Shown piece after piece: positions 1-64,000 of a stretch of DNA of 64,000 nt. A model generated the notes under the pieces. The model saw only the letters and a list, made by a program, of their open reading frames with translations. It made no database searches and had not been told where the DNA came from. Origin of the DNA: Streptomyces uncialis (GTDB lineage: Bacteria > Actinomycetota > Actinomycetes > Streptomycetales > Streptomycetaceae). Positions within the stretch are counted from its first letter, which is position 1. Every line of letters starts with the position of its first letter. The translations under genes and the position numbers were made by a program. The DNA is taken from contig NZ_CP109583.1 in the NCBI RefSeq assembly GCF_036250755.1, forward strand, positions 7,868,001 through 7,932,000, read 5' to 3'.

Positions 1-65
1 CGGCCCGCCTTCGTACGTCCGGGGGCCGGAGCAGTCCGGCCCGCCTTCGTACGTCCGGGGGCCGG
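1..65. repeat. Tandem direct repeat, 36-bp period
   Basis: A 29-base unit at 1-29 recurs exactly at 37-65, separated by a 7-base spacer. The unit begins CGGCCCGCCTTCGTACG. The array touches the window edge, so more copies may lie upstream. It is GC-rich, non-coding, and lies just before the CPBP gene. Its function is unknown. Confidence 0.8.
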
Positions 66-159
66 TCGGGCACCATCGTCGTACCCGTGGGGGCGACCGG
101 CGGGGGAGGATGGGCGGGCGGCGCCACCGGCAGGGGCCGGGGCGCGGCGGGACTACTCG

Positions 160-981
160 ATGGAGGCACGGGTGCGGACGGAAGCGGGAGCGGTGGCCGG
201 GGCGGATCCGGTGCGTCCGGTGGAACGGCTCTCACGGCGGACACTGCGGGACGAGACACTGCTCGTCCTCGCGCTCTGTCTGGGCGCGAGCGGGGTGTCC
301 GCGCTGATCAGCTTCATCGGCTCGGTCACCGAGCCGGGCGGTCTCAAGGACCAGGCCGCGACCATGAACGCCTCGGCCGCTCCCGGCCGCCCCTGGCTCG
401 ACCTGGCCTGGCAGCTGTTCGGGATCAGCACCGCGCTCGTCCCCGTCGCGCTGGTCGCGCATCTGCTGATCCGGGAGGGCGCCGGGCTGCGTGCCATCGG
501 CTTCGACCGGACGCGCCCGTGGTTCGACCTGGGGCGCGGGGCGGCGCTCGCGGCGGTGATCGGCAGCACCGGGATCGCCTTCTATCTGCTGGCCCGTGGC
601 CTGGGCTTCAATCTCACCGTGGTGCCCGAGGCGCTGCCCGAGGTGTGGTGGAAGTACCCGGTGCTGATCCTGTCGGCGGTGCAGAACTCCGTGCTGGAGG
701 AGGTCGTCGTCGTCGGCTATCTGCTGCGCCGGCTCGACCAGCTCGGCTGGTCCCCGTGGGCCTCGCTGGGCGCCAGTTCGCTGCTCCGTGGGTCGTACCA
801 CCTGTACCAGGGGATCGGCGGCTTCATCGGGAATCTGGTGATGGGCGTCGTCTTCGTGTATCTGTACCGGCGGTGGGGGCGGGTCGGCCCGCTCGTCGTC
901 GCGCACACCCTGCTCGACATCGGGGCGTTCGTCGGGTACGCGCTGCTGGCGGGGCGGGTCGACTGGCTGCCGACTCCCTGA
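160..981 (+). CDS. CPBP family intramembrane metalloprotease
   Basis: This is a predicted membrane protein of 273 residues with about six to eight hydrophobic segments. The CPBP (type II CAAX prenyl endopeptidase-like) signature is visible. An EEVVVVGYLLRR motif near residue 180 supplies the paired glutamates, a histidine lies in SYHLYQG near 210, and another lies in VAHTLLD near 248. Family members cleave within the membrane or mature small peptides; the substrate here is unknown. The gene stands alone and faces the PhzF-type gene. The ATG start at 160 is preferred because hydrophobic sequence begins about 30 residues later; no strong ribosome site was seen. Confidence 0.85.
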   Translation: MEARVRTEAGAVAGADPVRPVERLSRRTLRDETLLVLALCLGASGVSALISFIGSVTEPGGLKDQAATMNASAAPGRPWLDLAWQLFGISTALVPVALVAHLLIREGAGLRAIGFDRTRPWFDLGRGAALAAVIGSTGIAFYLLARGLGFNLTVVPEALPEVWWKYPVLILSAVQNSVLEEVVVVGYLLRRLDQLGWSPWASLGASSLLRGSYHLYQGIGGFIGNLVMGVVFVYLYRRWGRVGPLVVAHTLLDIGAFVGYALLAGRVDWLPTP

Positions 982-1131
982 GCCGGGCGGCCGTTGCCGG
1001 GGGCGGTCGGCCACTCCTTCAAGGGGTCGGCCCCACTGCCCGGGGGGACTGCCGCTCTGCCCCCCCCGGGCCGTCCGCCTCCAGGCTTCCCGCATCCCGG
1101 ACCGTCCGCCGCCCCGATCGCCTGAGGTTCG

Positions 1132-1968
1132 TCAGGCGAGCAGTTCGCCGTCGATGACGGTCACCGCGCTGCCGGTGAGCAGGGTGCGGTCGCCCATGAG
1201 GCGGGTGTGTACGACGCCGGAACGCGGCGACACCTGACGTCCGGTCAGTTCCGTGCGGCCCAGCCGGGCCGACCAGAAGGGTGCCAGGGCGGTGTGCGCG
1301 CTGCCCGTCACCGGGTCCTCGTCGATCCCGAACCGGGGGAAGAAGCACCGCGACACGAAGTCATGGCCCGCGGAAGGGTCCTGCGCGGGCGCGGTGGCGA
1401 TGACACCTCGTTCGGAGACCAGGGCGAGCGCCCGGAGGTCGGGGGCCAGGGCGCGGACGGCCGCCTCGTCCGCGAACTCGGCCAGCAGATCACCGAGCTG
1501 CCCCGTGTCCAGTACGGAGAGCGGTTCGGCGCCCAGCGCGGCGCTGAGGTCCTCGGGCGCGGTGACCGGACCGAGCGGCGCGGTCGGGAAGTCCAGGGTG
1601 AGGGTGCCGTCCGGGTTCGGAGCGGCGGTCAGTACACCGGAGCGGGTCCGGAAGCGGACCGGACCGTCGATGAGGCCGGCGGTCCGCAGGACATGGGCGG
1701 TGGCCAGGGTGGCGTGCCCGCACATGTCGACCTCGGTGGTCGGCGTGAACCAGCGCAGCGCCCAGTCGGCGTCCTCGCCGGGCGGCAGCCGGTGCGCGAA
1801 GGCCGTCTCGGGGTGGTTGACCTCGCGGGCGACGAGCCCGAGCCAGGTGTCGTCGGGGAACCGGCCCGTGCCGGTCGCGGCCCCTTCCGACGGTTCGAGG
1901 AGGACGACCCCGGCGGGGTTCCCGGAGAAGGGGCGGTCGGTGAACGCATCGACGATTCGTAGGCGCAT
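1132..1968 (-). CDS. PhzF family phenazine-biosynthesis-type isomerase
   Basis: This 278-residue protein has the length and pattern of the PhzF/DAP-epimerase fold. It starts MRLRIVDAFTDRPFSGNPAGV, where FSGNPAGV is the classic N-terminal signature. NHPETAF follows with the family's acidic residue, then a DMCGHATLATAH motif near residue 95, and DEDPVTGSAHTALAP near 225. No phenazine genes are nearby, so it is probably a stand-alone isomerase or epimerase of unknown substrate rather than phenazine biosynthesis. It converges on the CPBP gene. Confidence 0.88.
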   Translation of the reverse strand: MRLRIVDAFTDRPFSGNPAGVVLLEPSEGAATGTGRFPDDTWLGLVAREVNHPETAFAHRLPPGEDADWALRWFTPTTEVDMCGHATLATAHVLRTAGLIDGPVRFRTRSGVLTAAPNPDGTLTLDFPTAPLGPVTAPEDLSAALGAEPLSVLDTGQLGDLLAEFADEAAVRALAPDLRALALVSERGVIATAPAQDPSAGHDFVSRCFFPRFGIDEDPVTGSAHTALAPFWSARLGRTELTGRQVSPRSGVVHTRLMGDRTLLTGSAVTVIDGELLA

Positions 1969-2313
1969 GCGCCGACCGTAGAGGGCCGGTCACGGCGCCG
2001 CCAAGGCCAATCCGATGCGTGTGGACCGGTTCCCCGTCGCGCGGTCCGGCGGGCCGGCCTGCGTCGCTCGCGGTCGGACGGGGTGCGGGAGGAGGCCGGA
2101 ACGGCCGTCCCGGTCAGCGGCTCCGTCGGGCGGGGCGACGGGAGTTCATGGCCGCCCCAGGGCCGCCGGACCGCCGGGCACGGGACCGACCGGCTTTCGT
2201 ACCACCCGTGACCAGGGAAACCCACCCGCACAGCTCCGCTAGCATGTTCGAGCTCATGGCGATCGCCTCTTCGCCGTCCTTCACCGGAAAATCATTACGG
2301 TCCGGCATGAAGG
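1969..2313. other. Intergenic region between PhzF and PAP2 genes
   Basis: This is the divergent spacer of 345 bases. It is GC-rich to about 2230, then becomes AT-rich toward the PAP2 gene. It presumably carries both promoters, but I cannot fix -35/-10 boxes. No convincing gene or strong hairpin was seen. Confidence 0.5.
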
Positions 2314-3705
2314 GTGACCTATTACTTAAAATCTAACAAATCGGCCAAACAATTGATATCCATAGCATCGCGGGTGTTTTCGCGAATAAAATGCAGACTT
2401 GCGTCCACCGAGTGGCGTCAGCCACGGGTGGTGATGTGGGCCACGGCGGGTGTGGTGGCCCTCGGATTCCTCATCGCGCTGGAAATCGCCGCGCGCCACT
2501 ACGGCCTGCCGGGGCCGATCGTCCACCAGGCGCGAGAAGTGGTGTTCGCGCCCGCGTCGGGACCGCTGCTGTACGCCAGCATGGCGTTGATGCTGGTGGT
2601 GCTCACCCGGCGGGAGCGGTTCATCGCGGCCGGTACCGCGGTGGGCATCGACATCGTCTTCGCGCTGGTGCGGTGGGCGGTCGACGCCAAGTTCGCCTAC
2701 GGCAACGGCGCGTTGTGGGTGATCCTGGGCTGTGCGGTCATCGCCTTCACGCGCCGCACGGGCGAGGACCGGATACTGCTGCTGAAGGGCGTCGGGCTGG
2801 GTCTGCTGCTGGTGGCCGGACGTAAGACCGGCGACACCTGGCTGCTGATCACGTCGAAGGCCCGGCCACAGGTGCTCGACCCGTATCTGGCCGCCGCCGA
2901 CCAGGCGCTGGGTGACCCCTCGTGGCTGGTGGGCCGGGTCGTCGAGGCCACCGGCCCGATGGGTCACACGTTCCTCGACTGGATATATGTGCAGCTCGCG
3001 GTGGCCGCGGTCGTCGTCGCGCTGTACCAGCTGCGCCACGTGTCCGCCGAGCGCCGCTTCCCGGGCCATCATCTGGTCCGCACCTTCCTGATGGTCGGCC
3101 TGCTCGGGCCGGGCATCTACATGATCTTCCCGGTGGTCGGACCGATCTTCGCCTACGGCGCCGACGGCGGGCAGTGGGCGGTGGCAGATCTGTGGCCCAA
3201 CACGCTGCCGCAGATCAGTGCCCCGGAACAGATGCCCTTCGACGAGATCACCCCGCGCAACTGCATGCCCAGCCTGCACACGGCGTGGGCCACCGTGATC
3301 TTCATCCACTCCCGCAAGGGCCCGCGGCTCCTGCGGTACGCCGGGGCGTTCTGGCTGATCGCCACGCTCGCCGCGACGCTCGGGTTCGGCTACCACTACG
3401 GCGTGGACCTCGTCGCCGGTGTGGTGTTCGCGGTCACGATCGAGGCAGGCATGCGCCAGCTCGACCGCGGCTGGGACCGCAAGGGAATCCAGCTGGTCGC
3501 CTACGGCACAGCGGTCTTCGTCGCGTTCCTGGTGTCCTATCGCTATCTGTCGATGGAGATGGCCGAGTACCCGTGGGTGTTCGGACCCCTTCTCATCCTG
3601 GCGATGTGCTCCGTGGTGTACGCCTACGCGCGGATCGCCAAGCTGTGGGACCAGCCGCAGATCACCCCGGCGCAGCGACTGGAACCGCAGCCCGAGATGG
3701 CCTGA
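2314..3705 (+). CDS. PAP2 superfamily membrane phosphatase / inositolphosphotransferase-like protein
   Basis: This is a polytopic membrane protein of up to 463 residues. The PAP2 catalytic motifs are RNCMPSLHTAW (motif 2, catalytic His) near residue 330 and GYHYGVDLVAG (motif 3, His and Asp) near 362. Members of the Aur1/inositolphosphoryl-transferase-like branch dephosphorylate or transfer phospholipid head groups. The start is uncertain. GTG at 2314 keeps an AT-rich N-terminus (TYYLKSNKSAKQ) that includes a rare TTA leucine codon, but its ribosome site is poorly spaced. Start codons further in, near the WATAGVVAL membrane segment, are possible. The gene is monocistronic. Confidence 0.85.
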   Translation: MTYYLKSNKSAKQLISIASRVFSRIKCRLASTEWRQPRVVMWATAGVVALGFLIALEIAARHYGLPGPIVHQAREVVFAPASGPLLYASMALMLVVLTRRERFIAAGTAVGIDIVFALVRWAVDAKFAYGNGALWVILGCAVIAFTRRTGEDRILLLKGVGLGLLLVAGRKTGDTWLLITSKARPQVLDPYLAAADQALGDPSWLVGRVVEATGPMGHTFLDWIYVQLAVAAVVVALYQLRHVSAERRFPGHHLVRTFLMVGLLGPGIYMIFPVVGPIFAYGADGGQWAVADLWPNTLPQISAPEQMPFDEITPRNCMPSLHTAWATVIFIHSRKGPRLLRYAGAFWLIATLAATLGFGYHYGVDLVAGVVFAVTIEAGMRQLDRGWDRKGIQLVAYGTAVFVAFLVSYRYLSMEMAEYPWVFGPLLILAMCSVVYAYARIAKLWDQPQITPAQRLEPQPEMA

Positions 3706-3843
3706 GCCAGGGCGCGTCAGACCGGGGCCTCCCGGTGCGGACCGGAGCACGGCGGTCCGCACCGGGGCGCGAGGTCCTGGTCCGGCCTGTGTCCCGCTCA
3801 CGGTCGGCCCGGCTCACGGTCGGCCCGGCCCGAGCGGGACCGC

Positions 3844-5001
3844 TCAGCGCGGCTCGCGGGTGTTGAGCCTGGCGGCCTGGCGGTTCAGATGGTCGCGCTC
3901 GGGGAGGTTGGACGCCTTGCGGGCCGCTTCGGCGTACAGCCGGGCGGCCGTCGCCAGGTCGCCGTCGCGCTCATGGAGGTACGCCGTCACCGCGGTATGG
4001 CGCGGGAGCGACACGTCCAGCTCCGCGAGGGCCGCGAGCCCCGCGCGCGGTCCCTCGGCCTCGCCGACGGCCACCGCGCGGTTGAGCCGGACGACGGGGC
4101 TGTCCGTCAGCCGTACGAGCTCGTCGTACCACTCGACGATCTGCGTCCAGTCGGTCTCCTCGGCGGTGGGCGCGTCGGCGTGGAGCGCCGCGACGGCGGC
4201 CTGGGCCTGGAACTCGCCCAGCCGGTCGCGGGCGAGGGCCGCCTGGAGGATTCCGACGCCCTCGGAGATCAGCGCGGTGTCCCACCTGCCGCGGTCCTGC
4301 TCGGCGAGCGGCACCAGACCGCCGTCGGGTGTGGTCCGGGCCGCGCGCCGGGCGTGGTGGAGCAGCATCAGGGCGAGCAGTCCCGCCGCCTCCGGGTGGT
4401 CGACCCGGGCCGCGAGCAGCCGGGTGAGCCGGATGGCCTCGGCGGCCAGGTCGACATCGCCGGAGTAGCCCTCGTTGAAGACCAGGTAGAGCACGCGCAG
4501 CACGGTGGCGACATCGCCGGGCCGGTCGAACCGCACACCGGAGACGGTGCGCTTGGCCCGGCTGATCCGCTGCGCCATGGTCGCCTCGGGCACCAGATAG
4601 GCGCGGGCGATCTGGCGGGTGGTCAGTCCGCCGACGGCGCGCAGCGTGAGCGCGACGGCGGACGACGGGGTCAGCGACGGGTGGGCGCACAGGAAGTAGA
4701 GCTGGAGGGTGTCGTCCGCCGCGGACGCGGGCCCGGGCGCGGGTTCCTCGTCGGCGAGGTCCTCACGCCGGCGGCGGGCGGTCTCCGCGCGGGTCGCGTC
4801 GAGGAACTTGCGCCAGGCCGCGGTGACCAGCCAGCCCTTCGGGTCCCGAGGGGGATCGGCCGACCAGTGGCGGACCGCCTCGACCAGTGCGTCCTGCACC
4901 GCGTCCTCGGCCGCCGCGAAGTCGGCTCCGCGGCGGACGAGGACACCGATCACGCTCGGCGTGAGGCGGCGGAGCAGCTCCGCGTCCACCTCGGAGGTCA
5001 C
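3844..5001 (-). CDS. ECF42-type RNA polymerase sigma factor with C-terminal TPR-like domain
   Basis: This extracytoplasmic-function sigma factor has 385 residues, twice the usual ECF length. The sigma2 region includes AAEDAVQDALVEAV, and sigma4 includes TTRQIARAYLVPEATMAQRISRAK. The long helical C-terminus (LNRAVAVGEAEGPRAGL and similar) is the TPR-like extension of the ECF42/DUF6596 group. I chose GTG at 5001 because it overlaps the upstream stop by GTGA, indicating translational coupling to the DGPF gene. This pairing is the conserved ECF42 arrangement. The C-terminal domain is thought to replace a classic anti-sigma factor. The inducing signal is not visible here. Confidence 0.9.
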   Translation of the reverse strand: MTSEVDAELLRRLTPSVIGVLVRRGADFAAAEDAVQDALVEAVRHWSADPPRDPKGWLVTAAWRKFLDATRAETARRRREDLADEEPAPGPASAADDTLQLYFLCAHPSLTPSSAVALTLRAVGGLTTRQIARAYLVPEATMAQRISRAKRTVSGVRFDRPGDVATVLRVLYLVFNEGYSGDVDLAAEAIRLTRLLAARVDHPEAAGLLALMLLHHARRAARTTPDGGLVPLAEQDRGRWDTALISEGVGILQAALARDRLGEFQAQAAVAALHADAPTAEETDWTQIVEWYDELVRLTDSPVVRLNRAVAVGEAEGPRAGLAALAELDVSLPRHTAVTAYLHERDGDLATAARLYAEAARKASNLPERDHLNRQAARLNTREPR

Positions 5002-5405
5002 TCGGTGACGGTGGGCGGCGCGGTCAGGAACGGGCGGAGCTCCAGCCATTCGTGGATCGGCTTCCCGCCCGCCCCGGGGGCGGCCGACAGCTCACCGGCC
5101 AGTGCGACGGCGCGGTCATAGGTGTCGACGTCGATCACCATCCAGCCGGCGATGAGGTCCTTGGTCTCGGGGAACGGGCCGTCGGTGACCGGCGGACGGC
5201 CCTCGCCGTCGTACCGGACGAACGTCCCCTCGGGTGCGAGCGCCTGACCGTCGACGAACTCGCCGGTCTTCTCCAGACGGGCCGCGAAGTCGTTCATGTA
5301 CTGGATGTGGGCGGAGATCTCCTCGGGTGTCCACCGGTCCATCGGTACGTCGTTCACCGCGGCCGGGGCGCCACGGTAGTGCTTGAGCAGCAGGTACTTG
5401 GCCAT
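4998..5405 (-). CDS. YCII-related (DGPF) protein, partner of ECF42 sigma factor
   Basis: This small ferredoxin-like-fold protein has 135 residues and starts MAKYLLLKHYRG. The DGPF signature appears as VTDGPFPETKDLIAGWMVI in the middle, the hallmark of proteins encoded with ECF42 sigma factors. The ATG at 5405 is preceded by GAGGAGAAG at good spacing, so longer upstream starts are rejected. Its stop overlaps the sigma gene by 4 bases, giving a two-gene operon. The biochemical role of DGPF proteins is unsettled; some YCII proteins are hydrolases or sensors. Confidence 0.88.
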   Translation of the reverse strand: MAKYLLLKHYRGAPAAVNDVPMDRWTPEEISAHIQYMNDFAARLEKTGEFVDGQALAPEGTFVRYDGEGRPPVTDGPFPETKDLIAGWMVIDVDTYDRAVALAGELSAAPGAGGKPIHEWLELRPFLTAPPTVTE

Positions 5406-5662
5406 CGTCTTCTCCTCGGTACTGGTGCGACCCATGGTGGCCGCGTTCGACCCTGGGACGGAGCCGGACACGGGTTCTCGACATCGGCGTCCGAACTTTT
5501 TCTTCCCTGGTGCGGATGTTCCGTTGTTCCTGGTCGGCAAGGACGCCGCCGCATGGCCCGCCGTCCGGGCCGTGCCCGACCCGGGTGTCCGCGGCGGCGG
5601 GATGCGGAGCCCCCGACAGATCGGCCCGGTCGTCTTCGGGGGTCTTGCTCCGACCGTTGTTT

Positions 5663-5690
5663 CGATATATCGTTGACGTATCGCGACCGA
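5663..5690. promoter_or_regulatory. Candidate PadR operator/promoter
   Basis: A perfect 10-bp palindrome CGATATATCG lies at 5663-5672, followed by a related half CGTATCGCG. It sits 40 bases before the PadR start, in the position expected for autorepression. The AT content stands out from its surroundings. Operator function is inferred from position and symmetry only. Confidence 0.45.
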
Positions 5691-5714
5691 TCAATGAACT
5701 AAGGAGTGATCGCT

Positions 5715-6320
5715 ATGCGTCCCCATGGACACGAATACGACGGGCAGGGCTCGTGCGGCCCCGGACATCACGGTCGGGGCGGCTTCGAGGGCAGGCGGGC
5801 CGCCTTCGGTCCCTTCGGGCCGGGCTTCGGTCCGGGCGGCGGGCCGTGGGGCGGGCGCGGCCGTGGCGGACCGAGGGGGCGGGCGCGGCGCGGGGACGTG
5901 CGCGCGTCGATCCTGGTCCTGCTGAAGGACCGTGCGATGCACGGCTACGAGATGATCCAGGAGATCGCCGAGCGCAGCGGCGGGGTGTGGAAGCCCAGTC
6001 CGGGCTCGGTGTACCCGACCTTGCAGCTGCTGGAGGACGAGGGTCTGATCAGCAGCGCCACGGACGGCGGCAAGAAGCTGTTCTCGCTCACCGAGCCCGG
6101 CAGGCAGGCCGCGGCGGACGGCCCGGACGCGCCCTGGGAGGACGCCGGGCGCGGGGCCGACCGGGAGGCGCTGAACGAGATCCGGCAGGCCGGGACCGGG
6201 CTGATGGACGCGTTCGGCCAGGTCTGGAGGACCGGCGACAAGGAGCAGCGCGACAAAGCGGTCGCCGTGATCAACGAGGCCCGCAAGAAGCTGTATCTGA
6301 TCCTCGCCGACGAGGGTTGA
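5715..6320 (+). CDS. PadR family transcriptional regulator
   Basis: This is a 201-residue regulator. After a glycine- and arginine-rich N-terminal tail (residues 1-60) comes the PadR winged helix. It contains VRASILVLLKDRAMHGYEMI, a KPSPGSVYPTLQLLEDEGLI recognition segment, and a GKKLFSLTEPGR wing. The C-terminal helices (EARKKLYLILADE) would dimerise. ATG at 5715 is chosen because AAGGAG at 5701-5706 is ideally spaced; the GTG at 5706 lies within that site. No transporter is adjacent, so the targets are unknown beyond probable autoregulation. Confidence 0.88.
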   Translation: MRPHGHEYDGQGSCGPGHHGRGGFEGRRAAFGPFGPGFGPGGGPWGGRGRGGPRGRARRGDVRASILVLLKDRAMHGYEMIQEIAERSGGVWKPSPGSVYPTLQLLEDEGLISSATDGGKKLFSLTEPGRQAAADGPDAPWEDAGRGADREALNEIRQAGTGLMDAFGQVWRTGDKEQRDKAVAVINEARKKLYLILADEG

Positions 6321-6499
6321 GCCGGCGGAGGCTGAGTCGCTGGGGGTCGAGCCGGGGGTCGAGTTCGGCCGATGCCGGGGCGACGGACGCCGGGTCGGCC
6401 GGGTCGGGCTGTCAGGGGTGAGGCGGGCCCGGGCCGGAGTGCTGGGGGTGGCGCGCTGGACGGGACGGCGCGCGGGGAACGGTGTGCGCGGGGCGGGGG

Positions 6500-6739
6500 T
6501 CAGCGCACGCGCCGGATCTCCGCCGCGTCGAACAGGTCGAACGCCCTGGGGTGGGGACCCTCGTCATGACAGTGCCAGGCTTCCCAGAACAGGTCCGCGA
6601 GCAGGGCGTCGTCGGGGGCGTAGACCCGGTACACGTAATCCCTGCCGTCGATGGACGGCAAGGTCACGAGCCAGCACTCGTCCTCCATGCTCCTGAAGGA
6701 CGTACGGGAAAACCCGCCGGTTGCTGATCGGAACCACAT
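6500..6739 (-). CDS. Small conserved-looking hypothetical protein
   Basis: The reading frame encodes 79 residues beginning MWFRSATGG, or 62 residues from the internal ATG at 6688 (MEDECWLVTLPSIDGRDYVY). It is acidic and aromatic-rich (LADLFWEAWHCHDEGPHPRAF), with Streptomyces-like codon use and no membrane segment. I do not recognise a domain. It ends in the spacer after the PadR gene and is oriented toward it. Confidence 0.55.
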   Translation of the reverse strand: MWFRSATGGFSRTSFRSMEDECWLVTLPSIDGRDYVYRVYAPDDALLADLFWEAWHCHDEGPHPRAFDLFDAAEIRRVR

Positions 6740-6969
6740 ATTCCGATTGGCTCCGGGGTCCGGACGGGCCGGATGGCGCGGGTCCGCGCTCCGGGTGGTG
6801 CGCAGGGGTGCGCTCCGGAGGCAAGGGGGCGCGCACGGCGCGGACGAGAAAGCGCGCGATCTCCTTCCTGAGGAGGACAACCGGAACGCCCATGCCCAAC
6901 CTCTGTCGGATGCGGGAATGCTCCCCTCCGGTGATGTTTTCGCCTGGTTGGGGTGATGGGGTAGGAGTT

Positions 6970-7572
6970 GTGCAACCCCGTATCCCGCAACAGTCCGCCG
7001 ACAGCGGCGGAGCCGTACGACCCGAATCCGACGACCGGCTCCGAGCCGAGGTGATCTCGGTGGTCGCGGGCGCCAGACGGCGGGCCATGCGCGACGGGGA
7101 CCGCCAGATCGACACCGCCCACCTCCTGCACTCGCTCCTGGAGAGCGACCCCGCCGTGCGGACCGCGTTTGGCGAGGGGCCGCAGACCGTCCGGGTCCTC
7201 GGCTATCTCGTCCAGCGGAGCATCGGCTACGGCCTCCAGTGGCAGTCCTCGGTGGAGGACTCCGGCGCGGTTCCCGTCGTCGGCGCCGCCACCGCCGTTC
7301 GGGACACCTCACGTGACATCCGCTGGTCGCCGTCCGCCGCGGCGGCCCTGGAGCGTGCCGTGGCGCGCGCCCGGCGGCGTGGTGAGCACCGGGCGCGGGG
7401 GCTGGACCTCTTCGTCGCGCTGCTCGCCGACCGTGAGTGCCGTGCCGTCGAGGTGCTGCTGCACTCCGGGGTGGAGCCCGCGGAGGTGGGCGCGCGGGCG
7501 GCGGCCGGACTCGCCGACGCCGGACGCGAGGAGTGGGGGAGCGGCGACGGGACCGCCTGGCCCACGCCCTGA
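6970..7572 (+). CDS. Clp N-terminal-domain protein (Clp-R domain only)
   Basis: This protein of about 200 residues consists of two Clp-N-like helical repeats and no AAA ATPase. The first repeat contains DRQIDTAHLLHSLLE, the second HRARGLDLFVALLADRECRAVEVLL. Such stand-alone proteins resemble ClpS/ClpC substrate-adaptor modules and may modulate Clp proteolysis or protect proteins. That role is inferred. GTG at 6970 is a tentative start; GGAG lies only 2 bases upstream, so another start is possible. It is monocistronic. Confidence 0.75.
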   Translation: MQPRIPQQSADSGGAVRPESDDRLRAEVISVVAGARRRAMRDGDRQIDTAHLLHSLLESDPAVRTAFGEGPQTVRVLGYLVQRSIGYGLQWQSSVEDSGAVPVVGAATAVRDTSRDIRWSPSAAAALERAVARARRRGEHRARGLDLFVALLADRECRAVEVLLHSGVEPAEVGARAAAGLADAGREEWGSGDGTAWPTP

Positions 7573-7770
7573 TCCCTGCCCCCTGATCCCCGCCGACCCG
7601 GTTCTCCGCCCGCTGACCGCTCCGCCCGTCGAGCGGTGGCCGTCCCGGCGGAGATCCGTACGGGGCGGGCGGCCTGCCGCGTACGGGGTTCGGCCGGCGG
7701 TCGCTCCGGGACAGGTGTCAACTCGGTACACGCTCATGACATGCCCGGTCGCGGCTGGCATCATGTGCCG

Positions 7771-8847
7771 GTGCGTACCTCTCAGCTGGATCAGAGCGGC
7801 CGGAACCGCGGTGTGGGTCTGGGCATCGCCCTTGTGTCGGCGCTCGCCTTCGGCGGTTCCGGAGTCGCGGCCAAGCCCCTGATCGAGGCCGGACTCGACC
7901 CGCTCCACGTGGTGTGGCTGAGGGTCGCGGGGGCCGCACTCCTGATGCTGCCCCTCGCCTGGCGCCACCGGGATCTGCTGCGCCGGCGGCCCGCGTTGCT
8001 GGCGGGCTTCGGACTGCTCGCCGTCGCGGGCGTCCAGGCGTTCTACTTCGCGTCCATCTCCCGTATCCCGGTCGGGGTCGCGCTGCTCGTCGAGTACCTG
8101 GGACCGGCGTTGCTGCTCGGCTATGTGCGGTTCGTCCAGCGGCGCCCCGTGACACGTGCCGCCGCCGTCGGGGTCGTGCTCGCCGTCGGCGGTCTCGCCT
8201 GTGTGGTCGAGATCTGGTCCGGCCTCAGCTTCGACGCCCTCGGACTGCTGCTCGCCTTCGGCGCCGCCTGCTGCCAGGCCTGCTACTTCCTCCTCTCCGA
8301 CCAGGGCAGCGACGCGGGCGCCGACGCGCCGGACCCGCTCGGGGTCATCGCCTTCGGACTGCTCATCGGCGCTGCCGTGCTGACGGTCGTCTCCCGCCCC
8401 TGGGGCATGGACTGGTCGGTGCTCGCCGGGACCGCCGACATGAACGGCGTCCCCGTGGCGGCCTATCTGCTGCTCGGCTGGGTCGTCCTGATCGCGACCG
8501 TGCTCGCGTACATGACCGGCGTGCTGTCGGTGCGGCGGCTCTCACCGCAGGTCGCCGGGGTGGTGGCCTGTCTGGAAGCGGTCGTCGCCACGGTCCTCGC
8601 CTGGGTGCTGCTCGGCGAGGCGCTGTCGACCCCCCAGATCGTCGGCGGACTGGTGGTCGTCGTCGGCGCGTTCATCGCGCAGTCCGCCACGCCGGTGAAG
8701 GGTTCCGCCGAACCGGTCGCCGCCGGTGGCGGGGTCGCGACCACGGCCGCGTTGGCCGCCGACGCAGCGGCCGGCGAAGCACCGGTCGGCGCTGTGTCCT
8801 CCGTGGCCCCGGAAGGGGATTCGGCCGCCCGGTCCGGGTCCGACTGA
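7771..8847 (+). CDS. EamA/DMT family exporter
   Basis: This membrane protein has about 358 residues and ten predicted helices in two EamA halves. The first half opens GIALVSALAFGGSGVAAKPL; the second includes AYMTGVLSVRRLSPQVAGVVACLEAVVA. The C-terminal tail is alanine-rich and probably cytoplasmic. Drug/metabolite transporters of this type export amino acids or metabolites. GTG at 7771 (MRTSQLDQ) is favoured. ATG at 7741 would also give an open frame, but no ribosome site is visible for either, so a leaderless message is possible. A second EamA gene follows 228 bases downstream. Confidence 0.85.
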   Translation: MRTSQLDQSGRNRGVGLGIALVSALAFGGSGVAAKPLIEAGLDPLHVVWLRVAGAALLMLPLAWRHRDLLRRRPALLAGFGLLAVAGVQAFYFASISRIPVGVALLVEYLGPALLLGYVRFVQRRPVTRAAAVGVVLAVGGLACVVEIWSGLSFDALGLLLAFGAACCQACYFLLSDQGSDAGADAPDPLGVIAFGLLIGAAVLTVVSRPWGMDWSVLAGTADMNGVPVAAYLLLGWVVLIATVLAYMTGVLSVRRLSPQVAGVVACLEAVVATVLAWVLLGEALSTPQIVGGLVVVVGAFIAQSATPVKGSAEPVAAGGGVATTAALAADAAAGEAPVGAVSSVAPEGDSAARSGSD

Positions 8848-8912
8848 CAGGCGGCCCGACCGGCCCGACCCGGTCTTGTCCCACCCCGGCGGACCCGCGT
8901 ACGCTCACGATC

Positions 8913-8954
8913 ATGCACGCACGCGCTCTCGTCCTTCCGCCCCCGACCCGCTGA
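8913..8954 (+). CDS. Candidate leader peptide upstream of second EamA gene
   Basis: A 13-codon frame encodes MHARALVLPPPTR, ending 120 bases before the transporter start. The three consecutive prolines are a known ribosome-slowing context. A hairpin follows at 9010-9054. The arrangement resembles transcriptional or translational attenuation, but I see no amino-acid codon run that names the effector. It lies in a spacer with no other coding role. Confidence 0.5.
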   Translation: MHARALVLPPPTR

Positions 8955-9009
8955 CGCGGGCCCTGCGGTAGTCCCGCCCGGCGGTCGCCGGGCGGCGCGG
9001 TGCTGCCCG

Positions 9010-9054
9010 CAGAAGAAGTCCGGGGACCCTCCACGGTCCCGTTCCGAACTTCTG
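9010..9054 (+). promoter_or_regulatory. Candidate attenuator hairpin before EamA gene
   Basis: CAGAAG (9010-9015) pairs with CTTCTG (9049-9054), and the inner GGGACC (9023-9028) pairs with GGTCCC (9035-9040), leaving a 6-base loop. It sits between the leader peptide and the ribosome site at about 9061-9066. No T-run follows, so control of translation or of an alternative fold is as likely as termination. Confidence 0.45.
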
Positions 9055-9074
9055 CGAATCCGCGGAGAGATCAC

Positions 9075-10031
9075 GTGTCGAACACTGCCACCGGCCTGCC
9101 CGTAGGGCGAGGCCTCCTCTGTCTGATCATCGCCGGTGCCGCCTGGGGCACCGCGGGGGCCGCGGCGTCCCTGCTCTACCGCGTCAGCGACATGGGGCCC
9201 GTCGCCCTGTCCTTCTGGCGCTGCGCCGGCGGACTCGTCCTGCTGCTCGCCGTCCGGTTGCTGAGGCCGCGCGTACGCGTCGCCGCCGCGCCCGGGTCCC
9301 GGCGCCGTACGGCGCTCCGGGTCACCGCCACCGGTGTGGCCCTCGCGGTCTTCCAGACCTGCTACTTCGCGGCCGTCCAGGCCACCGGTCTCGCGGTGGC
9401 GACCGTGGTGACCATGGGCGCCGGTCCCGTACTGATCGCCTGCGGTGCCCGTGTCCTCCTGGGGGAGCGCCTCGGGCGCACCGGGACGCTCGCGGTCGGC
9501 GGGGCGCTCGCCGGTCTGGCGGTGCTCGTGCTCGGCGGGGGCGCCACGAGTGTCCGCCCGCTCGGGGTGCTGCTCGCGGTCGCCTCGGCGGGCGGTTACG
9601 CGGCCATGACCGTACTGACCCGCTGGTGGGGCCGCGGTGGCGGCGACCCGGTGGGCACGACCGTGGGCGCGTTCGCCGTCACGGCCGTCTGCCTGCTGCC
9701 GTTCGCCGTGCTCGAAGGGCTGGCCCCGCACACGGCCGAACCCCTTCGCGTCCTGGGCCTGCTGGTGTACGTCGCGGCGGTGCCGACCGCCCTCGCGTAC
9801 GCGCTGTACTTCGCGGGTGCCGCGGTCGTCCGGTCCGCGACCGTGTCGGTGATCATGCTGCTGGAACCGGTCGGCGCCGCGGTCATCGCGGTGGCCGTGC
9901 TGGGGGAGACCCTGACGCCCGCCACGGTCGCGGGCACCCTGCTGATGCTGGTCGCCGTGACGGGGCTGGCGGTCGCGGAGACCCGGGACGCCGCCGGGGC
10001 ACGGAAGGCGGCCGAGGCCGTACGGGTCTGA
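9075..10031 (+). CDS. EamA/DMT family exporter
   Basis: This 318-residue transporter has ten predicted helices in two EamA repeats. It opens [20 protein letters not shown] and carries the family hallmark [11 protein letters not shown] and a [19 protein letters not shown] segment near the end. GTG at 9075 has GGAGAG about 8 bases upstream. It is similar in type to the gene at 7771 but diverged. The leader peptide and hairpin upstream suggest it is induced by a small molecule or by ribosome stalling. Confidence 0.88.
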
Positions 10032-10117
10032 ACCCCCGGGCGCCGGGGACGGGGCGGAGGCGGGGCATCTGCCCGGTGCCGGGGGAACTGGGCGCGCGTG
10101 GCGCGGCCGTCCTCGGC

Positions 10118-10275
10118 ACCCGGTGGTCCGGAACGGGGTGGGACCGGTCCGGAACCGGTTCTCAGGGACGGGTGCGTCAAGGAACCGGTGGGCCCGGAAC
10201 CGGTGCCCAGGGACGGGTGGTACCGGTGGGCCCGGAACCGGTGCTCGGGGAGTGGGTGCGTCAGGAACCGCCGTG
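10118..10275. repeat. Degenerate GGAACCGGTG repeats
   Basis: The spacer between the EamA gene and the split-barrel gene holds several imperfect copies of GGAACCGGT, alternating with GGGACGGGTG or GGTGGGCCC. Many copies are near-palindromic (ACCGGT). The array resembles slipped tandem duplication. It lies just past the stop codons of two convergent genes and may affect termination. No gene was seen. Confidence 0.6.
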
Positions 10276-10290
10276 TCAGGAAGCGGTCGG

Positions 10291-10971
10291 TCAGGCGCCG
10301 TCGGGCCCAGGGAAGCGGGCCAGGTACTCCGGTACGGCGATCCCGTCCGCGAGGTCGTCGGCCGGGACGAGGGCACCGTACGCCTGCCGTACGGGCACCA
10401 CGCCCGTCCAGTGCGGCAGTCCGAGGTCCTCGGGCTCGTCGCCCGGTCCGCCCGCGCGGCACTTCGCCGAGACCTCGGCCAGGTCGAGCCTGAGCACGGC
10501 GGTGGACGCCAGTTCCTTGGCGTTCGCGGGCCGGGAGTCGGCGGAGCGGCCGGGTACGACATGGTCGACCAGCGCGTCGAGCGACACGCGCTTCTCCTCC
10601 GGGTCGGTCACCGGGTGGGCGATGCCCTGGACGACCACCGAGCGGTAGTTGATCGAGTGGTGGAACGCGGACCGCGCGAGGACCAGCCCGTCGACATGGG
10701 TGACGGTGACACAGACGGCGAGCCCCGGGTCGCCCTGGCCCGCCATCCGCAAGGGGCGCGATCCCGTGGAGCCGTGCACATAGAGGTGCTCGCCCACGCG
10801 CGCGTAGAGCGTGGGAAGCACGACCGGGGCGCCGTCACGGATGAATCCCAGATGGCAGACATAGGCGGCGTCGAGTATCGAGTGCACCACGGCACGGTCG
10901 TAGGACGCCCGCTCGCGGGAACGGGTCGGGACCGTGCGTCCCGTGGGGGTGTAGGCGGTCTGTTCCGGCAT
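10291..10971 (-). CDS. Pyridoxamine 5'-phosphate oxidase family (FMN split-barrel) protein
   Basis: This 226-residue protein has the FMN-binding split-barrel pattern. Examples are YDRAVVHSILDAAYVCHLGF, VVLPTLYARVGEHLYVHGS and VTVTHVDGLVLARSAFHHS. GAGGGAGA precedes the ATG. It is divergent from a MocR-type regulator, a common pairing for B6-related or flavin-dependent oxidoreductases. The shared 113-base spacer contains a palindrome over the regulator promoter. It is too diverged to be called PdxH; the substrate is unknown. Confidence 0.82.
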   Translation of the reverse strand: MPEQTAYTPTGRTVPTRSRERASYDRAVVHSILDAAYVCHLGFIRDGAPVVLPTLYARVGEHLYVHGSTGSRPLRMAGQGDPGLAVCVTVTHVDGLVLARSAFHHSINYRSVVVQGIAHPVTDPEEKRVSLDALVDHVVPGRSADSRPANAKELASTAVLRLDLAEVSAKCRAGGPGDEPEDLGLPHWTGVVPVRQAYGALVPADDLADGIAVPEYLARFPGPDGA

Positions 10972-11027
10972 GGCCGTCTCCCTCGTGCTGGTGCTGACCC
11001 GGGGGCCCGTCCGGCCGCTCCGGTCAC

Positions 11028-11056
11028 TTGCCGTCGTTATTGCACTAGTGCATAAT
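11028..11056 (+). promoter_or_regulatory. MocR gene promoter overlapped by palindromic operator
   Basis: TTGCCG at 11028-11033 and CATAAT at 11051-11056 are separated by exactly 17 bases, a good sigma-70-type promoter. The perfect palindrome TGCACTAGTGCA (11041-11052) overlaps the spacer and the -10 box. This suggests repression by the MocR protein itself. A related half, TTGTGCTAG, follows at 11062-11070. A start site near 11062 fits the GTG start at 11085. Confidence 0.65.
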
Positions 11057-11084
11057 GCTTTTTGTGCTAGGAGAATATCCCATC

Positions 11085-12395
11085 GTGGGCCGGAGCGCCG
11101 CCGACATCGCCCGCAGCGTCGAACGGGCGGTCACCGGGGGTGGCCTGGAGCCCGGTCAGCACCTCCCGCCCCTGCGCGCGCTGGCCGCGGAGCTCGGGGT
11201 GAACCCCAACACCGTCGCCGCCGCCTACCGCACCCTCCGGGAGCGCGGGGTGATCGAGACGGACGGGCGCCGCGGCAGCAAGGTCCGCGCCAGACCCGCG
11301 GTCACCGCGCGCGAGATGATCCACGCCGACGTACCCGCCGGGGTGCGCGATCTGTCCGACGGCAACCCCGATCCCGCGCTGCTGCCCCCGCTCACCGCCG
11401 CGTTCACGGCCGCCGCCTCCCACGCCGACGCCCGGCCGGTGCTGTACGGCGCCGACCCGGTCGACCCCGACCTCGGCGCGCTCACCCGCGCGGCCTTCGA
11501 CCGGGACGGGGTACCGGCGGGGCCGGTGGCCGTCACCTCCGGCTCGCTCGACGCCGTCGAGCGGGTGCTCGCCGCGCATCTGAGACCGGGCGACACCGTG
11601 GCCGTCGAGGACCCCGGCTGGGGCAGCCTGCTCGATCTCGTCCCCGCGCTCGGACTGCGCACGGTCCCCGTCGCCGTGGACGGTGAGGGGCCGCTCCCCG
11701 AGGAGACGGCACGGGCACTCGCCGAGGGCGCCCGTGCCCTGATCGTCACGGACCGCGCGCAGAACCCCACCGGTGCCGTCGTCACCCCCACGCGCGCGCG
11801 TGCCCTGCGCGGGATCCTCGCCGCCCACCCCGACGTACTGCTGATCGAGGACGACCACGGGCACGGGATCGTGGACCAGCCGCTGAGCCCGCTGGCCGGG
11901 GTCACCACGCACTGGGCGTTCCTGCGGTCCACCGCGAAGGCGTACGGCCCCGATCTGCGGGTCGCCGTGCTCACCGGTGACCCGGTCACCCTGGGCCGGG
12001 TGCAGGGCCGCCAGAGTCTCGGGCCGGGCTGGGTGAGCCTGCTCCAGCAGCGGGCCGTCGTCGGTCTGCTGCGCGCCGGCGCGGTGGACGCGCGCGAGGT
12101 CGCCGCCTCGTACGGGGCGCGGCGTACCGCGCTGATCGACGCGCTCGCCCGGCGGGGCGTCGGCGCGGGCGGGCACAGCGGGATGAACGTATGGGTGCCC
12201 GTCCCGGACGAGACGGGCGCGGTCGCGCGGCTGTTGCAGTCCGGCTGGGCGGTCGCCCCCGGGGCGCGCTTCCGCGCGCGCTCACCGCAGGGCGTACGGA
12301 TCACCGTCTCGTCGCTGACCGTCGACGACATGCCGTCCCTCGCCGGGGCGGTGGCCCACGCCGTGGCGCCCGCCCGCTCCCGCCGCTATATGTGA
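11085..12395 (+). CDS. MocR/PdxR-type GntR-aminotransferase transcriptional regulator
   Basis: This 436-residue chimera has an N-terminal GntR winged helix (residues about 5-70; LPPLRALAAELGVNPNTVAAAYRTL) fused to a class I aminotransferase domain. The expected PLP lysine falls in FLRSTAKAYGPDLRVAVL. GTG at 11085 is chosen because AGGAG at 11069-11073 precedes it and the predicted promoter lies upstream; the ATG at 11055 overlaps the -10 box. It is divergent from the split-barrel flavoprotein gene and probably controls it in response to PLP or an amine adduct (inference). Confidence 0.88.
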   Translation: MGRSAADIARSVERAVTGGGLEPGQHLPPLRALAAELGVNPNTVAAAYRTLRERGVIETDGRRGSKVRARPAVTAREMIHADVPAGVRDLSDGNPDPALLPPLTAAFTAAASHADARPVLYGADPVDPDLGALTRAAFDRDGVPAGPVAVTSGSLDAVERVLAAHLRPGDTVAVEDPGWGSLLDLVPALGLRTVPVAVDGEGPLPEETARALAEGARALIVTDRAQNPTGAVVTPTRARALRGILAAHPDVLLIEDDHGHGIVDQPLSPLAGVTTHWAFLRSTAKAYGPDLRVAVLTGDPVTLGRVQGRQSLGPGWVSLLQQRAVVGLLRAGAVDAREVAASYGARRTALIDALARRGVGAGGHSGMNVWVPVPDETGAVARLLQSGWAVAPGARFRARSPQGVRITVSSLTVDDMPSLAGAVAHAVAPARSRRYM

Positions 12396-12460
12396 CCGTC
12401 CGCTGCCGCGGCTCCTGGTGAGGTGGCCCCACGATGCCGTCGGCGGCGAGGTCATGGGGG

Positions 12461-12498
12461 AAGGCGGTCCCGAGGAGGACTCTCCTCGGGACCGCCTT
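12461..12498. terminator. Bidirectional terminator hairpin
   Basis: The arms at 12461-12477 and 12482-12498 (AAGGCGGTCCCGAGGAG and its complement) form a perfect 17-bp stem with a 4-base loop. It lies between the convergent MocR and M4 protease genes. Confidence 0.85.
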
Positions 12499-12532
12499 GC
12501 CGGGTCAGGTGCGGACAGGCGGGGCCGCTGGG

Positions 12533-14557
12533 TCAGAAGTGCAGTGTCCAGCTGTTGATGTACCCGCCGGGGTAGGCGTACTCCCAGCCGCGCGCACGCA
12601 GCTTCCAGGTGCCGTTGGCGGTCTCTGAGGACGCGTCCACGGCGACTGTGGCGATGTAGGGGTTGCCCTCCAACCCGCCGCCGCTCGCCAGTGGGTAGGC
12701 GGTTCCGTCCGGGGCCACCAGTTCGAGCTGTGCGTTCGGGTTCCCGATGGTGTGCACATCGATCAGGAGGATGCTGGGCGCGTTGCCGGGGACACCGGTG
12801 ACGGTGATCGGTGACTCGGCGACGGCGGGCGGCGTGGGCATGGGGACATCGGCGGAGTTGGTGAAGGCCGGGCCGGGCGGCCGGGGGGTGGGGTTGCTGG
12901 GGCGGGTGCCGACGTTGACGGCGCCCCAGGCGTCCCGCACATTGAGGTGGACGGCCGAGTTCGCCCCGTAGAGGTCCGCCGCGGCGGACAGGGTGGCGGC
13001 CCGGGCGCCGGCGTAGTCGGTGGTGGAGGTCATGTAAACGGTCAGGGCGCGGTACCAGATGCGCTCGGCGGCAGCCCGGCCGATCGGGGTGACCGGCAGG
13101 GCGTCATGGGTGGGGCTGTCGTAGGAGACCCCGTTGATCGTCTTGGCGCCGCTGCCCTCGGAGGCCAGATAGAACCAGTGGACGGCCGGGCCCGCCATGT
13201 ACCGCCCGTTCGTGCTGGACGCGAGGCGCGGGTGCCAGTAGTCGGCGGTCCATCCCGGTGCGGACGGCCGGTCCATCTGGCGCACATGACGGTTGAGACC
13301 GCCGACGTCGACCTTCTCGCCGGTCAGGTAGTCGCCCACGTCCTGGCTGTTGCCCGCGTGGAACTCCACGGCGGCGCCGAAGATGTCAGCGGTCGCCTCG
13401 GCCAGCCCGCCGGACTCGCCGTAGTAGCTGAGCCTGGCGGTGTTGTTGATGAGGCCGTGCGCGAATTCATGGGCCGTGACGTCGATGGAGGTGTAGGGCG
13501 TCGTGCCGTCGTGCCCGTGGGTCACACAGAAGCAGGAGTCCTGCCAGGAGGCCCCGCGGATGCCCGTCCGGTGGACCCGGGAGCTCGCCCCGTCGCCGTC
13601 GTTGCGTACGCCGTACCTTTCGTGCACCTGGGCGAAGTAGTCCCAGTTGACCTGGGCGCCGTAGGCGGCGTCCACGGCGTCGGTCTGCTGGCTCGCCGAG
13701 GTGCCGTCGCCCCATACGCCATCGGTGTCGGTGAGGAGTTTGCCGGGGCCGTCGCCGGACCACACACCCGTGACGTCGTAGGTCCGATGACTGCCGCGTT
13801 CCGTGTCGGTCATGTTGTGGAGCGTGCCGAACTTGGAGGTGCCGAGGGCGACCTGACCGCTGTGCCTGCTGTGGCCGACGCCGGTGTACCTGTTCACCGC
13901 GTCGTGGCTGTACAGCTCGGCACCCGTGGTGGCGTCGGTGATCACATGCAGTTCGCTGGGTCCGTTGTCGGGCAGGGTGCCCCGCACGACCGTCTCCCAG
14001 GCGAGGACGGGTCGGCCGGAGGCGGCCCAGACCACGGCGCGTGGCTTCTTGTCGAGGACGGCGTCCTTGGTGCCCTCCCCCTCGGCCTTCGCCAGGGAGG
14101 ACCTGGTGGCCGTGGCGGCGCTACGGGCGGGGGTCGTGCGGGGAACGGTGACCCGGGCCTTGGTCGCCCTGGTCACGCCCTTGGTCGCGCCGGACGCCGT
14201 GGTGTGGACGACCAGGTCACCGCCCAGGACGGGTAAGCCGTCGTAGGTGCGCTCGTAGCGGGTGTGCACCGAGCCGTCGGCGTCCTGGAGCACACTGCGC
14301 GGCAGCAGCCTCTCCTTGGGGCCCAGACCGAGTGCGGTCGCCGTCCCGGCGCGGTCGGCCGTGGCCCGCGCGAGCAGTTCCGTCTGCCGCTCGGGTGCGA
14401 GCTTCACCGGCAGGGCGCCGGCACGCGGCTGGGGCCCCGGCGAGCCGGGCCGGGCGGGCGCGGCCCCGGCCGTACCGGAGGGCACGGCCACGGCGATCAG
14501 CGCGACACCTGCGAGCAGGGCTCCAGCGGCCGAGGCCCTGCGGGGAAACCGTCTCAT
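12533..14557 (-). CDS. Secreted M4 family metalloprotease with C-terminal P domain
   Basis: This 674-residue exoprotease begins MRRFPRRASAAGALLAGVAL, a clear Sec signal peptide. A PepSY/FTP-type propeptide follows (about 45-230). The thermolysin-like catalytic domain holds HEFAH near residue 363 as the zinc motif and GGLAEATADIF about 25 residues on as the third ligand. An NPT/PRP-rich linker leads to a proprotein-convertase P domain (about 560-674) ending INSWTLHF. ATG at 14557 has AAGGAG 7 bases upstream. The enzyme would degrade extracellular protein. The next gene is a divergent AraC regulator. Confidence 0.92.
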   Translation of the reverse strand: MRRFPRRASAAGALLAGVALIAVAVPSGTAGAAPARPGSPGPQPRAGALPVKLAPERQTELLARATADRAGTATALGLGPKERLLPRSVLQDADGSVHTRYERTYDGLPVLGGDLVVHTTASGATKGVTRATKARVTVPRTTPARSAATATRSSLAKAEGEGTKDAVLDKKPRAVVWAASGRPVLAWETVVRGTLPDNGPSELHVITDATTGAELYSHDAVNRYTGVGHSRHSGQVALGTSKFGTLHNMTDTERGSHRTYDVTGVWSGDGPGKLLTDTDGVWGDGTSASQQTDAVDAAYGAQVNWDYFAQVHERYGVRNDGDGASSRVHRTGIRGASWQDSCFCVTHGHDGTTPYTSIDVTAHEFAHGLINNTARLSYYGESGGLAEATADIFGAAVEFHAGNSQDVGDYLTGEKVDVGGLNRHVRQMDRPSAPGWTADYWHPRLASSTNGRYMAGPAVHWFYLASEGSGAKTINGVSYDSPTHDALPVTPIGRAAAERIWYRALTVYMTSTTDYAGARAATLSAAADLYGANSAVHLNVRDAWGAVNVGTRPSNPTPRPPGPAFTNSADVPMPTPPAVAESPITVTGVPGNAPSILLIDVHTIGNPNAQLELVAPDGTAYPLASGGGLEGNPYIATVAVDASSETANGTWKLRARGWEYAYPGGYINSWTLHF

Positions 14558-15148
14558 ATCGAACTCCTTGCGCGCCGGCCGTCTGTCACGGCCGGGACAG
14601 GACCCGCCGACGGGGTGTGCCGGACGGGCAGAGATTCCGGTGCGGTGTGCCGTCGGCTCCCTTCCGAAGGGCTCGGAGTCCGGGTGGCCCCGTGGTGCGC
14701 GAGTGACGCGCTCCGGCTCGGGGGACCACCGGGTCGGGAGGAGATCGGTACGGCGGGAAGCGTGACACCGCTGGGAGCCGTGCGCCAGAAGGGGCACCGG
14801 AGGCTTGGCCGTATCCCACTCGTGGCGCGGGACGGGCGGCGTGGGAGCCGCACCTGTCCGGAGGTGGTCGCACGCTTCCCGGGTGACCCGGGCCGCGAGG
14901 AGGGGGCATCCGTACGGGTACTGGCCGGAAGGGTTCGCGCGCGTGGAAAGGTTCGCAGCTGTGTGGACGGGTTCGCGGCGGCAGCGGGAAGGGGGACGGC
15001 GGCGCGGCGTGGCTCCGTCCCCCTTCCCGCGGACGACGGCGGCGCGGCGCGGCTCCGTCGCTCACCGGGGAGCCGCCCGGAACCGCTCGCCGGTGCATCG
15101 CGGTCCGGGGCGGGGGCGCCGGTGCGGGCCGCGGATAGACTCGTCGCC
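14558..15148. other. Intergenic region with hairpin and short direct repeat
   Basis: This divergent spacer of 591 bases lies between the M4 protease and AraC genes. GGGAAGGGGGACGG (14986-14999) pairs with its complement at 15015-15028. A near-exact repeat, ACGGCGGCGCGGCG(T/C)GGCTCCGTC, occurs at about 14995 and again at about 15035. TAGACT just before the AraC ATG is a plausible -10 for a leaderless message. No gene is supported. Confidence 0.5.
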
Positions 15149-16024
15149 ATGGTTCGATCGTCCTGCGGTGAGGCGACCCCCGGGATGTGGCGGCGCGAGG
15201 CGGGCACCGCGATGCGCCGGGCCCCGGCGCTGCCGGAGGGGACGGCGGCCCCGTTCGCCATCGTCGCCGGGTTCCATGTTCCCCCCGTCCCCACGGAGTG
15301 GGCGCCGCACGCGCACGCCATGCACGAACTCGTCTGGGTACGCGGCGGAACGCTGACGTCCCGGGTGGGGGACCGTGTCTTCACCGTGTTCGAGGGGTGC
15401 GGGCTGTGGATGCCCGCCGGAGTGGTGCACGGGGGCCGGGCGACGGCGGGTGCGAAGTTCCATGACGCCTTCTTCGCCCCCGACCGCACGCCGTTCGCGT
15501 TCGGGGAGCCGAAGGCGATCGAGATGACGCCGTTGCTCCAGTCGCTGCTGACCCATCTGTCCCGTGGGGATCTCGACACGGAGGCCAGGGCGCGCGCGGA
15601 GTCGGTCGTGTTCGACGTGATCCAGCCGTCGGAGCGCCAAGTCGCGTTGCGGCTGCCGGGGGACACCCGGATCGACGCGATCGCCGAAGCCCTGCTGGAC
15701 GATCCCGGCGACAGCCGTTCGCTGGAGGAGTGGGCCCGGTCGCTGGGGATCAGCGACCGCACGATCACCCGTGCTTTCCGTCACACGACAGGGCTCTCCT
15801 TCGCCCGGTGGCGGCAGATGCTGCGGGTGCACCGGGCGCTGATGCTCCTCTCCGACGGCTTCGACGTGATGACGGTTTCGGACACGCTCGGCTACGCGCA
15901 GCCCAGTTCCTTCATCGCGGCGTTCCGGCGGGTCATGGGAACCACGCCCGGCGCGTTCTTCGACACGACCGCCGGTGACCCCGGCGATGTCCGAAATCCC
16001 GTATCGGGTGTCCCGGACTCCTGA
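15149..16024 (+). CDS. AraC family transcriptional regulator
   Basis: This 291-residue regulator has an N-terminal cupin-like sensor (VPTEWAPHAHAMHELVWVRGG, WMPAGVVHGG) and a C-terminal pair of helix-turn-helix motifs. The pair is LEEWARSLGISDRTITRAFRH, then FDVMTVSDTLGYAQPSSFIA and FRRVMGTTPGAFF. ATG at 15149 lies 8 bases after TAGACT, suggesting a leaderless transcript. The open frame continues far upstream but loses coding character there. The siderophore operon begins about 170 bases downstream, so it may regulate iron uptake, by position only. Confidence 0.88.
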   Translation: MVRSSCGEATPGMWRREAGTAMRRAPALPEGTAAPFAIVAGFHVPPVPTEWAPHAHAMHELVWVRGGTLTSRVGDRVFTVFEGCGLWMPAGVVHGGRATAGAKFHDAFFAPDRTPFAFGEPKAIEMTPLLQSLLTHLSRGDLDTEARARAESVVFDVIQPSERQVALRLPGDTRIDAIAEALLDDPGDSRSLEEWARSLGISDRTITRAFRHTTGLSFARWRQMLRVHRALMLLSDGFDVMTVSDTLGYAQPSSFIAAFRRVMGTTPGAFFDTTAGDPGDVRNPVSGVPDS

Positions 16025-16044
16025 TTGTCGACTCGGCAAGCGGA

Positions 16045-16080
16045 ATATAACCTTCACGGAGTTAGGTGACCCTTAGTTGG
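16045..16080 (+). promoter_or_regulatory. Candidate iron box (DmdR/IdeR type) at siderophore operon
   Basis: A TATAAC -10-like hexamer (16045-16050) is followed by the 19-mer TTAGGTGACCCTTAGTTGG at 16062-16080. Its left half matches the Streptomyces iron-box consensus almost fully; by my alignment 13 of 19 positions agree overall and the right half is weak. The position, just after the presumed start site and before a siderophore ABC operon, suits iron repression. Confidence 0.5.
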
Positions 16081-16190
16081 TGCTCGCCGTGAACGGTGCT
16101 CCCTGCCGTACACGGGGAGTCGCGGCCCGGCCGGTGCAGGCCGGACGGAGGGTGCCGCAGTCCTTGCCCCTCCGACCGTCCGGACCCTCG

Positions 16191-17054
16191 ATGTTCACAA
16201 GCCCCTTCCGGCGCGCCGACCGCCCCGCGGTCGACCCCACCGCGCCGGCCGCCGCCCTCCACGGGCACGACCTGGTGCTGCGGTACGGCGGTGAGCCCGT
16301 GGTCCACGGTGTCTCGATCACCCTGGAACCCGGCCGCGCGACCGCGCTGGTGGGGCCGAACGGCAGCGGGAAGTCCACGCTGCTGCGCGCGCTCTCCCGG
16401 CTGCACCGGGTGGACGGCGGCCGGGTCACGCTCGGCCCTCTCGGCGGGCCGTCCGAGCGTGACGCGGCCCTGCTCAGCTCCCGCCGGTTCGCCCGCGAGG
16501 TCACGCTGTTCTCCCAGTCGAGGCCCGCGCCCCAAGGGCTGACGGTCACGGAGGTCGTGTCGTTCGGACGCCATCCCTACCGGCACGGCTTCGGCGGAAC
16601 GACCTCCGAGGACCGGACCGCCGTCGACCGCGCCATGGGTATCACCGGCGTACGGGACATGGCGGGCCGGCCGGTCGGGGAACTCTCCGGCGGCGAGATG
16701 CAGCGGGTCTGGCTCGCGGCCTGCCTGGCCCAGGACACCGGCGTCGTGCTGCTGGACGAACCGACCAACCACCTGGACCTGCGCTACCAGATCGAGACGC
16801 TCGACCTGATACGCGATCTCGTCGAGGAGCACGGCATCGCGGTCGGGGTCGTGCTGCACGACCTGGACCAGGCGTCCCGGGTCGCGGACACCCTGGTCCT
16901 GATGCGCTCCGGCCGGGTGCACGCGGCGGGCGCGCCCGCCGATGTCCTCACCGCCGAGAACATCGGCGAGGTCTACGAGGTCCGGGTCGAGGTCGGTACC
17001 GATCCCCGCACCGGCCGTCTCCGTATCGACCCGCTCGGGCGGCACTCCTCCTGA
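16191..17054 (+). CDS. Iron-siderophore ABC transporter ATP-binding protein
   Basis: This 287-residue FecE/FhuC-type ATPase has a Walker A GPNGSGKST near residue 63, a Q-loop region, the signature LSGGEMQRVWLA, a Walker B VVLLDEPTNHLDL and an H-loop VVLHDLDQAS. Its FRRADRPAV tail precedes the core. ATG at 16191 gives the usual family length; upstream in-frame TTG/GTG starts would add about 38 arginine-rich residues. It is first in the uptake operon and energises the double permease encoded at 18337. Confidence 0.88.
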   Translation: MFTSPFRRADRPAVDPTAPAAALHGHDLVLRYGGEPVVHGVSITLEPGRATALVGPNGSGKSTLLRALSRLHRVDGGRVTLGPLGGPSERDAALLSSRRFAREVTLFSQSRPAPQGLTVTEVVSFGRHPYRHGFGGTTSEDRTAVDRAMGITGVRDMAGRPVGELSGGEMQRVWLAACLAQDTGVVLLDEPTNHLDLRYQIETLDLIRDLVEEHGIAVGVVLHDLDQASRVADTLVLMRSGRVHAAGAPADVLTAENIGEVYEVRVEVGTDPRTGRLRIDPLGRHSS

Positions 17055-17275
17055 CGCGGGACGTCCGCCCCCGCTGGACCGCAGGGCGTCCGCCCCGCTG
17101 AACCAGGACATCCGCCCCCCGCTCGGGCGGCCCTCCTCCGGAACGGACCAGCCCGACCCGCTCGGGCGGCCCTCCGCCCGGAGCGGGTCCTGACCGGCCG
17201 CGGCGGCACGCCCCGAGGCGGGACACCCGCCCCCTCCCACGAACCCCAGACGAACCGCAAGAAAGAGGACCCTTC

Positions 17276-18340
17276 ATGAACCGTGCCCATCGCCTGGCGG
17301 CGTCAGCCTCCACGGGGCTCGCCCTCCTCGCCGCGACGGCCTGCGGCACGACCGATGTCGACAAGAGCGAGGCGGGCGGCGGCACCAGCGCGCCGCCCGC
17401 GTCGAAGAGCTGTGCCGACGACACCACGACCACCTCCACGAAGCCGGTCTCCTTCAAGGACGGCGTCGGCCGGCAGGTGAAGCTCGACAAGCCCGCCAAG
17501 CGGATCGCGGTCCTGGAATGGCAGCAGGTCGAGGACGCGCTGACCCTGTGCGTCACCCCCACCGTCGTCTCCGACGCGAAGGGGTACCGCGCCTGGACCA
17601 GCGCGGAGAAGCTGCCCGGCGGGGTGACGGACATCGGCGCCCGTGAGGAGCCCGACCTCGACACCCTGTACGCGGCCAAGCCCGACCTCATCGTCGTGGA
17701 GGCGTTCAAGGCCGACGACGAGACCATCGCGAAGCTGGAGAAGCGGGGCATCCCCGTGATGGCCACCCGGGGCGCCAACCCCGAGGACCCGATCGGGAAC
17801 ATGCGGGAGGTGTTCAGCATGATCGGCGAGGCGACGGGCCGCACCGAGCGGGCCGACCAGGTCCTCAAGGAGTTCGACCAGCACCTGGCCACCGCGAAGA
17901 AGCGGGTCACCGACGCCGATCTGCCGACCAAGGACTTCCTGTACTTCGACGGCTGGCTCCAGGGCGGCAACCTCACGATCCGCCCCTACAGCGACGGCGC
18001 CCTGTTCACCGAGATAGGCAAGGAACTCGGGATGACCCCCGCGTGGACCAAGGACGTCAACAAGGCGCACGGTGACGGCGGCGTCGACGCCGCCTACGGC
18101 CTCGCGCAGACCGACGTCGAGGGACTCACCGGGGTGGGCGACGCCAACCTCTTCTACGCCAACGACGACGCGGCCGGCGGCTTCGTCGACGCGCTCGCCA
18201 AGAACCCGATCTGGAAGACCCTCCCGGCCGTCAAGGAGGACCGCGCGCACGCGTTCCCGTCCCGGGTGTGGGGCGCGGGCGGTCCGCGCTCCTGCGCACA
18301 GGCGATCGACGCGTACGTAGACGTGCTCGACAAGAAGTGA
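17276..18340 (+). CDS. Iron-siderophore ABC transporter substrate-binding lipoprotein
   Basis: This 354-residue protein has a lipoprotein signal (MNRAHRLAASASTGLALLAA, lipobox ending at Cys22) and the two-lobed periplasmic-binding fold of FecB/FhuD-type proteins. RIAVLEWQQVEDALTL and PDLIVVEAFKADDETIAKL are characteristic. A threonine/serine-rich spacer follows the cysteine. RBS AAAGAGG precedes the ATG. Its stop overlaps the permease start (GTGA), showing coupling. The 221-base spacer before it contains repeated GCTCGGGCGGCCCTCC blocks. The ligand is probably a ferric siderophore; which one is unknown. Confidence 0.9.
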   Translation: MNRAHRLAASASTGLALLAATACGTTDVDKSEAGGGTSAPPASKSCADDTTTTSTKPVSFKDGVGRQVKLDKPAKRIAVLEWQQVEDALTLCVTPTVVSDAKGYRAWTSAEKLPGGVTDIGAREEPDLDTLYAAKPDLIVVEAFKADDETIAKLEKRGIPVMATRGANPEDPIGNMREVFSMIGEATGRTERADQVLKEFDQHLATAKKRVTDADLPTKDFLYFDGWLQGGNLTIRPYSDGALFTEIGKELGMTPAWTKDVNKAHGDGGVDAAYGLAQTDVEGLTGVGDANLFYANDDAAGGFVDALAKNPIWKTLPAVKEDRAHAFPSRVWGAGGPRSCAQAIDAYVDVLDKK

Positions 18341-20439
18341 ACACACCGCTGATGTCGAAGCCCGTAGCGGGACCGTCGCCGCGCGCCGAGCGCGGTGGCG
18401 GTCCCCTCGGGGTGGCAGTCCTGGCCGTCCTGCTCGTCGCGACCGTCCTGGTGGGCCTGTGGCACCTGACGCAGGGGACCTCGGGCGTCGGCGTCGGCGA
18501 CCTGGTGCGCCATCTGACCGGGGACCGGGAGGCCACCGGCGGGGCGCCGGTCGGCGAGATCATCACCGGCTCGCGCCTGCCGCGCCTGCTCGCGGGCGTC
18601 GCGGTGGGCTTCGCCCTCGGTGTCGCCGGCGCGCTCCTCCAGTCCGTCACGCACAACACGCTCGCCTCGCCCGACACCCTCGCGGTCACGGCCGGGTCCT
18701 ACTTCACCCTCACGCTCGTCGCGGCCCTCGGTCTCACCGTCCCGCTGTGGGCGTCGGGCGCGGTCGCCTTCGCCGGTGGCCTGGCCGCGGCGGCGCTCGT
18801 CCTGCTGCTCTCCGGCCGGGCCTCGGGCACCGCGGGCACCCGGCTCATCCTCGCCGGATCGGCGATCGCGCTCGCCCTGGACGCGGCGACCGGGATGCTC
18901 CTCATCCTGTTCGACCAGAACACGACCGGCCTCTTCGCCTGGGGCAGCGGTTCGCTCGCCCAGATGAACATCGACGCCTCGGTACGCGCCCTGCCGGTCG
19001 TGGCCGTGGTGCTGTGCGCCGCCCTGCTGCTGTCCCGGCGACTGGACGTGATGAACCTCGGCGACGACGCCGCGTCCACCCTCGGTGTGCCGATCCGGAG
19101 CACCCGCGTGACCGCCGTGATCTGCGCGGTGCTCCTGGCCGGTACGGCGGTGACCCTCGCGGGCCCGATCTCCTTCGTCGGCCTCGGCGCCCCCGTCCTG
19201 GCCCGGCTGATCGCCGGGCGGGTCCGGGCATTGCGGCGGCACCTCCTGCTGGTGCCCGCGGCCGGGCTGATCGGCGCGCTGCTCATCCTGCTCGCGGACG
19301 CCTCCCTGCGCGCGGTGCAGGGCGCGGACGGCGCGGCATCCATCCCCACCGGCGTGCCGACGGCGCTGCTCGGCTCCGTCGTGATCGTGGTCCTCGCGCT
19401 GCGCCTGCGTGACACGGGCCGCCTCCGTCAGCCACCGCACTCACGGGTCGCCGCACGGTCCCGCCGCGCGTTCCTCCTCGTCGTGTCCGGTGCACTGGCC
19501 CTGCTGGCCGTGGCGGTCCTCGTGGCGGTCCTGGCGGGGAGCCTCTGGCTGCGGACGGGGGACCTCGCGCTGTGGTTCCGCGGCGGCGCCCCGGACCTGA
19601 TCGGCCAGGCGCTCGACGACCGCGTCCCCCGGGTGGCCGCCGCGGTCCTCGCCGGCGCCGCGCTCGGACTGGCCGGGTGCGTCGTGCAGGGCGCGGTGCG
19701 CAACCCGCTGGCGGAGCCGGGAGTGCTCGGCATCACGGCGGGCGCCGGGCTGGGCGCGGCGAGCGTGGCCACGTCCGGGCTGTCGGGCGGCCGGCCCGTG
19801 CTCGTCGCGGTCGCGGTCGCCGCCGGGCTCGCCACGTTCGGGCTGGTCGCCCTGCTGGCCTGGCGCGGCGGTTTCCTGCCCGACCGGTTCGTACTGATCG
19901 GCATCGGCTGCGGATACGGCCTCAGCTCGGTCACCACCTTCCTGCTGCTGCGTGCCGACCCGTACAACACGCCGCAGATCTTCACCTGGCTCTCCGGTAC
20001 GACCTACGGCCGCACGCTGCCCGACGTCGTACCGGTCGCGGTGGCCCTCGCGCTCGCGCTTCCCGTGCTGTTCGCCATGCGCGGCCGGCTCGACCTGCTC
20101 GCCGTCGACGAGGACACCCCGCGCATCGTCGGTGTCAAGGTGGAGCGCACCCGCTTCGCCGCGCTGGCGATCGCCGCGGTGCTCGCGGCGCTCAGCGTGA
20201 TCGCCGTCGGTGTCGTCGGCTTCGTGGGGCTGGTCGCCCCGCATCTCGCCCGGTCCCTGGTGGGCGCCCGGCACGGCCGCGCGATCCCGGTCGCGATGCT
20301 GCTCGGCGCGTTGCTGGTGTGCGTGGCCGACGCCCTCGGCCGCACGCTCGTCGCGCCCGCCCAGGTACCGGCGGGCCTCATGATCGCGCTGGTCGGCGCG
20401 CCGTACTTCGTCTGGGTGCTCCGGCGGTCCCGCGCATGA
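18337..20439 (+). CDS. Fused double FecCD (FhuB-like) siderophore permease
   Basis: This protein of about 700 residues is two FecCD permeases in one chain, each about 330 residues and roughly ten helices. The first half carries GSRLPRLLAGVAVGFALGVAG and SFVGLGAPVLARL. The second repeats the pattern as RVPRVAAAVLAGAALGLAG and GFVGLVAPHLARSLVG. This matches the E. coli FhuB arrangement, so one chain replaces a permease pair. GTG at 18337 overlaps the lipoprotein stop by 4 bases; ATG at 18352 is the alternative. It should assemble with the ATPase encoded at 16191. Confidence 0.92.
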   Translation: MNTPLMSKPVAGPSPRAERGGGPLGVAVLAVLLVATVLVGLWHLTQGTSGVGVGDLVRHLTGDREATGGAPVGEIITGSRLPRLLAGVAVGFALGVAGALLQSVTHNTLASPDTLAVTAGSYFTLTLVAALGLTVPLWASGAVAFAGGLAAAALVLLLSGRASGTAGTRLILAGSAIALALDAATGMLLILFDQNTTGLFAWGSGSLAQMNIDASVRALPVVAVVLCAALLLSRRLDVMNLGDDAASTLGVPIRSTRVTAVICAVLLAGTAVTLAGPISFVGLGAPVLARLIAGRVRALRRHLLLVPAAGLIGALLILLADASLRAVQGADGAASIPTGVPTALLGSVVIVVLALRLRDTGRLRQPPHSRVAARSRRAFLLVVSGALALLAVAVLVAVLAGSLWLRTGDLALWFRGGAPDLIGQALDDRVPRVAAAVLAGAALGLAGCVVQGAVRNPLAEPGVLGITAGAGLGAASVATSGLSGGRPVLVAVAVAAGLATFGLVALLAWRGGFLPDRFVLIGIGCGYGLSSVTTFLLLRADPYNTPQIFTWLSGTTYGRTLPDVVPVAVALALALPVLFAMRGRLDLLAVDEDTPRIVGVKVERTRFAALAIAAVLAALSVIAVGVVGFVGLVAPHLARSLVGARHGRAIPVAMLLGALLVCVADALGRTLVAPAQVPAGLMIALVGAPYFVWVLRRSRA

Positions 20440-20556
20440 CACCTGACGCACCGTACCCGCGCCCCGGCCCGCCCTGACCCGTCCCCGACCCGCCCGGTCC
20501 CGCCCAATCCAGTCCCGCTCCGTCCCGCTCCGTCCCGTCCCGCCAGGAGTACCGCG

Positions 20557-21645
20557 ATGCCGTCCCCGCAGGAAGCGTCCGTGAGGTCCGTCGTCGTCCC
20601 GTTCGAGGCCGGTGAGCCGCCTGCCCCGCTGAGGGGGCTCGGACACCACGGAGTGCTGGAACGCTGGCGCGCGGTCGACCGCTCCGGCCATGCCCCGCAC
20701 CTCGTGGGTGTCCGGGGCGCGGACGGGGAGGACTGGACCGCCGCCGCGCTCGTGACGGCCCGCCCGCACACGGCGTATCTGAAGATCGTCGACGCCGTCG
20801 GTGACGTGCCGGCGGCCGTCGCGGCGGTCGTCGCCCACGCGCGCGCCCGGGGGCTCGCGCAGGTCAAGTGGGAAGGCTGGACGGCGACTTCCGAGGAAGC
20901 CGTCGCCGCGGGATTCGCCCCCCTGGGTCCTCCGCTCGCGCGCTCCGAGGGCGCCGAAGGGCCTGCCGCCGGATACTTCCGCTGGCTGCGCGACGGCGTG
21001 GTGACCGCACCTCCGTACTACGGGCAGACCACGCACTTCACCTGCGGCGCCGTCACCGCCCTGGTCGCGCAGGCACACGCGGGGGCGCTGCCGGGGGACG
21101 GGCTCGACCGCCGGGCGGAGCTGACGCTGTGGCGCGACGCGACCAACTTCCCCGCGTGCGAGCCCGTGGGACTGGGCGTCGCCGTCCGCCGCGCGTGGCC
21201 GTCGTCCCCCGTCACGGTCCACCTCGACACGGACCGGCCCGTCATGCTCGGCCACCTCCCGGAGAGCGAGCGGGAGTGGCGTGCCCACCTCCAGCGCATG
21301 TCACGTGAGGACGCCGGACGGATCGGCGTCCCGGTCGACCCGCGCCGCCTCTCCACGACCGGCATCCGGAGCGCGATCGGCCGACGCGAGCATGTGCTGC
21401 TCCTGGTCTCGCTCGCCGCGATGCAGGGCTTCGACGTGCCGCACTGGGTGCTCTGCCATGGCGTCGTGCCCGGCGCCGTCGTGGTCGACGACCCGTGGGC
21501 CGACGCGGCGAAGGGGGACACCTGGGTCGACGCCCATCTGCTGCCCGTCCCCGATCCGTCGCTCGACACCATGTCGGCCATCTCGCCGGACGGCTTCGGC
21601 GGCGCGGTGACCATCGGACGCCGGACGGCTTCAGCCGGGCGGTGA
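20557..21645 (+). CDS. GNAT-like/C39-like peptidase fold protein (DUF3335 type)
   Basis: This 362-residue protein is the last gene of the siderophore operon. The N-terminal half (about 60-140) resembles a GNAT acyltransferase fold. The C-terminal half has the papain-like C39 layout, with Cys in GQTTHFTCGAVTALVAQ near 160, His in VPHWVLCHG, and an acidic VVDDPW about ten residues later. An RBS (CAGGAG) precedes the ATG. It could trim or release a peptide-type metallophore after uptake; that role is inferred from context. C39 leader peptidases are normally joined to exporters, which this is not. Confidence 0.7.
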   Translation: MPSPQEASVRSVVVPFEAGEPPAPLRGLGHHGVLERWRAVDRSGHAPHLVGVRGADGEDWTAAALVTARPHTAYLKIVDAVGDVPAAVAAVVAHARARGLAQVKWEGWTATSEEAVAAGFAPLGPPLARSEGAEGPAAGYFRWLRDGVVTAPPYYGQTTHFTCGAVTALVAQAHAGALPGDGLDRRAELTLWRDATNFPACEPVGLGVAVRRAWPSSPVTVHLDTDRPVMLGHLPESEREWRAHLQRMSREDAGRIGVPVDPRRLSTTGIRSAIGRREHVLLLVSLAAMQGFDVPHWVLCHGVVPGAVVVDDPWADAAKGDTWVDAHLLPVPDPSLDTMSAISPDGFGGAVTIGRRTASAGR

Positions 21646-21955
21646 CGTGCGGGGCCTGGCAGCGGACCCCCGGCCGCACGGCGTCACCCGGTCCGTGGAT
21701 TCACGGGAGTCACGCCGTACGACGAACTCGGTCATGCTGACGAGGGGCGGTACAGCGATCGCGGCACGTACCCGGGAGAATTCGTCCAGGGTGCGCACGT
21801 GTCCACCAGTTGTCGCGCGCGACCGCGAGCCTGCCGGCGAACCCGGGCGCGTACGCCTTCCATGAGGAGATCCCGCCCTCGCGGGACTCCCGGGCTGTGG
21901 TAATCGGTGTGCGGTGCCTGGCCGATGGCCTGGTGGGACCGGACGGGACGGTTCT

Positions 21956-22675
21956 TCATCCGGGCGTCTCCGTTGCTGTGGTGGGGAGTTGCCCTTCGGT
22001 CGGTTCCGTCTCGGCGGGACGCCAGGACCGGCGGAAGTGTTCGACGCTGTTGTGCAGATGAACACGCGTGGCGTGGACGGAGAGCGCGGCATCGCGGCGG
22101 GAGATGGCCCGCGCGATGAGCGCGTGCTCCGAGGCGGACGCTTCGAGCCTGCTCCGGGAGTGGCCGGCCATACGGCGCACACGGGCGACGTGGGTCCGCA
22201 GGTTCTCCATCGCGTCGACCAGGAAGGAGTTGTCCGTCGCCTCGTTGACGGCCTCGTCGAAGCGCCGGATGAGTGCGAAGTAGTCGCTCACCTGCCCGTC
22301 GGAGACCGCGGCACCCCGGAAGAGGTCATGCCACTGCGTGAAGTGGTCCCCGAACTCCGCGAAGACCGCGGGCTCACCGCGTAAGGCGGCGAGCTGGGCG
22401 GCCTGGGACTCAAGGCAGGAACGCTGCTCGAAGAGGCTGCGCACGTACCGGTCGTCGACCTGCGTGATCACGAGGCCCCGTTTCCCCGACGGCTCGGCGA
22501 GACCCTCTGCGGCAAGGCGGCTCAGGGCTTCGCGCACCGGTGTGCGGGAGACCCCCAGGCGCTCGGACTGTTCCACCTCCAGGAGGTGGGCGCCCGGTGG
22601 CAGAACGCCGTCAAGGATCTCCGACCGCAGTTGCGCGTAGGCGCGTCCTGCGGCTGTGGGGGGAGTGGTCAACAT
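21956..22675 (-). CDS. GntR family transcriptional regulator, FCD type
   Basis: This 239-residue regulator has an N-terminal winged helix (AGRAYAQLRSEILDGVLPPG, SERLGVSRTPVREALSRLA) and an all-helical FCD ligand domain. That domain holds the metal-ligand pattern DEAVNEATDNSFL, HVARVRRM and HALIARAISRRD. ATG at 22675 is used because the operator lies directly upstream; longer frames run through non-coding sequence. It is divergent from a tricarboxylate-type binding protein. FCD regulators usually sense organic acids, so it probably represses that gene and itself through the paired GTATAC palindromes. Confidence 0.9.
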   Translation of the reverse strand: MLTTPPTAAGRAYAQLRSEILDGVLPPGAHLLEVEQSERLGVSRTPVREALSRLAAEGLAEPSGKRGLVITQVDDRYVRSLFEQRSCLESQAAQLAALRGEPAVFAEFGDHFTQWHDLFRGAAVSDGQVSDYFALIRRFDEAVNEATDNSFLVDAMENLRTHVARVRRMAGHSRSRLEASASEHALIARAISRRDAALSVHATRVHLHNSVEHFRRSWRPAETEPTEGQLPTTATETPG

Positions 22676-22682
22676 GGATGCA

Positions 22683-22756
22683 GTGTATACACCATGGTTA
22701 CGAGTGAGTGCGAAATGCGCGTGAACTCTTGTGGGCTCACCTCCGTATGTATACAT
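22683..22756. promoter_or_regulatory. Paired GTATAC palindromic operators
   Basis: GTGTATACAC (22683-22692) and ATGTATACAT (22747-22756) are perfect 10-bp palindromes sharing the core TGTATACA. Their centres are 64 bases apart, close to six helical turns, so both would face the same side. One abuts the GntR start; the other precedes the TctC gene by 43 bases. These are likely GntR binding sites. Confidence 0.7.
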
Positions 22757-22798
22757 TCCGGTTCTCCAGGCACCTGCCGGAGAGACAAGGAAGCTTCC

Positions 22799-23791
22799 AT
22801 GAAGATCACCCGCACCGCCGCCACAACTGCGGCCGCTGTCCTTGCCCTCAGCGCATGCGGTAGCAGTGAGGACCCGGCCTCGGACGCCGAGCCCGAAGCG
22901 CTCGACCGTCTTGAGATCATCGCGCCGGCCGCGCCTGGCAGCGGTTGGGACCGAACCGCCCGCGGCACCCAGGACGCGCTGAGATTCGCCGGGCTCGCGA
23001 AGTCGCCCGAGGTCACGAATGTCGCCGGGGCCTCCGGCACCGTCGCCCTCTCCAAGTTCGCGCCCCAGAAGGGCAAGGAGGATCTCTGGATCACCTCGGG
23101 GCTGGCGATGATGAGCGGCGTCATCAGCAACGGGACCGAAGCCACGCTCGACGACCTCACGCCCCTCGCCCGCCTCATGGGCGAGTACGAGGTCGTCGTC
23201 ACGCCGACGAACTCGCCCTACAAGTCGGTCGACGACCTGTTCGCGGCGATCAAGGAGGACCCCGAATCGGTCGCCATCGCGGGCGGCTCGGTGGGAAGCG
23301 CCGACCACATCTACATAGGTCTGCTCGCCCGGCACTACGGTGTCAAGCCCGCCGACATCAAGTACGTGCCCAACAGCGGCGGCGGCGAGGCGACGACCGC
23401 GCTCCTCAGCGGCAAGGCCCAGGCCGGCGTCTCGGGGCTCAGCGAGTTCGCCCCCCAGATCAAGAGCGGCAGGGTGAAGGGCCTCCTCGTCTCGTCACTT
23501 GAGCCCGTCGACGGCCCCCCCTTCGAGCAGACCGCCGCTGACGTCGACAAGTCCCTGGAATTCCAGAACTGGCGCTCGATGATGGCCCCGGGTGATCTGG
23601 ACGACGCGCTCAAGACCCGGTACGTCGAGACGCTCAAGGAGATGCACGGCACAGAGGGCTGGAAGGACATCGCCGCGGAGAACGCCTGGAACGACAACTT
23701 CCTCGCCGGTGACGAGTTCGCGACATGGCTCAAGGAGGAGAACAGCCGGGTCAAGGAGATCCTCGGCGAGCTGGGCCTGGCCAAGAACTGA
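22799..23791 (+). CDS. Tripartite tricarboxylate transporter substrate-binding lipoprotein (TctC/Bug)
   Basis: This 330-residue Bug-family protein has a lipoprotein signal (MKITRTAATTAAAVLALSAC) and the family pattern. Examples are LEIIAPAAPGSGWDRTARG at the ligand site, KSVDDLFAAIKEDPESVAI and IKYVPNSGGGEATTALLSGK. AAGGA precedes the ATG. Bug proteins bind citrate-like carboxylates for the TctAB permease, but no TctA or TctB gene follows; a hairpin and a pseudogene come next. It is therefore an orphan receptor here, either using a permease elsewhere or stranded by insertion. Confidence 0.9.
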   Translation: MKITRTAATTAAAVLALSACGSSEDPASDAEPEALDRLEIIAPAAPGSGWDRTARGTQDALRFAGLAKSPEVTNVAGASGTVALSKFAPQKGKEDLWITSGLAMMSGVISNGTEATLDDLTPLARLMGEYEVVVTPTNSPYKSVDDLFAAIKEDPESVAIAGGSVGSADHIYIGLLARHYGVKPADIKYVPNSGGGEATTALLSGKAQAGVSGLSEFAPQIKSGRVKGLLVSSLEPVDGPPFEQTAADVDKSLEFQNWRSMMAPGDLDDALKTRYVETLKEMHGTEGWKDIAAENAWNDNFLAGDEFATWLKEENSRVKEILGELGLAKN

Positions 23792-23799
23792 TCCGAGCC

Positions 23800-23844
23800 C
23801 CGTGGTGGGTGACCGCCACCGTGCGCGGCCATCCACCACCACGG
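23800..23844 (+). terminator. Weak terminator-like inverted repeat
   Basis: CCGTGGTGG (23800-23808) pairs with CCACCACGG (23836-23844) across a 27-base loop, starting 8 bases after the TctC stop. Confidence 0.4.
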
Positions 23845-23895
23845 CATGAGACCGGCAGATCCATGGGCGCCCACCCGGGGCACGCCGTACAGCCT

Positions 23896-24027
23896 GGCGA
23901 GATACTGACGGAAGTTACCGTGACCCGCTACATCACGCCGCTGCGTGAGGGCGGGTCGCTGCCCGGTGTGGTCGAGGCCGACGATCTCGGTACGTACGCC
24001 ATGAAGTTGACGTGCGAGGGGGGCTGA
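23896..24027 (+). pseudogene. N-terminal fragment of HipA-like kinase gene
   Basis: About 35 codons (VTRYITPLREGGSLPGVVEA, DDLGTYAMKL) nearly duplicate the start of the intact HipA-like gene at 56993, including its promoter. Homology stops after the AMK motif, and the frame ends at 24027. Nothing of the kinase core remains, so it is a truncated copy. It lies directly right of the second CACGCCGTAC repeat. Confidence 0.75.
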
Positions 24028-25225
24028 CCTGCGTAAAGGTGGCAGTTTCCCGGGCTGACCTGCCTAGTTGGTCCTTTCGGTGTCTTTCAGGGGCGCGCCG
24101 TGTCATGCGGCCGCTTCTCCCTGAGCGCTCCCCAGCCGTGCGCTTTCTCCCCCGGTTCCTCCCAGGCGGGACTTGGCCCCGGGCGCTGACGTGGAGTGAA
24201 CCCGCACGTGGTCGCAGTCGCGCTGAGTGAGTGCTGGGGCTGAGTAGGTGCGGGCTGTGGAGGGGATGGCCAGTCCCCGTTCTCCGCGAGTTCCGGCGGC
24301 GACGCCGGTGGTCGGCTGTCACGTGCAGGGAACCGCGGGACGTGCCGGACGGGTCGAACTCGCTTGCACTACGGTCGAGTTGTCCGTGATCGTGTGCGTG
24401 ACGGGGGCTTCCGGATGACAGTGGAACCGGTGGCCGAGCGCGGGGTGCTGACCGCGCCGACCCCACGGACCCGGGCGAAGGTACTCTCCGCCAGGCAGAC
24501 CACGACCGTGGCCTGAGAGCATCGAGGCATGGTCAGGCACAGCCGACCCAAACCGTCGGACCAGCCGTCGCGCGCCGTCCCGCGTCTGGACGCCGACAAC
24601 CCATGCGCCGCGTACGACGAGCGGCGCCGCCCGCCGATGAACATCTACCGGCGTCACCGGCCGGTGCACGGCGGCGCAGTCACCTCCGGCCCGACGAGGC
24701 GCGCGTTCTGGAGGAGTGGAGCGGGTTCGCGTACGAGCCGGCCGGCACCGCCCCCGGCCTCGCAGCAGCCCAGGAATGATTGAACGAACTTCCGATCGGC
24801 GGCGCCCGCAGCATGATGCCCCGTGGCGGAAGGCATCCCGATCCGGGCCCGGGTGCCGGTGTATCCGAGGCGGCGGCCGGACACGGGCGCCGTGTGCCGG
24901 GGTGCCGAAGGCGTGGGCGGCGTGGTCGAGGGTGTCGGCGATCTGCCCGGGGTGGGCGTGCGCGTGGCGGAGCCGGGTGGTCACTTCGTCGGGGAGGCGG
25001 CTCCAGTCGGCTTCGTGCTGGCCGCCGGAGATCCGACAGCCCGTCACGAAAGTTCGCGGTCAACGAGCCGGATCCCAAAGCGTTTCAGATCGACAAGTCA
25101 CTGGTAGTGAGGTTGGCGGACATGAGATTCGATCATCCTTTCAATTGCCCGGCATGGAGCGCGCCCCACCCCGGGAAGAGAAGGGCGGGGCGCGCAGTTG
25201 TCTCCGTACGGTTCCGAAGGGGGAT
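24028..25225. other. Decayed accessory DNA without an intact gene
   Basis: About 1.2 kb carries no convincing complete gene. Short stretches keep coding character, such as a plus-strand frame ending DEARVLEEWSGFAYEPAGT near 24770 and a minus-strand frame with DWSRLPDEVTTRLRHAHAHP near 25000. These look like remnants of unknown genes. Local base composition fluctuates more than in the core regions. Confidence 0.5.
25159..25195 (-). terminator. Terminator hairpin after S8 protease gene
   Basis: GCGCGCCCC (25159-25167) pairs with GGGGCGCGC (25187-25195). It lies about 30 bases past the protease stop on the minus strand. Confidence 0.65.
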
Positions 25226-27628
25226 TCAGAAACGGACGGCGAATTTGTTCGTCGTGCCCGTGTTCCCGACAGTCAGGTCGTCGACGCGCAGCTTCCACCA
25301 GCCATTGACGGACTTTCCATCAAGATTCACGGTGTACACCTTCTTGAAGGTGCCGCCACCCGTAGGCGCACCGGACGGCTTGAGGAGATGGATGGAGCCA
25401 TCCGGGGCGATGACATCAATCTTCAGGTCGGCGTGACGCTGGTGATCGACCTCCACATACACCTGGACCTTCGAAGACGCGGTGCCGAAGAGGTTGGACA
25501 CACTGGTCCAGATCTCCTCGTAGTTCTTGTCCGGGATGGGCTTGACGGTCTGGTTCTCATACGACGGGAAACCAAGCGCCCAGCCCTTCAGCGTGCCGGT
25601 GTCACCTGTGGCGTTGTCGGTGACCTTCAGCGTCCATGTGCCGTTCGCGACCGCATCCGTGGCATCCACACCCCATGTGGTGACCAGACTGCCGCCAGGC
25701 TCCGAACCGTACGGCTTGAGGGTGTACACCCGGCCGTCCGGGCTCGCCAGGAGAACACGAGCCTCACCGAGCTTGGTGTGATCCATGTTCACGTACACCT
25801 GGAGCGGCCCGGCCGCGTTGCCGTTGATGTTGGTGACGTCGATCGCGGACACGAGCGTGCTGTTGTCGGCAATGACCTCGTTGGCGTTCTTCTCGAACGG
25901 CGTCGGGAAGATCAGCGACCACCAGTTCAGCTTTCCGGTGTCAGCGTCATCAACATCGGTCATCTGAAGCTTCCACGTGCCGTTCGCCGGTTCAACAGAA
26001 GCATCCACCGTGTAAACGGCGACAATGTTGTCCGCCCCATCCGAAACAGAGGAATTCTTCAGTAGGAACACCTTGCCGGTCGGCGAGATCAGCTCCAGCT
26101 TCACATCACCCCGGTAGGTGTGGGTGATGTTCACCGACACGCTCAGCTTGTTCGACGCCTGCCCCGGGTACTCGGCCACGGTGATCGGCGACGTAGCGGC
26201 GGGTCCAGGGGCCGGAGAGCCCACACCATCGGGGATGGCAACCGTCTGATCGTTGTCGATGTGGAACGCACGCGGCTTCTTCGTCGTGGGATCAGGCCCC
26301 GGAGTCACCGCGGTGATGGCCTTGTACACATCAATACGCGGCGTGGTCGCTCCCGTGTACGAGATGGGCGTACCAGACGTGGCGAGCAGCGACACCAGGG
26401 ATTCGATCGTCTCCGCCGGATACGTCTGCCGCAGCACAGCCAGAGCCCCCGCAACGTGCGGAGTGGCCATCGAAGTGCCGTTCTTGGAGGCGTAATTGCC
26501 GCCCGTCACCGACGAGTTGATGGAGGTGCCGGGGGCAAACAGGTCCAGCAGCGGGCCACGGTTGGAGAACGTGGACACCTCATCGGTGTCCGTGGTCGAT
26601 CCCACGGTGACAGCAGAAGCAATACAGCCGGGCGCGGACACGGCATCGGTGTAGCCGTTGTTGCCGGCGGCGATGACAGTGGCGACACCCTTGGTGAGAA
26701 GACTGTCGATGATCGCCTTACGCGGATCCGCGTTGCAGCCAGTGGTCCAGCGGGCCCCGCCCAGGCTCATGTTCGCGGCGACAATGTTCACCCCGGCGGT
26801 CTTCCACTGCTGCACCTGCTCCAGGCCCTTGATCTGCGAAGAGGTGAAGGACAGCACGCACGGGCTGCCCCCGGCTCCGCAGTAGGTGTCGTCGTTGAAC
26901 CGGGTGAACACCTGCACGGCAGCAATATCAGCTGCGGGGGCGACGCCTCGCTTTGGCGCACCAACAGCACTGTTCGAGTTGCCTGCGGCGATACCGGCGA
27001 CGTGAGTGCCATGGTCGCACTGCGTGCCGAGCAGTGAGCACGGGCCGGTGGACGTGTCAGCTGAACCGGCACCCACCTGAGCCTGCGTGCTGTCCGGGCA
27101 GAGGCTGGTGGCACCGTAGCCCGCGTCAGTGACGGAGAAACACGCTTCCTGCTTGACGCGCCCACCGAGGAACGGATGCCCCTTCTCCACTCCGGTGTCC
27201 AGGACAGCGATCGTCACTCCGGCGCCGGTCTTGCCTGCGGCGGTCGCCCTGTCGGAACCGATCTTGACGGTGGATTCGTTCAGAGTTGCCTTGACCGGCA
27301 CGTCTTCGGTGACGGAGATGACACCGGGCTGCGATTCAAGGTTCGTGAGCCCGGTCTGGTTCACCCGCAAGGTGACCAGGGGAAGCGTGTTGTAGGTGAC
27401 GAGGGTTGCCCCCGCCGTTTGCGCAGAGGACAGCTCCGATGTCTGGGAGGTGACGACGTTGACGCGGACGGTGCCGCCGGAGGCAACCTTGTCGTTGAGG
27501 GCCGGATCAACAGCGTCGCTGGTAGCCGCCAGCGCAGTGCCGGTGATGGGGTTGTAAGGGGAGGGCATGGCCGCGAGGACCATGGCTGCTACCGTCGCCG
27601 TGACGGTAGCCCATATAGGCCGCTTCAA
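25226..27628 (-). CDS. Secreted S8 (subtilisin-like) protease with three P domains
   Basis: This exoprotease of about 800 residues has a signal peptide (KRPIWATVTATVAAMVLAA) and an I9-type propeptide region. The catalytic triad is Asp in IAVLDTG (about 144), His in CDHGTHVAG (about 206) and Ser in NGTSMATPHVAG (about 386). Three successive proprotein-convertase P domains follow, each ending like NGTWKLQMTD or NGTWTLKVTD. One P domain is usual. The TTG at 27628 is the likely start, with AGGAAG upstream; no ATG or GTG has a good ribosome site. Codon use is less GC-extreme than its neighbours, suggesting acquisition. Confidence 0.9.
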   Translation of the reverse strand: MKRPIWATVTATVAAMVLAAMPSPYNPITGTALAATSDAVDPALNDKVASGGTVRVNVVTSQTSELSSAQTAGATLVTYNTLPLVTLRVNQTGLTNLESQPGVISVTEDVPVKATLNESTVKIGSDRATAAGKTGAGVTIAVLDTGVEKGHPFLGGRVKQEACFSVTDAGYGATSLCPDSTQAQVGAGSADTSTGPCSLLGTQCDHGTHVAGIAAGNSNSAVGAPKRGVAPAADIAAVQVFTRFNDDTYCGAGGSPCVLSFTSSQIKGLEQVQQWKTAGVNIVAANMSLGGARWTTGCNADPRKAIIDSLLTKGVATVIAAGNNGYTDAVSAPGCIASAVTVGSTTDTDEVSTFSNRGPLLDLFAPGTSINSSVTGGNYASKNGTSMATPHVAGALAVLRQTYPAETIESLVSLLATSGTPISYTGATTPRIDVYKAITAVTPGPDPTTKKPRAFHIDNDQTVAIPDGVGSPAPGPAATSPITVAEYPGQASNKLSVSVNITHTYRGDVKLELISPTGKVFLLKNSSVSDGADNIVAVYTVDASVEPANGTWKLQMTDVDDADTGKLNWWSLIFPTPFEKNANEVIADNSTLVSAIDVTNINGNAAGPLQVYVNMDHTKLGEARVLLASPDGRVYTLKPYGSEPGGSLVTTWGVDATDAVANGTWTLKVTDNATGDTGTLKGWALGFPSYENQTVKPIPDKNYEEIWTSVSNLFGTASSKVQVYVEVDHQRHADLKIDVIAPDGSIHLLKPSGAPTGGGTFKKVYTVNLDGKSVNGWWKLRVDDLTVGNTGTTNKFAVRF

Positions 27629-27664
27629 AACGGGTTCTTCCTTCTTCCGGGGACGGCATGGAAA

Positions 27665-27700
27665 AGGGGTCCGAGCGGGCATAGGACGGCTCGGACCCCT
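27665..27700 (-). terminator. Intrinsic terminator after phospholipase gene
   Basis: AGGGGTCCGAGC (27665-27676) pairs perfectly with 27689-27700. On the minus strand the stem is followed by CTTTTCC, an unusually good U-run for this genome. It separates the phospholipase gene from the protease downstream. Confidence 0.8.
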
Positions 27701-27735
27701 GTCACCTCAGCAAGCCGACTCGCTCACCTGAACGG

Positions 27736-29352
27736 TCAGGTGGCGTTGGCGCCGTTCTTCGGACGGCCGAAGTAGAAGACAGCCGTGTAGTACGCGTACG
27801 CCGTAGCCCGGCAGGACTTCTTGTTGCTGTACCGGGGGCAGGTGTAGTTGTACAACGTCTTGTAGAACGTCACGTCAGCCTGAGCGCCCTTGCCCTTGTC
27901 CAGGTACCACTTGTAGCCCTTGTAGGCGTTCCCGATCGTGCCGTACCCGTAGTCGTGCATGTCGCACGCCGGAATGAAGTTCCAGCCGTTCGGCTTGTCC
28001 CTGGCAGAGGTGCAGTGATCGTGGTTGATACCCACCACGTAGTGCCCCGTCGGCGTCACCTTCCAGTACGGGTTACGCCACCCGTAGTGAGCGACCTTCG
28101 TCGCACAGCCACTCGCCGTGTACCACATCCACTCATACGCGTTGTTGCACCACGACGGGTTCGCGGTGGGCGCGTTGATCTCACCGGACTCGAAGTCGGA
28201 TGCCGCCGGAACAACCCCTTCTCCCTGCTGAATCGAAGGCGCACCCGCCATCGCGGTGCCGCCATCCGGAACAGTTCCGGTCGTCTCCGTCACCGTCGCC
28301 TGAGCGGTCTCCGCACCGAAGTTCAGATCCCACCTCCCGCCACCATCAGTGGTCGCGGTGTCCAGCCGATTCAACCCGTCATAGGTGTACGCGTTCAGCT
28401 CGTCACCCGCCGACGGGTTCTCCACCTTCTTCAGCAGCCCCGCACTGTCGTAGCTGTAGCGGGCCAGCGTCTGTGTGGTGGTACCGACCGTGAGAGAGAT
28501 GTCCTTCACCAGACCACTCACTTCACCCAGCGCCGTGGAAGTGGCAGTGGTCGCGGTGGAGTAGTTCACCTTCAGCGTCTGCGCCGGAGTGTCGGTGCCA
28601 CGCGCCGGGTCCTTCGCCTGCGAGACGCGGCCCTGCGCGTCGTAGGTGACGGTCGACGGCTTGTACGCGTTGTTACCCACCGACGTCACCCGCCAGGTGT
28701 CCCCGCTGCCAGACACCTGCTTGTAGACGTAGGTCGGCTTCAGGTCAGCGGCCGGAATCGGTGCGCCGGACGCATCCACGGGAACGTCGTCCCCGGTGGC
28801 GCCGGCGGCAAGGTTGACTTCTACGGTCTCGACGACGGTGGTCTTCAGCGACCCGGACAGGTCATCGAAGACGATGGACTCCATGAGCGTGGACCCGTCA
28901 GCGGCCTTGTAGGTGTTGGTGCTGCCGCCGTTGGGGCCGGCGATGGACTCGGTCAGGTCGTAGCGGGTGGAGGCACCCGACGCCAGGTCCTGCACGGTGA
29001 TCGCACCACTGGAGGAGACGAGGGTGCGGTTGAGTTGCCCGCCGAGGAACTCGGCCTCCCACGCCTTGCCGAACACGTCCAGGTCTGCACGCGCGGAAGG
29101 CGCCTGCTCAACGCCGGCGGGACCGGATCCCTGCCCGTTCACGGCATGGGAGCGGCCCATCAGCCCGGCGGGGACATCGTTCTCGGTGACGGTGTACGTG
29201 TCGGTGGCAGACTCGTACAGGCCGGGGCCGATGGTGGTGACCGTGCCGTCGGCCAGAGGCGCGCTGGGCGTGGTGTCGGCGACGGCGGGTGACTGCGGCA
29301 GCAGCATGGCCAGGGAGGCCGCCGCTATCACAGGAAGCGCGATTTTGCGCAC
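27736..29352 (-). CDS. Secreted RHS/YD-repeat protein with C-terminal phospholipase A2 domain
   Basis: This 538-residue secreted protein has a signal peptide (MRKIALPVIAAASLAMLLPQ). The middle (about 80-370) carries RHS/YD-like repeats, such as VTYDAQGRVSQAKDPARGT, ARYSYDSAGLLKKVENP and YTYDGLNRLDTATTD. The C-terminal 130 residues form a prokaryotic/fungal-type phospholipase A2. Its His-Asp motif is CDMHDYGYG near residues 463-470, with paired cysteines. GTG at 29352 has GAAGGG upstream. The design resembles a polymorphic-toxin layout, with a repeat scaffold and an enzymatic tip; digestion of lipids is the simpler reading. No immunity gene is evident. Confidence 0.85.
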   Translation of the reverse strand: MRKIALPVIAAASLAMLLPQSPAVADTTPSAPLADGTVTTIGPGLYESATDTYTVTENDVPAGLMGRSHAVNGQGSGPAGVEQAPSARADLDVFGKAWEAEFLGGQLNRTLVSSSGAITVQDLASGASTRYDLTESIAGPNGGSTNTYKAADGSTLMESIVFDDLSGSLKTTVVETVEVNLAAGATGDDVPVDASGAPIPAADLKPTYVYKQVSGSGDTWRVTSVGNNAYKPSTVTYDAQGRVSQAKDPARGTDTPAQTLKVNYSTATTATSTALGEVSGLVKDISLTVGTTTQTLARYSYDSAGLLKKVENPSAGDELNAYTYDGLNRLDTATTDGGGRWDLNFGAETAQATVTETTGTVPDGGTAMAGAPSIQQGEGVVPAASDFESGEINAPTANPSWCNNAYEWMWYTASGCATKVAHYGWRNPYWKVTPTGHYVVGINHDHCTSARDKPNGWNFIPACDMHDYGYGTIGNAYKGYKWYLDKGKGAQADVTFYKTLYNYTCPRYSNKKSCRATAYAYYTAVFYFGRPKNGANAT

Positions 29353-29668
29353 TGTGTTCCCTTCGGTCAAGTTGACGAGCTCTGATCAACAATCCGGGAA
29401 CTTATGCGATCCGAACATGTGCCTGCAAGACCGTATAACTGGAGCCCACTCCTCCATTTATGAGCGTTTTTGAGACCCGGAGCAATACTCGAAAACTGTG
29501 GATCGGCGACGGGTGACCCGCGAAAGGGATACCTTGCCGAATGGTCCTGGGACGGTCATCGATTCCCTCCCTGTCAGCCTTGGGTGAGACTTCCCGCTTC
29601 GGCGGGTGAGCCTGAGAGGGCACCGACAGGAGAACCACCCCGTCATGATCAGCACCAAGCCCGCCTGA

Positions 29669-29851
29669 TCCGACCCGGACGTCACCTTCCACGAGGACGA
29701 CTCGCAGGTCGGGACCAGTACGGCTCTGCGGGCGACGGCCGGCTTCCGCAACCTGGCCATCAGTACGATCCGCCTCGCCGGACGAGCCGGCATCGCCCAC
29801 GCCCGCCGCGACCTACTCCACCACGGGACGCTTGCGCCGTTCACGACATCT
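29669..29851 (+). pseudogene. C-terminal remnant of ISAs1-like transposase
   Basis: The frame reads DVTFHEDDSQVGTSTALRA, then FRNLAISTIRLAGRAGIAHA. This matches the conserved end of ISAs1-type transposases (DED-SQ-RTG ... LRNLAIG-LRLAG). The N-terminal two thirds and both ends are missing. It lies in the 690-base gap between the phospholipase and lipoprotein genes, which otherwise holds nothing clear. Confidence 0.6.
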
Positions 29852-30061
29852 GATCAACATCATGAAACCGGGCAGCGCGGAACTGCGCCGGGGCCTTTCC
29901 TGGAGAACGATGACGGATTCGAAACCGAACTCGTCGAAATCGAGCCATCGCAACGAGACCGAGGTCAATTGATCCACAGATCTCTACGACTGCTTTGGCG
30001 TAATCAAGCCATGAGTACGCATACTCATGCGCCCCTGTGAGCGTGCGGCAAAGATTCATCT

Positions 30062-30778
30062 ATGCCATCAATTCGCTTCACTGGATCCGTCGTCATAGCG
30101 GCTGCGGGCTCCCTCGCCCTGACCGCCTGCGGCACCCAGACAGCCTCATCCACCTCCACCACCCCGGTCGGCTCCCAGGTCTCCGCCTCACCCGCCCGGC
30201 AGCCCACCGAGAAGCAGTTCCTCGACCTCCTCAACAAGTTCGCACGCCAATGCTCCCCCGACGCCCCCAGCGGCAGCGGCGCCGCACCGGATCCCGGGAC
30301 ACTGCCCGGCGGCATCCCCAGCGGTGCAGCCCCCCGCACCGACAAGCCCGCCGGGACACCTGACGCGAACGGCGACATACCCATCCCCGTCGATGAGTCA
30401 GGTGAGATGCCCGACAAGCCCATGCGGTCCGGCCCGCCACAGGAAGTCGAACTCGGCGAAATCGAAAAGTGCGCCGCCGCCAAGCACGCCGAGCGCCTGA
30501 CCACCAAAGCAGCCGGAAAGCCGCATACCACCTACAGCGCACTTCAGCAGACCATTATCGCCGCCGGATACCGTACCGACCGCATCCACAAGATGCCCGA
30601 CCTCGGCGGCGACCCGCGCGCCCGAGTGGACCTTCGGTTCATGGGCTCCGGCCTGGCAGTGGAAGTCATCGGCACCGGAACAGGCGTGATCGCGGAACCC
30701 TTCGGCGCCCCCGCAGACGAGAGCGTGTCCGTGACTGAGGTGAGGCGGAAGCCGAACCTGGACGCACCGTCCTCCTGA
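30062..30778 (+). CDS. Predicted lipoprotein of unknown function
   Basis: This 238-residue protein has a lipoprotein signal (MPSIRFTGSVVIAAAGSLAL then TACG). A proline/serine-rich linker (about 30-125) leads to a small C-terminal domain (VELGEIEKCAAAKHAERL, TYSALQQTIIAAGYRTDRIH, VDLRFMGSGLAVEVIGTGTG). Two cysteines (CSPD and KCAAA) could form a disulfide. I do not recognise the family. It closes the secretome island; IS remnants lie on both sides. Confidence 0.75.
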   Translation: MPSIRFTGSVVIAAAGSLALTACGTQTASSTSTTPVGSQVSASPARQPTEKQFLDLLNKFARQCSPDAPSGSGAAPDPGTLPGGIPSGAAPRTDKPAGTPDANGDIPIPVDESGEMPDKPMRSGPPQEVELGEIEKCAAAKHAERLTTKAAGKPHTTYSALQQTIIAAGYRTDRIHKMPDLGGDPRARVDLRFMGSGLAVEVIGTGTGVIAEPFGAPADESVSVTEVRRKPNLDAPSS

Positions 30779-30836
30779 ACTGCGAGTGCACCGTTCCGGG
30801 TTCGGTGGAGACCCGATTCCGTGAATGGATCGAGCC

Positions 30837-31113
30837 ATGGCACGCCCTTCCCGTTACCCGCTTGAGCTGCGCCGTCGCGCGGTGCGCATGTTCGCCGAGG
30901 TCCGTGGTGGCTGTCCGAACGAGTCGGCCGCGCTGCGGGCGGTCGCCCAGAAGCCGGGGCATCGGTTCGGCAGAGCCCCCGCGGAACCGGGTGAAGCGGG
31001 ACGAGATCGACTCCGGGCAGCGGCCGGGGACGACCACGGAGGAGTCCGCGCAGGTCAAGGCGCTGAAGAAGGAGATCGCCGAGCTGAAGCCGCTCATCGT
31101 GCGAGACCGGCAC
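30837..31113 (+). pseudogene. Frameshifted IS3-family transposase OrfA remnant
   Basis: It opens MARPSRYPLELRRRAVRMFA, a typical IS3 OrfA start, then shifts frame near 30955. It continues as EPPRNRVKRDEIDSGQRPGT and ALKKEIAELK, the leucine-zipper end. OrfB is absent. TTCGGTGGAGAC just upstream resembles the inner part of an IS3 end. The element is dead and truncated. Confidence 0.75.
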
Positions 31114-31259
31114 CGCTCACCGGCCGCGGGCACCGCACCTGCCCGGCGCGGAATCCACCGCCGGCCGGTCCACCACCACTCCGACCGGGAACAAAACGAC
31201 ACCGCCCCAGGCCGGACACCGCGTCAGATGGTTCCCGGTACGGGCCGCGCTCCACTCCG

Positions 31260-31281
31260 CGCCTGCCGGAGGGGGCAGGCG
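31260..31281 (-). terminator. Hairpin after cold-shock gene
   Basis: CGCCTGCC (31260-31267) pairs with GGCAGGCG (31274-31281) with a 6-base loop, immediately past the cold-shock stop on the minus strand. Confidence 0.55.
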
Positions 31282-31285
31282 GTGG

Positions 31286-31489
31286 TCAGGCGCTTGTCAC
31301 GTTCTCGGCCTGGGGGCCCTTGGGCCCGTCGGTGACGTCGTACTCGACCGCCTGGCCCTCGTCCAGGTTCCGGAAGCCGGAGGCATTGATCGACGTGTGG
31401 TGGACGAACACCTCCGCGCCGCCGTCGTCCGGAGTGATGGCACCGTAACCCTTCTCCGCGTTGAACCACTTCACCGTTCCTGTAGCCAC
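31286..31489 (-). CDS. CspA family cold-shock protein
   Basis: This 67-residue single cold-shock domain reads [23 protein letters not shown]1 is GYGAI, and RNP2 is the variant VFVHH. Cold-shock proteins bind single-stranded RNA/DNA as chaperones. GTG at 31489 has AGGAGAG upstream. In RNP1 the usual aromatic after GYG or GFG is replaced (AI instead of FI), which may weaken stacking. It is one of three csp genes in this window; it lies amid accessory DNA, unlike the other two. Confidence 0.92.
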
Positions 31490-31686
31490 GCTGCTCTCCT
31501 TCTGCGATTCCTGGACGGCTCCACACGACCAGACGCTGCCTGGAGCCGGGCAGGCGGACCGGTACGGCCACCGCCATCAGGGACAACGAGCCGCGATGCT
31601 CAACGACTCGGCCGCCCGTCCAACGTTCCCGCCGAAACCCGCCCCACCGACCCATTCCGTGAGGTCGCTGCTGGGTGCTCGCACCT

Positions 31687-31960
31687 GGACAAGATCCGCC
31701 GCTACGGCTCACACACCGGCCACCTCGGAGGCGGGGACCTCACCGCCGACCTCGCCCTCCCCCTCGAACAACCGCCCCCACCCGGCAGCCACACCCTGCT
31801 CATCGGAGATCGCCGAGGCCCTCGCCCGCACGACGTTCTCTTCCTCCACGACGACCCGCGCCGGTTCGCGGCGTACGAACGGCGGTTCGGGGCCCCCTAC
31901 CCGGCCGGGCGCACGGTGGATCCGCTGTTCACCCAGCTGCACCGGCGGACGCGGTCCTAG
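31687..31960 (+). pseudogene. Fragment of a second KASIII-like gene
   Basis: The frame contains LDKIRRYGSHTGHLGGGDLT and QPPPPGSHTLL, nearly identical to the C-terminus of the KASIII-like gene encoded at 34794-35777 but on the opposite strand. Homology ends near 31806. The frame then runs into unrelated sequence (RPHDVLFLHDDPRRFAAYE) and stops at 31960. It shows that a paralogue once sat here, or that part of the cluster was rearranged. Confidence 0.7.
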
Positions 31961-32823
31961 CGTCCGGCCGGCCCGGACGCCGAGCGTTCCACGTTCGTGG
32001 CGAGTTCCCGCGCCGAGGGCCTGTCACCCGGAGCGCTCAGCAGGACCTCTCGCAGGACTCCCTGGACCTCTGGCCACGGTGCCGCAGCTCGCAGGGGGAT
32101 ACGGCCGGTGGCGATCTGCGCGCGGAGCTGGTCCGAGGTCAGGTGCTCCGGTGAGATGCCGGCGGCCGGGTAGTCCAGGGGCCAGGTTCCGGTGACACAG
32201 GTCCACAGGGTGGCGGCCAGGGTGTAGACGTCGGCCGCCCTGCCCGCGTCCAGCGGCAGATCACCGGCGCCGCGCAGGGCCACCTCCGGCGGCACGAGAT
32301 GGTCGATGCCCACCCCCGTCACCGGTGGCGGCCGCATCCCCTCCCGCCAGCTCCACGCCAGGTCGATCAGACGGACACCACCACCGGTGTGGATCCCGTG
32401 GTCCGGCTGGAGATCAGCATGGACCCAGCCCAGGCCGTGCAGGCCGTCGACCGTCCGGCACAGTTGCACCGCCGCGTCGAGGCCCGCCCTCCGCCCGCTG
32501 CTGTTCTCCCGGAACGAGGCGAAGGCATCCCATGTGGAGGGCCCTTCGAACCACCGCGCCACCAGCCACGCGCTGTCCGGTCCCCGACCCGCGGCGAGCA
32601 GATGCCCGGTCCACCCCAACGCCCGGAGTACCTCGGTCTCCCGCGACACGGCCCCCGCGCCGTCGCCGGTGCCGATCTTCACGGCGAACCTCCCGCCGGC
32701 ACCCGCGGCCTCCCACACCACGGCTCCCCGGCGGGACGTCACCTCCCGCAACCGGAAGGCGCTCCCGCAGCGGGCCTCGACCACCGCGAGAGCCTCGTCG
32801 TATCCGGAAGGAAACTGATCCAT
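31957..32823 (-). CDS. Serine/threonine kinase-like protein
   Basis: This cytosolic protein of about 288 residues has a compact kinase fold. The VAIK-type lysine is in GRFAVKIG (about 48). The catalytic loop is HADLQPDH instead of HRDxxxxN, keeping the Asp but replacing the Asn with His. DFG is replaced by LIDLAWS. The C-lobe retains GRAADVYTLAATLWTCVTG and GDRPSARELA. There is no membrane segment or sensor domain. Phosphotransfer may be weak or specialised. ATG at 32823 or GTG at 32826 are equivalent starts. It is not clearly in an operon. Confidence 0.75.
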   Translation of the reverse strand: MDQFPSGYDEALAVVEARCGSAFRLREVTSRRGAVVWEAAGAGGRFAVKIGTGDGAGAVSRETEVLRALGWTGHLLAAGRGPDSAWLVARWFEGPSTWDAFASFRENSSGRRAGLDAAVQLCRTVDGLHGLGWVHADLQPDHGIHTGGGVRLIDLAWSWREGMRPPPVTGVGIDHLVPPEVALRGAGDLPLDAGRAADVYTLAATLWTCVTGTWPLDYPAAGISPEHLTSDQLRAQIATGRIPLRAAAPWPEVQGVLREVLLSAPGDRPSARELATNVERSASGPAGR

Positions 32824-32956
32824 CACGCAACCTGATGCTGTCGGGACACATGGGTTCGGCGGACCGTCCGGTCACGCCGCCCGAGCAAACGAGCCGGGCC
32901 GTCAAAAGACTCGGCGTGCCAGGGCGAGCTAGCCGGAATCGCCGGAGGCGGACCGC

Positions 32957-33847
32957 TCAGGAGCCTGGGGCGACAACGTAGCGTCCGGATGCGGCAGGCA
33001 GGAGCGCGGCGATCTCCCCCAGGACCCGGGCCGCCGGTGCCGGGTCGACCAGCCACTTCAGGTGGCTGCTGGTGAGTGTGCGGACGTCGTAGGGGGTCTT
33101 CGGTGTCAGCTTGTTGCCCTCGCGGATTATCCGGTCCTGCATGGCGAGCGGCATGCTGGTGTCCTCGGTCAGCCGGATGTACGTCTTGGGGATCCGCCCC
33201 CAGGTGTCGGCCTGTGCCCGGTCGTCGGGTGAGCCGACGTCGAGGTTCTCGTCGGGCTGGAAGGTGTTGAGGAAGACCATGAACTCGCCGTCTGTCCCGT
33301 CGGCGAGGAAGGCCGCTTTGAGGGCCGCGAGGGCGCCGGGGTCGGCGGTGCGGAAGTTGGAGCGCAGCAGCCCGAGTTCGGCAGGGTTCCCGACCATCGC
33401 CGATGCCACTCCTGTGGTGTCGACCGTGGCCATCTCGGGCTCGGCGTAGTAGGCGCTGACGTCGAGGTCGACGGGGCACCAGGCGGAGACGTAGACGATG
33501 CGGTCGATCAGGTCGGGCCGCTGGTTGGCCGCGACGGTGGCGGTCATGCCGCCGCGGCTGTGGGCGACCAGGATGACGGGCCCGTTCCGTCTGGCGCGCT
33601 CCAGCGTCCCGATGAGATGCGCGGCGTTGTCGGCGAGCGTGACGCCCTTGACGGCCCCGGGCGCGGTGGCGAGCTCTTCGAGGTCCTGCGGCGCCTGATA
33701 GGCGCGCGGGTACGTCGCGGCGAATCCGTGCCCCGGCAGGTCGACGGCGACGGAACGGTGCCCGAGGAGGCCGAGTTCGGCTTGGAGCGGTGCGAACGAG
33801 AAGGAGTTCGCGAAAGCTCCGTGAACCAGTACGAACGTCGGTTGCAT
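32957..33847 (-). CDS. Alpha/beta hydrolase
   Basis: This 296-residue hydrolase of the esterase/salicylate-esterase-like group starts MQPTFVLVHGAFANSFSF. The oxyanion region is HGAFANS, the nucleophile Ser is in ILVAHSRGG near 100, and the catalytic His is probably in the SSHLKWLVDPA segment near the end. ATG at 33847 begins directly on the first beta strand; the longer frame upstream has poor coding quality. The substrate is unknown. It lies just outside the polyketide cluster and could act on its ester products, but this is only positional. Confidence 0.85.
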   Translation of the reverse strand: MQPTFVLVHGAFANSFSFAPLQAELGLLGHRSVAVDLPGHGFAATYPRAYQAPQDLEELATAPGAVKGVTLADNAAHLIGTLERARRNGPVILVAHSRGGMTATVAANQRPDLIDRIVYVSAWCPVDLDVSAYYAEPEMATVDTTGVASAMVGNPAELGLLRSNFRTADPGALAALKAAFLADGTDGEFMVFLNTFQPDENLDVGSPDDRAQADTWGRIPKTYIRLTEDTSMPLAMQDRIIREGNKLTPKTPYDVRTLTSSHLKWLVDPAPAARVLGEIAALLPAASGRYVVAPGS

Positions 33848-34161
33848 CTGTCTGCTCTCTTTCTGGGCCCCGTGGCGCCCGGCGGCATGCGCATCGCCCT
33901 TTCCGGCGCCGCACACCACCTCGCGGCCGGGGCCGGGGAACGAGTCGTCGCCCGTTGCCGCCCGGCGGCAACGCGTATCCGCCCGGCCGTTGTCACCAGG
34001 TGGCACCTGTTCGGGGCATCAACACCACGGCCAGGGACACCGCAAGTTGCTGCGCCGTCCGGGTATGCGCGATGCGAGGCCCTTGCCCGCGGCCGCAGCG
34101 GCGGTCGGCGCCGAGCTGCACCTCCGGCACTCCGGGCACTCCTCCGAGTTGGTGTCGTGCG
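33848..34161. other. Intergenic region, nothing recognised
   Basis: The 314 bases between the hydrolase start and the downstream stop of the next gene hold no supported gene or clear hairpin. Promoter boxes for the hydrolase were not identified. Confidence 0.4.
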
Positions 34162-34680
34162 TCAGTCCTGCGAGGTACCCATGGAGTCGAAGGTCTCGCG
34201 CATCAACTGGTCGATGGTGCCCGGCTTGTCGGCCAGGGAGTCGAAGAGGTCCGCGAGCAGCCACAGCACGAAGCCGTGGATTATGGCCTCCTTCGGCTCG
34301 ATCGGCCCGAACCGGTCGCGCCAGGCCACGGTGTCCATGCCCATGGCGGCGGCCATGAGGACACCGGTGGCCATCGGCACCTGCTCCGGGTCAGCCATGT
34401 CGAAGGTGGGCAGTTTGCGGATCACCGCGGGGATGAGGTCGGTCAGCGGATCGAACTGCTCCCCGCCGCCGGGCGGCTCGCCGATCAGGTACCCGGTCAG
34501 GACGCCCACCAGGAACACCGTGCCTCGGGAGACCTCCTCGCGCCCGACGGAGTCCGCCGCAGCCTTCACTCGTTGCTGCGCTTCTTGGCGCTCCTTGGCG
34601 GGCGTCCGCTTCTCCAGGACCCGGTAGGTGTCCCACGCCGCGCGGACCGCCTCATCCACCACTACACCGTCGTTGCTCAT
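34162..34680 (-). CDS. Hypothetical helical protein
   Basis: This 172-residue protein starts MSNDGVVVDEAVRAAWDTYR. It is acidic and largely helical, with a moderately hydrophobic stretch (GTVFLVGVLTGYLIG, about 52-67) and another (IIHGFVLWLLADLFDSLADK, about 135-155). I do not recognise the family. Codon use is normal for the genome. It is 113 bases downstream of the KASIII-like gene on the same strand, so it could be the last gene of that operon, though nothing ties it to polyketide chemistry. Confidence 0.65.
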   Translation of the reverse strand: MSNDGVVVDEAVRAAWDTYRVLEKRTPAKERQEAQQRVKAAADSVGREEVSRGTVFLVGVLTGYLIGEPPGGGEQFDPLTDLIPAVIRKLPTFDMADPEQVPMATGVLMAAAMGMDTVAWRDRFGPIEPKEAIIHGFVLWLLADLFDSLADKPGTIDQLMRETFDSMGTSQD

Positions 34681-34793
34681 GCAGATGACGGTAGGCGAGA
34701 CGACGTGATCCGCGAAGACATTGCGGCAACCGAGCCTCCGCGTCCGTGCCCAAAGGAGTTCCAGGGCTGGCTCTCAGGGCTTGCGGGTGCGTG

Positions 34794-35777
34794 TCAGGCG
34801 CGTACGACGAGGCAGGTGGCGCAGTAGCCGGCTCCGACGCTGACGAGCAGGGTGTGGCTCTCGGGTGGGGGTGGTTGTTTGAGGGTGAAGGCGAGGTTGG
34901 CGGTGAGGTCGCCGCCCCCGAGGTGGCCGGTGTGGGAGCCGTACCGGCGGATCTTGTCCTGGAGGGGGGCGGGAAGGGCGGGGCGGATGGTCCAGTCGAT
35001 GAAGGTCTGGCCCAGGAAACAGGGGAGGACCGAGTCGATCCCGGGGGCGTCGGGGCTGAGGTGGGCGTCGTCGAGGGCGTCGTCCACGGCGTGCTTGACG
35101 CAGGCCCGCATGCGCTTGAGGACGTCCTGTTTGCGGAAGGGGGAGCCGTTCGGGTCGGGGGGCTGGAGTCCGAACGGGTCGCGGCCGGGGAAGTCGGGTT
35201 CGAGGCTGGTGTCTCCGTGGCCCGCGATGGATTCGATGAGCAGCGGGCCCGGGGAGGGGGTGAGGACGACGGCGGTGGCGCCGTCGCCGAGGGGGCCGCC
35301 GTCGGAGAGCGGGGACCAGCGCCCTTGGGGGACTTCGTTGAACTTGTCGGCGGTGGTGATCAGGGCCGTGGTGGTCCGGGGGTCCGTGGCGATTTTGGTG
35401 AGGGCTGTTTCGATCGCGGTGGCTCCGCTGTTGGACTGCTGTTGCAGGCCGAACGCCATGCAGTGGTGGGCGCCGGTGAGCCGGGCGACGCGGTGGGCCG
35501 GGCTCCAGACCCCCTCGCCCTGTTCGTAGACCCAGCAATGGATGTGGAGGTCCACGTCGTCGGGGGTGAGACCGGCGTCCTCAAGAGCGGTGCGGGCGGC
35601 TTCGGCGGCCATGCTCGAGACCGTGCGGTCATGGCAGACGGCCAGTTGGGCGAAGCCTTCGGCCTCGGCGGCACGCAGTCGGATGACTCCGGACGCGGCG
35701 GCTTCCTCGGCTGTGGAGGCGGTTTGGGGCAGCCAGAGCGCGGCTGCGTTGATGTAGAGGGGGATGTCGGTTCTCAC
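34794..35777 (-). CDS. KASIII-like (thiolase-fold) protein lacking the catalytic cysteine
   Basis: This 327-residue protein has the ketoacyl-ACP synthase III fold: EAARTALEDAGLTPDDVDL in the N-half and RYGSHTGHLGGGDLTANLA replacing the usual GNT region. Where KASIII enzymes have ACSG, this reads LQQQSNSGA (111-119), so the nucleophilic Cys is Ser or Asn. The HQAN histidine motif is also absent (LPCFLGQTFIDW). It may act as an acyltransferase or a non-condensing partner, as reported for other divergent KASIII proteins. It lies with P450 and ACP genes, divergent from the PKS. Confidence 0.8.
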   Translation of the reverse strand: MRTDIPLYINAAALWLPQTASTAEEAAASGVIRLRAAEAEGFAQLAVCHDRTVSSMAAEAARTALEDAGLTPDDVDLHIHCWVYEQGEGVWSPAHRVARLTGAHHCMAFGLQQQSNSGATAIETALTKIATDPRTTTALITTADKFNEVPQGRWSPLSDGGPLGDGATAVVLTPSPGPLLIESIAGHGDTSLEPDFPGRDPFGLQPPDPNGSPFRKQDVLKRMRACVKHAVDDALDDAHLSPDAPGIDSVLPCFLGQTFIDWTIRPALPAPLQDKIRRYGSHTGHLGGGDLTANLAFTLKQPPPPESHTLLVSVGAGYCATCLVVRA

Positions 35778-35954
35778 GGTCGTCCTTCCCGTCGGCCGGC
35801 GGGGGAGGAGCGGGAGGGGAAGGCGGCCGAACGGCTGGGGAGTGGGTATCCGCGTCTGCGGGTACGTGTGTCTGCCACCGCCGGGCTTGCGGGGTTCGGT
35901 CCGGCGTGTTCCGGTCCGCCTGCGGCAATGGTGTCGTCCGTCGCGCCGGGGTCT

Positions 35955-37229
35955 TCATGGCCGCTGTCGCGCCGTGCCGAGGGTGACGGGGAGGGTGGTG
36001 AGGCGGCGGTTGAGGGTGGCGCCCTGCCAGGTGAGGGCGTCGGGTTCGGTGGCGAGCGCGATGGAGGGGTAGCGCCGGAAGAGGGCGCGCAGGGCGATAC
36101 GTCCTTCCAGCCGGCCGAGGTGCGAGCCCAGGCAGTAGTGGGGTCCGTGGCCGAAGGACATCAGCTGGGCCGCGTTGGGGCGGTCCGTGCGGAAGTCGTC
36201 GGGGTGGGGGAAGACGCCGGGGTCCTTGTTGGCGGCGGCGAGCGAGAGCAGCACGAAGGCGCCTGCTGGGATGGTGGTGCCGCCGACCTCAACGGGTTCT
36301 GTGGTGAAGCGCCAGCCCGCGGTGAACAGGGGTGCGTGGTGACGCAGGAGTTCCTCGACGACTGCCTGGGCGCTGTCGTCGTCGGTCAGCAGGGTGCGTC
36401 GGATGTCGGGGTGCTCGATCAGCAGGGCGGTGCCGTAGGCGATGAGCGTGGCGGTGGTTTCCAGCCCGGCGGCGGTCAGGAGCGAGATCATTGCCTGGAT
36501 CTCCATGCGGGTGATCCGGTCTCGGCCGTGGGCTTTCAGCAGCACGGTGATGAGGTCGTCGCCCGGGTCCGTGCGGCGTCGTTCCATGGCCTCTCTGACC
36601 AGGTCGAACTGTTCGAGGAGGGCGGCGTGCATGGGTTCGCTGTCCGGGGGGTCGGGTTCCCCGAGCCTGGCGGTGACGTCGGCAAGCGGTGCGCGGAGGT
36701 CGGCCGGGACGCCGAGCAGGGTGCTCATGACGTCGCTGGCCAGGGGGCGTGCGTAGTGGGCGACCACATCGGCGGGGTCCTGGCCGGCGAGGTCCCGCAA
36801 GGCGTTCTCGGCCGCGGCTTCGATCATCGGCCGCTGCGGCTGGACGGCCGCGTGGCTGAGAAGGGGGGAGACCTGCCGGCGCAGGCGGTCGTGGTCGGCG
36901 CCGTCGATGTTCATCAAATGGCGCCCCCGCACGGCCAGTCCGTCCTCGGGGTAGCGGGTGCGGCCGAGGCCGCAAGGGGGTTCGGGGATCTCGCGGATGT
37001 CGAGGGTCAGTCGTTGGTCGCCTGCCAGGGCGCGTGCGGCGTGGTGATCGGTGACGAGCCATGTGTGCAGGCCGCCGGGGAGGACGACCGGGTGGACCGG
37101 TCCGGTGTCGGCGAGATCGCGGATGGCGGTGGGGAACGCCTCATGGGGGAAGGCGGCGTCCATCAGATGCCGGTTCCCGCCTGTCCGGGCGGGGCAGACG
37201 GCCGGGGTCGGCTGGTCCGGGGAGGTCAT
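35955..37229 (-). CDS. Cytochrome P450
   Basis: This 424-residue soluble bacterial P450 has its I-helix at LTAAGLETTATLIAYG (about 250), with Glu-Thr as the oxygen-activation pair. The ExxR motif is EELLRHH, and the heme loop is FGHGPHYCLGSHLGR (Cys near 366). The ATG overlaps the ACP stop (ATGA), so the two are translationally coupled. The P450 probably hydroxylates or oxidises the PKS product, possibly while it is bound to the free ACP. The ferredoxin partner is not encoded nearby. Confidence 0.92.
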   Translation of the reverse strand: MTSPDQPTPAVCPARTGGNRHLMDAAFPHEAFPTAIRDLADTGPVHPVVLPGGLHTWLVTDHHAARALAGDQRLTLDIREIPEPPCGLGRTRYPEDGLAVRGRHLMNIDGADHDRLRRQVSPLLSHAAVQPQRPMIEAAAENALRDLAGQDPADVVAHYARPLASDVMSTLLGVPADLRAPLADVTARLGEPDPPDSEPMHAALLEQFDLVREAMERRRTDPGDDLITVLLKAHGRDRITRMEIQAMISLLTAAGLETTATLIAYGTALLIEHPDIRRTLLTDDDSAQAVVEELLRHHAPLFTAGWRFTTEPVEVGGTTIPAGAFVLLSLAAANKDPGVFPHPDDFRTDRPNAAQLMSFGHGPHYCLGSHLGRLEGRIALRALFRRYPSIALATEPDALTWQGATLNRRLTTLPVTLGTARQRP

Positions 37230-37510
37230 GGCCCGCTCCCGGCTTTGGCGGCCAGCAGGGCACGCAGATCACCGACCGTGCGCAGATCGAAGAGTTCTTC
37301 GTCGCTGAAGGCAACCGAGAACTCTTTCTGTATGCAGGTCATGGCCCTGAGCAAGCCCAGGGAGTCCACGCCCGGCAGGTTGAGCAGCGGACGGTCGTCC
37401 TCTTCCGTGACGGTCCCGTTCCATTCGAACTCCCGGTCCAGCAACCGGTGCAGACGTTCCTGGAGGTGCGGCGCGAGCGCCGCCTGGTTCTGCTTCGGTG
37501 GGGGGTTCAT
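37226..37510 (-). CDS. Free-standing acyl carrier protein
   Basis: This 94-residue ACP has its phosphopantetheine attachment serine in LPGVDSLGLLRA (about residue 52). Helices LAPHLQERLHRLLDREF and FSDEELFDLRTVGDLRALLA follow the fold. The ATG at 37510 has AGGAGAG about 14 bases upstream. It overlaps the P450 start by 4 bases and is the first gene of the operon facing away from the PKS. It could carry the chain after release from the PKS for P450 or KASIII-like processing. Confidence 0.88.
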   Translation of the reverse strand: MNPPPKQNQAALAPHLQERLHRLLDREFEWNGTVTEEDDRPLLNLPGVDSLGLLRAMTCIQKEFSVAFSDEELFDLRTVGDLRALLAAKAGSGP

Positions 37511-38016
37511 GCGGCACACACTTCTCTCCTGCGGAAAGGCCGTGAGCGGGGCCGGTGACTTCCTGCACGTGGTCCCGCGGTGTCCGGGACGTTCAAGGGG
37601 ATGTCGGGCCGACAGGCACGGTTTTTTCGACCCTACGCTTGTCCGCCGGGGGATTCGCGCTGAGCGGGGAGGGGCCGCGTGACAGGCACCTGTTCTCCGG
37701 GGGTCGCCTCCGCTGATCTCTGCGGGTCGCTTCCGTAGCGGTGGCGTGCAAGCATGGATACGCACTTTCCCGGCATTTCATCCCGTATGTCACTGGGGTC
37801 GGGGAGGCGGTCACAGGGGTCGCGTCGATGGCGACCCGTCGCCTCGCGATGAGGCGAAGTCGACTTTTCATGCACCGGTTGCCCGACCGGCCCGGTTCCC
37901 GGCCGGTCGAGTCCGCCAACGGAGCGGCCGATCCAGGATTCACGCCGGACACCTGACGCGAACGCGGTCGTCGGCCTGATTCATCAGGTGAACATCTGTC
38001 CTGCGAGGAGAATCCG
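37511..38016. promoter_or_regulatory. Divergent promoter region of polyketide cluster
   Basis: This 506-base spacer lies between ACP and PKS genes. CCTGATTCATCAGG (37975-37988) is a 6+2+6 palindrome 28 bases before the PKS ATG and could be a repressor site. A small stem CGCCTC/GAGGCG lies near 37840. GAGGAG sits at ideal distance before 38017. The sequence TTTTTTCGACCCTACGC near 37625 may hold the minus-strand -10 (TAGGGT when read on that strand). No regulator gene is present in the cluster. Confidence 0.5.
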
Positions 38017-41000
38017 ATGGCCGCGCATTCCATCCGGCAGAACGGCCGCGGTGCCCCTACCCGTGGTGAAGCGGCGATGTCCGCCGAGTACCCGGCCCGT
38101 TCCACCGAACCGCAGGACGCGGTCGCCGTCGTCGGGCTGGGCTTTCGCGTGCCGGGAGCCATCAACAGCCGCGAGGACCTGTGGCGCACCCTGAACGCGG
38201 GCAAGGATGTCCTCACGCCGGTACCGCCCGAACGCTTCGATCCCGAGCGGTTCTTCGACCAGGACACGCAGCACGAGGGCAAGACGTACTCCACCACCGG
38301 CGCGTTCCTCGACGACATCAGCGGATTCGACGCCGACTACTTCGGCATCTCCCCCAAGGAAGCATCCCGGGTGGACCCCCAGCAACGGCTCCTGCTGGAG
38401 TGCACGGTGGAGGCCTTCGACGACGCCCAGCTCGACTCCGCCGCACTGGCGGGCAGCGACACGGCCGTGATCATCGGGGTCTCCGACCGCAACTACTACG
38501 AACTCCAGGTCCGCCGGCTCAGGACCATCAACGCCTATGCCATGAGCGGGTCGGCGTCCTGCAACACCGCCAACAGGATCTCCTACGTCTTCGACTTCCA
38601 CGGCCCCTCGTTCGCCGTCGACAGCGCCTGCTCCTCCACCCTGACCGCGGTGCACCACGCCTGCGAGGCGATCCGTACCGGGCGCAGCACGCTGGCAGTC
38701 GCGGGCGGGGTCAATGTGATGCTCAACCCGGCCGACTTCATCGGATTCTCCAAGGCGTCCATGCTCTCGCGCACGGGACGCTGCCATCCCTTCTCGGCGG
38801 GCGCCGACGGGTATGTGCGCGGCGAGGGAGTGGGTGTGTTCGTGCTGAAGGCGCTGCGTGCGGCGATCGCCGACGGTGACCGGATCGAGGCCGTGATCGT
38901 GGCCAGTGCGGTCAACGACGACGGCACGACGTCGGGCCTGTCCCTTCCCAGCGCCACCTCGCAGCAGGAACTCCTGGAAAGCGTCTACACGCGGGCGGGC
39001 ATCGATCCGGAACGGGTCGCCTACGTGGAGGCACACGGCACCGGGACCCCGGCCGGAGACCCGCTGGAGTGCCAGGCGCTGGGCCGGGCCCTGGGCAGCC
39101 GAAGAGCGCAGCCGCTGCTGATCGGCTCGGTGAAGTCGACGCTGGGACACCTGGAGGCGGCGTCCGGGGTCGCCGGGCTGCTCAAGGCGATGCTCGTCCT
39201 GCGCCACGAGACGATCCCCGCCACGCTGCACGCGCTGCCCCTCAACGACGAGATCGACTTCACCGGTCTCGGGCTCGAACCCGTCACCTCCCCGCGCCCG
39301 CTGCCGCTCGCACCGGACGGAGTGCTGGGGGTGAACTCCTTCGGGTTCGGAGGCGCGAACGTCCATGTCGTTCTCCGGGCCGCGCCCGTAGCCGCGCCGG
39401 TCGACAGCGGGCGCGGGGAAGCCGACAGCACGCGCGGGGAAGGCGAGCTGCCGGTGATGACCTCGGGCGCCACCGAAGCAGCGGCCAACGAGACGGCCCG
39501 GCTGCTCGCCGATCACCTGGAATCCGTTCCGGACGACTTCTACGACATCGCCTACACGAGCTGTCTGCGCCGTACACGGCGGGAGCACCGGGCGGTGGTC
39601 CTGGCTTCGGACGCGGCCCGGGCGGCGGCCGGCCTGAGAGCTCTGGCCGCCGGCGACGAGCCGGTCGCGGGCAGCGCCCGGGGAACCGCCGAACGGGACG
39701 GGAGCTCGGTGGGCTTCGTCTTCAGCGGCAACGGCTCCCAGTGGCCCGGTATGGCCAGGGACCTGCTGGCGGCGGACGAGGCATTCCTGAGCGAGGTCGC
39801 CCTCATCGACGGAGAGTTGCTGCCCCGGCTGGGCTGGTCGGTCCTGGAGGCGCTGCGCCGCCCCGTCGGCGCGCCGGAACTTGAGCGCACCGAGGTCGCT
39901 CAGCCGCTGCTCTTCGCGGTGCAGGGCGGACTCGTCGCCTCGCTGGCGGCTGCCGGTATCACCCCGGCGGGAGTCACCGGCCACAGCGTCGGCGATGTCG
40001 CCGCCGCCTACTGCTCGGGCGCCCTGAGCCGGGCCGCCGCCTGCCAGGTCATCGCGGAGCGCAGCCGGGCCCAGAGCAGGACCGCGGGCAGCGGGCGGAT
40101 GGCCGCGATCGGACTCGGCCCCGCCGCCGCACAGGAGGCGCTCATCCCGTTCGGCGAACGGCTGGTGATCGCCGGGATCAACGGGCCCGATGCCGTCACC
40201 GTGTCCGGCGCGACGGCGGCGATCGCGGAACTGGGCAGGGCACTGGAGGCGCGGGAGGTGTTCTTCCGCGAACTGCCCCTGGACTACGCCTTCCACAGTG
40301 CGTCCATGGATCCCGTGCGGGAGGTGCTGCTGGATTCGCTCCAGGACCTCCCGGGGCGTCCGTCCCGTATCCCGATGGTCTCCTCGACGACGGGCCGGGT
40401 GGTGGACGGTCCGGACCTCGACGCGGAGTACTGGTGGCGCAACATCCGCGAACCCGTCCGCTTCACCGACGCGCTGGACACACTGCTGGACGGCGGCTGC
40501 ACGGTACTGGTGGAGATCGGCCCCCACGCCGCCCTTACCCCGTATCTGCGCACCGGCACCGTACGACGGCCGGAACAGGTCACCGTCCTGTCCACACTTC
40601 TGCGCGACCAGGCCGGCCCGCCGCTGATCCGCTCGGCGATCGCCGCGGTGCTGGCCACCGGCGCCACCACCGACTGGACTCCCTTCTTCCCGGTCCGCGG
40701 CCGTGCCGTGCCCCTGCCCGCCTACCCCTGGCAGCGCGAACGGCACTGGTCCGGCGAGCCGTCATGGTGGGAGGAGTCCGCCCAGCAGGACGCCCCGGCC
40801 CGAAAGCATCCGCTGCTCGGTGAGCGGCTGCCCACCCTCGACCCCGCCTGGCACCAGCAGCTGGAGCCGGGCCCGCTCGCCTGGCTCACCGACCACAAGG
40901 TGGGCAGCGCCGTGGTGCTTCCCGCCGCCGCCTACGTCGATGTCGCCCTCACCGCCGGGGAGAATGCCCTCGACGCGGCGGCCGAAGTCACCGACCTGTC

Positions 41001-44000
41001 CATCGACGCCGGGCTCACGCTGCCCTTCGACGATCCCGCGATGGACATCCGCCTCCAGACCACGGTCGCCCCCGGCGGCCGGTGCACCATCGCCAGCCGT
41101 GACGGAACCTCAGGCCCCTGGCGGGAACTGGTCCACTGCCGGGTACAGCGACTCACCCTGCCGCAGCCGCCTCCGCTGGACCTGGCCGCCATCCGGGCCA
41201 GGACCACCCGCCGCCAGACCCGAGAGGAGCACTACGCCACCTGCGCCCGTGCCCAGTTGCCCTACGGGCCGGCGTTCCGGCCGCTGACCGCACTGGCGGT
41301 CGGCGAGACCGAGGTGCTCGCCGACTTCACGGCTCCCGTCCCCCCGTCCGGCCGGCACACCGCCGACGTGAGCGTGCTGGACGGCGCCCTCCAGTCGGGC
41401 GTGCCGCTGCTGGCCACCGAGGGCGACACGGTGGTGCCCTACCTGCCCTCCGGGTTCGCCGCCGTACGGTCGTGGACGGACCTGCCCGCCACCGGACACG
41501 TACACGTCACGGGTCGGCGCGGGGACCGGACCGAGCACACCTGGGATCTGACCGTCACGGACACCGACGGCAACGTGGCCCTGGAAGCGATCGGCTGCCG
41601 GCTGCGCCGCTTCAACGCCGCCGAACCGGCCGCCCCCTCGCTGCTGGCCGAAGTCCTGCGCGCCGCCCCCCTGCCCGGCACCTCGGCACGCCCCACCCCG
41701 CTGCCCTCCCCGCAGGAGACGGCCGCCGCAGACATCTGGCCGGATGGACCCGGCGACCAGCACCTGCACGACTTGACCCACTTCCGCACCGGTGTGGTGG
41801 ACACCGCCGCCCACAGCATCGCCCGCGCCCTCACCGACATCCTCGGCGCGGACCGACCTCTCAGCGTCCCGGCGGTGCTCGCCACCGGAGTCCACCCCAA
41901 GCACTCCCGCTGGCTCACCGCACTGTGCCGCCTGGCCGAGGCACGCGGGGTCCTGCGCGCTACCGGACAGGACACCTGGCGGATCGCCACCGAACCCGCA
42001 CTCGAACGCATCGTCCAGGAAACACTCACCGCCCACCCCTCCATCGGCGCGGCCCTGTACCCCTACGCGGTCACCGGACTCCACTACGCGGACATCCTGC
42101 ATGGCCGGATCGACCCCCTGGAATTCCTCTTCTCCGTCGACAACCTCGCCTCACGGGTCTACGACTTCACCCCCAACCTGGTCTACCAGTACCGGCTGGC
42201 CCGCAATCTGCTGCGGGCGTCCCTGAAGAACTGGCCGCCGGGCCGGCCGCTGCGGGTGCTGGAGGTCGGAGCCGGCACCGGCGGGCTGACCGCCGCCGTC
42301 CTGCCCGTGCTGCCTCCCGAGCTCACCCGCTTCACCTGCACCGACATCTCGCCCGCCTTCTTCCCGCACTGCCGCGAACGCCTCGCCGCCCACGACTTCG
42401 TCGACTACCTGCGCCTGGACCTCGACCAGGACCCCACTGAGCAGGGCTTCACCCCGGGCAGCTTCGACATCGTCCTGGCCGCAAACGCCCTGCACACCGC
42501 CCGTGACATGGACCGCACCATGCGCTACGTCTCCGGTCTGCTGGCCGACCACGGCCACCTCCTGGCGATCGAGTCGCACAACCACGACGTCGCCACCCCC
42601 GTCTTCGGCATGCTCGACAGCTATTGGGACTACGAGGACACAGCACGGCGTCCCGACGGCCCCATGCTGTCCTGGGAGGAATGGCGCACCCTGCTGGAAG
42701 CCAGCGGTTTCGATACCCCGGTCCAGCTCGGCGACCACGCCGATCCGGACCTGCGCGACTACTCCCTCATCCTCGCCGCCGCCTCACCGCACCAGGACAC
42801 CAAGGCCCCGGGACCGGCCCACCCGGCACCCGAGCGGACCGACCCGCAGGACACGACCCGCTGGCTCATCGCCGCCACGGGCACCGCCCACGGCCGAAAC
42901 GCCGCTCTCGCCCGCGAACTCGCCGAGACCCTGCCCAACAGCCCCGGCCTCCCCCATGGCACACAGCTCATCGAGGACGCCGACGACCCCGGCTCCTGGA
43001 CCAAGGCGATGCGGTCCTCACCCGGACCCACCTCCCTCGTCCTCATCGGCGGCGACGAACACGACAGGACGACGGAGCAGGACACAGATCCGCAGGCACT
43101 CACCGACGAGGCCATCCGCCAACTGGGCACCCTGCGAACCCTCGCCCAGGTCCATCAGCACCACACCGACACCGACCGGACCGGTCTGTGGCTCATCACC
43201 CGCAGCACCGCCCACACCCCGGAACACCCTCCCGGCGAACCGGTCGCCGCCGCGCTCTGGGGAGCCGCACGAAGCCTGGCCAACGAGTTGCCGACCACCC
43301 CGGTGCACCGCATCTCTCTCCCCCTGCCGGAGGGATCCCCCGACCCGGTCGACGCGCTGGTCGCCGAACTGAGCACGCCGACCGAGGAGGAAGAAGTCCT
43401 CCTCACCCCCGAAGGGCGCTTCGTTCCCCGAGTGCAGAACCTCCCCGCCCCCACCCGCCCCAGCAGCCACGGAACCTCCCAGCGGTTCACCCTCGAAGTC
43501 CCCGCCTGCGTACCGCACTACGAATTGCGCTGGAAGGCGGTCCCGCCCCTGGTACCGCCACCCGGCCAGGTGGTGATCGCCGTCGAAGCGGCAGCCCTGA
43601 ACTACCGGGACATCATGACCGTGACCGGCCGGGTGCCCGCACCCCCCAGAGCCCCCGACGATCCGACCAGCCCCCTGGGGATGGACTGCGCGGGAACCGT
43701 CCAAGCCGTCGCCGACGATGTCACCACCCCTTCGGTGGGGGACAGGGTCGCCGGGATCAAGGTGGGCTGTTTCGGCTCCCACGCGGTGCTGCGCGCCGAC
43801 CGGCTCATCCCCGTACCCGACACCCTGCGCAGCACGGAAGCGGTCACCCTGCCCGGCGTCTTCATCACCGTGGAGCTCGCCCTGCGCCATCTGGCCCACC
43901 TGAGCCGGAACGAAACCCTGCTCGTCCACTCGGGCGCCGGCGGCGTGGGAATGCTCGCCGTCCAGTACGCACAGCGTGTCGGCGCCACCGTCATCGCCAC

Positions 44001-45615
44001 CGCCGGCACCCCCGGCAAACGGGACCTGCTCCGCCTCCTCGGCGTCCGCCACGTCCTGGACTCCCACACCCTCGAATTCGCCGATCAGATCCGTGAGATC
44101 ACAGGCGGCGAAGGCGTCGACGTCGTCCTCAACTCCCTCGCCGGGGAAGCTCTCGCCCGTAGTGTCAAACTTCTCAAACCCCACGGCCGCTTCATCGAAC
44201 TGGGCAAACGGGACTTCCTTGCCGACAGCCCGCTCCTCCTCGCCCCCTTCCTGAACAACCTCACCTTCTTCGGCGTCGACGTCGCCCCCCTGCTCACCGA
44301 GTACTCGCCCAGCGGCGACGCCCTCGTCCGCTCCCTGGCCGACGCCGTACGGACCGGCACCGCGCACCCGCCGCCCCACCAGGTGTTCCCCGCCTCCCGC
44401 ATCGGCGAGGCATTCCAATCCATGGAACGGTCGCGTCACATCGGCAAAGTCGTCATCGACCTCACCGACACCGTCCCCGTACACACCGCACCCGACCCGG
44501 CCCCCCTCGACCCCGACGCCGACTACCTCATCACCGGCGGCCTCGGCGGCTTCGGCGCGGCCACCGCCCGCCACCTCGCCGGCCGGGGAGCCCGCCATCT
44601 CACCCTCGTCAGCCGCAGAGGCCCCGACGCCCCCGAAGCGGAAGCACTCCTCGCCGATCTGCGGCACGGCGGCGTCAGCGTCACCGCCCACGCCGCCGAC
44701 GCCGGTGACTACGAGGCGATGGACACCATCGTCACCGGTATCACCGCCGCGGGCAGACGTCTGGCCGGAGTGGTGCACGCCGCGATGGTCCTCGACGACG
44801 CCCCGTTCACCGAGTTGACCGACGAGCGCCTCACGAAGGTCCTCGCGCCCAAACTCACCGGCGCCCTCATCCTGGACCGGCTCACCAGCGGACTCGATCT
44901 GGACTTCCTGGCCCTCTACAGCTCCGTCACCGCGCTCACCGGCAACACCACGCAGGCCGCCTACAGTGCCGCGAACCTGGCTATGGAAAGCCTCGCCCGC
45001 AGACGCAGGCGCGAGGGCGCACCCGTACTCGCCATCCAGTTCGGGGTCATCTCCGACGCCGGGTTCGTCCACCGCGACCAGACCGGCGGGACCCTGGCCG
45101 CCCGGGGAATGACCGGCACCACCGCCCGCGAAGCCCTCCAGAACCTGGACCGGCTCCTCGCCCAACCTCCCGTATATCTGCCCAGCCCCGCCATCGCCCT
45201 CACCCACATGGACTGGGCCACCGCCGCCGGCTTCGTCAGCACCCTCACCGCCCCCCGGACCGCCGGACTCCTGCCCCCGCAGGACGACACGGCCACTCCC
45301 CTCCTCCGTGAACAACTCACCCACGCCGACCCGGAAGAAGCAGCCGACCTCGTCGAGAACGCCCTGCGTGAGCTCCTCGCCGCGACCCTCAGAACCACCC
45401 CCGACCACATCCGCACCAACCGCCGCCTCGACCAGATGGGCGTCGACTCCCTCATGGCCACCGAACTCAGCACCGCCATACGCAACACCTTCGCCTGCGA
45501 ACTCCCACCCGTCGAACTCACCAACGCCGCCGACCTCACCGCCATCACCCACCGCGTCCTCACCCGCCTCAACCTCCAGCAGGAACCCACCCCTGGCCCG
45601 TCTTCGCAGACCTGA
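38017..45615 (+). CDS. Single-module highly reducing type I polyketide synthase (KS-AT-DH-MT-ER-KR-ACP)
   Basis: This is a 2532-residue megasynthase. KS (about 33-455) has the active Cys in VDSACSST, with HGTGT and STLGHLEA. AT (about 565-860) has GHSVGD and a YAFHSASM specificity segment. DH (about 925-1200) has DHKVGSAVVLP and LDGALQS. The C-methyltransferase (about 1330-1580) has VLEVGAGTGGLT. ER (about 1836-2143) has HSGAGGVGMLAVQ, and KR (about 2165-2400) has GGLGGFGAAT, an LDD motif and AAYSAANLA. ACP has MGVDSLMA (about 2473). No thioesterase is present. All catalytic residues checked are present. The order matches fungal highly reducing synthases, suggesting iterative use. Confidence 0.95.
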   Translation: MAAHSIRQNGRGAPTRGEAAMSAEYPARSTEPQDAVAVVGLGFRVPGAINSREDLWRTLNAGKDVLTPVPPERFDPERFFDQDTQHEGKTYSTTGAFLDDISGFDADYFGISPKEASRVDPQQRLLLECTVEAFDDAQLDSAALAGSDTAVIIGVSDRNYYELQVRRLRTINAYAMSGSASCNTANRISYVFDFHGPSFAVDSACSSTLTAVHHACEAIRTGRSTLAVAGGVNVMLNPADFIGFSKASMLSRTGRCHPFSAGADGYVRGEGVGVFVLKALRAAIADGDRIEAVIVASAVNDDGTTSGLSLPSATSQQELLESVYTRAGIDPERVAYVEAHGTGTPAGDPLECQALGRALGSRRAQPLLIGSVKSTLGHLEAASGVAGLLKAMLVLRHETIPATLHALPLNDEIDFTGLGLEPVTSPRPLPLAPDGVLGVNSFGFGGANVHVVLRAAPVAAPVDSGRGEADSTRGEGELPVMTSGATEAAANETARLLADHLESVPDDFYDIAYTSCLRRTRREHRAVVLASDAARAAAGLRALAAGDEPVAGSARGTAERDGSSVGFVFSGNGSQWPGMARDLLAADEAFLSEVALIDGELLPRLGWSVLEALRRPVGAPELERTEVAQPLLFAVQGGLVASLAAAGITPAGVTGHSVGDVAAAYCSGALSRAAACQVIAERSRAQSRTAGSGRMAAIGLGPAAAQEALIPFGERLVIAGINGPDAVTVSGATAAIAELGRALEAREVFFRELPLDYAFHSASMDPVREVLLDSLQDLPGRPSRIPMVSSTTGRVVDGPDLDAEYWWRNIREPVRFTDALDTLLDGGCTVLVEIGPHAALTPYLRTGTVRRPEQVTVLSTLLRDQAGPPLIRSAIAAVLATGATTDWTPFFPVRGRAVPLPAYPWQRERHWSGEPSWWEESAQQDAPARKHPLLGERLPTLDPAWHQQLEPGPLAWLTDHKVGSAVVLPAAAYVDVALTAGENALDAAAEVTDLSIDAGLTLPFDDPAMDIRLQTTVAPGGRCTIASRDGTSGPWRELVHCRVQRLTLPQPPPLDLAAIRARTTRRQTREEHYATCARAQLPYGPAFRPLTALAVGETEVLADFTAPVPPSGRHTADVSVLDGALQSGVPLLATEGDTVVPYLPSGFAAVRSWTDLPATGHVHVTGRRGDRTEHTWDLTVTDTDGNVALEAIGCRLRRFNAAEPAAPSLLAEVLRAAPLPGTSARPTPLPSPQETAAADIWPDGPGDQHLHDLTHFRTGVVDTAAHSIARALTDILGADRPLSVPAVLATGVHPKHSRWLTALCRLAEARGVLRATGQDTWRIATEPALERIVQETLTAHPSIGAALYPYAVTGLHYADILHGRIDPLEFLFSVDNLASRVYDFTPNLVYQYRLARNLLRASLKNWPPGRPLRVLEVGAGTGGLTAAVLPVLPPELTRFTCTDISPAFFPHCRERLAAHDFVDYLRLDLDQDPTEQGFTPGSFDIVLAANALHTARDMDRTMRYVSGLLADHGHLLAIESHNHDVATPVFGMLDSYWDYEDTARRPDGPMLSWEEWRTLLEASGFDTPVQLGDHADPDLRDYSLILAAASPHQDTKAPGPAHPAPERTDPQDTTRWLIAATGTAHGRNAALARELAETLPNSPGLPHGTQLIEDADDPGSWTKAMRSSPGPTSLVLIGGDEHDRTTEQDTDPQALTDEAIRQLGTLRTLAQVHQHHTDTDRTGLWLITRSTAHTPEHPPGEPVAAALWGAARSLANELPTTPVHRISLPLPEGSPDPVDALVAELSTPTEEEEVLLTPEGRFVPRVQNLPAPTRPSSHGTSQRFTLEVPACVPHYELRWKAVPPLVPPPGQVVIAVEAAALNYRDIMTVTGRVPAPPRAPDDPTSPLGMDCAGTVQAVADDVTTPSVGDRVAGIKVGCFGSHAVLRADRLIPVPDTLRSTEAVTLPGVFITVELALRHLAHLSRNETLLVHSGAGGVGMLAVQYAQRVGATVIATAGTPGKRDLLRLLGVRHVLDSHTLEFADQIREITGGEGVDVVLNSLAGEALARSVKLLKPHGRFIELGKRDFLADSPLLLAPFLNNLTFFGVDVAPLLTEYSPSGDALVRSLADAVRTGTAHPPPHQVFPASRIGEAFQSMERSRHIGKVVIDLTDTVPVHTAPDPAPLDPDADYLITGGLGGFGAATARHLAGRGARHLTLVSRRGPDAPEAEALLADLRHGGVSVTAHAADAGDYEAMDTIVTGITAAGRRLAGVVHAAMVLDDAPFTELTDERLTKVLAPKLTGALILDRLTSGLDLDFLALYSSVTALTGNTTQAAYSAANLAMESLARRRRREGAPVLAIQFGVISDAGFVHRDQTGGTLAARGMTGTTAREALQNLDRLLAQPPVYLPSPAIALTHMDWATAAGFVSTLTAPRTAGLLPPQDDTATPLLREQLTHADPEEAADLVENALRELLAATLRTTPDHIRTNRRLDQMGVDSLMATELSTAIRNTFACELPPVELTNAADLTAITHRVLTRLNLQQEPTPGPSSQT

Positions 45616-45809
45616 AATGCCGGATGCTCCTCATCAGGACCGCTCAGCTCCTCACCTCGCCGAAGGATCCGGCCCCGGGATCGGGCTGCCGACGTTGAGA
45701 GGCCGACCTGGTCGCCGTTGGCCCGCAGCGATCACGCCGCGCCCGTGATGCCCGGAACCGCGACGCTGCGGGAGGCATCACGAATGTTCCCGGTACCCCT
45801 GCGTTCGTC

Positions 45810-46082
45810 GTGCACCGAGCCTCCCTCTCGGGCGGCCGGAGAGTCACCGTGCGCGGCAGCGGCCGGGGCGAGATCCTCGGAACCGCCTACAGCGGCCACG
45901 ACCTGGTCGTGTTCCTTGCGGGTGCCGGCGTCGCCGGACCCGAGGCCGTCCCGGACGACCCGCAGTGGGGGGAGTGGCGCGGCGGCCATGCCCATGAGTT
46001 CGGCGCCGGCCGAGTACGTGCTCTTGACCCGGGACTGCCGTGGGCCACCGGCTGGAATTGTCGCCTCGGGGTTCAGATGTGA
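45810..46082 (+). CDS. Small conserved-looking protein
   Basis: A 90-codon frame from GTG contains RRVTVRG, ILGTAYSGHDLVVFLAGAGV and DDPQWGEWRGGHAHEF. This resembles small Streptomyces proteins with a VTVRG ... WRGG pattern, as I remember them. No ribosome site is obvious, and the C-terminal tail after HEFGA looks degenerate, so it may be a remnant. It follows the PKS by 194 bases. Confidence 0.45.
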   Translation: MHRASLSGGRRVTVRGSGRGEILGTAYSGHDLVVFLAGAGVAGPEAVPDDPQWGEWRGGHAHEFGAGRVRALDPGLPWATGWNCRLGVQM

Positions 46083-46495
46083 GAGCTCGTGGCCGAAGAA
46101 CGGGGTACGCCGATCTTCCCCTCCGGCCCCGGGCGTTCCGGGTCCCGCTGCATCCCTGCCGGTTGCGGAGTGCCGAGTCGCACCGTGAGGTATCCGGCGG
46201 TCAGTGCGGACAGGGTTGTGTACGGGCCGGTGTGTTCGTCGCGGGTGAGGACGGCGATCGCGGTGTCCTGTTCTGGGAGGCGGACCAGAAAGGAGCGGTG
46301 GCCGGGATTGTCGCCGTGGTGGAAACGGGCCGGGTGCCCGGCCAGGGTTTCGATGAACACGTCGTAGCCGTACCCCGAGACGGCCAGCGGCGACGGAAAC
46401 CGGATACGTGGGACGGCACGCGGGGTGAACATCGCGTTCAGGGAACCGCGGGTGAGAAGCTCTCCCCGTTCCAGCGCAACCACGAAATCCGTCAC
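46073..46495 (-). pseudogene. C-terminal fragment of beta-lactamase-family serine hydrolase
   Basis: The frame encodes SGYGYDVFIETLAGHPARFH, HGDNPGHRSFLVRLPEQDTA and IAVLTRDEHTG. This is the HGG-type third motif and end of class C beta-lactamase-like hydrolases, with HGD in place of HGG. The N-terminal SxxK and YxN regions are missing upstream. An open remainder of about 140 codons survives. LovD-like transesterases that release polyketide chains belong to this superfamily, so its loss beside a PKS is notable, though a link is not shown. Confidence 0.6.
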
Positions 46496-46731
46496 GGCGG
46501 CACATCATGGCTGCTCAATCAGTTCAAGGGAAAACCGCTTCGTGCGGCCTGACAGCAGGACCAACGGCATCACAGCTCGTCGATCAACCGCGCATACATG
46601 AACATGTCCCGGCGTGCGTCCCCCACCTGTTGCCATCCACGCAGCACCGAGCGCGACCCGCGCGGAGCAACCTCACCGCTGCTTCATCAATGACGACAGA
46701 GGGTGTCGGGTTTACGGCCGACGATGGACGT

Positions 46732-47250
46732 ATGCGCGAAACCCCGGAAGAACTCGACAAGCTCCAGTCCCTCCTCGACTCCTCCCTCTCCGGCTCGACC
46801 GCACACCTCCGCTCGATCGTCGAGGGCCGCACCATCACGGCGGCGCAGCTCACCGGGGTCCTCACCGGCATGTGCACGCTCGCCCTCTCCACGGTGACCG
46901 CGAAGGGCGAACCGCGGATCAGCGGCGCCGACGGGCACTTCCTGCACGGCCGGTGGCACTTCGGCACGGCGCGCAACGCCGCCAAGGCGCGTCATCTCGC
47001 GGCCCGTCCGGCCGCCAGCGTCGCGCACATGCGCGGCGAGGACCTCGGCGTGTTCACCCACGGCACGGTGGAGGAGATGAACCCCGAGGACGCCGGGACC
47101 ACGGCCGACTGGCAGGAACTCCGCGCCTACTTGAAGGACTTCTACAACGACGACGCCTTCGACTGGAACCGCGAGGTCGTCTACTACCGGCTGAACCCGC
47201 ACTGGACGACCGTCTACGCCCCCGACCTCGACAAGCTCACCGGCCCGTGA
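46732..47250 (+). CDS. Pyridoxamine 5'-phosphate oxidase-like (FMN split-barrel) protein
   Basis: This 172-residue protein has the split-barrel core: MCTLALSTVTAKGEPRISGA, DGHFLHGRWHFGTARNAAKA and HLAARPAASVAHMRGEDLGV. ATG at 46732 closely follows GACGAT, consistent with a leaderless message. The reducing partner and substrate are unknown; many relatives bind F420, FMN or heme. Its 3' end overlaps the convergent RhoGDI-like gene by 14 bases. Confidence 0.82.
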   Translation: MRETPEELDKLQSLLDSSLSGSTAHLRSIVEGRTITAAQLTGVLTGMCTLALSTVTAKGEPRISGADGHFLHGRWHFGTARNAAKARHLAARPAASVAHMRGEDLGVFTHGTVEEMNPEDAGTTADWQELRAYLKDFYNDDAFDWNREVVYYRLNPHWTTVYAPDLDKLTGP

Positions 47251-47800
47251 CGCCGGGACCGTCGACGAGGACCTGCACCTGCGCGTACGTGGGTGCGGGG
47301 CCGGTCGACGGCGCGCCCTCGCGTACCGCCGGCACCGTGGCGACAGCCTCGCCCAGCGCCCGCCGGTACAACAGCGACCCGAGGCTGCCCCGCCCCCAAG
47401 CTCTCAACTCCGCTTCGCTGCGCTCGAGCAGGGGGCCGCTCGGCGTCTTGCACCGGTCGGAGCGGGGAACCGTGTACTTGTGCAGTGCCGCCTGCGGGCC
47501 GAACGCGCCCAACAGCGCCTGCTCCTTGCCCACCTTGATGCGCTGGCGGGAGGTGGCCGAGACGTACGTGAGGCCCGAGATGATGTCGTGCCGCACCTGG
47601 AAGGCGTAGCGGAGCTTGTAGTGGCTGCCCTCGGTGAGGGTGAACCCCTTCTCCTTCAGTTCGGCGAGCGCCTGCGGGTCGTCCAGCTGCCAGGTGGTCG
47701 GGGTGCCGCCCTCGCTCTCCAGGGTCAGCGACCGGAGGACCAGCCGCCGTCCGTCGTCCGCCGCCTGCGCCACCGTGCTGCTCGTCTCCTGCTCGGGCAT
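47237..47800 (-). CDS. RhoGDI-like beta-sandwich protein with altered C-terminus
   Basis: This 187-residue protein starts MPEQETSSTVAQAADDGRR; GAGGGAG precedes the ATG. From about residue 19 to 125 it aligns by eye with the immunoglobulin-like domain of eukaryotic Rho GDP-dissociation inhibitors. LVLRSLTLES, EGSHYKLRYAFQVRHDIISG, LTYV, IKVGKEQALLGAFGP and TPSG match RhoGDI LTLVCS, EGVEYRIKISFRVNREIVSG, MKYI, VKIDKTDYMVGSYGP and APKG. After TPSG the normal last strands (FTDDD ... HLSWEW) are missing, replaced by sequence from a palindromic repeat. Bacteria lack classical Rho; the lipid-pocket role is unknown. Confidence 0.6.
   Translation of the reverse strand: MPEQETSSTVAQAADDGRRLVLRSLTLESEGGTPTTWQLDDPQALAELKEKGFTLTEGSHYKLRYAFQVRHDIISGLTYVSATSRQRIKVGKEQALLGAFGPQAALHKYTVPRSDRCKTPSGPLLERSEAELRAWGRGSLGSLLYRRALGEAVATVPAVREGAPSTGPAPTYAQVQVLVDGPGVTGR
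47393..47435. repeat. Palindromic REP/MITE-like element inside coding sequence
   Basis: CCCCC..GCTC (47393-47403) pairs with GAGC.GGGGG (47426-47435) around a CTTCGCTGCG-containing loop. Sequences of the form CCCCCAAGCTCTC ... CTTCGCTCGAGCAGGGGG are, as I remember, dispersed intergenic repeats in Streptomyces genomes. Here one is read in frame within the RhoGDI-like gene, encoding LLERSEAELRAW. Confidence 0.65.
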
Positions 47801-48231
47801 GTCGTCTCCCTCGGTTGTCGGGCCGGGCCGGCCGGGTGCGCGGCCCGCATCGCAGGAGAACACGGTGGTCTCCCCTGCTTCCGGCCCTCGCCGGGCCATG
47901 GCCCGGGCCCCGCCCCGTTGATCTGGAATCCGCCGGCCGTACCCGCCTGGCGTGCCGTTGCTCCTCACCGGGGCTGTCCGGCCGGGCGGCCGTCCGGTGC
48001 TCCCGCGCTGCCTGCCCGGCTGCTGTCTGGCGGCGGTGCCGCTCTCCCCCGGGGGGCGACTCTCCTCTTCTCCTCCGGGCGAGCCTGGGCAGGGCCCCGG
48101 TCTCATGCGAAAGGGTGGTGGCCGTCCGACCCGCCCCGGCACGGCGTCGCCACCGGCCGGGGCGGCGGTGGGATGAGGACAGCACTCCGGCCGGCGAGAG
48201 CCGGGGAACCTCCCAGGGGCGGAAGACCATC
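47801..48231. other. Intergenic region, no gene supported
   Basis: This spacer of about 430 bases lies between the divergent RhoGDI-like gene and the small protein encoded at 48232. Reading frames across it lack coding character. It is GC-rich without a clear hairpin, and presumably contains both promoters. Confidence 0.4.
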
Positions 48232-48510
48232 GTGATCGTTCGCATCATGGGCGAAAGCCAGGTCAAACCGGCCGACTCGCACCTCTCCCAGCTGAACCGG
48301 CTCGACGAAGAACTTCTGGCCTACATGGAGGACGGCGACGAGGAAGGCTCCAGGCGGACCCTCGGCGCGCTGCTGGACGCGGTCCGACGCCTGGGCGAGC
48401 CCCTGCCCAACGACGCCCTGGCGCCCTCCGAACTCGTCATCCCCGCACCCGACGCCTCCCTCGACGAAGTCCGCGGGAGGCTCAGTGACGACGGCCTCAT
48501 CCCCAGCTGA
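48232..48510 (+). CDS. Small acidic hypothetical protein
   Basis: The product is 92 residues from GTG at 48232 (GGAAG six bases upstream), or 87 from the ATG at 48247. It is helical and acidic, with SQLNRLDEELLAYMEDGDEE, RTLGALLDAVRRLGEPLPND and a C-terminal ASLDEVRGRLSDDGLIPS. The pattern of an N-terminal amphipathic helix and DGLIP end suggests a small regulator or adaptor, but I do not recognise the family. The next cold-shock gene follows 168 bases later. Confidence 0.65.
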   Translation: MIVRIMGESQVKPADSHLSQLNRLDEELLAYMEDGDEEGSRRTLGALLDAVRRLGEPLPNDALAPSELVIPAPDASLDEVRGRLSDDGLIPS

Positions 48511-48678
48511 CCCACCGCACGGAACACCTTGCAGAGCCCCGCCGGGTCGCTCATTCGGGTGGGTGGTGTGGGGTATCACGGGGGCGCGGTCCGAGTGAGG
48601 GTGATGATCGCCATGAGGTCCGCGCGTGCGGGCCCGGCGCGGGTGTCGCGCCGCCGACGGCGGTGAAGGGTGGAGCTT

Positions 48679-48888
48679 GTGGCTACAGGCACGGTGAAGT
48701 GGTTCAACGCGGAGAAGGGGTACGGCTTCCTCTCCCAGGACGACGGCGGCGCGGACGTGTTCGTGCACTTCGCGGCGATCGAGGCCACCGGGTACCGGAG
48801 CCTGGAGGAGAACCAGCGGGTGGAGTTCGAGGTGTCGCAGGGCCAGAAGGGTCCGCAGGCGGAGAGGGTACGCCTGTTGCAGTCCTGA
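48679..48888 (+). CDS. CspA family cold-shock protein
   Basis: This 69-residue cold-shock domain reads [20 protein letters not shown], with RNP1 KGYGFL and RNP2 VFVHF intact. GTG at 48679 (MATGTVKWF) is preferred over the upstream ATG at 48670, because GAAGGG lies 8 bases before it and the MATGTV start matches other family members. It acts as an RNA chaperone. A hairpin terminator follows the stop by 20 bases, so it is monocistronic. Confidence 0.93.
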
Positions 48889-48908
48889 CGTTCGACGCAC
48901 CGCTCCGC

Positions 48909-48945
48909 GCGGCGGTCGTCCAGGCCCTGGCCGGACGACCGCCGC
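48909..48945 (+). terminator. Terminator hairpin after cold-shock gene
   Basis: The arms at 48909-48921 and 48933-48945 (core GGCGGTCGTCC with its complement) form a 13-bp stem with an 11-base loop, followed by CCCCTTT. Confidence 0.75.
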
Positions 48946-49188
48946 CCCTTTCGCGTGGCCGCCGACAAGGGTGCGGGCCCGGTCACGGGAAGCGATCTTG
49001 GCGGGCGGGGGAAGCCGCCCTGCAGCAGCACATCATCACCACAGCTCCGTGGATTCTGTCGGTTGGCCTCACCGAATGATGGCTGATCACAAAGCGATAC
49101 GGTCTCTCTCCATACGATGACCGGTGATGTCGCGAGGCGGACACCCCGAGCTTGCCCTCACCGCAGCCCCGGCACGAAGGAAGCCATC

Positions 49189-49437
49189 ATGGCTACAGAC
49201 GTTCAGCCCGACGAGGTCGTCAAGCTAGTGAACGCGAAGACCATCAAGTCCCTCGACGAGCTGAAGGCAGCCGCCGTCGCGAAGCACCCCGGTGCCACCG
49301 TGACTGACAGCGAGCTCGCAGACGAGTACGGCCGCTACATCTACAAGGTCGAGCTCCGCGACCAGCAGAACGTCGAGTGGGCCGTCGACGTCGATGCCAA
49401 GACCGGCGAAGTTCTGAAGGACGAGCGAGACAACTGA
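49189..49437 (+). CDS. Small PepSY-domain protein
   Basis: This 82-residue soluble protein starts MATDVQPDEVVKLVNAKTIK. The PepSY pattern is clear: SLDELKAAAVAKHPGATVTD, then YIYKVELRDQQNVEWAVDVD and AKTGEVLKDERDN. PepSY modules inhibit or chaperone proteases; this one has no signal peptide or membrane anchor, which is unusual. GAAGGAAG precedes the ATG. A very strong hairpin follows the stop, so the transcript is probably stable and monocistronic. Confidence 0.82.
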   Translation: MATDVQPDEVVKLVNAKTIKSLDELKAAAVAKHPGATVTDSELADEYGRYIYKVELRDQQNVEWAVDVDAKTGEVLKDERDN

Positions 49438-49460
49438 GCCCAGCAGTCCATCGAAGACCG

Positions 49461-49524
49461 GTCTCGGGCGAAGCAGCGGAGGCAGCCCCGAAGGTGGGGC
49501 TGCCTCCGCTGCTTCGCCCGAGAC
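49461..49524 (+). terminator. Perfect 29-bp stem terminator
   Basis: The left arm at 49461-49489 (starting GTCTCGGGCGAAGCAGCGG) is the exact complement of 49496-49524, with a 6-base loop GAAGGT. It begins 24 bases after the PepSY stop. No T-run follows. The length and perfection exceed usual Streptomyces terminators. Confidence 0.85.
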
Positions 49525-49579
49525 GCCCAAGGCGAGTCAACTGTTACAAGTTCACCCCGCCCACTCACCGTGACGAATC

Positions 49580-49865
49580 GTGGCTCGGCCAGATCATCTC
49601 GTCAGGCTGAGCTGGTTCGGACAGGACCAGACCGGCGCCCTCGGCCTCGTCCTCAACGCTCTGGTCCTCTTCAACACCCGCTACATGGACGCCGTCGTCA
49701 CCCAGCTCCGCGCCGACGGCTTCGCGGTCCGGGACGAAGAGGTCGCGCGCCTCCCCGTTCGTCCGGCAGCACGTCAACATGCTCGGCCGGTGTTCCTTAA
49801 AGCTCCCCGAGTTCCCCGGGGGCCTGCGCCCGCTACGTGACGAGAACGCCCCCGACGGCGAGTGA
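49580..49865 (+). pseudogene. C-terminal remnant of Tn3-family transposase
   Basis: The frame reads DQTGALGLVLNALVLFNTRY, MDAVVTQLRADGFAVRDEEV, then shifts by one base near 49756. It continues as SPFVRQHVNMLGRCSLKLPE and FPGGLRPLRDENAPDGE. This is the conserved end of Tn3 transposases. The remaining roughly 880 residues are gone. No 38-bp Tn3 terminal repeat was identified. Confidence 0.8.
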
Positions 49866-49993
49866 GGGCGGCTATCCGGCCGTCCTCACGGGCGCCGTGG
49901 TGAGGGCGTGCCGCTTTCGGGTGACGGTCGGGCGAAGCGGGGGTGTTGGAACCGAGCGGAGTCCGAGAACGATCACTTGTCCCGTCCCGCATA

Positions 49994-50155
49994 CAAGCGA
50001 CCGCCCACCGGCGGTTCTCGGAGTGGTCGAAGGCCAGGGTGTGGGCCAGGCTTCACCGCCTGGTCCTCGACGAACCCGGTTCCCGCGGTGAGCTGGACTG
50101 GTCGCGATGCGCGATCGACTCGGTGAACACGCGGGCACTGAAAAGAGGGACCTGA
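49994..50155 (+). pseudogene. Remnant of IS5-family transposase
   Basis: The frame encodes HRRFSEWSKARVWARLHRLV, then ELDWSRCAIDSVNTRALKRG. This is the central conserved block of IS5-type transposases, including the first catalytic Asp (IDS). Both ends are missing, and the frame stops at 50155. Confidence 0.75.
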
Positions 50156-50886
50156 CAGGTCCGATGGACACCTTTGCCCCGGGGCTGAGAGCAGAAAAGA
50201 AGAGGGTGTGTGGCGCCAGTGGATGGGAGAAGCCGAGTCCGATAGTGCGGGCCGGTGCCGGCAGGCGGATGCCTGTCGTGGCAGCGGAACTGGTCACGGT
50301 GCTCGGTCGGGACCCGCCGCCAATGCTGTCGGCGTCCTGGTGGCGTGCGGCATCGAGAGCCGGGCGCAGGGAGTCGGCCGTGCAGCGGGGGAGGTTCATC
50401 CCGTTGTGGGCCGTGGTGATGGGCGCGTCCGGTAGCCGCTGAGCCGATGGCGACCTGGTGGGCCGGGGCCCCTGGGGTGATGCGTGCTTCTCAGGCGGAT
50501 TCCTGGTGACCGAAGGTCTGGGCGGGATGGCGTCAGGGGAGCAGTCGTGTCCTACGAGTCGTGAACAGCGAACGCTCTTCCTGAAATGCTGTGCGGCGGG
50601 CGGGGCAATATCTATGACCGCGGGGTGAGGGTTTAGCGCGTCGTGCGGGGAGAGGTTTTACCGCAGCTGACAGAGTCGAATCATTCGGCACGCACAGGTC
50701 GCTACCGCGTGCTACTGTCGTTTTCAGTTGCAGTCTTGGTTCCCAAAATTTGAAGCGTTTTCTTTCGGTGTCTTCAGCCGTTGGATGCGTTTTTGTATTT
50801 CCGGTCATTTTCCGGTCGGGGCATCATCGCGGCGACCCGGTACCCGTGCATTGCGGGCCCGGCACTCTGCCCCAGGGAGATATGAC
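50156..50886. other. Decayed region and AT-rich cold-shock leader
   Basis: No gene is supported between the IS5 remnant and the cold-shock gene. From about 50690 the sequence turns unusually T-rich (GTCGTTTTCAGTTGCAG, TTTGAAGCGTTTTC, GCGTTTTTGTATTTCC). This long low-GC stretch before a csp gene fits a cold-responsive 5' untranslated region. The promoter is probably near 50700. Confidence 0.5.
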
Positions 50887-51090
50887 ATGGCGTCTGGCAC
50901 CGTGAAGTGGTTCAACGCGGCCAAGGGTTTCGGCTTCATCGAGCAGGACGATGGCGGCGCTGACGTGTTCGCCCACTTCTCGAACATCGCCGCCGAGGGC
51001 TTCCGTGAGCTGCTCGAAGGCCAGAAGGTCACCTTCGACATCGCGCCGGGCCAGAAGGGCCCGACGGCCGAGAACATCGTTCCCGCCTGA
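50887..51090 (+). CDS. CspA family cold-shock protein
   Basis: This 67-residue protein has [20 protein letters not shown], with intact RNP1 (KGFGFI) and RNP2 variant VFAHF. It is the canonical Streptomyces cold-shock protein form. CAGGGAG precedes the ATG. The AT-rich leader upstream and the strong terminator downstream (51106-51149) mark an independent transcript. It heads a block with DEAD helicase, CBS and SCO5918-type genes, the gene set I associate with SCO5918-5921 in S. coelicolor. Confidence 0.95.
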
Positions 51091-51105
51091 CGCTGACGCG
51101 CACTT

Positions 51106-51149
51106 CGTAGCTGGGGCCCGCATCCCTCGGGGTGCGGGCCCCAGCTACG
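51106..51149 (+). terminator. Terminator hairpin after cold-shock gene
   Basis: CGTAGCTGGGGCCCGCA (51106-51122) pairs fully with 51133-51149 around a 10-base loop, giving a 17-bp stem 16 bases past the stop. Confidence 0.88.
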
Positions 51150-51416
51150 GGCATGTCCCACAGAGGTTGCACCCTGTAGGGCAACCAGCGCACGGCAGAC
51201 CTCTCTCCAGCGATGCGGCCCCTTCGAAGCCGCATCCGTCGGCGTCCTGGATTTCACGTCCGTATGACGTCACCCATTCTCTTTCCTGGACCCGCATCGG
51301 ATTCGCGGCAGGTCAGATTTTCTTTCGCATTCCATCCGGCCCGTTCTTGTGATTCCCCGCGCTGCTCTTCCGCTGCGGGAATTCCTTGATACGTGCCGTA
51401 TCAAGGAAGGTTCTGA

Positions 51417-52943
51417 ATGAACCCCACACGTACGAATGCCCGCTCCTCCCGCACCCGCAGCCGTACAGGCGGCCCCGCTTTCGGCTCCGGCTTCGGCTCC
51501 GGCTCCGGTTCGGGCCGGGGCAGCCGCTTCGGCTCGCCCGCCCCGAGCCGCTCCGGGGGGCCGGGCCGCCCGGGCGGCCACGGCCGGCGGCCGGCGGCGG
51601 TTCAGGGAGAGTTCGCCCTGCCCAAGACGATCACTCCGGCTTTGCCCGCCGTCGAGGCGTTCGCCGACCTCGACATGCCCAGCGGGCTGTTGGCCGCGCT
51701 GACCGCGCAGGGCGTGAGCGTCCCGTTCCCGATCCAGGGCGCGACCCTGCCCAACACCCTCGCGGGCCGCGACGTCCTGGGCCGTGGGCGCACCGGCTCC
51801 GGCAAGACCCTCGCCTTCGGCCTGGCCGTGCTGGCCCGCACCGCGGGACAGCGCGCTGAGCCCCGCCAGCCGCTGGCCCTGGTCCTGGTGCCGACGCGTG
51901 AGCTGGCCCAGCAGGTGACCGACGCGCTCACCCCCTACGCCCGCTCGGTGAAGCTGCGCCTGGCCACCGTCGTCGGCGGAATGCCGGTCGGCAGGCAGGC
52001 CAGTGCCCTGCGCGGTGGCGCGGAGATCGTCGTCGCGACGCCGGGCCGCCTCAAGGACCTCATCGACCGCGGTGACTGCCGGCTGAACCAGGTCGCGATC
52101 ACCGTCCTGGACGAGGCCGACCAGATGGCCGACATGGGCTTCATGCCCCAGGTGACCGCGCTCCTGGACCAGGTCCGCCCCGAAGGTCAGCGGATGCTGT
52201 TCTCCGCCACCCTCGACCGCAACGTCGACCTCCTGGTCCGTCGCTATCTCACCGACCCGGTCGTCCACTCCGTCGACCCGTCCGCAGGTGCGGTCACCAC
52301 CATGGAGCACCACGTACTGCACGTCCACGGCGCCGACAAGCACCGGACGACGACCCAGATCGCGGCGCGCGAGGGCCGGGTGATCATGTTTCTGGACACC
52401 AAGCACGCCGTCGACCGGCTGACGCAGGACCTGCTGAACAGCGGTGTCCGCGCCGCCGCCCTGCACGGCGGGAAGTCCCAGCCGCAGCGCACCCGGACCC
52501 TGGCCCAGTTCAAGACAGGGCATGTCACCGTGCTCGTCGCGACGAACGTCGCGGCGCGCGGCATCCACGTCGACAATCTCGACCTCGTCGTCAACGTCGA
52601 CCCGCCGACCGACCACAAGGACTACCTCCACCGCGGCGGCCGTACCGCGCGAGCAGGCGAGTCCGGCAGCGTCGTCACCCTGGTCACCCCCAACCAGCGC
52701 CGCGACATGACCCGCCTCATGTCGGCCGCCGGCATCGTGCCCCAGACCGCCCAGGTCCGCTCCGGCGAGGAGACACTCAGCCGGATCACCGGCGCACGGA
52801 ACCCTTCCGGCATCCCCGTGACGATCACCGCGCCGGTGGTCGAGCCGCGCAAGCGCAGCGCTGCCTCACGCGGTCGCCGCAGCTCCGCTTCCGCTGCCCG
52901 GCGCGTGATCGTGCGGCAGACCTCCTTCAACGCGGCGGCCTAG
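51417..52943 (+). CDS. DEAD-box RNA helicase
   Basis: This 508-residue helicase has a Q motif FPIQGATLP, motif I GRTGSGKT, Ia PTRELAQQ, Ib TPGRL, II DEAD (VLDEADQMADMGF), III SAT, V ARGIHV and VI HRGGRTARAG. The N-terminal about 65 residues are Gly/Ser/Arg-rich (GSGFGSGSGSGRGSR), as is the basic C-terminal tail, both likely RNA-binding. It would unwind structured RNA, especially in the cold. It lies downstream of the cold-shock gene with its own 326-base leader. ATG at 51417 follows GGAAGG. Confidence 0.95.
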   Translation: MNPTRTNARSSRTRSRTGGPAFGSGFGSGSGSGRGSRFGSPAPSRSGGPGRPGGHGRRPAAVQGEFALPKTITPALPAVEAFADLDMPSGLLAALTAQGVSVPFPIQGATLPNTLAGRDVLGRGRTGSGKTLAFGLAVLARTAGQRAEPRQPLALVLVPTRELAQQVTDALTPYARSVKLRLATVVGGMPVGRQASALRGGAEIVVATPGRLKDLIDRGDCRLNQVAITVLDEADQMADMGFMPQVTALLDQVRPEGQRMLFSATLDRNVDLLVRRYLTDPVVHSVDPSAGAVTTMEHHVLHVHGADKHRTTTQIAAREGRVIMFLDTKHAVDRLTQDLLNSGVRAAALHGGKSQPQRTRTLAQFKTGHVTVLVATNVAARGIHVDNLDLVVNVDPPTDHKDYLHRGGRTARAGESGSVVTLVTPNQRRDMTRLMSAAGIVPQTAQVRSGEETLSRITGARNPSGIPVTITAPVVEPRKRSAASRGRRSSASAARRVIVRQTSFNAAA

Positions 52944-52989
52944 AACCGCCGTGATCAGGAAACTGACACATCTCTGCCGGAGGCACGTT

Positions 52990-53394
52990 TTGACGCTTGT
53001 TCAGATGAAGCTCCGATCGACGAGTGCCACGCCGGTGCGCAGAACGGTGGCCGACGCGAGGGACGCGGCCGGACCGCCGGTCCTCAACGACATGACCTTC
53101 GAGGCGGCCCTGTCCGTCATGGCCGGTGCCCGCGCCGGACACCTGCCCGTCCGCGACAACGGCGACCCGTGCACCGGACTGGTCACCCGGGCTCAGCTCG
53201 CCGCAGTCCGTGACAGCTCCGACCGCACGGACCGGGTTCGGCCGGGCGGCATCCTCGGCGACCGCAGGCCGTTCACCTCGCCGGTGGCCACGATGGCCGA
53301 AGCCGAGCACGCGATGCGCTACCGCTCGCTCGATGCCCTGCCCGTCGTGGACGAACAAGGCATCGCTCCGGGCGCCCTCGCCCTTGCCCGCTGA
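52990..53394 (+). CDS. CBS-domain protein
   Basis: This 134-residue protein carries a pair of CBS motifs. The first has VLNDMTFEAALSVMAGARAG and HLPVRDNGDPCTGLVTRAQL; the second has MAEAEHAMRYRSLDALPVVD. CBS pairs bind adenosyl nucleotides. The start is inferred as TTG at 52990, because GGAGG at 52979-52983 fits it; the ATG at 53005 has no ribosome site. It follows the helicase by 46 bases on the same strand, so it is probably cotranscribed and couples energy state to RNA metabolism (inference). Confidence 0.82.
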   Translation: MTLVQMKLRSTSATPVRRTVADARDAAGPPVLNDMTFEAALSVMAGARAGHLPVRDNGDPCTGLVTRAQLAAVRDSSDRTDRVRPGGILGDRRPFTSPVATMAEAEHAMRYRSLDALPVVDEQGIAPGALALAR

Positions 53395-53444
53395 ACCGCC
53401 TCACCTGGCAGAACCATCCCCAATTCTTCTCCCTGTGAGGCATC

Positions 53445-53756
53445 ATGCGCTGCATCATCGCCCGGTTCCCGTTCGACCTCACCAGGAGCGGCGTCCTGGA
53501 ATCCATGAAAGGCATCAAGCCCGAACAGGTCATCGGCGAGTCCGTCATCATCGGCCGCCGTACCTACCCCGTCAAGCAGGTCGGGCAGGTCATCACACGC
53601 CAGGACCGCCGCGATTTCAGCGCCGGTGAAATCCTCCGGGCCATGACCCGGCTCGGCTTCACCTGCCCCACCCTTCGCCGCACCACCGCGCCCCTCCCCG
53701 CCCTCACCCCGTCCCAGCAGGCTTCCGCGCTGCTCGGCCCCCCTGCCGCCGTCTGA
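53445..53756 (+). CDS. SCO5918 family protein
   Basis: This 103-residue protein starts MRCIIARFPFDLTRSGVLES, with the continuing core KGIKPEQVIGESVIIGRRTY and PVKQVGQVITRQDRRDFSAG. It resembles the small Streptomyces protein annotated SCO5918, whose function is unknown. GTGAGG precedes the ATG. Position at the end of the cold-shock/helicase/CBS run supports identity by synteny. The basic beta-rich core followed by a helix could bind RNA, but this is speculative. Decayed mobile DNA begins directly after it. Confidence 0.8.
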   Translation: MRCIIARFPFDLTRSGVLESMKGIKPEQVIGESVIIGRRTYPVKQVGQVITRQDRRDFSAGEILRAMTRLGFTCPTLRRTTAPLPALTPSQQASALLGPPAAV

Positions 53757-53908
53757 CCGATGTGCAGGCGTCAGCCGCCACCAGAACAGTGGTGAGGCCG
53801 ACCTGGAACGCATCCGCGTTGACCCCGCCTTGGGCAAGGACCTGGCCACGGAAGCGGAACCGGTTCACCTGACCCCGGTCTTCGATCCGCCGCGACGAAC
53901 GAACAGGC

Positions 53909-54250
53909 GCTTGGGAGGTCGCGGCGATCCCCGAGGCCAGCATCCGCCTCTTCAGCCAGCGCGACAACCAGGTTCGCGACCTGCTGACAAGGCTCGGCAT
54001 CGACTACGACAGCGCCACCACCCGCGAGCGGACCACCGGCTCCACGGCATCCAAGGCCGCGAAGAACGGAGAAGCCGCAAGCGTCGCGGACGACGGTACT
54101 GCGCGACTGTTGGCAGGCCGATGCGGACCGCGGTCGTGGGCCCGGACACGGTGGCGAAGACCGTTTCCACCATCGAGGCCCAGCAGGGGTTCGAGTTCTC
54201 CGCCGAGCAGCGCGCCGTACTGGAACGTCTGCTCACCGCCCGGCACGGTT
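53909..54250 (+). pseudogene. Remnant of MobF/TrwC-type conjugative relaxase
   Basis: One frame reads AWEVAAIPEASIRLFSQRDN, QVRDLLTRLGIDYDSATTRE, and another, after a shift near 54118, reads DTVAKTVSTIEAQQGFEFSA, EQRAVLERLLTARHG. This is the pattern between the relaxase and helicase parts of MobF proteins. Both ends are missing. It is evidence of a past integrative conjugative element or plasmid. Confidence 0.5.
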
Positions 54251-54391
54251 CATCCGTGTGCCCAGGCCCAGTTCGTTCCCACCGGCATCGGCCAGGGTGA
54301 GGTCGACGGCCGCCAACGCGGACCCGAAGCGAATGGCCGCGAATGCATCACGCAGGTGTCGGAGCTGGTGGCGCAGGAACATCCGATCCTC

Positions 54392-54866
54392 CTAGGGAAC
54401 ATCCGCGCGCTCTATCCGCAGGTCCGCCCGGCCGAAGACATCGAAACGAGGCAGCCGGAGCTCACTCGGCGGTTTCGGAGAGTGCAAGGTCGCGAGGGCA
54501 CTACCCAGCTCTCCGTAGGTCGCCTTCCGGTTCTCTGCGGTAATCAGATGCCAGAAGGTGACCGGGTGGCCGCCGACCACCACGGGCTGGTCGACGTCCT
54601 CAAGAACTCGTGCCGCGGCAATGCCCTCCCCGATGCGCCGGCGGGAGACGGCCACCTCGTTGACCACCCTCGGGCAAGTACTCCGCAGACCTCGCGATCC
54701 GCACCACCACCGGCGCACTGGCCAACCGGAACAGCGCGTTCTCACCGACACGGATGAGGACCGCGCCCCGGTCGTCCAGACCGACGGCCTCGCATGCCAG
54801 CTTCAGCAGCCGTACGGCGGTCGCGGACGTGAGCCCCGCTCCCGCCCCGCCGACATCACTTGCCAT
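54392..54866 (-). pseudogene. Frameshifted aminoglycoside phosphotransferase-like gene
   Basis: The N-part (MASDVGGAGAGLTSATAVRL, VGENALFRLASAPVVVRIAR) and, in another frame after about 54668, NEVAVSRRRIGEGIAAARVL and VVVGGHPVTFWHLITAENRK form the N-lobe of an APH-type phosphotransferase. A one-base indel at the LPE/VNEVAV junction breaks the gene, and it stops near 54392 before the catalytic loop. It is inactive. Confidence 0.7.
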
Positions 54867-55064
54867 CTCGCAACGCACTCTCCTCGGAGCACGGTGGCCG
54901 ACTCACCCTGACCCGGCTACCCCACCGACGGTACCCACGCCGATGAAATCAACGCGAAGCCGACCCGGCTGAGAAGTGACTGAGAATTTCTTCCCGGCCT
55001 ACCCGTTGTTATAGGCCGCATGGACAATGCGGCGATCCTGGCAAGCATCGGTCGGAGGAGAAGA

Positions 55065-55340
55065 ATGAAGCGACACACCGGCGTGCCGTGGGGTCTGACG
55101 CGTATGGAGCCCTACCCGACCCTGAGCAGGCGGACCGCGACCCTCGTGGGTCTGGACCCGGATTCCCAGACGGCGGTCTACGCGGACCCGGCGGGGGAGC
55201 GGTTGGAGATGGGCAGGTACTCGACGCACCGCGGCGTCGGGACCGGGACCTCCACCAACCCGGGTGACGGCGCGGGCCCCGACGTGCGGGACGAGGATCA
55301 CGATCAGCGGACGGAGGAGGACGATGACCGTGAGTACTGA
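55065..55340 (+). CDS. tgmA: ATP-grasp-modified RiPP precursor (graspetide precursor)
   Basis: This 91-residue precursor contains the TgmA leader signature VPWGLTRMEPYPTLSRR (about 7-23). The C-terminal core is Thr/Ser-rich then acidic (YSTHRGVGTGTSTNPGDG, then DEDHDQRTEEDDD). Thr/Ser hydroxyls would be joined to Asp/Glu side chains by the ATP-grasp ligase to form ester macrocycles. GGAGGAG precedes the ATG. The 3' end overlaps tgmB by 17 bases. The leader-core boundary is not certain; the core probably begins after the RYSTHRG segment. Confidence 0.85.
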   Translation: MKRHTGVPWGLTRMEPYPTLSRRTATLVGLDPDSQTAVYADPAGERLEMGRYSTHRGVGTGTSTNPGDGAGPDVRDEDHDQRTEEDDDREY

Positions 55341-56289
55341 TCCTGCTGTCGTGGTGCTCACGGAGCCGGCCGACCCGACAGCCGACCTGGTGATCACCGA
55401 ACTGAACAGCCGTCGGGTTCCCGTCGTTCGGCTCGATCCGGGGACGGACGCGGTGACGTTCTCGGCGTTCGTGCCGACGGGGCGGTCGTGGACGGGGTCC
55501 CTGACGACCGGCCGCGGCCGCGTCCTCGATCTCGGCAGCGTGCGCTCGGTCTACTACCGGAGACCGTCCCCGTACACCGCGCCGGAGCACCTTGATGCCC
55601 AGGAGCGGGCCTTCGTCACCGCGCACGCGCGGCACGGACTGGGCGGCGTCCTGGGAGCGCTCGACTGTCTCTACGTGAACCATCCCCACCGCAACCTGGC
55701 CGCCGGATACAAGCCGCACCAGATCGCGGAGGCCGCGCGTGCCGGCCTGTCCGTCCCTCCGACCCTGATCACGAACGATCCCGCCGAGGCCGCCGCATTC
55801 GCTGCGGAGTTCGGGCCGGTCGTCTACAAACCGCTTCGGTCCACCGCCTACGTCGAGGACGGCGAGCACCGGACCATCTGGGTACGGCAGGTCGACCCGG
55901 CGGAGATCGGCGATGGAGTGGCGGCCTGTCCGCACCTCTTCCAGCAGGCCGTGGCCAAGGTGGCCGACATCCGGGTCGCGGCCGTCGGCGGCCGGCTGTT
56001 CGCCAGCCGTATCACCGTGGACGGCGACCACCTCGACTGGCGCTGGGACTACGACCGGATCGCGTTCGACCCCATCGCCGTGCCCGCAGACGTGCAGGCC
56101 GGCATTGAGCGACTCATGCACCGGCTGGGCCTGGTCTTCGGCGCATTCGACTTCGGGCTCGGCCACGACGGCCGCTGGTGGATGTACGAGATCAACCCGA
56201 ACGGGCAGTTCGCATTCGTGGACCCGCCGACCTGCACCGCCATCGTCGGCGCACTCGCCGACGTACTGGAGAAGGGCGTTCCCGCCTGA
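55324..56289 (+). CDS. tgmB: ATP-grasp ribosomal peptide maturase
   Basis: This 321-residue ATP-grasp ligase belongs to the graspetide (MvdD/TgmB) class. The N-lobe is VVVLTEPADPTADLVITELN, with an YYRRPSPY motif near 78. The central ATP-grasp has VVYKPLRSTAY (ATP-binding Lys), QQAVAKVADIRVAAVGGRLF and the metal site DFGLGHDGRWWMYEINPNGQ (Glu and Asn ligands). ATG at 55324 has GGAGGAGG upstream. It forms macrolactone/lactam crosslinks in TgmA. The methyltransferase partner that normally follows is broken. Confidence 0.92.
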   Translation: MTVSTDPAVVVLTEPADPTADLVITELNSRRVPVVRLDPGTDAVTFSAFVPTGRSWTGSLTTGRGRVLDLGSVRSVYYRRPSPYTAPEHLDAQERAFVTAHARHGLGGVLGALDCLYVNHPHRNLAAGYKPHQIAEAARAGLSVPPTLITNDPAEAAAFAAEFGPVVYKPLRSTAYVEDGEHRTIWVRQVDPAEIGDGVAACPHLFQQAVAKVADIRVAAVGGRLFASRITVDGDHLDWRWDYDRIAFDPIAVPADVQAGIERLMHRLGLVFGAFDFGLGHDGRWWMYEINPNGQFAFVDPPTCTAIVGALADVLEKGVPA

Positions 56290-56621
56290 CCGACCCCGCC
56301 ACCCAGGCCCCGAAGCGCTCGCGGCCCGGCTGCGCGAGCAACTGGCCGACCGGTTGGAGGACGCGGGGCTGCCGCGATCGGACGTCCGGCGATCGGCCGT
56401 CTCGGCGGTACCCCGCGAGGTGTTCGTCCCTGCGTTCTTCCGCCACGGCGACGGACCCCAGGGGACCGTCCGGACTCCCACGGCGCCCGGCACCGAAGGC
56501 GCCTGCACCTGACTGGGGGAGGTGTACGCGGACGAGACCCTGGTCACCCAGCTCGACGGCGACGTGCACCCCGGCGACACCGACGGCCCGGTCACCGGGG
56601 AGCCGACCTCCTCGTCCCCCC
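56286..56621 (+). pseudogene. tgmC: Truncated protein-L-isoaspartate-type methyltransferase of tgm cluster
   Basis: Only the N-terminal about 110 codons remain: LAARLREQLADRLEDAGLPR, SAVSAVPREVFVPAFFRH, then VYADETLVTQLDGDVHPGDT and VTGEPTSSSP. Lesions are a CTG where the start should be, a frameshift near 56311, an in-frame TGA at 56510-56512, and truncation at the TSSS motif before the SAM-binding domain. In related clusters this enzyme converts a core Asp to aspartimide, so that step should be missing here. Confidence 0.8.
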
Positions 56622-56636
56622 TGCATCGAGCCGCGT

Positions 56637-56874
56637 CATGAAGGGGCGAAGGCGTGGCAGTGGGAGGCGGCGCGAAGGGACGGCTTCCATGTACTGCGGC
56701 ACACCTGTGCCTCGGTCATGCTGGAGGCGGGGGAGTCCCTGGTGACCCTGGCGCGAGGGCTCGGGCCTTCCTTCGCCGACCGTCACGCTGAGCTACTACG
56801 CTCACTTCATGCCGGAAGCGGGAGCCAAAGGGCGCACCGTCATCGACGGAGTCCTGGGGAGCCGGAGAGAGTGA
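56637..56874 (+). pseudogene. C-terminal remnant of tyrosine recombinase (integrase)
   Basis: The frame reads WEAARRDGFHVLRHTCASVM, LEAGESLVTLARGLG, then shifts near 56766 and reads PTVTLSYYAHFMPEAGAKGR, TVIDGVLGSRRE. HxLRH and the nucleophile-type SYYAH of phage integrases are visible. The N-terminal three quarters are lost. It abuts the truncated tgmC, implying that an element recombined here. Confidence 0.82.
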
Positions 56875-56956
56875 CGTGCCCGTGGAAACTCCCCAGATCC
56901 TCCCCGGGGCTGGTGGGGGTGGGACGCGCCTGGTCGCACGGTCCGACTCGGTCTGC

Positions 56957-56993
56957 TGATTCACAGGGAGTCGCGCCGTATAGCCTGGGGAAA
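56957..56993 (+). promoter_or_regulatory. Leaderless promoter of HipA-like gene
   Basis: TATAGC at 56979-56984 lies 8 bases before the ATG, with TGATTC at 56958-56963 as a possible -35. This leaves almost no 5' untranslated region. The same block is copied in two pieces at 21696-21720 and 23881-23910. Confidence 0.6.
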
Positions 56994-57820
56994 TGCTGAG
57001 AGAGGTCGCGGCGACGCGCTATGTCACGCCCCTTCGTGAGGGGGGATCGCTGCCCGGTGTGGTCGAGGCCGACGATCTCGGTACGTACGCCATGAAGTTC
57101 ACCGGCGCCGGACAGGGCCGCAAGACCCTGGTCGCCGAGGTGCTGTGCGCGGGGCTGGCGCGGCGTCTGGGGCTGCGGGTGCCGGAACTCGCCGGGCTCG
57201 TGCTCGACCCCGTCCTCGGCCTGGGGGAGCCAGACCCCGAGGTGCAGGAACTCCTGAGGTCCAGCGGCGGGCTCAACCTCGGGGTGGAGTTCCTGTCGGG
57301 AGCCCTCGGCTTCGACGCGCTGGCCTATACGGTCGACGCCCGCGAGGCCGGACGCGTCGTCTGGTTCGACGCGCTCGTCAACAACGTCGACCGTTCGTGG
57401 CGCAACCCCAATATGCTCGTCTGGCAGGGCGACCTCTGGCTCATCGACCACGGAGCCACTCTCATCTGGCACCACAACTGGCCCACCGCCGCCGCCTCCG
57501 CGGCCCGGCCCTACGACGCCTCCGACCACGCGCTCGCGCCCTTCGCCCCCGATGTGGCCGCCGCCGCCCGGGAACTGGCGCCCCAGGTGACCGCGAGCCT
57601 GCTCACCGAGGTGGCCGCCGAGGTACCGGACACCTGGCTCACCGGCGAACCGGGCTTCGACAGCCCCGACGCCGTACGCGACGCGTATGTGGCCGCGCTG
57701 CTGCCCCGCGCGCGGGACATCCACCAGCGCGTCACCCTCGGACCACCGGACCAGCGACTGCGCGCCCGTCCCACCGGCTGGCCGACGGACACCGGCCCGG
57801 CCCGGGAGGCCGTCCGATGA
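56993..57820 (+). CDS. HipA-like kinase family protein
   Basis: This 275-residue protein of the short HipA-like family starts MLREVAATRYVTPLREGGSL. The N-lobe has DDLGTYAMKFTGAGQGRKTL, with Lys as ATP contact. The catalytic loop is VWFDALVNNVDRSWRNPNML (Asp/Asn), and the metal Asp is in LWLIDHGATLIWHH. It is much shorter than classic HipA toxins and has no HipB antitoxin. The stop overlaps the DUF3037 gene by ATGA. The message looks leaderless. Role unknown; it may be a stand-alone regulator. Confidence 0.85.
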   Translation: MLREVAATRYVTPLREGGSLPGVVEADDLGTYAMKFTGAGQGRKTLVAEVLCAGLARRLGLRVPELAGLVLDPVLGLGEPDPEVQELLRSSGGLNLGVEFLSGALGFDALAYTVDAREAGRVVWFDALVNNVDRSWRNPNMLVWQGDLWLIDHGATLIWHHNWPTAAASAARPYDASDHALAPFAPDVAAAARELAPQVTASLLTEVAAEVPDTWLTGEPGFDSPDAVRDAYVAALLPRARDIHQRVTLGPPDQRLRARPTGWPTDTGPAREAVR

Positions 57821-58200
57821 CCGCACGGGACGTCTTCGAGTACGCGCTGCTGCGCGTGGTGCCCCGGATCGAACGGGGCGAGCGGATCAACGCGGGTGTG
57901 ATCGTCTACTGCCGCGCCCGGTCGTTCGTCGCCGCGCGCACCGCGCTGGACGAGGCGCGGCTGCTGGCCCTGGATCCGGCGGTGGACCTGGCGGGCGTCC
58001 GGGCCGCGCTGCGCGCCGTCGAGGACGTGTGCCTGGGCGGTGACCCGGCGGGCCAGGCCGCGCGGGACGACGCCGGACGGCGGTTCCGCTGGCTGGTCGC
58101 CCCCCGGTCCACCGTGGTCCAGCCGGGTCCCGTCCACACCGGACTCACCGTCGACCCCGGCGCCGAGACGGAACGGCTGCTGGACCTGCTCGTACGCTGA
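57817..58200 (+). CDS. DUF3037 family protein
   Basis: This 127-residue protein starts MTARDVFEYALLRVVPRIER, with a GERINAGVIVYCRARSFVAA core and a RFRWLVAPRSTVVQPGPVHT end, the DUF3037 pattern. Its ATG overlaps the HipA-like stop by 4 bases, so the two are coupled and probably act together. Function is unknown. The conserved pairing suggests a two-component module distinct from HipBA. Confidence 0.88.
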   Translation: MTARDVFEYALLRVVPRIERGERINAGVIVYCRARSFVAARTALDEARLLALDPAVDLAGVRAALRAVEDVCLGGDPAGQAARDDAGRRFRWLVAPRSTVVQPGPVHTGLTVDPGAETERLLDLLVR

Positions 58201-58463
58201 CGCGCTCCCGCGCGGGGGACCGCCGCGGTCCGATCGCGCTGTCCGACGGCCGGCGGGACGCGCCTCGCGCGCCGGGCCCGAGCCCGACCCGGCCTCACCT
58301 TGGACGCGACGGCCGGGACCCGCCCCCACGCGCGGGACCCCCGCCCCCGGCCTGCGTCCCCGCGCGCGGGACCCGTCGCGGACCGCACCGGACCGAGCCG
58401 GACGATGGATGCCGTTGACACCGGGTGCCAGGGCTTCTAGCGTCACGTCTGCCGTGGGTACTA

Positions 58464-58473
58464 AGCGGCCGCT
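58464..58473. promoter_or_regulatory. Palindrome before SDR operon
   Basis: AGCGGCCGCT is a perfect 10-bp palindrome within ACTAAGCGGCCGCTCACC, 82 bases before the first SDR gene. TAAGCGnnCGCTnA-type sites occur, as I remember, before fatty-acid-metabolism genes in Streptomyces under TetR-family control. The rest of the 354-base spacer (58201-58554) holds nothing else clear. Confidence 0.45.
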
Positions 58474-58554
58474 CACCCGAAGAGCGTACGGTGAGGGGCG
58501 CGCCACGGCGTTCGTACGAAGCGGAACAGAGCTTTTCCGAGGGCGAGGAGCAGC

Positions 58555-59316
58555 ATGTCCACCACTGAGCAGCGTGTGGCCGTAGTGACGGGAGCCGCGC
58601 GGGGTATCGGCGCGGCGACCGCCGTGCGGCTGGCCGCCGAGGGCCGGGCCGTGGCCGTCATCGACCTCGACGAGGCGGCCTGCGCGGACACCGTCGGGCG
58701 GATCACCGCCGCGGGCGGCACGGCGATCGCGGTGGGCTGCGATGTCACCGACGAGGCGCGGGTCGAGGCGGCCGTCGCCCGGATCGCCGCGGAACTCGGC
58801 CCGCCGACCGTGCTGGTGAACAACGCGGGCGTGCTCCGGGACAATCTGCTCTTCAAGATGAGCGCCACCGACTGGGACACCGTCATGAACGTGCATCTGC
58901 GCGGCGCGTTCCTGATGGCCAAGGCGTGCCAGAAGCACATGGTGGACGCCGGCTTCGGCCGGATCGTCAACCTCTCCTCCTCGTCCGCCCTCGGCAACCG
59001 GGGCCAGGCCAACTACGCGGCGGCCAAGTCCGGCCTCCAGGGCTTCACCAAGACCCTCGCGATCGAACTGGGCAAGTTCGGTGTCACCGCGAACGCCGTC
59101 GCCCCCGGGTTCATCGTCACCGAGATGACCAAGGCCACCGCCGCCCGGGTCGGTATGGGCTTCGAGGACTTCCAGGCCGCCGCCGCGACCCAGATCCCCG
59201 TCCAGCGCGTCGGCCACCCCGACGACATCGCGGGCGCCATCGCCTTCTTCACCGGCGACGACGCGGGCTTCGTCTCGGGCCAGGTCCTGTACGTGGCCGG
59301 CGGCCCGCTCAACTGA
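58555..59316 (+). CDS. fabG: SDR oxidoreductase, 3-oxoacyl-ACP reductase type
   Basis: This 253-residue short-chain dehydrogenase has a cofactor loop TGAARGIGAATA, NNAGV, catalytic Ser in NLSSSSALGNRGQ, and YAAAKSGLQG (Tyr/Lys). It ends with FVSGQVLYVAGGPLN. GAGGAG precedes the ATG. It reduces or oxidises 3-hydroxy/oxo-acyl substrates; FabG is the nearest family name, but a beta-oxidation role is equally possible. A second SDR gene follows after 17 bases, forming an operon. Confidence 0.88.
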   Translation: MSTTEQRVAVVTGAARGIGAATAVRLAAEGRAVAVIDLDEAACADTVGRITAAGGTAIAVGCDVTDEARVEAAVARIAAELGPPTVLVNNAGVLRDNLLFKMSATDWDTVMNVHLRGAFLMAKACQKHMVDAGFGRIVNLSSSSALGNRGQANYAAAKSGLQGFTKTLAIELGKFGVTANAVAPGFIVTEMTKATAARVGMGFEDFQAAAATQIPVQRVGHPDDIAGAIAFFTGDDAGFVSGQVLYVAGGPLN

Positions 59317-59333
59317 ACCGGAGGACGGTACGG

Positions 59334-60089
59334 ATGACTGTGCGGGACAGCGGACGGGTCGCGCTGATCACCGGCGCGAGCCGGGGCATCGGGTACGGCA
59401 TCGCCGCGGCGCTCGTCGCCCGGGGCGACAAGGTGTGCGTCACGGGACGCGGTGAGGAGGACCTGCGGGAGGCCGTCGCGAAGCTCGGCGCCGACCGGGC
59501 CGTCGCGGTCCCCGGCAGGGCGCACGACGAGGAGCATCAGGCGGTCGCCGTCGAGCGCGCCATGGAGGCGTTCGGCCGGATCGACTTCCTCATCAACAAC
59601 GCGGGCACCAATCCGGTGTTCGGGCCGATGGCCGATCTGGATCTCGGGGCGGCCCGCAAGGTCTACGAGACCAACGTCATCTCCGCGCTCGGGTTCGCGC
59701 AGCGCACCTGGAAGGCGTGGCAGAAGGACAACGGCGGCGCGATCGTCAACATCGCCTCGGTCGCCGGGGTCTCGGCCTCGCCCTTCATCGGCGCGTACGG
59801 CATGAGCAAGGCCGCGATGGTCAATCTGACGCTCCAGCTCGCCCATGAGTTCGCGCCCGGGGTCCGGGTGAACGCGATCGCGCCCGCGGTGGTGCGCACC
59901 GGCTTCGCCAGCGCCCTGTACGAGGGGCGCGAGGAGGAGGTCACCGCGGCGTATCCGCTCGGCAGGCTGGGGGTCCCGGAGGACATCGGGGGCGCCGCCG
60001 CGTTCCTCACCTCGGACCAGGCCGACTGGATCACCGGACAGACGCTGACGGTCGACGGAGGGCTCTTCCTGAACGCGGGGGTGACCTGA
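59334..60089 (+). CDS. SDR family oxidoreductase
   Basis: This 251-residue SDR has the TGASRGIGYGIAA cofactor loop, NNAGTNPVFGP, IASVAGVSASPFIGAYGMSK (Ser, Tyr, Lys) and a C-terminal ITGQTLTVDGG. GGAGG lies about 10 bases before the ATG. It is cotranscribed with the first SDR gene and is diverged from it, so the substrates probably differ. NAD(P)H preference cannot be judged by eye. Confidence 0.87.
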   Translation: MTVRDSGRVALITGASRGIGYGIAAALVARGDKVCVTGRGEEDLREAVAKLGADRAVAVPGRAHDEEHQAVAVERAMEAFGRIDFLINNAGTNPVFGPMADLDLGAARKVYETNVISALGFAQRTWKAWQKDNGGAIVNIASVAGVSASPFIGAYGMSKAAMVNLTLQLAHEFAPGVRVNAIAPAVVRTGFASALYEGREEEVTAAYPLGRLGVPEDIGGAAAFLTSDQADWITGQTLTVDGGLFLNAGVT

Positions 60090-60293
60090 CGGATCCGGCG
60101 GACCCGGGGACGTGCGATCCCGGGTGCGAGTGACGGCCGGGGGTGACCTGACGGACCGTCATCACCCGGGCATTTGCGCTCGTACGCGACCTTGCCGGAT
60201 ATCCCGCACCCCGTCGTCATGGGCGGTTCCGGCGGCGGAGTGCTGCGGTAGGGTGCGCCAACCCCGAGGTTCGGCCGATCGAGGAGCGTGCGC

Positions 60294-61871
60294 GTGTTCG
60301 TCCGGTTCCGATGTGCGCGGTACATGGCGGCGGTGGCGTCGATATCCGTGCTCGCCGGATGCGGGCTGGTGCCGCCCGGCGGTTCAGGCGGCGAGCAGAA
60401 GGTCACCGTCGGCACCACGAGCGCCCCCAGCACCCTCGATCCCGCGGCCTCGTGGGACGGCTCCTGGGAGCTGTTCCGCAACGTCCACCAGACGCTGCTC
60501 AGCTACCCGAGGGGCGCTTCCGAGCCCGAACCGGACGCCGCCCGCTGCGCGTTCGCGGACGACTCCAACCGCTCCTACTCCTGCACCCTGCGCGACGACC
60601 TCACCTTCTCCGACGGTGACCCGCTGGACGCGACGGCGGTCAAGCACACCTTCGACCGGATCATGCGCATCGGTGTGGACGGCGGCCCCAAGGGACTGCT
60701 CGGCAGCCTGGAACGCGTCGAGACCCGGGGCGACGACACGGTGGTCTTCCAGCTGAACCAGCCCGACGCCACGTTCCCCTTCGTCCTCGCGACGCCCGCC
60801 ATGTCGCTCGTCGACCCGCGTGAGTACCCCGCCGACTCGCTGCGCGAGGGCGGCGGCGTCACCGGCTCCGGCCCGTACGTCCTCAAGTCGTACCAGGAGG
60901 GCAAGCAGGCGCAGCTCGTCCGCAACAGCCGCTACAAGGGCTACGCGGAGCGCAAGAACGACGCGGTGACGATCCGCTACTACCCGGACTCGGCCTCCAT
61001 GGTCAAAGCCCTGCGCGACAAGCAGATCGACGCCACCTTCCGGGGGCTGTCCGCCCCCGACATCATCGACCTCCAGAGCGACGACGCCGGGGGCGGCCTC
61101 CAGCTGGTCGAGGGCGCGGGCACCGAGATCAGCTACCTCGTGTTCAACCCCAAGGACCCCTGGGCCGGGAGGCCCGCCGTCCGCAAGGCGATCGCCCAGC
61201 TCATCGACCGCAGCGCCATCGCCCACAAGGTCTACAAGGACACCGTGGACCCGCTGTACTCCATGATCCCGACGGGGCTGCCCGGACATACGACGGGCTT
61301 CTTCGACGACTACGGCAAGCCGAGCGTCGACAAGGCCCGCGACCTGCTCCTCCAGGACGGGATCACCGAACCGGTCCCCCTGGAACTGTGGTTCACGAGC
61401 GACCGTTACGGCTCCCTGACCGCCCCCGCGTTCGCGGAGATCGAACGGCAGCTGGAGCGGTCGAGGCTCTTCGACGTGACCCTCAGGAGCCGCCCCTGGA
61501 AGACCTACGAGGCCGGGTACCGCAGCGGCGAGTACCCCGTCTTCGGCCGCGGCTGGTTCCCCGACTTCCCCGACCCGGAGAACTTCATCGCGCCGTTCGT
61601 CGGCGAGCGGAACGCGCTCGGAACGCCCTACATCGTGCGGGAGATCACCTCCGTACTGCTGCCGCAGTCCCGCCGGGAGACCGACCGCGGCGCGGTGGTC
61701 GGGGACTTCGAGCGCGCACAGAAGATCCTCGTCGACGACGCGCGGCTGCTGCCGCTGTGGCAGGGGCGCCAGTACGTCGCCACGAGCGAGGAGATCTCCG
61801 GCGGCGAGCGCGCGCTCGACCCGTCCACGATCATGATGATGTGGGAGCTGGAACGCAAGACAAGTTGGTAG
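60294..61871 (+). CDS. Peptide/oligopeptide ABC transporter substrate-binding lipoprotein
   Basis: This DppA/OppA-type protein of about 525 residues has a lipoprotein signal (RFRCARYMAAVASISVLAGC). The SBP family 5 pattern includes SAPSTLDPAASWDGSWELFR, TLRDDLTFSDGDPLDATAVK and HTFDRIM. GVTGSGPYVLKSYQEGK and EYPVFGRGWFPDFPDPENFI are further motifs. GTG at 60294 is preferred because GAGGAG lies 7 bases upstream; the GTG at 60288 is too close to it. No permease or ATPase genes are adjacent, so it works with a remote ABC system or as a sensor. Confidence 0.88.
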   Translation: MFVRFRCARYMAAVASISVLAGCGLVPPGGSGGEQKVTVGTTSAPSTLDPAASWDGSWELFRNVHQTLLSYPRGASEPEPDAARCAFADDSNRSYSCTLRDDLTFSDGDPLDATAVKHTFDRIMRIGVDGGPKGLLGSLERVETRGDDTVVFQLNQPDATFPFVLATPAMSLVDPREYPADSLREGGGVTGSGPYVLKSYQEGKQAQLVRNSRYKGYAERKNDAVTIRYYPDSASMVKALRDKQIDATFRGLSAPDIIDLQSDDAGGGLQLVEGAGTEISYLVFNPKDPWAGRPAVRKAIAQLIDRSAIAHKVYKDTVDPLYSMIPTGLPGHTTGFFDDYGKPSVDKARDLLLQDGITEPVPLELWFTSDRYGSLTAPAFAEIERQLERSRLFDVTLRSRPWKTYEAGYRSGEYPVFGRGWFPDFPDPENFIAPFVGERNALGTPYIVREITSVLLPQSRRETDRGAVVGDFERAQKILVDDARLLPLWQGRQYVATSEEISGGERALDPSTIMMMWELERKTSW

Positions 61872-61935
61872 ATCCGCAGGTCGCAGCCTTGACAGGCGGC
61901 CCGGTCCGGTGCTGCCCGGGCCGAAGCGGCGGGCG

Positions 61936-61958
61936 TTGTCAGTGGGCGCCGGTAGGTT
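61936..61958 (+). promoter_or_regulatory. RecA-NDp (PafBC-type) DNA-damage promoter
   Basis: TTGTCAGTG (61936-61944), exactly 8 bases, then TAGGTT (61953-61958) fit the mycobacterial/actinobacterial RecA-independent damage promoter TTGTCRGTG-N8-TAnnnT. It lies 66 bases before ung, a DNA-repair gene. Confidence 0.8.
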
Positions 61959-62024
61959 CTTGGGTGTGGGGGCGGCCGTGGGGGTCCAGGGCCGCCGAAC
62001 GACCTTTTTCCGGAGGATGTTGAC

Positions 62025-62708
62025 GTGACCGATACCGCCCTGCTGCCCGAGTCCTGGCGTGGCGTCCTCGGCGAGGAACTGGCGAAGCCCTACTTCGAGG
62101 AACTCACCGGGTTCGTCGAGGAGGAGCGGGGGAAGGGCCCGGTCTACCCGCCTCGCGACGAGGTGTTCGCCGCCCTGGAGGCCACCCCGTACGACCAGGT
62201 CAAGGTGCTGGTCCTGGGCCAGGACCCGTACCACGGCGAGGGCCAGGGGCACGGGCTGTGCTTCTCGGTCCGGCCCGGTGTGAAAACCCCGCCGTCGCTC
62301 CGGAACATCTACAAGGAGATGCACGCCGAGCTAGGGCATCCCGTTCCGGACAACGGCTATCTGATGCCGTGGGCCCAGCAGGGGGTCCTGCTGCTCAACG
62401 CGGTGCTGACGGTCCGCTCCGGCGAGGCCAACTCCCACAAGGGCAAGGGCTGGGAGCGGTTCACCGACGCCGTCATCCACGCCGTCGCGGACCGGCCCGA
62501 CCCGGCCGTCTTCGTCCTGTGGGGGAACTACGCGCAGAAGAAGCTGCCGCTGATCGACCAGGACCGGCACGTCGTGGTGAAGGGGGCGCACCCGTCGCCG
62601 CTCTCCGCGAAGAAGTTCTTCGGCTCCCGGCCGTTCACCCAGATCGACGAGGCCGTGGCCAAGCAGGGCCACACCGCGATCGACTGGCGCATCCCGAACC
62701 TGGGCTGA
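62025..62708 (+). CDS. ung: Uracil-DNA glycosylase
   Basis: This 227-residue family 1 UDG has the water-activating motif VLVLGQDPYHGEGQ (Asp near 67), VKTPPSLRNIYKE, the uracil-binding LLNAVLTV region and the DNA-intercalating HPSPLSA loop near 190. It removes uracil from DNA to start base-excision repair. GTG at 62025 has GGAGG upstream. The damage-type promoter upstream suggests induction by DNA damage. Confidence 0.96.
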   Translation: MTDTALLPESWRGVLGEELAKPYFEELTGFVEEERGKGPVYPPRDEVFAALEATPYDQVKVLVLGQDPYHGEGQGHGLCFSVRPGVKTPPSLRNIYKEMHAELGHPVPDNGYLMPWAQQGVLLLNAVLTVRSGEANSHKGKGWERFTDAVIHAVADRPDPAVFVLWGNYAQKKLPLIDQDRHVVVKGAHPSPLSAKKFFGSRPFTQIDEAVAKQGHTAIDWRIPNLG

Positions 62709-62993
62709 CCCGGTCGCGGGGGGACGGCACCGGCGGCGACTTCGGTGACCCCGCGCCCCAGCGCGCAGGGGCGGCGCCCGGTGCTCGCGCGGGGGCGGGT
62801 CCGGCCGCTGCGCCGGTGGTGCCGTACCCGGCCGGTGCGGCACTGTCCGGGTGGCACTGTCCGGCCCCTCGCGGGGTGCATCGGCGGGTACGGGGCCCGC
62901 GCCTGCCCCGGAATGTCCCCGGTGACCGTTAGCGTCGTCCTCTCGGGAACGATCGCCGTACCGGCGCGATCGGCGGACCGGCGGGAGGACGCG

Positions 62994-63548
62994 GTGGCGG
63001 AGCGGCAGGAGGGGACAGCGGGGGACGACACCACGATGACCCGTATCGGGCAGGCCGTCATGCTGCACCACGGCGGCGACCGTGAGGAGGCCCGCGACCG
63101 TTTCCTGGCCCTGTGGGCGGAGATCGCGGACAGCGGGGACCCGTTGCACCGGTGCACCCTCGCCCACTACATGGCCGACACCCAGGACGACCCGGAGGCC
63201 GAGCTGGCCTGGGACCTGCGGGCCCTGTCCGCCGCCGAGGAACTGGCCGACGGCCGGGTGCCGCCGTACCATCTGGCGCCCGCCGCCCGCGCCTTCTACC
63301 CCTCGCTCCATCTCAATCTGGCCGCCGACTATGTGAAACTCGGCCGCACCGATGCCGCCCGCAGCCATCTGCGGCTGTCACGCGGGGCCCTGGACCAGCT
63401 CGCCGACGACGGATACGGCGACGCCCTCCGGGCCGCCATCGCCCGGCTGGGACACCGGCTGGACGGCGACCCGCCCGACGACCCCGGACCGGGCCCGCTC
63501 CGCCCGAGGAGCGACGGACCGCTGGGGCCGCCCCGCCGGGAGCAGTAG
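62994..63548 (+). CDS. Tetratricopeptide-like hypothetical protein
   Basis: The protein has 184 residues from GTG at 62994, where GGGAGG lies upstream. It is helical, with repeat-like pairs such as GQAVMLHHGGDREEARDRFL, RCTLAHYMADTQDDPEAELA and LHLNLAADYVKLGRTDAARS. These resemble TPR helices. The tail is proline-rich. There is no catalytic motif or signal peptide; a protein-interaction role is likely. Frames extending further upstream are poor. Confidence 0.72.
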   Translation: MAERQEGTAGDDTTMTRIGQAVMLHHGGDREEARDRFLALWAEIADSGDPLHRCTLAHYMADTQDDPEAELAWDLRALSAAEELADGRVPPYHLAPAARAFYPSLHLNLAADYVKLGRTDAARSHLRLSRGALDQLADDGYGDALRAAIARLGHRLDGDPPDDPGPGPLRPRSDGPLGPPRREQ

Positions 63549-63617
63549 CCGCGGCGCCCCCGTATCGGGGTTCCCGTCTGTCCGACCGGCCGTCCCGACC
63601 ACCCGGTCGACCACACG

Positions 63618-64000
63618 TCAACCACCCGGGTACGCCCGCGCGCAGAGCCGGGCCATCCGGTCACCGGGCTCCCAGCCCCCGTACGCGCGCCCGAGGGCGC
63701 ACACATCCGTGGTGGTAGGGGTCGCCACCGGGCGCGGTGGTGAGGAGGGTGGGGGCGGTACGGGCCTGGGCGGCGTCGCGGTCCTCCGCCGCGCCGAGGG
63801 AGAGTGAACCGGGGGCGGGTCGAGGGACGGTGCCGGGGCGGATCTCGTCGTCGGCGGTGCGGGGGCCGGAGGACGGTACGGGGGTGCCGTGGGGCGGGGA
63901 GCCGGGCCGACGAGTCGCAGTGCCTCCCGCGCCGGGGGCTGGACCAGTCGCGGCGGCCGGGCGCTGTCCGCGTGCGGTGCGCGGGGCGCGGCGGACGAGA
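63618..64000 (-). CDS. C-terminal part of a proline-rich protein (runs off window)
   Basis: The minus-strand frame stays open from a TGA at 63618-63620 to the window end, at least 127 codons. The C-terminus reads DVCALGRAYGGWEPGDRMAR then LCARAYPGG, a compact motif seen at the end of some actinomycete membrane-associated or regulatory proteins, as I remember. Before it is a long Pro/Ala/Arg linker. The start and main domain lie outside the window, so the family cannot be named. Confidence 0.6.
   Translation of the reverse strand, partial: SSAAPRAPHADSARPPRLVQPPAREALRLVGPAPRPTAPPYRPPAPAPPTTRSAPAPSLDPPPVHSPSARRRTATPPRPVPPPPSSPPRPVATPTTTDVCALGRAYGGWEPGDRMARLCARAYPGG

Follow-up and report, generated by a model that had tools for sequence, protein, structure and literature searches.

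A stand-alone, single-module highly reducing polyketide synthase of Streptomyces uncialis beside genes for a serine-type KSIII acyltransferase and a cytochrome P450

Introduction

In Pseudomonas fluorescens MYb115, deletions showed that an iterative PKS (PfSgaA) and an oxoamine synthase (SgaB) are both needed to produce C24–C28 sphinganines, and SgaB condenses serine with acyl-CoA surrogates (PMC12134224). ChlB1 of the chlorothricin pathway is an iterative type I PKS without a thioesterase (TE) and with an aromatic product; it is unloaded by ChlB3, a KSIII-fold acyltransferase with a cysteine that passes the acyl group to a discrete ACP, and acyltransferases similar to ChlB3 occur in other pathways (PMC9573744). 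DpsC is the priming enzyme of daunorubicin, where its partner is a type II PKS; DpsC-like enzymes acylate themselves and then pass the acyl group to an ACP (PMC12664062). CA_C3355 of Clostridium acetobutylicum, a single-module type I PKS that is iterative and highly reducing in vitro, is described as KS-AT-DH-KR-ACP and, unlike the synthase studied here, has neither a C-methyltransferase (cMT) nor an ER (PMC5686105). Jaw4 and Pfl1 resemble that synthase as actinobacterial iterative type I PKSs that make fatty-acid-like (polycyclopropane) chains, but they are KS-AT-DH-ACP proteins served by a separate KR and cyclopropanase and, in the Pfl system, also by a separate TE (PMC13389473).

Searches of open-licence papers for the architecture KS-AT-DH-cMT-ER-KR-ACP, in its usual notations, gave, among the papers listed, titles on fungi, on yeast as a host or on general methods, and phrases describing bacterial highly reducing PKSs returned no paper in the same literature. 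Wang et al. (PNAS 2020) are cited as having surveyed the iterative type I PKSs of Streptomyces. Among proteins of solved structure, the highest-scoring relative of the synthase described below is mycocerosic acid synthase (MAS; PDB 9d2y), a single-module iterative reducing synthase. Enzymes of this type are not known to carry a C-methyltransferase and derive their methyl branches from methylmalonyl. In the fungal highly reducing PKS LovB (PDB 7cpx) the domains follow one another as in the synthase as far as the ACP, and the LovB KS and cMT could be matched to those of the synthase.

Here we describe a locus in a 64,000-nucleotide stretch of the Streptomyces uncialis genome (the window), in which a single-module highly reducing PKS, P0001, lies beside genes for a KSIII-type acyltransferase and a cytochrome P450. 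Its likeness to PfSgaA/SgaB would consist in a monomodular iterative PKS accompanied by a separate enzyme that takes up the product, and its likeness to ChlB1/ChlB3 in an iterative type I PKS without a TE accompanied by a KSIII-fold acyltransferase.

Results and Discussion

The synthase gene

P0001 is encoded by one open reading frame with an ATG start and has 2532 residues. Pfam-A places its domains in the order KS-AT-DH-cMT-ER-KR-ACP, which amounts to one complete module on one polypeptide:

38017..45615, + strand: single-module highly reducing type I PKS P0001 (open reading frame, Pfam-A, motifs)
38116..39378, + strand: KS domain, about residues 34–454 (Pfam-A 34–282 and 292–405; Cys205, His340, His378)
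39715..40623, + strand: AT domain, residues 567–869 (Pfam-A; motifs GHSVGD and YAFH)
40807..41631, + strand: DH domain, residues 931–1205 (Pfam-A 931–1025 and 1052–1205)
41974..42876, + strand: C-methyltransferase region, residues 1320–1620 (Pfam-A 1415–1515; SAM motif at 1414)
43561..44457, + strand: ER domain, residues 1849–2147 (ADH_N 1849–1935, ADH_zinc_N 1976–2088)
44521..45054, + strand: KR domain, residues 2169–2346 (Pfam-A)
45361..45546, + strand: ACP domain, residues 2449–2510 (Pfam-A; the sole match in the window of the ACP motif pattern tried)

The KS match is preceded by 33 residues and the ACP match followed by 22. The 19 families that Pfam-A matches in P0001 (E ≤ 0.001) include no thioesterase, and the two best NCBIfam models (type I PKS and phthioceranic acid synthase) score far below their cut-offs. 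An initial annotation of this DNA had described a single module with intact catalytic residues and no TE, and had called it the only PKS in the window. Both descriptions are borne out, the first by Pfam-A and the located motifs, and the second by a scan of the 9.26-Mb genome, in which just one of 37 KS matches, that of P0001, falls in the window.

A contig of S. uncialis DCA2648 matches the window at 99.15% identity across 22.8 kb. The two copies of the PKS gene differ by 22 synonymous and 10 codon-changing substitutions, and the resulting pN/pS of 0.17, together with a GC3 of 0.88, suggests that the PKS is kept as a working gene.

Distribution of the architecture

Relatives of P0001 were sought among 5.8 billion proteins; the 7979 candidates sharing most words were scored, 4011 of them reached E ≤ 0.001, and the best 120 of these were examined, 119 of which are not the window's own. 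All seven domains occur in the same order in 118 of these 119 best relatives, including the actinobacterial single-module highly reducing PKSs P0007, P0014 and P0048 (50–55% identity over 98%). The exception, P0010 from Streptomyces yaizuensis, reads KS-AT-DH-MT before an apparent frameshift. The named hosts among the best 119 include Streptomyces, Kitasatospora, Actinomadura, Saccharothrix, Nocardia and the myxobacterium Archangium.

A 410-residue piece of the cMT was used to search 295 Streptomyces genomes and found matches in 64 of them at E ≤ 1e-30. Sixty matches reach 154 bits. The frame has 2400 residues or more (2462–2940) for 49 of them and is shorter for the other 11; the 49 are distributed over 38 of the 295 genomes, S. 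uncialis included. The lower-scoring matches are mostly modular, with 32 of 46 in frames longer than 4000 residues. With the S. uncialis genome set aside, there are 48 full-size matches, and the 39 loci that we fetched (35 stretches of 40 kb, the remainder 20–34 kb) cover 40 of them. All 40 genes have the domain order of P0001, the AT match being in two pieces in one of them (G241b), and no other PKS gene is present among the called open reading frames in 36 of the 39 loci. The three exceptions are G163a, with a tandem copy of the PKS gene, G048, where a DH-ER-KR frame lies at the edge, and G090c, which has an isolated KS of 407 residues. A scan of contigs with a cMT-ER piece gave three loci, namely that of S. 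uncialis and two distant matches to the ER part (32%). This architecture is thus no rarity in Streptomyces, and it normally stands alone; the earlier description of it as uncommon in this genus is contradicted by the 38 genomes and by the order seen in 118 of the 119 relatives.

The surroundings of these synthases vary. Counts of neighbouring families rest on clusters, each named by Pfam from one representative. Genes of the MMPL transporter type lie near the PKS in 10 of the 39 loci, which suggests lipid-like exported products for part of the single-module family, and some loci have thioester-reductase-type, thioesterase or AMP-ligase genes nearby. Two plasmid-borne PKSs, from Pseudomonas (L014, 8989–17842; all seven domains) and Caballeronia (L186, 3989–13901; no cMT match), are accompanied by genes for a PLP aminotransferase, an SDR and an LTA synthase. 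These two loci resemble sgaAB (PMC12134224), a link made through gene context.

Catalytic residues were compared across 159 family members, comprising P0001, the 40 genes of the fetched loci and 118 proteins of the list (P0010 was dropped); the same gene may occur in both of the latter sets. The residues named here are those we take to be catalytic. Cys205, His340, Lys373 and His378 of the KS, Ser657 of the AT, His960 and Asp1122 of the DH, Lys2279, Ser2303 and Tyr2316 of the KR, and Ser2478 of the ACP are identical in all 159. His1493 and Glu1519 of the cMT are kept in 152 and 157 members, respectively, and Lys2064 of the ER in 144. P0001 has the full reducing set of KR, DH and ER with these residues in place. 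Its DH motif, HKVGS, departs slightly from the textbook motif at a position where the latter has glycine; this position varies in the family, 74 of the 159 members having glycine there. The AT motif YAFH, present in 134 of 159, is intermediate between those that textbooks give for malonyl and for methylmalonyl, so the extender unit is not certain from the AT; the presence of a cMT makes malonyl likely.

The neighbouring acyltransferase and P450

The genes and features upstream of the PKS are as follows:

37230..38016, no strand: intergenic stretch of 787 bp separating the P450 gene from the divergently oriented PKS gene (coordinates)
35955..37229, − strand: cytochrome P450, 424 residues (two S. 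yaizuensis relatives, 60% and 49%)
34794..35777, − strand: KSIII-fold acyltransferase of the DpsC/CerJ/ChlB3/NatS group, 327 residues (sequence, predicted fold, triad)
34162..34680, − strand: open reading frame of 172 residues with no Pfam match, a putative cluster member (ORF call, Pfam)
32957..34006, − strand: alpha/beta hydrolase, a possible cluster member (Pfam)
31684..31804, + strand: inverted 121-bp remnant of the 3′ end of the acyltransferase gene (89% identity with 34842–34962)

The P450 retains the motif FGHGPHYC, which we take to be its heme-cysteine motif, and the 787-bp stretch presumably holds the promoters of both divergent genes. The acyltransferase structure was predicted for a database copy (P0126) that differs from the window protein in at least one residue; it has the KSIII (thiolase) fold and is nearest to the DpsC/CerJ/ChlB3 subgroup. 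The nucleophile is Ser115, accompanied by His285 and Asp290 (start Met = 1), a Ser-His-Asp triad in keeping with that subgroup, which has serine or cysteine with His and Asp rather than Cys-His-Asn. DpsC (PDB 4xs7, 5wgc) is the closest solved sequence and has the same triad and fold.

A partner of the SgaB kind is not apparent. Among the 41 other open reading frames of the window scanned with Pfam, to 59.3 kb, no PLP alpha-oxoamine synthase was found beside the PKS, and the sole aminotransferase match is a GntR-type protein (11055–12395) ~26 kb away. A sphinganine cluster of the SgaAB type was rejected on this ground.

On the basis of sequence and predicted structure, we consider it probable that P0001 acts iteratively as a stand-alone highly reducing type I PKS and belongs to a single-module family widespread in bacteria, that the acyltransferase moves its chain and that the P450 oxidizes it. 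In several rounds on its one ACP, P0001 would add units that are probably malonyl, the methyl groups coming from SAM, and variable reduction would give an acyl chain that is saturated in part or throughout and probably methyl-branched. The initial annotation had predicted a saturated, methyl-branched product. The domains allow such a chain, but iterative reducing synthases use their cMT and ER selectively, so the pattern is not readable from the domains and the prediction was overstated. The acyltransferase would take the acyl group on its serine and then hand it on. We think it more likely to unload the finished chain onto an acceptor than to load a starter, because the PKS has no TE, as is the case for ChlB1 and its unloading enzyme ChlB3. 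The P450 may oxidize the chain or its conjugate. One finding speaks against unloading: the single ACP motif pattern applied to the window picked out no discrete ACP, and hence there is no local acceptor for a ChlB3-like transfer from ACP to ACP. If the acyltransferase does unload the chain, the acceptor is therefore probably a hydroxyl or amine made elsewhere.

A different role for the acyltransferase, which we regard as possible though somewhat unlikely, is that of a DpsC-type enzyme that primes the PKS with an unusual starter (e.g. propionyl or a branched acyl group) from CoA, release being left to the alpha/beta hydrolase or to an enzyme encoded elsewhere. DpsC being a priming enzyme, the Ser-His-Asp triad is compatible with loading too, and DpsC-like priming enzymes are defined by a triad of this type (PMC12664062). 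The hydrolase gene lies two genes beyond that of the acyltransferase, and the genome has 19 thioesterase-family matches, all of them outside the window. However, DpsC-like priming has been reported from type II systems (PMC12664062), and where a KSIII-like enzyme is known to accompany an iterative type I PKS without a TE, its task is unloading (PMC9573744). Furthermore, serine and cysteine nucleophiles are mixed among related Streptomyces KSIII-type sequences, so the serine alone leaves the direction of transfer unfixed.

Much depends on whether the acyltransferase belongs with the PKS at all. KSIII-type relatives occur at E ≤ 0.001 in 225 of the 295 Streptomyces genomes, and such a gene beside a PKS is thus unremarkable in itself. 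None of the 39 other family loci contains a KSIII-type match, so the PKS family in general needs no partner of this kind; P450-like open reading frames lie near the PKS in just 14 of the 39. In addition, the P450 and KSIII-type genes are divergent from the PKS gene and do not form an operon with it. These observations would fit chance neighbours of a PKS that acts alone, its product being released by unlinked enzymes. We nevertheless consider such a coincidence improbable, since the PKS, the P450 and the acyltransferase each have two close relatives in S. yaizuensis (70% and 49% for the acyltransferase), on contigs of equal size, and the relatives of all three genes appear to lie on one contig. 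It is this close S. yaizuensis pair that ties the acyltransferase to the PKS, and only this pair. With the S. yaizuensis KSIII protein as query and a cut-off of E ≤ 1e-45, matches came from 8 of 392 Streptomyces genomes, S. uncialis at 70% identity and the seven others at 37–42%; at E ≤ 1e-80, one of 395 relatives, a sample overlapping the first, matched, and this was again S. uncialis. Among plasmids, 25 records match the KSIII protein of the window, one at 80–90% identity and the remainder below 60%.

In another relative (G094), rearranged remnants of the KSIII and PKS genes with 85–90% DNA identity lie near a contig start (L048, about 15139–15554, and L161, about 10182–11345; around 67 kb and 100 kb of C1). 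Judged from these remnants, the PKS/acyltransferase set seems to have been lost there.

Returning to chain release, we tentatively propose a more specific course of events as a possibility, in which the serine-type KSIII acyltransferase would unload the methyl-branched chain of the iterative highly reducing PKS directly onto a hydroxyl acceptor, with oxidation by the P450 to follow. The three-gene set would then be present twice in S. yaizuensis, as it seems, and in a decayed state in G094. No report of KSIII release combined with P450 oxidation of reduced polyketides was found in the open-licence literature.

Other features of the window were noted in passing. The open reading frame 47237–48142 (− strand) matches the Rho-GDI domain (PF02115, E 4e-22), a eukaryote-type domain in a Streptomyces genome, and the protein encoded at 27736–29370 (− strand) combines an RHS repeat with a prokaryotic phospholipase A2 domain at its C terminus. 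Repeats of ~187 bp at 31303–31489, 48679–48865 and 50888–51075 are 73–79% identical, and two of the three copies overlap small open reading frames of ~70 residues. A 64-bp near-palindrome (49461–49524) is 91% identical to its own reverse complement.

KS and cMT phylogeny

KS trees were built from the family, modular and other KSs of the S. uncialis genome, PKSs from plasmid records, LovB, CurL and MAS, with a trans-AT KS as the root. Supports were read from unrooted splits and are given in the order FastTree (n=202), FastTree (n=72) and fast IQ-TREE (n=72, SH-aLRT). The family forms a group with members from four records of the plasmid collection (0.999, 1.0, 79.1), which is joined by the single-module PKSs of Pseudomonas and Caballeronia (0.97, 0.967, 95.1). 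In the fast IQ-TREE only, one KS of the S. uncialis genome (L185) falls inside this wider clade, joined to the family at 88.7. The next branch out consists of three KSs, L174, L175 and L189 (0.987, 0.989, 86.6), while modular extension KSs, MAS and CurL fall outside the family and these next branches. L174 (near 8585 kb) and L175 (near 8821 kb) are from S. uncialis itself and L189 is from a Methylosinus plasmid; one of the three is of the KSQ type, with glutamine replacing the active cysteine. The closest KS relative of P0001 is P0010 from S. yaizuensis (0.998, 0.999, 98.5), and the placement of P0007 is weak (0.415, 0.225, 69.5). By these trees, the P0001 KS is a member of a bacterial single-module clade and does not group with the modular extension KSs of its own genome, the point on which a KS phylogeny had been called for.

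Two assignments were rejected from these results. A modular cis-AT extension module does not agree with a KS outside the modular clade and with the lack of linked modules. A synthase of the mycocerosic acid type does not agree with the presence of a cMT, none being matched between the DH and ER of MAS, or with a KS that is not placed with that of MAS.

The same data bear on how P0001 is used. The genome has several modular PKS loci, and P0001 could in principle serve as a single extension module in an assembly line of several proteins, the other genes lying elsewhere. This is very unlikely: the nearest other KS match lies ~537 kb away, the 22 residues after the ACP match are short relative to a docking domain, the stand-alone arrangement prevails in the related loci (36 of 39), and the KS is not part of the clade of modular extension KSs. 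The stand-alone module, the pattern seen across the family and the place of the KS in the trees lead us to infer that P0001 works iteratively, a conclusion that is well supported; of the two options given in the initial annotation, iterative use or partner genes elsewhere, the former is thus favoured.

The label "fungal-style" from the same source holds for the domain order. A special link to fungi finds no support in the trees, where LovB, the sole fungal sequence, groups with the family in none of the three KS trees and has a poorly supported place near it in the cMT tree. In the cMT tree (75 sequences), 52 family cMTs and one from Nonomuraea are split from the others at 0.974, and LovB lies between the family and 20 lower-scoring, mostly modular Streptomyces cMTs with a support of 0.371. 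Acquisition of the gene from a fungus is scarcely credible, as the shared domain order, the position of LovB on the family side of the cMT split and its branching just outside the family group in the fast IQ-TREE (23.5) are set against a GC3 of 0.88, the grouping of the LovB KS with modular KSs and MAS in both FastTrees, a LovB cMT that is the least similar to that of P0001 among 74 compared (29%), and named relatives that are all bacterial among the best 119.

Implications

P0001 belongs to a sizeable bacterial PKS family of known type and is not a fungal oddity; what is new is the combination of a highly reducing PKS with a P450 and a serine-type KSIII acyltransferase. Single-module reducing PKSs with this architecture are common in Streptomyces (38 of 295 genomes), yet no characterized member with the full domain set was found in the open-licence literature. 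With one synthase, one acyltransferase and one P450 in a Streptomyces that is non-pathogenic, the locus is a compact test of how such an enzyme starts, stops and releases its chain, and S. yaizuensis provides a second species, seemingly with two versions of each gene. If the acyltransferase does release the chain, it could prove useful for preparing reduced polyketides as esters.
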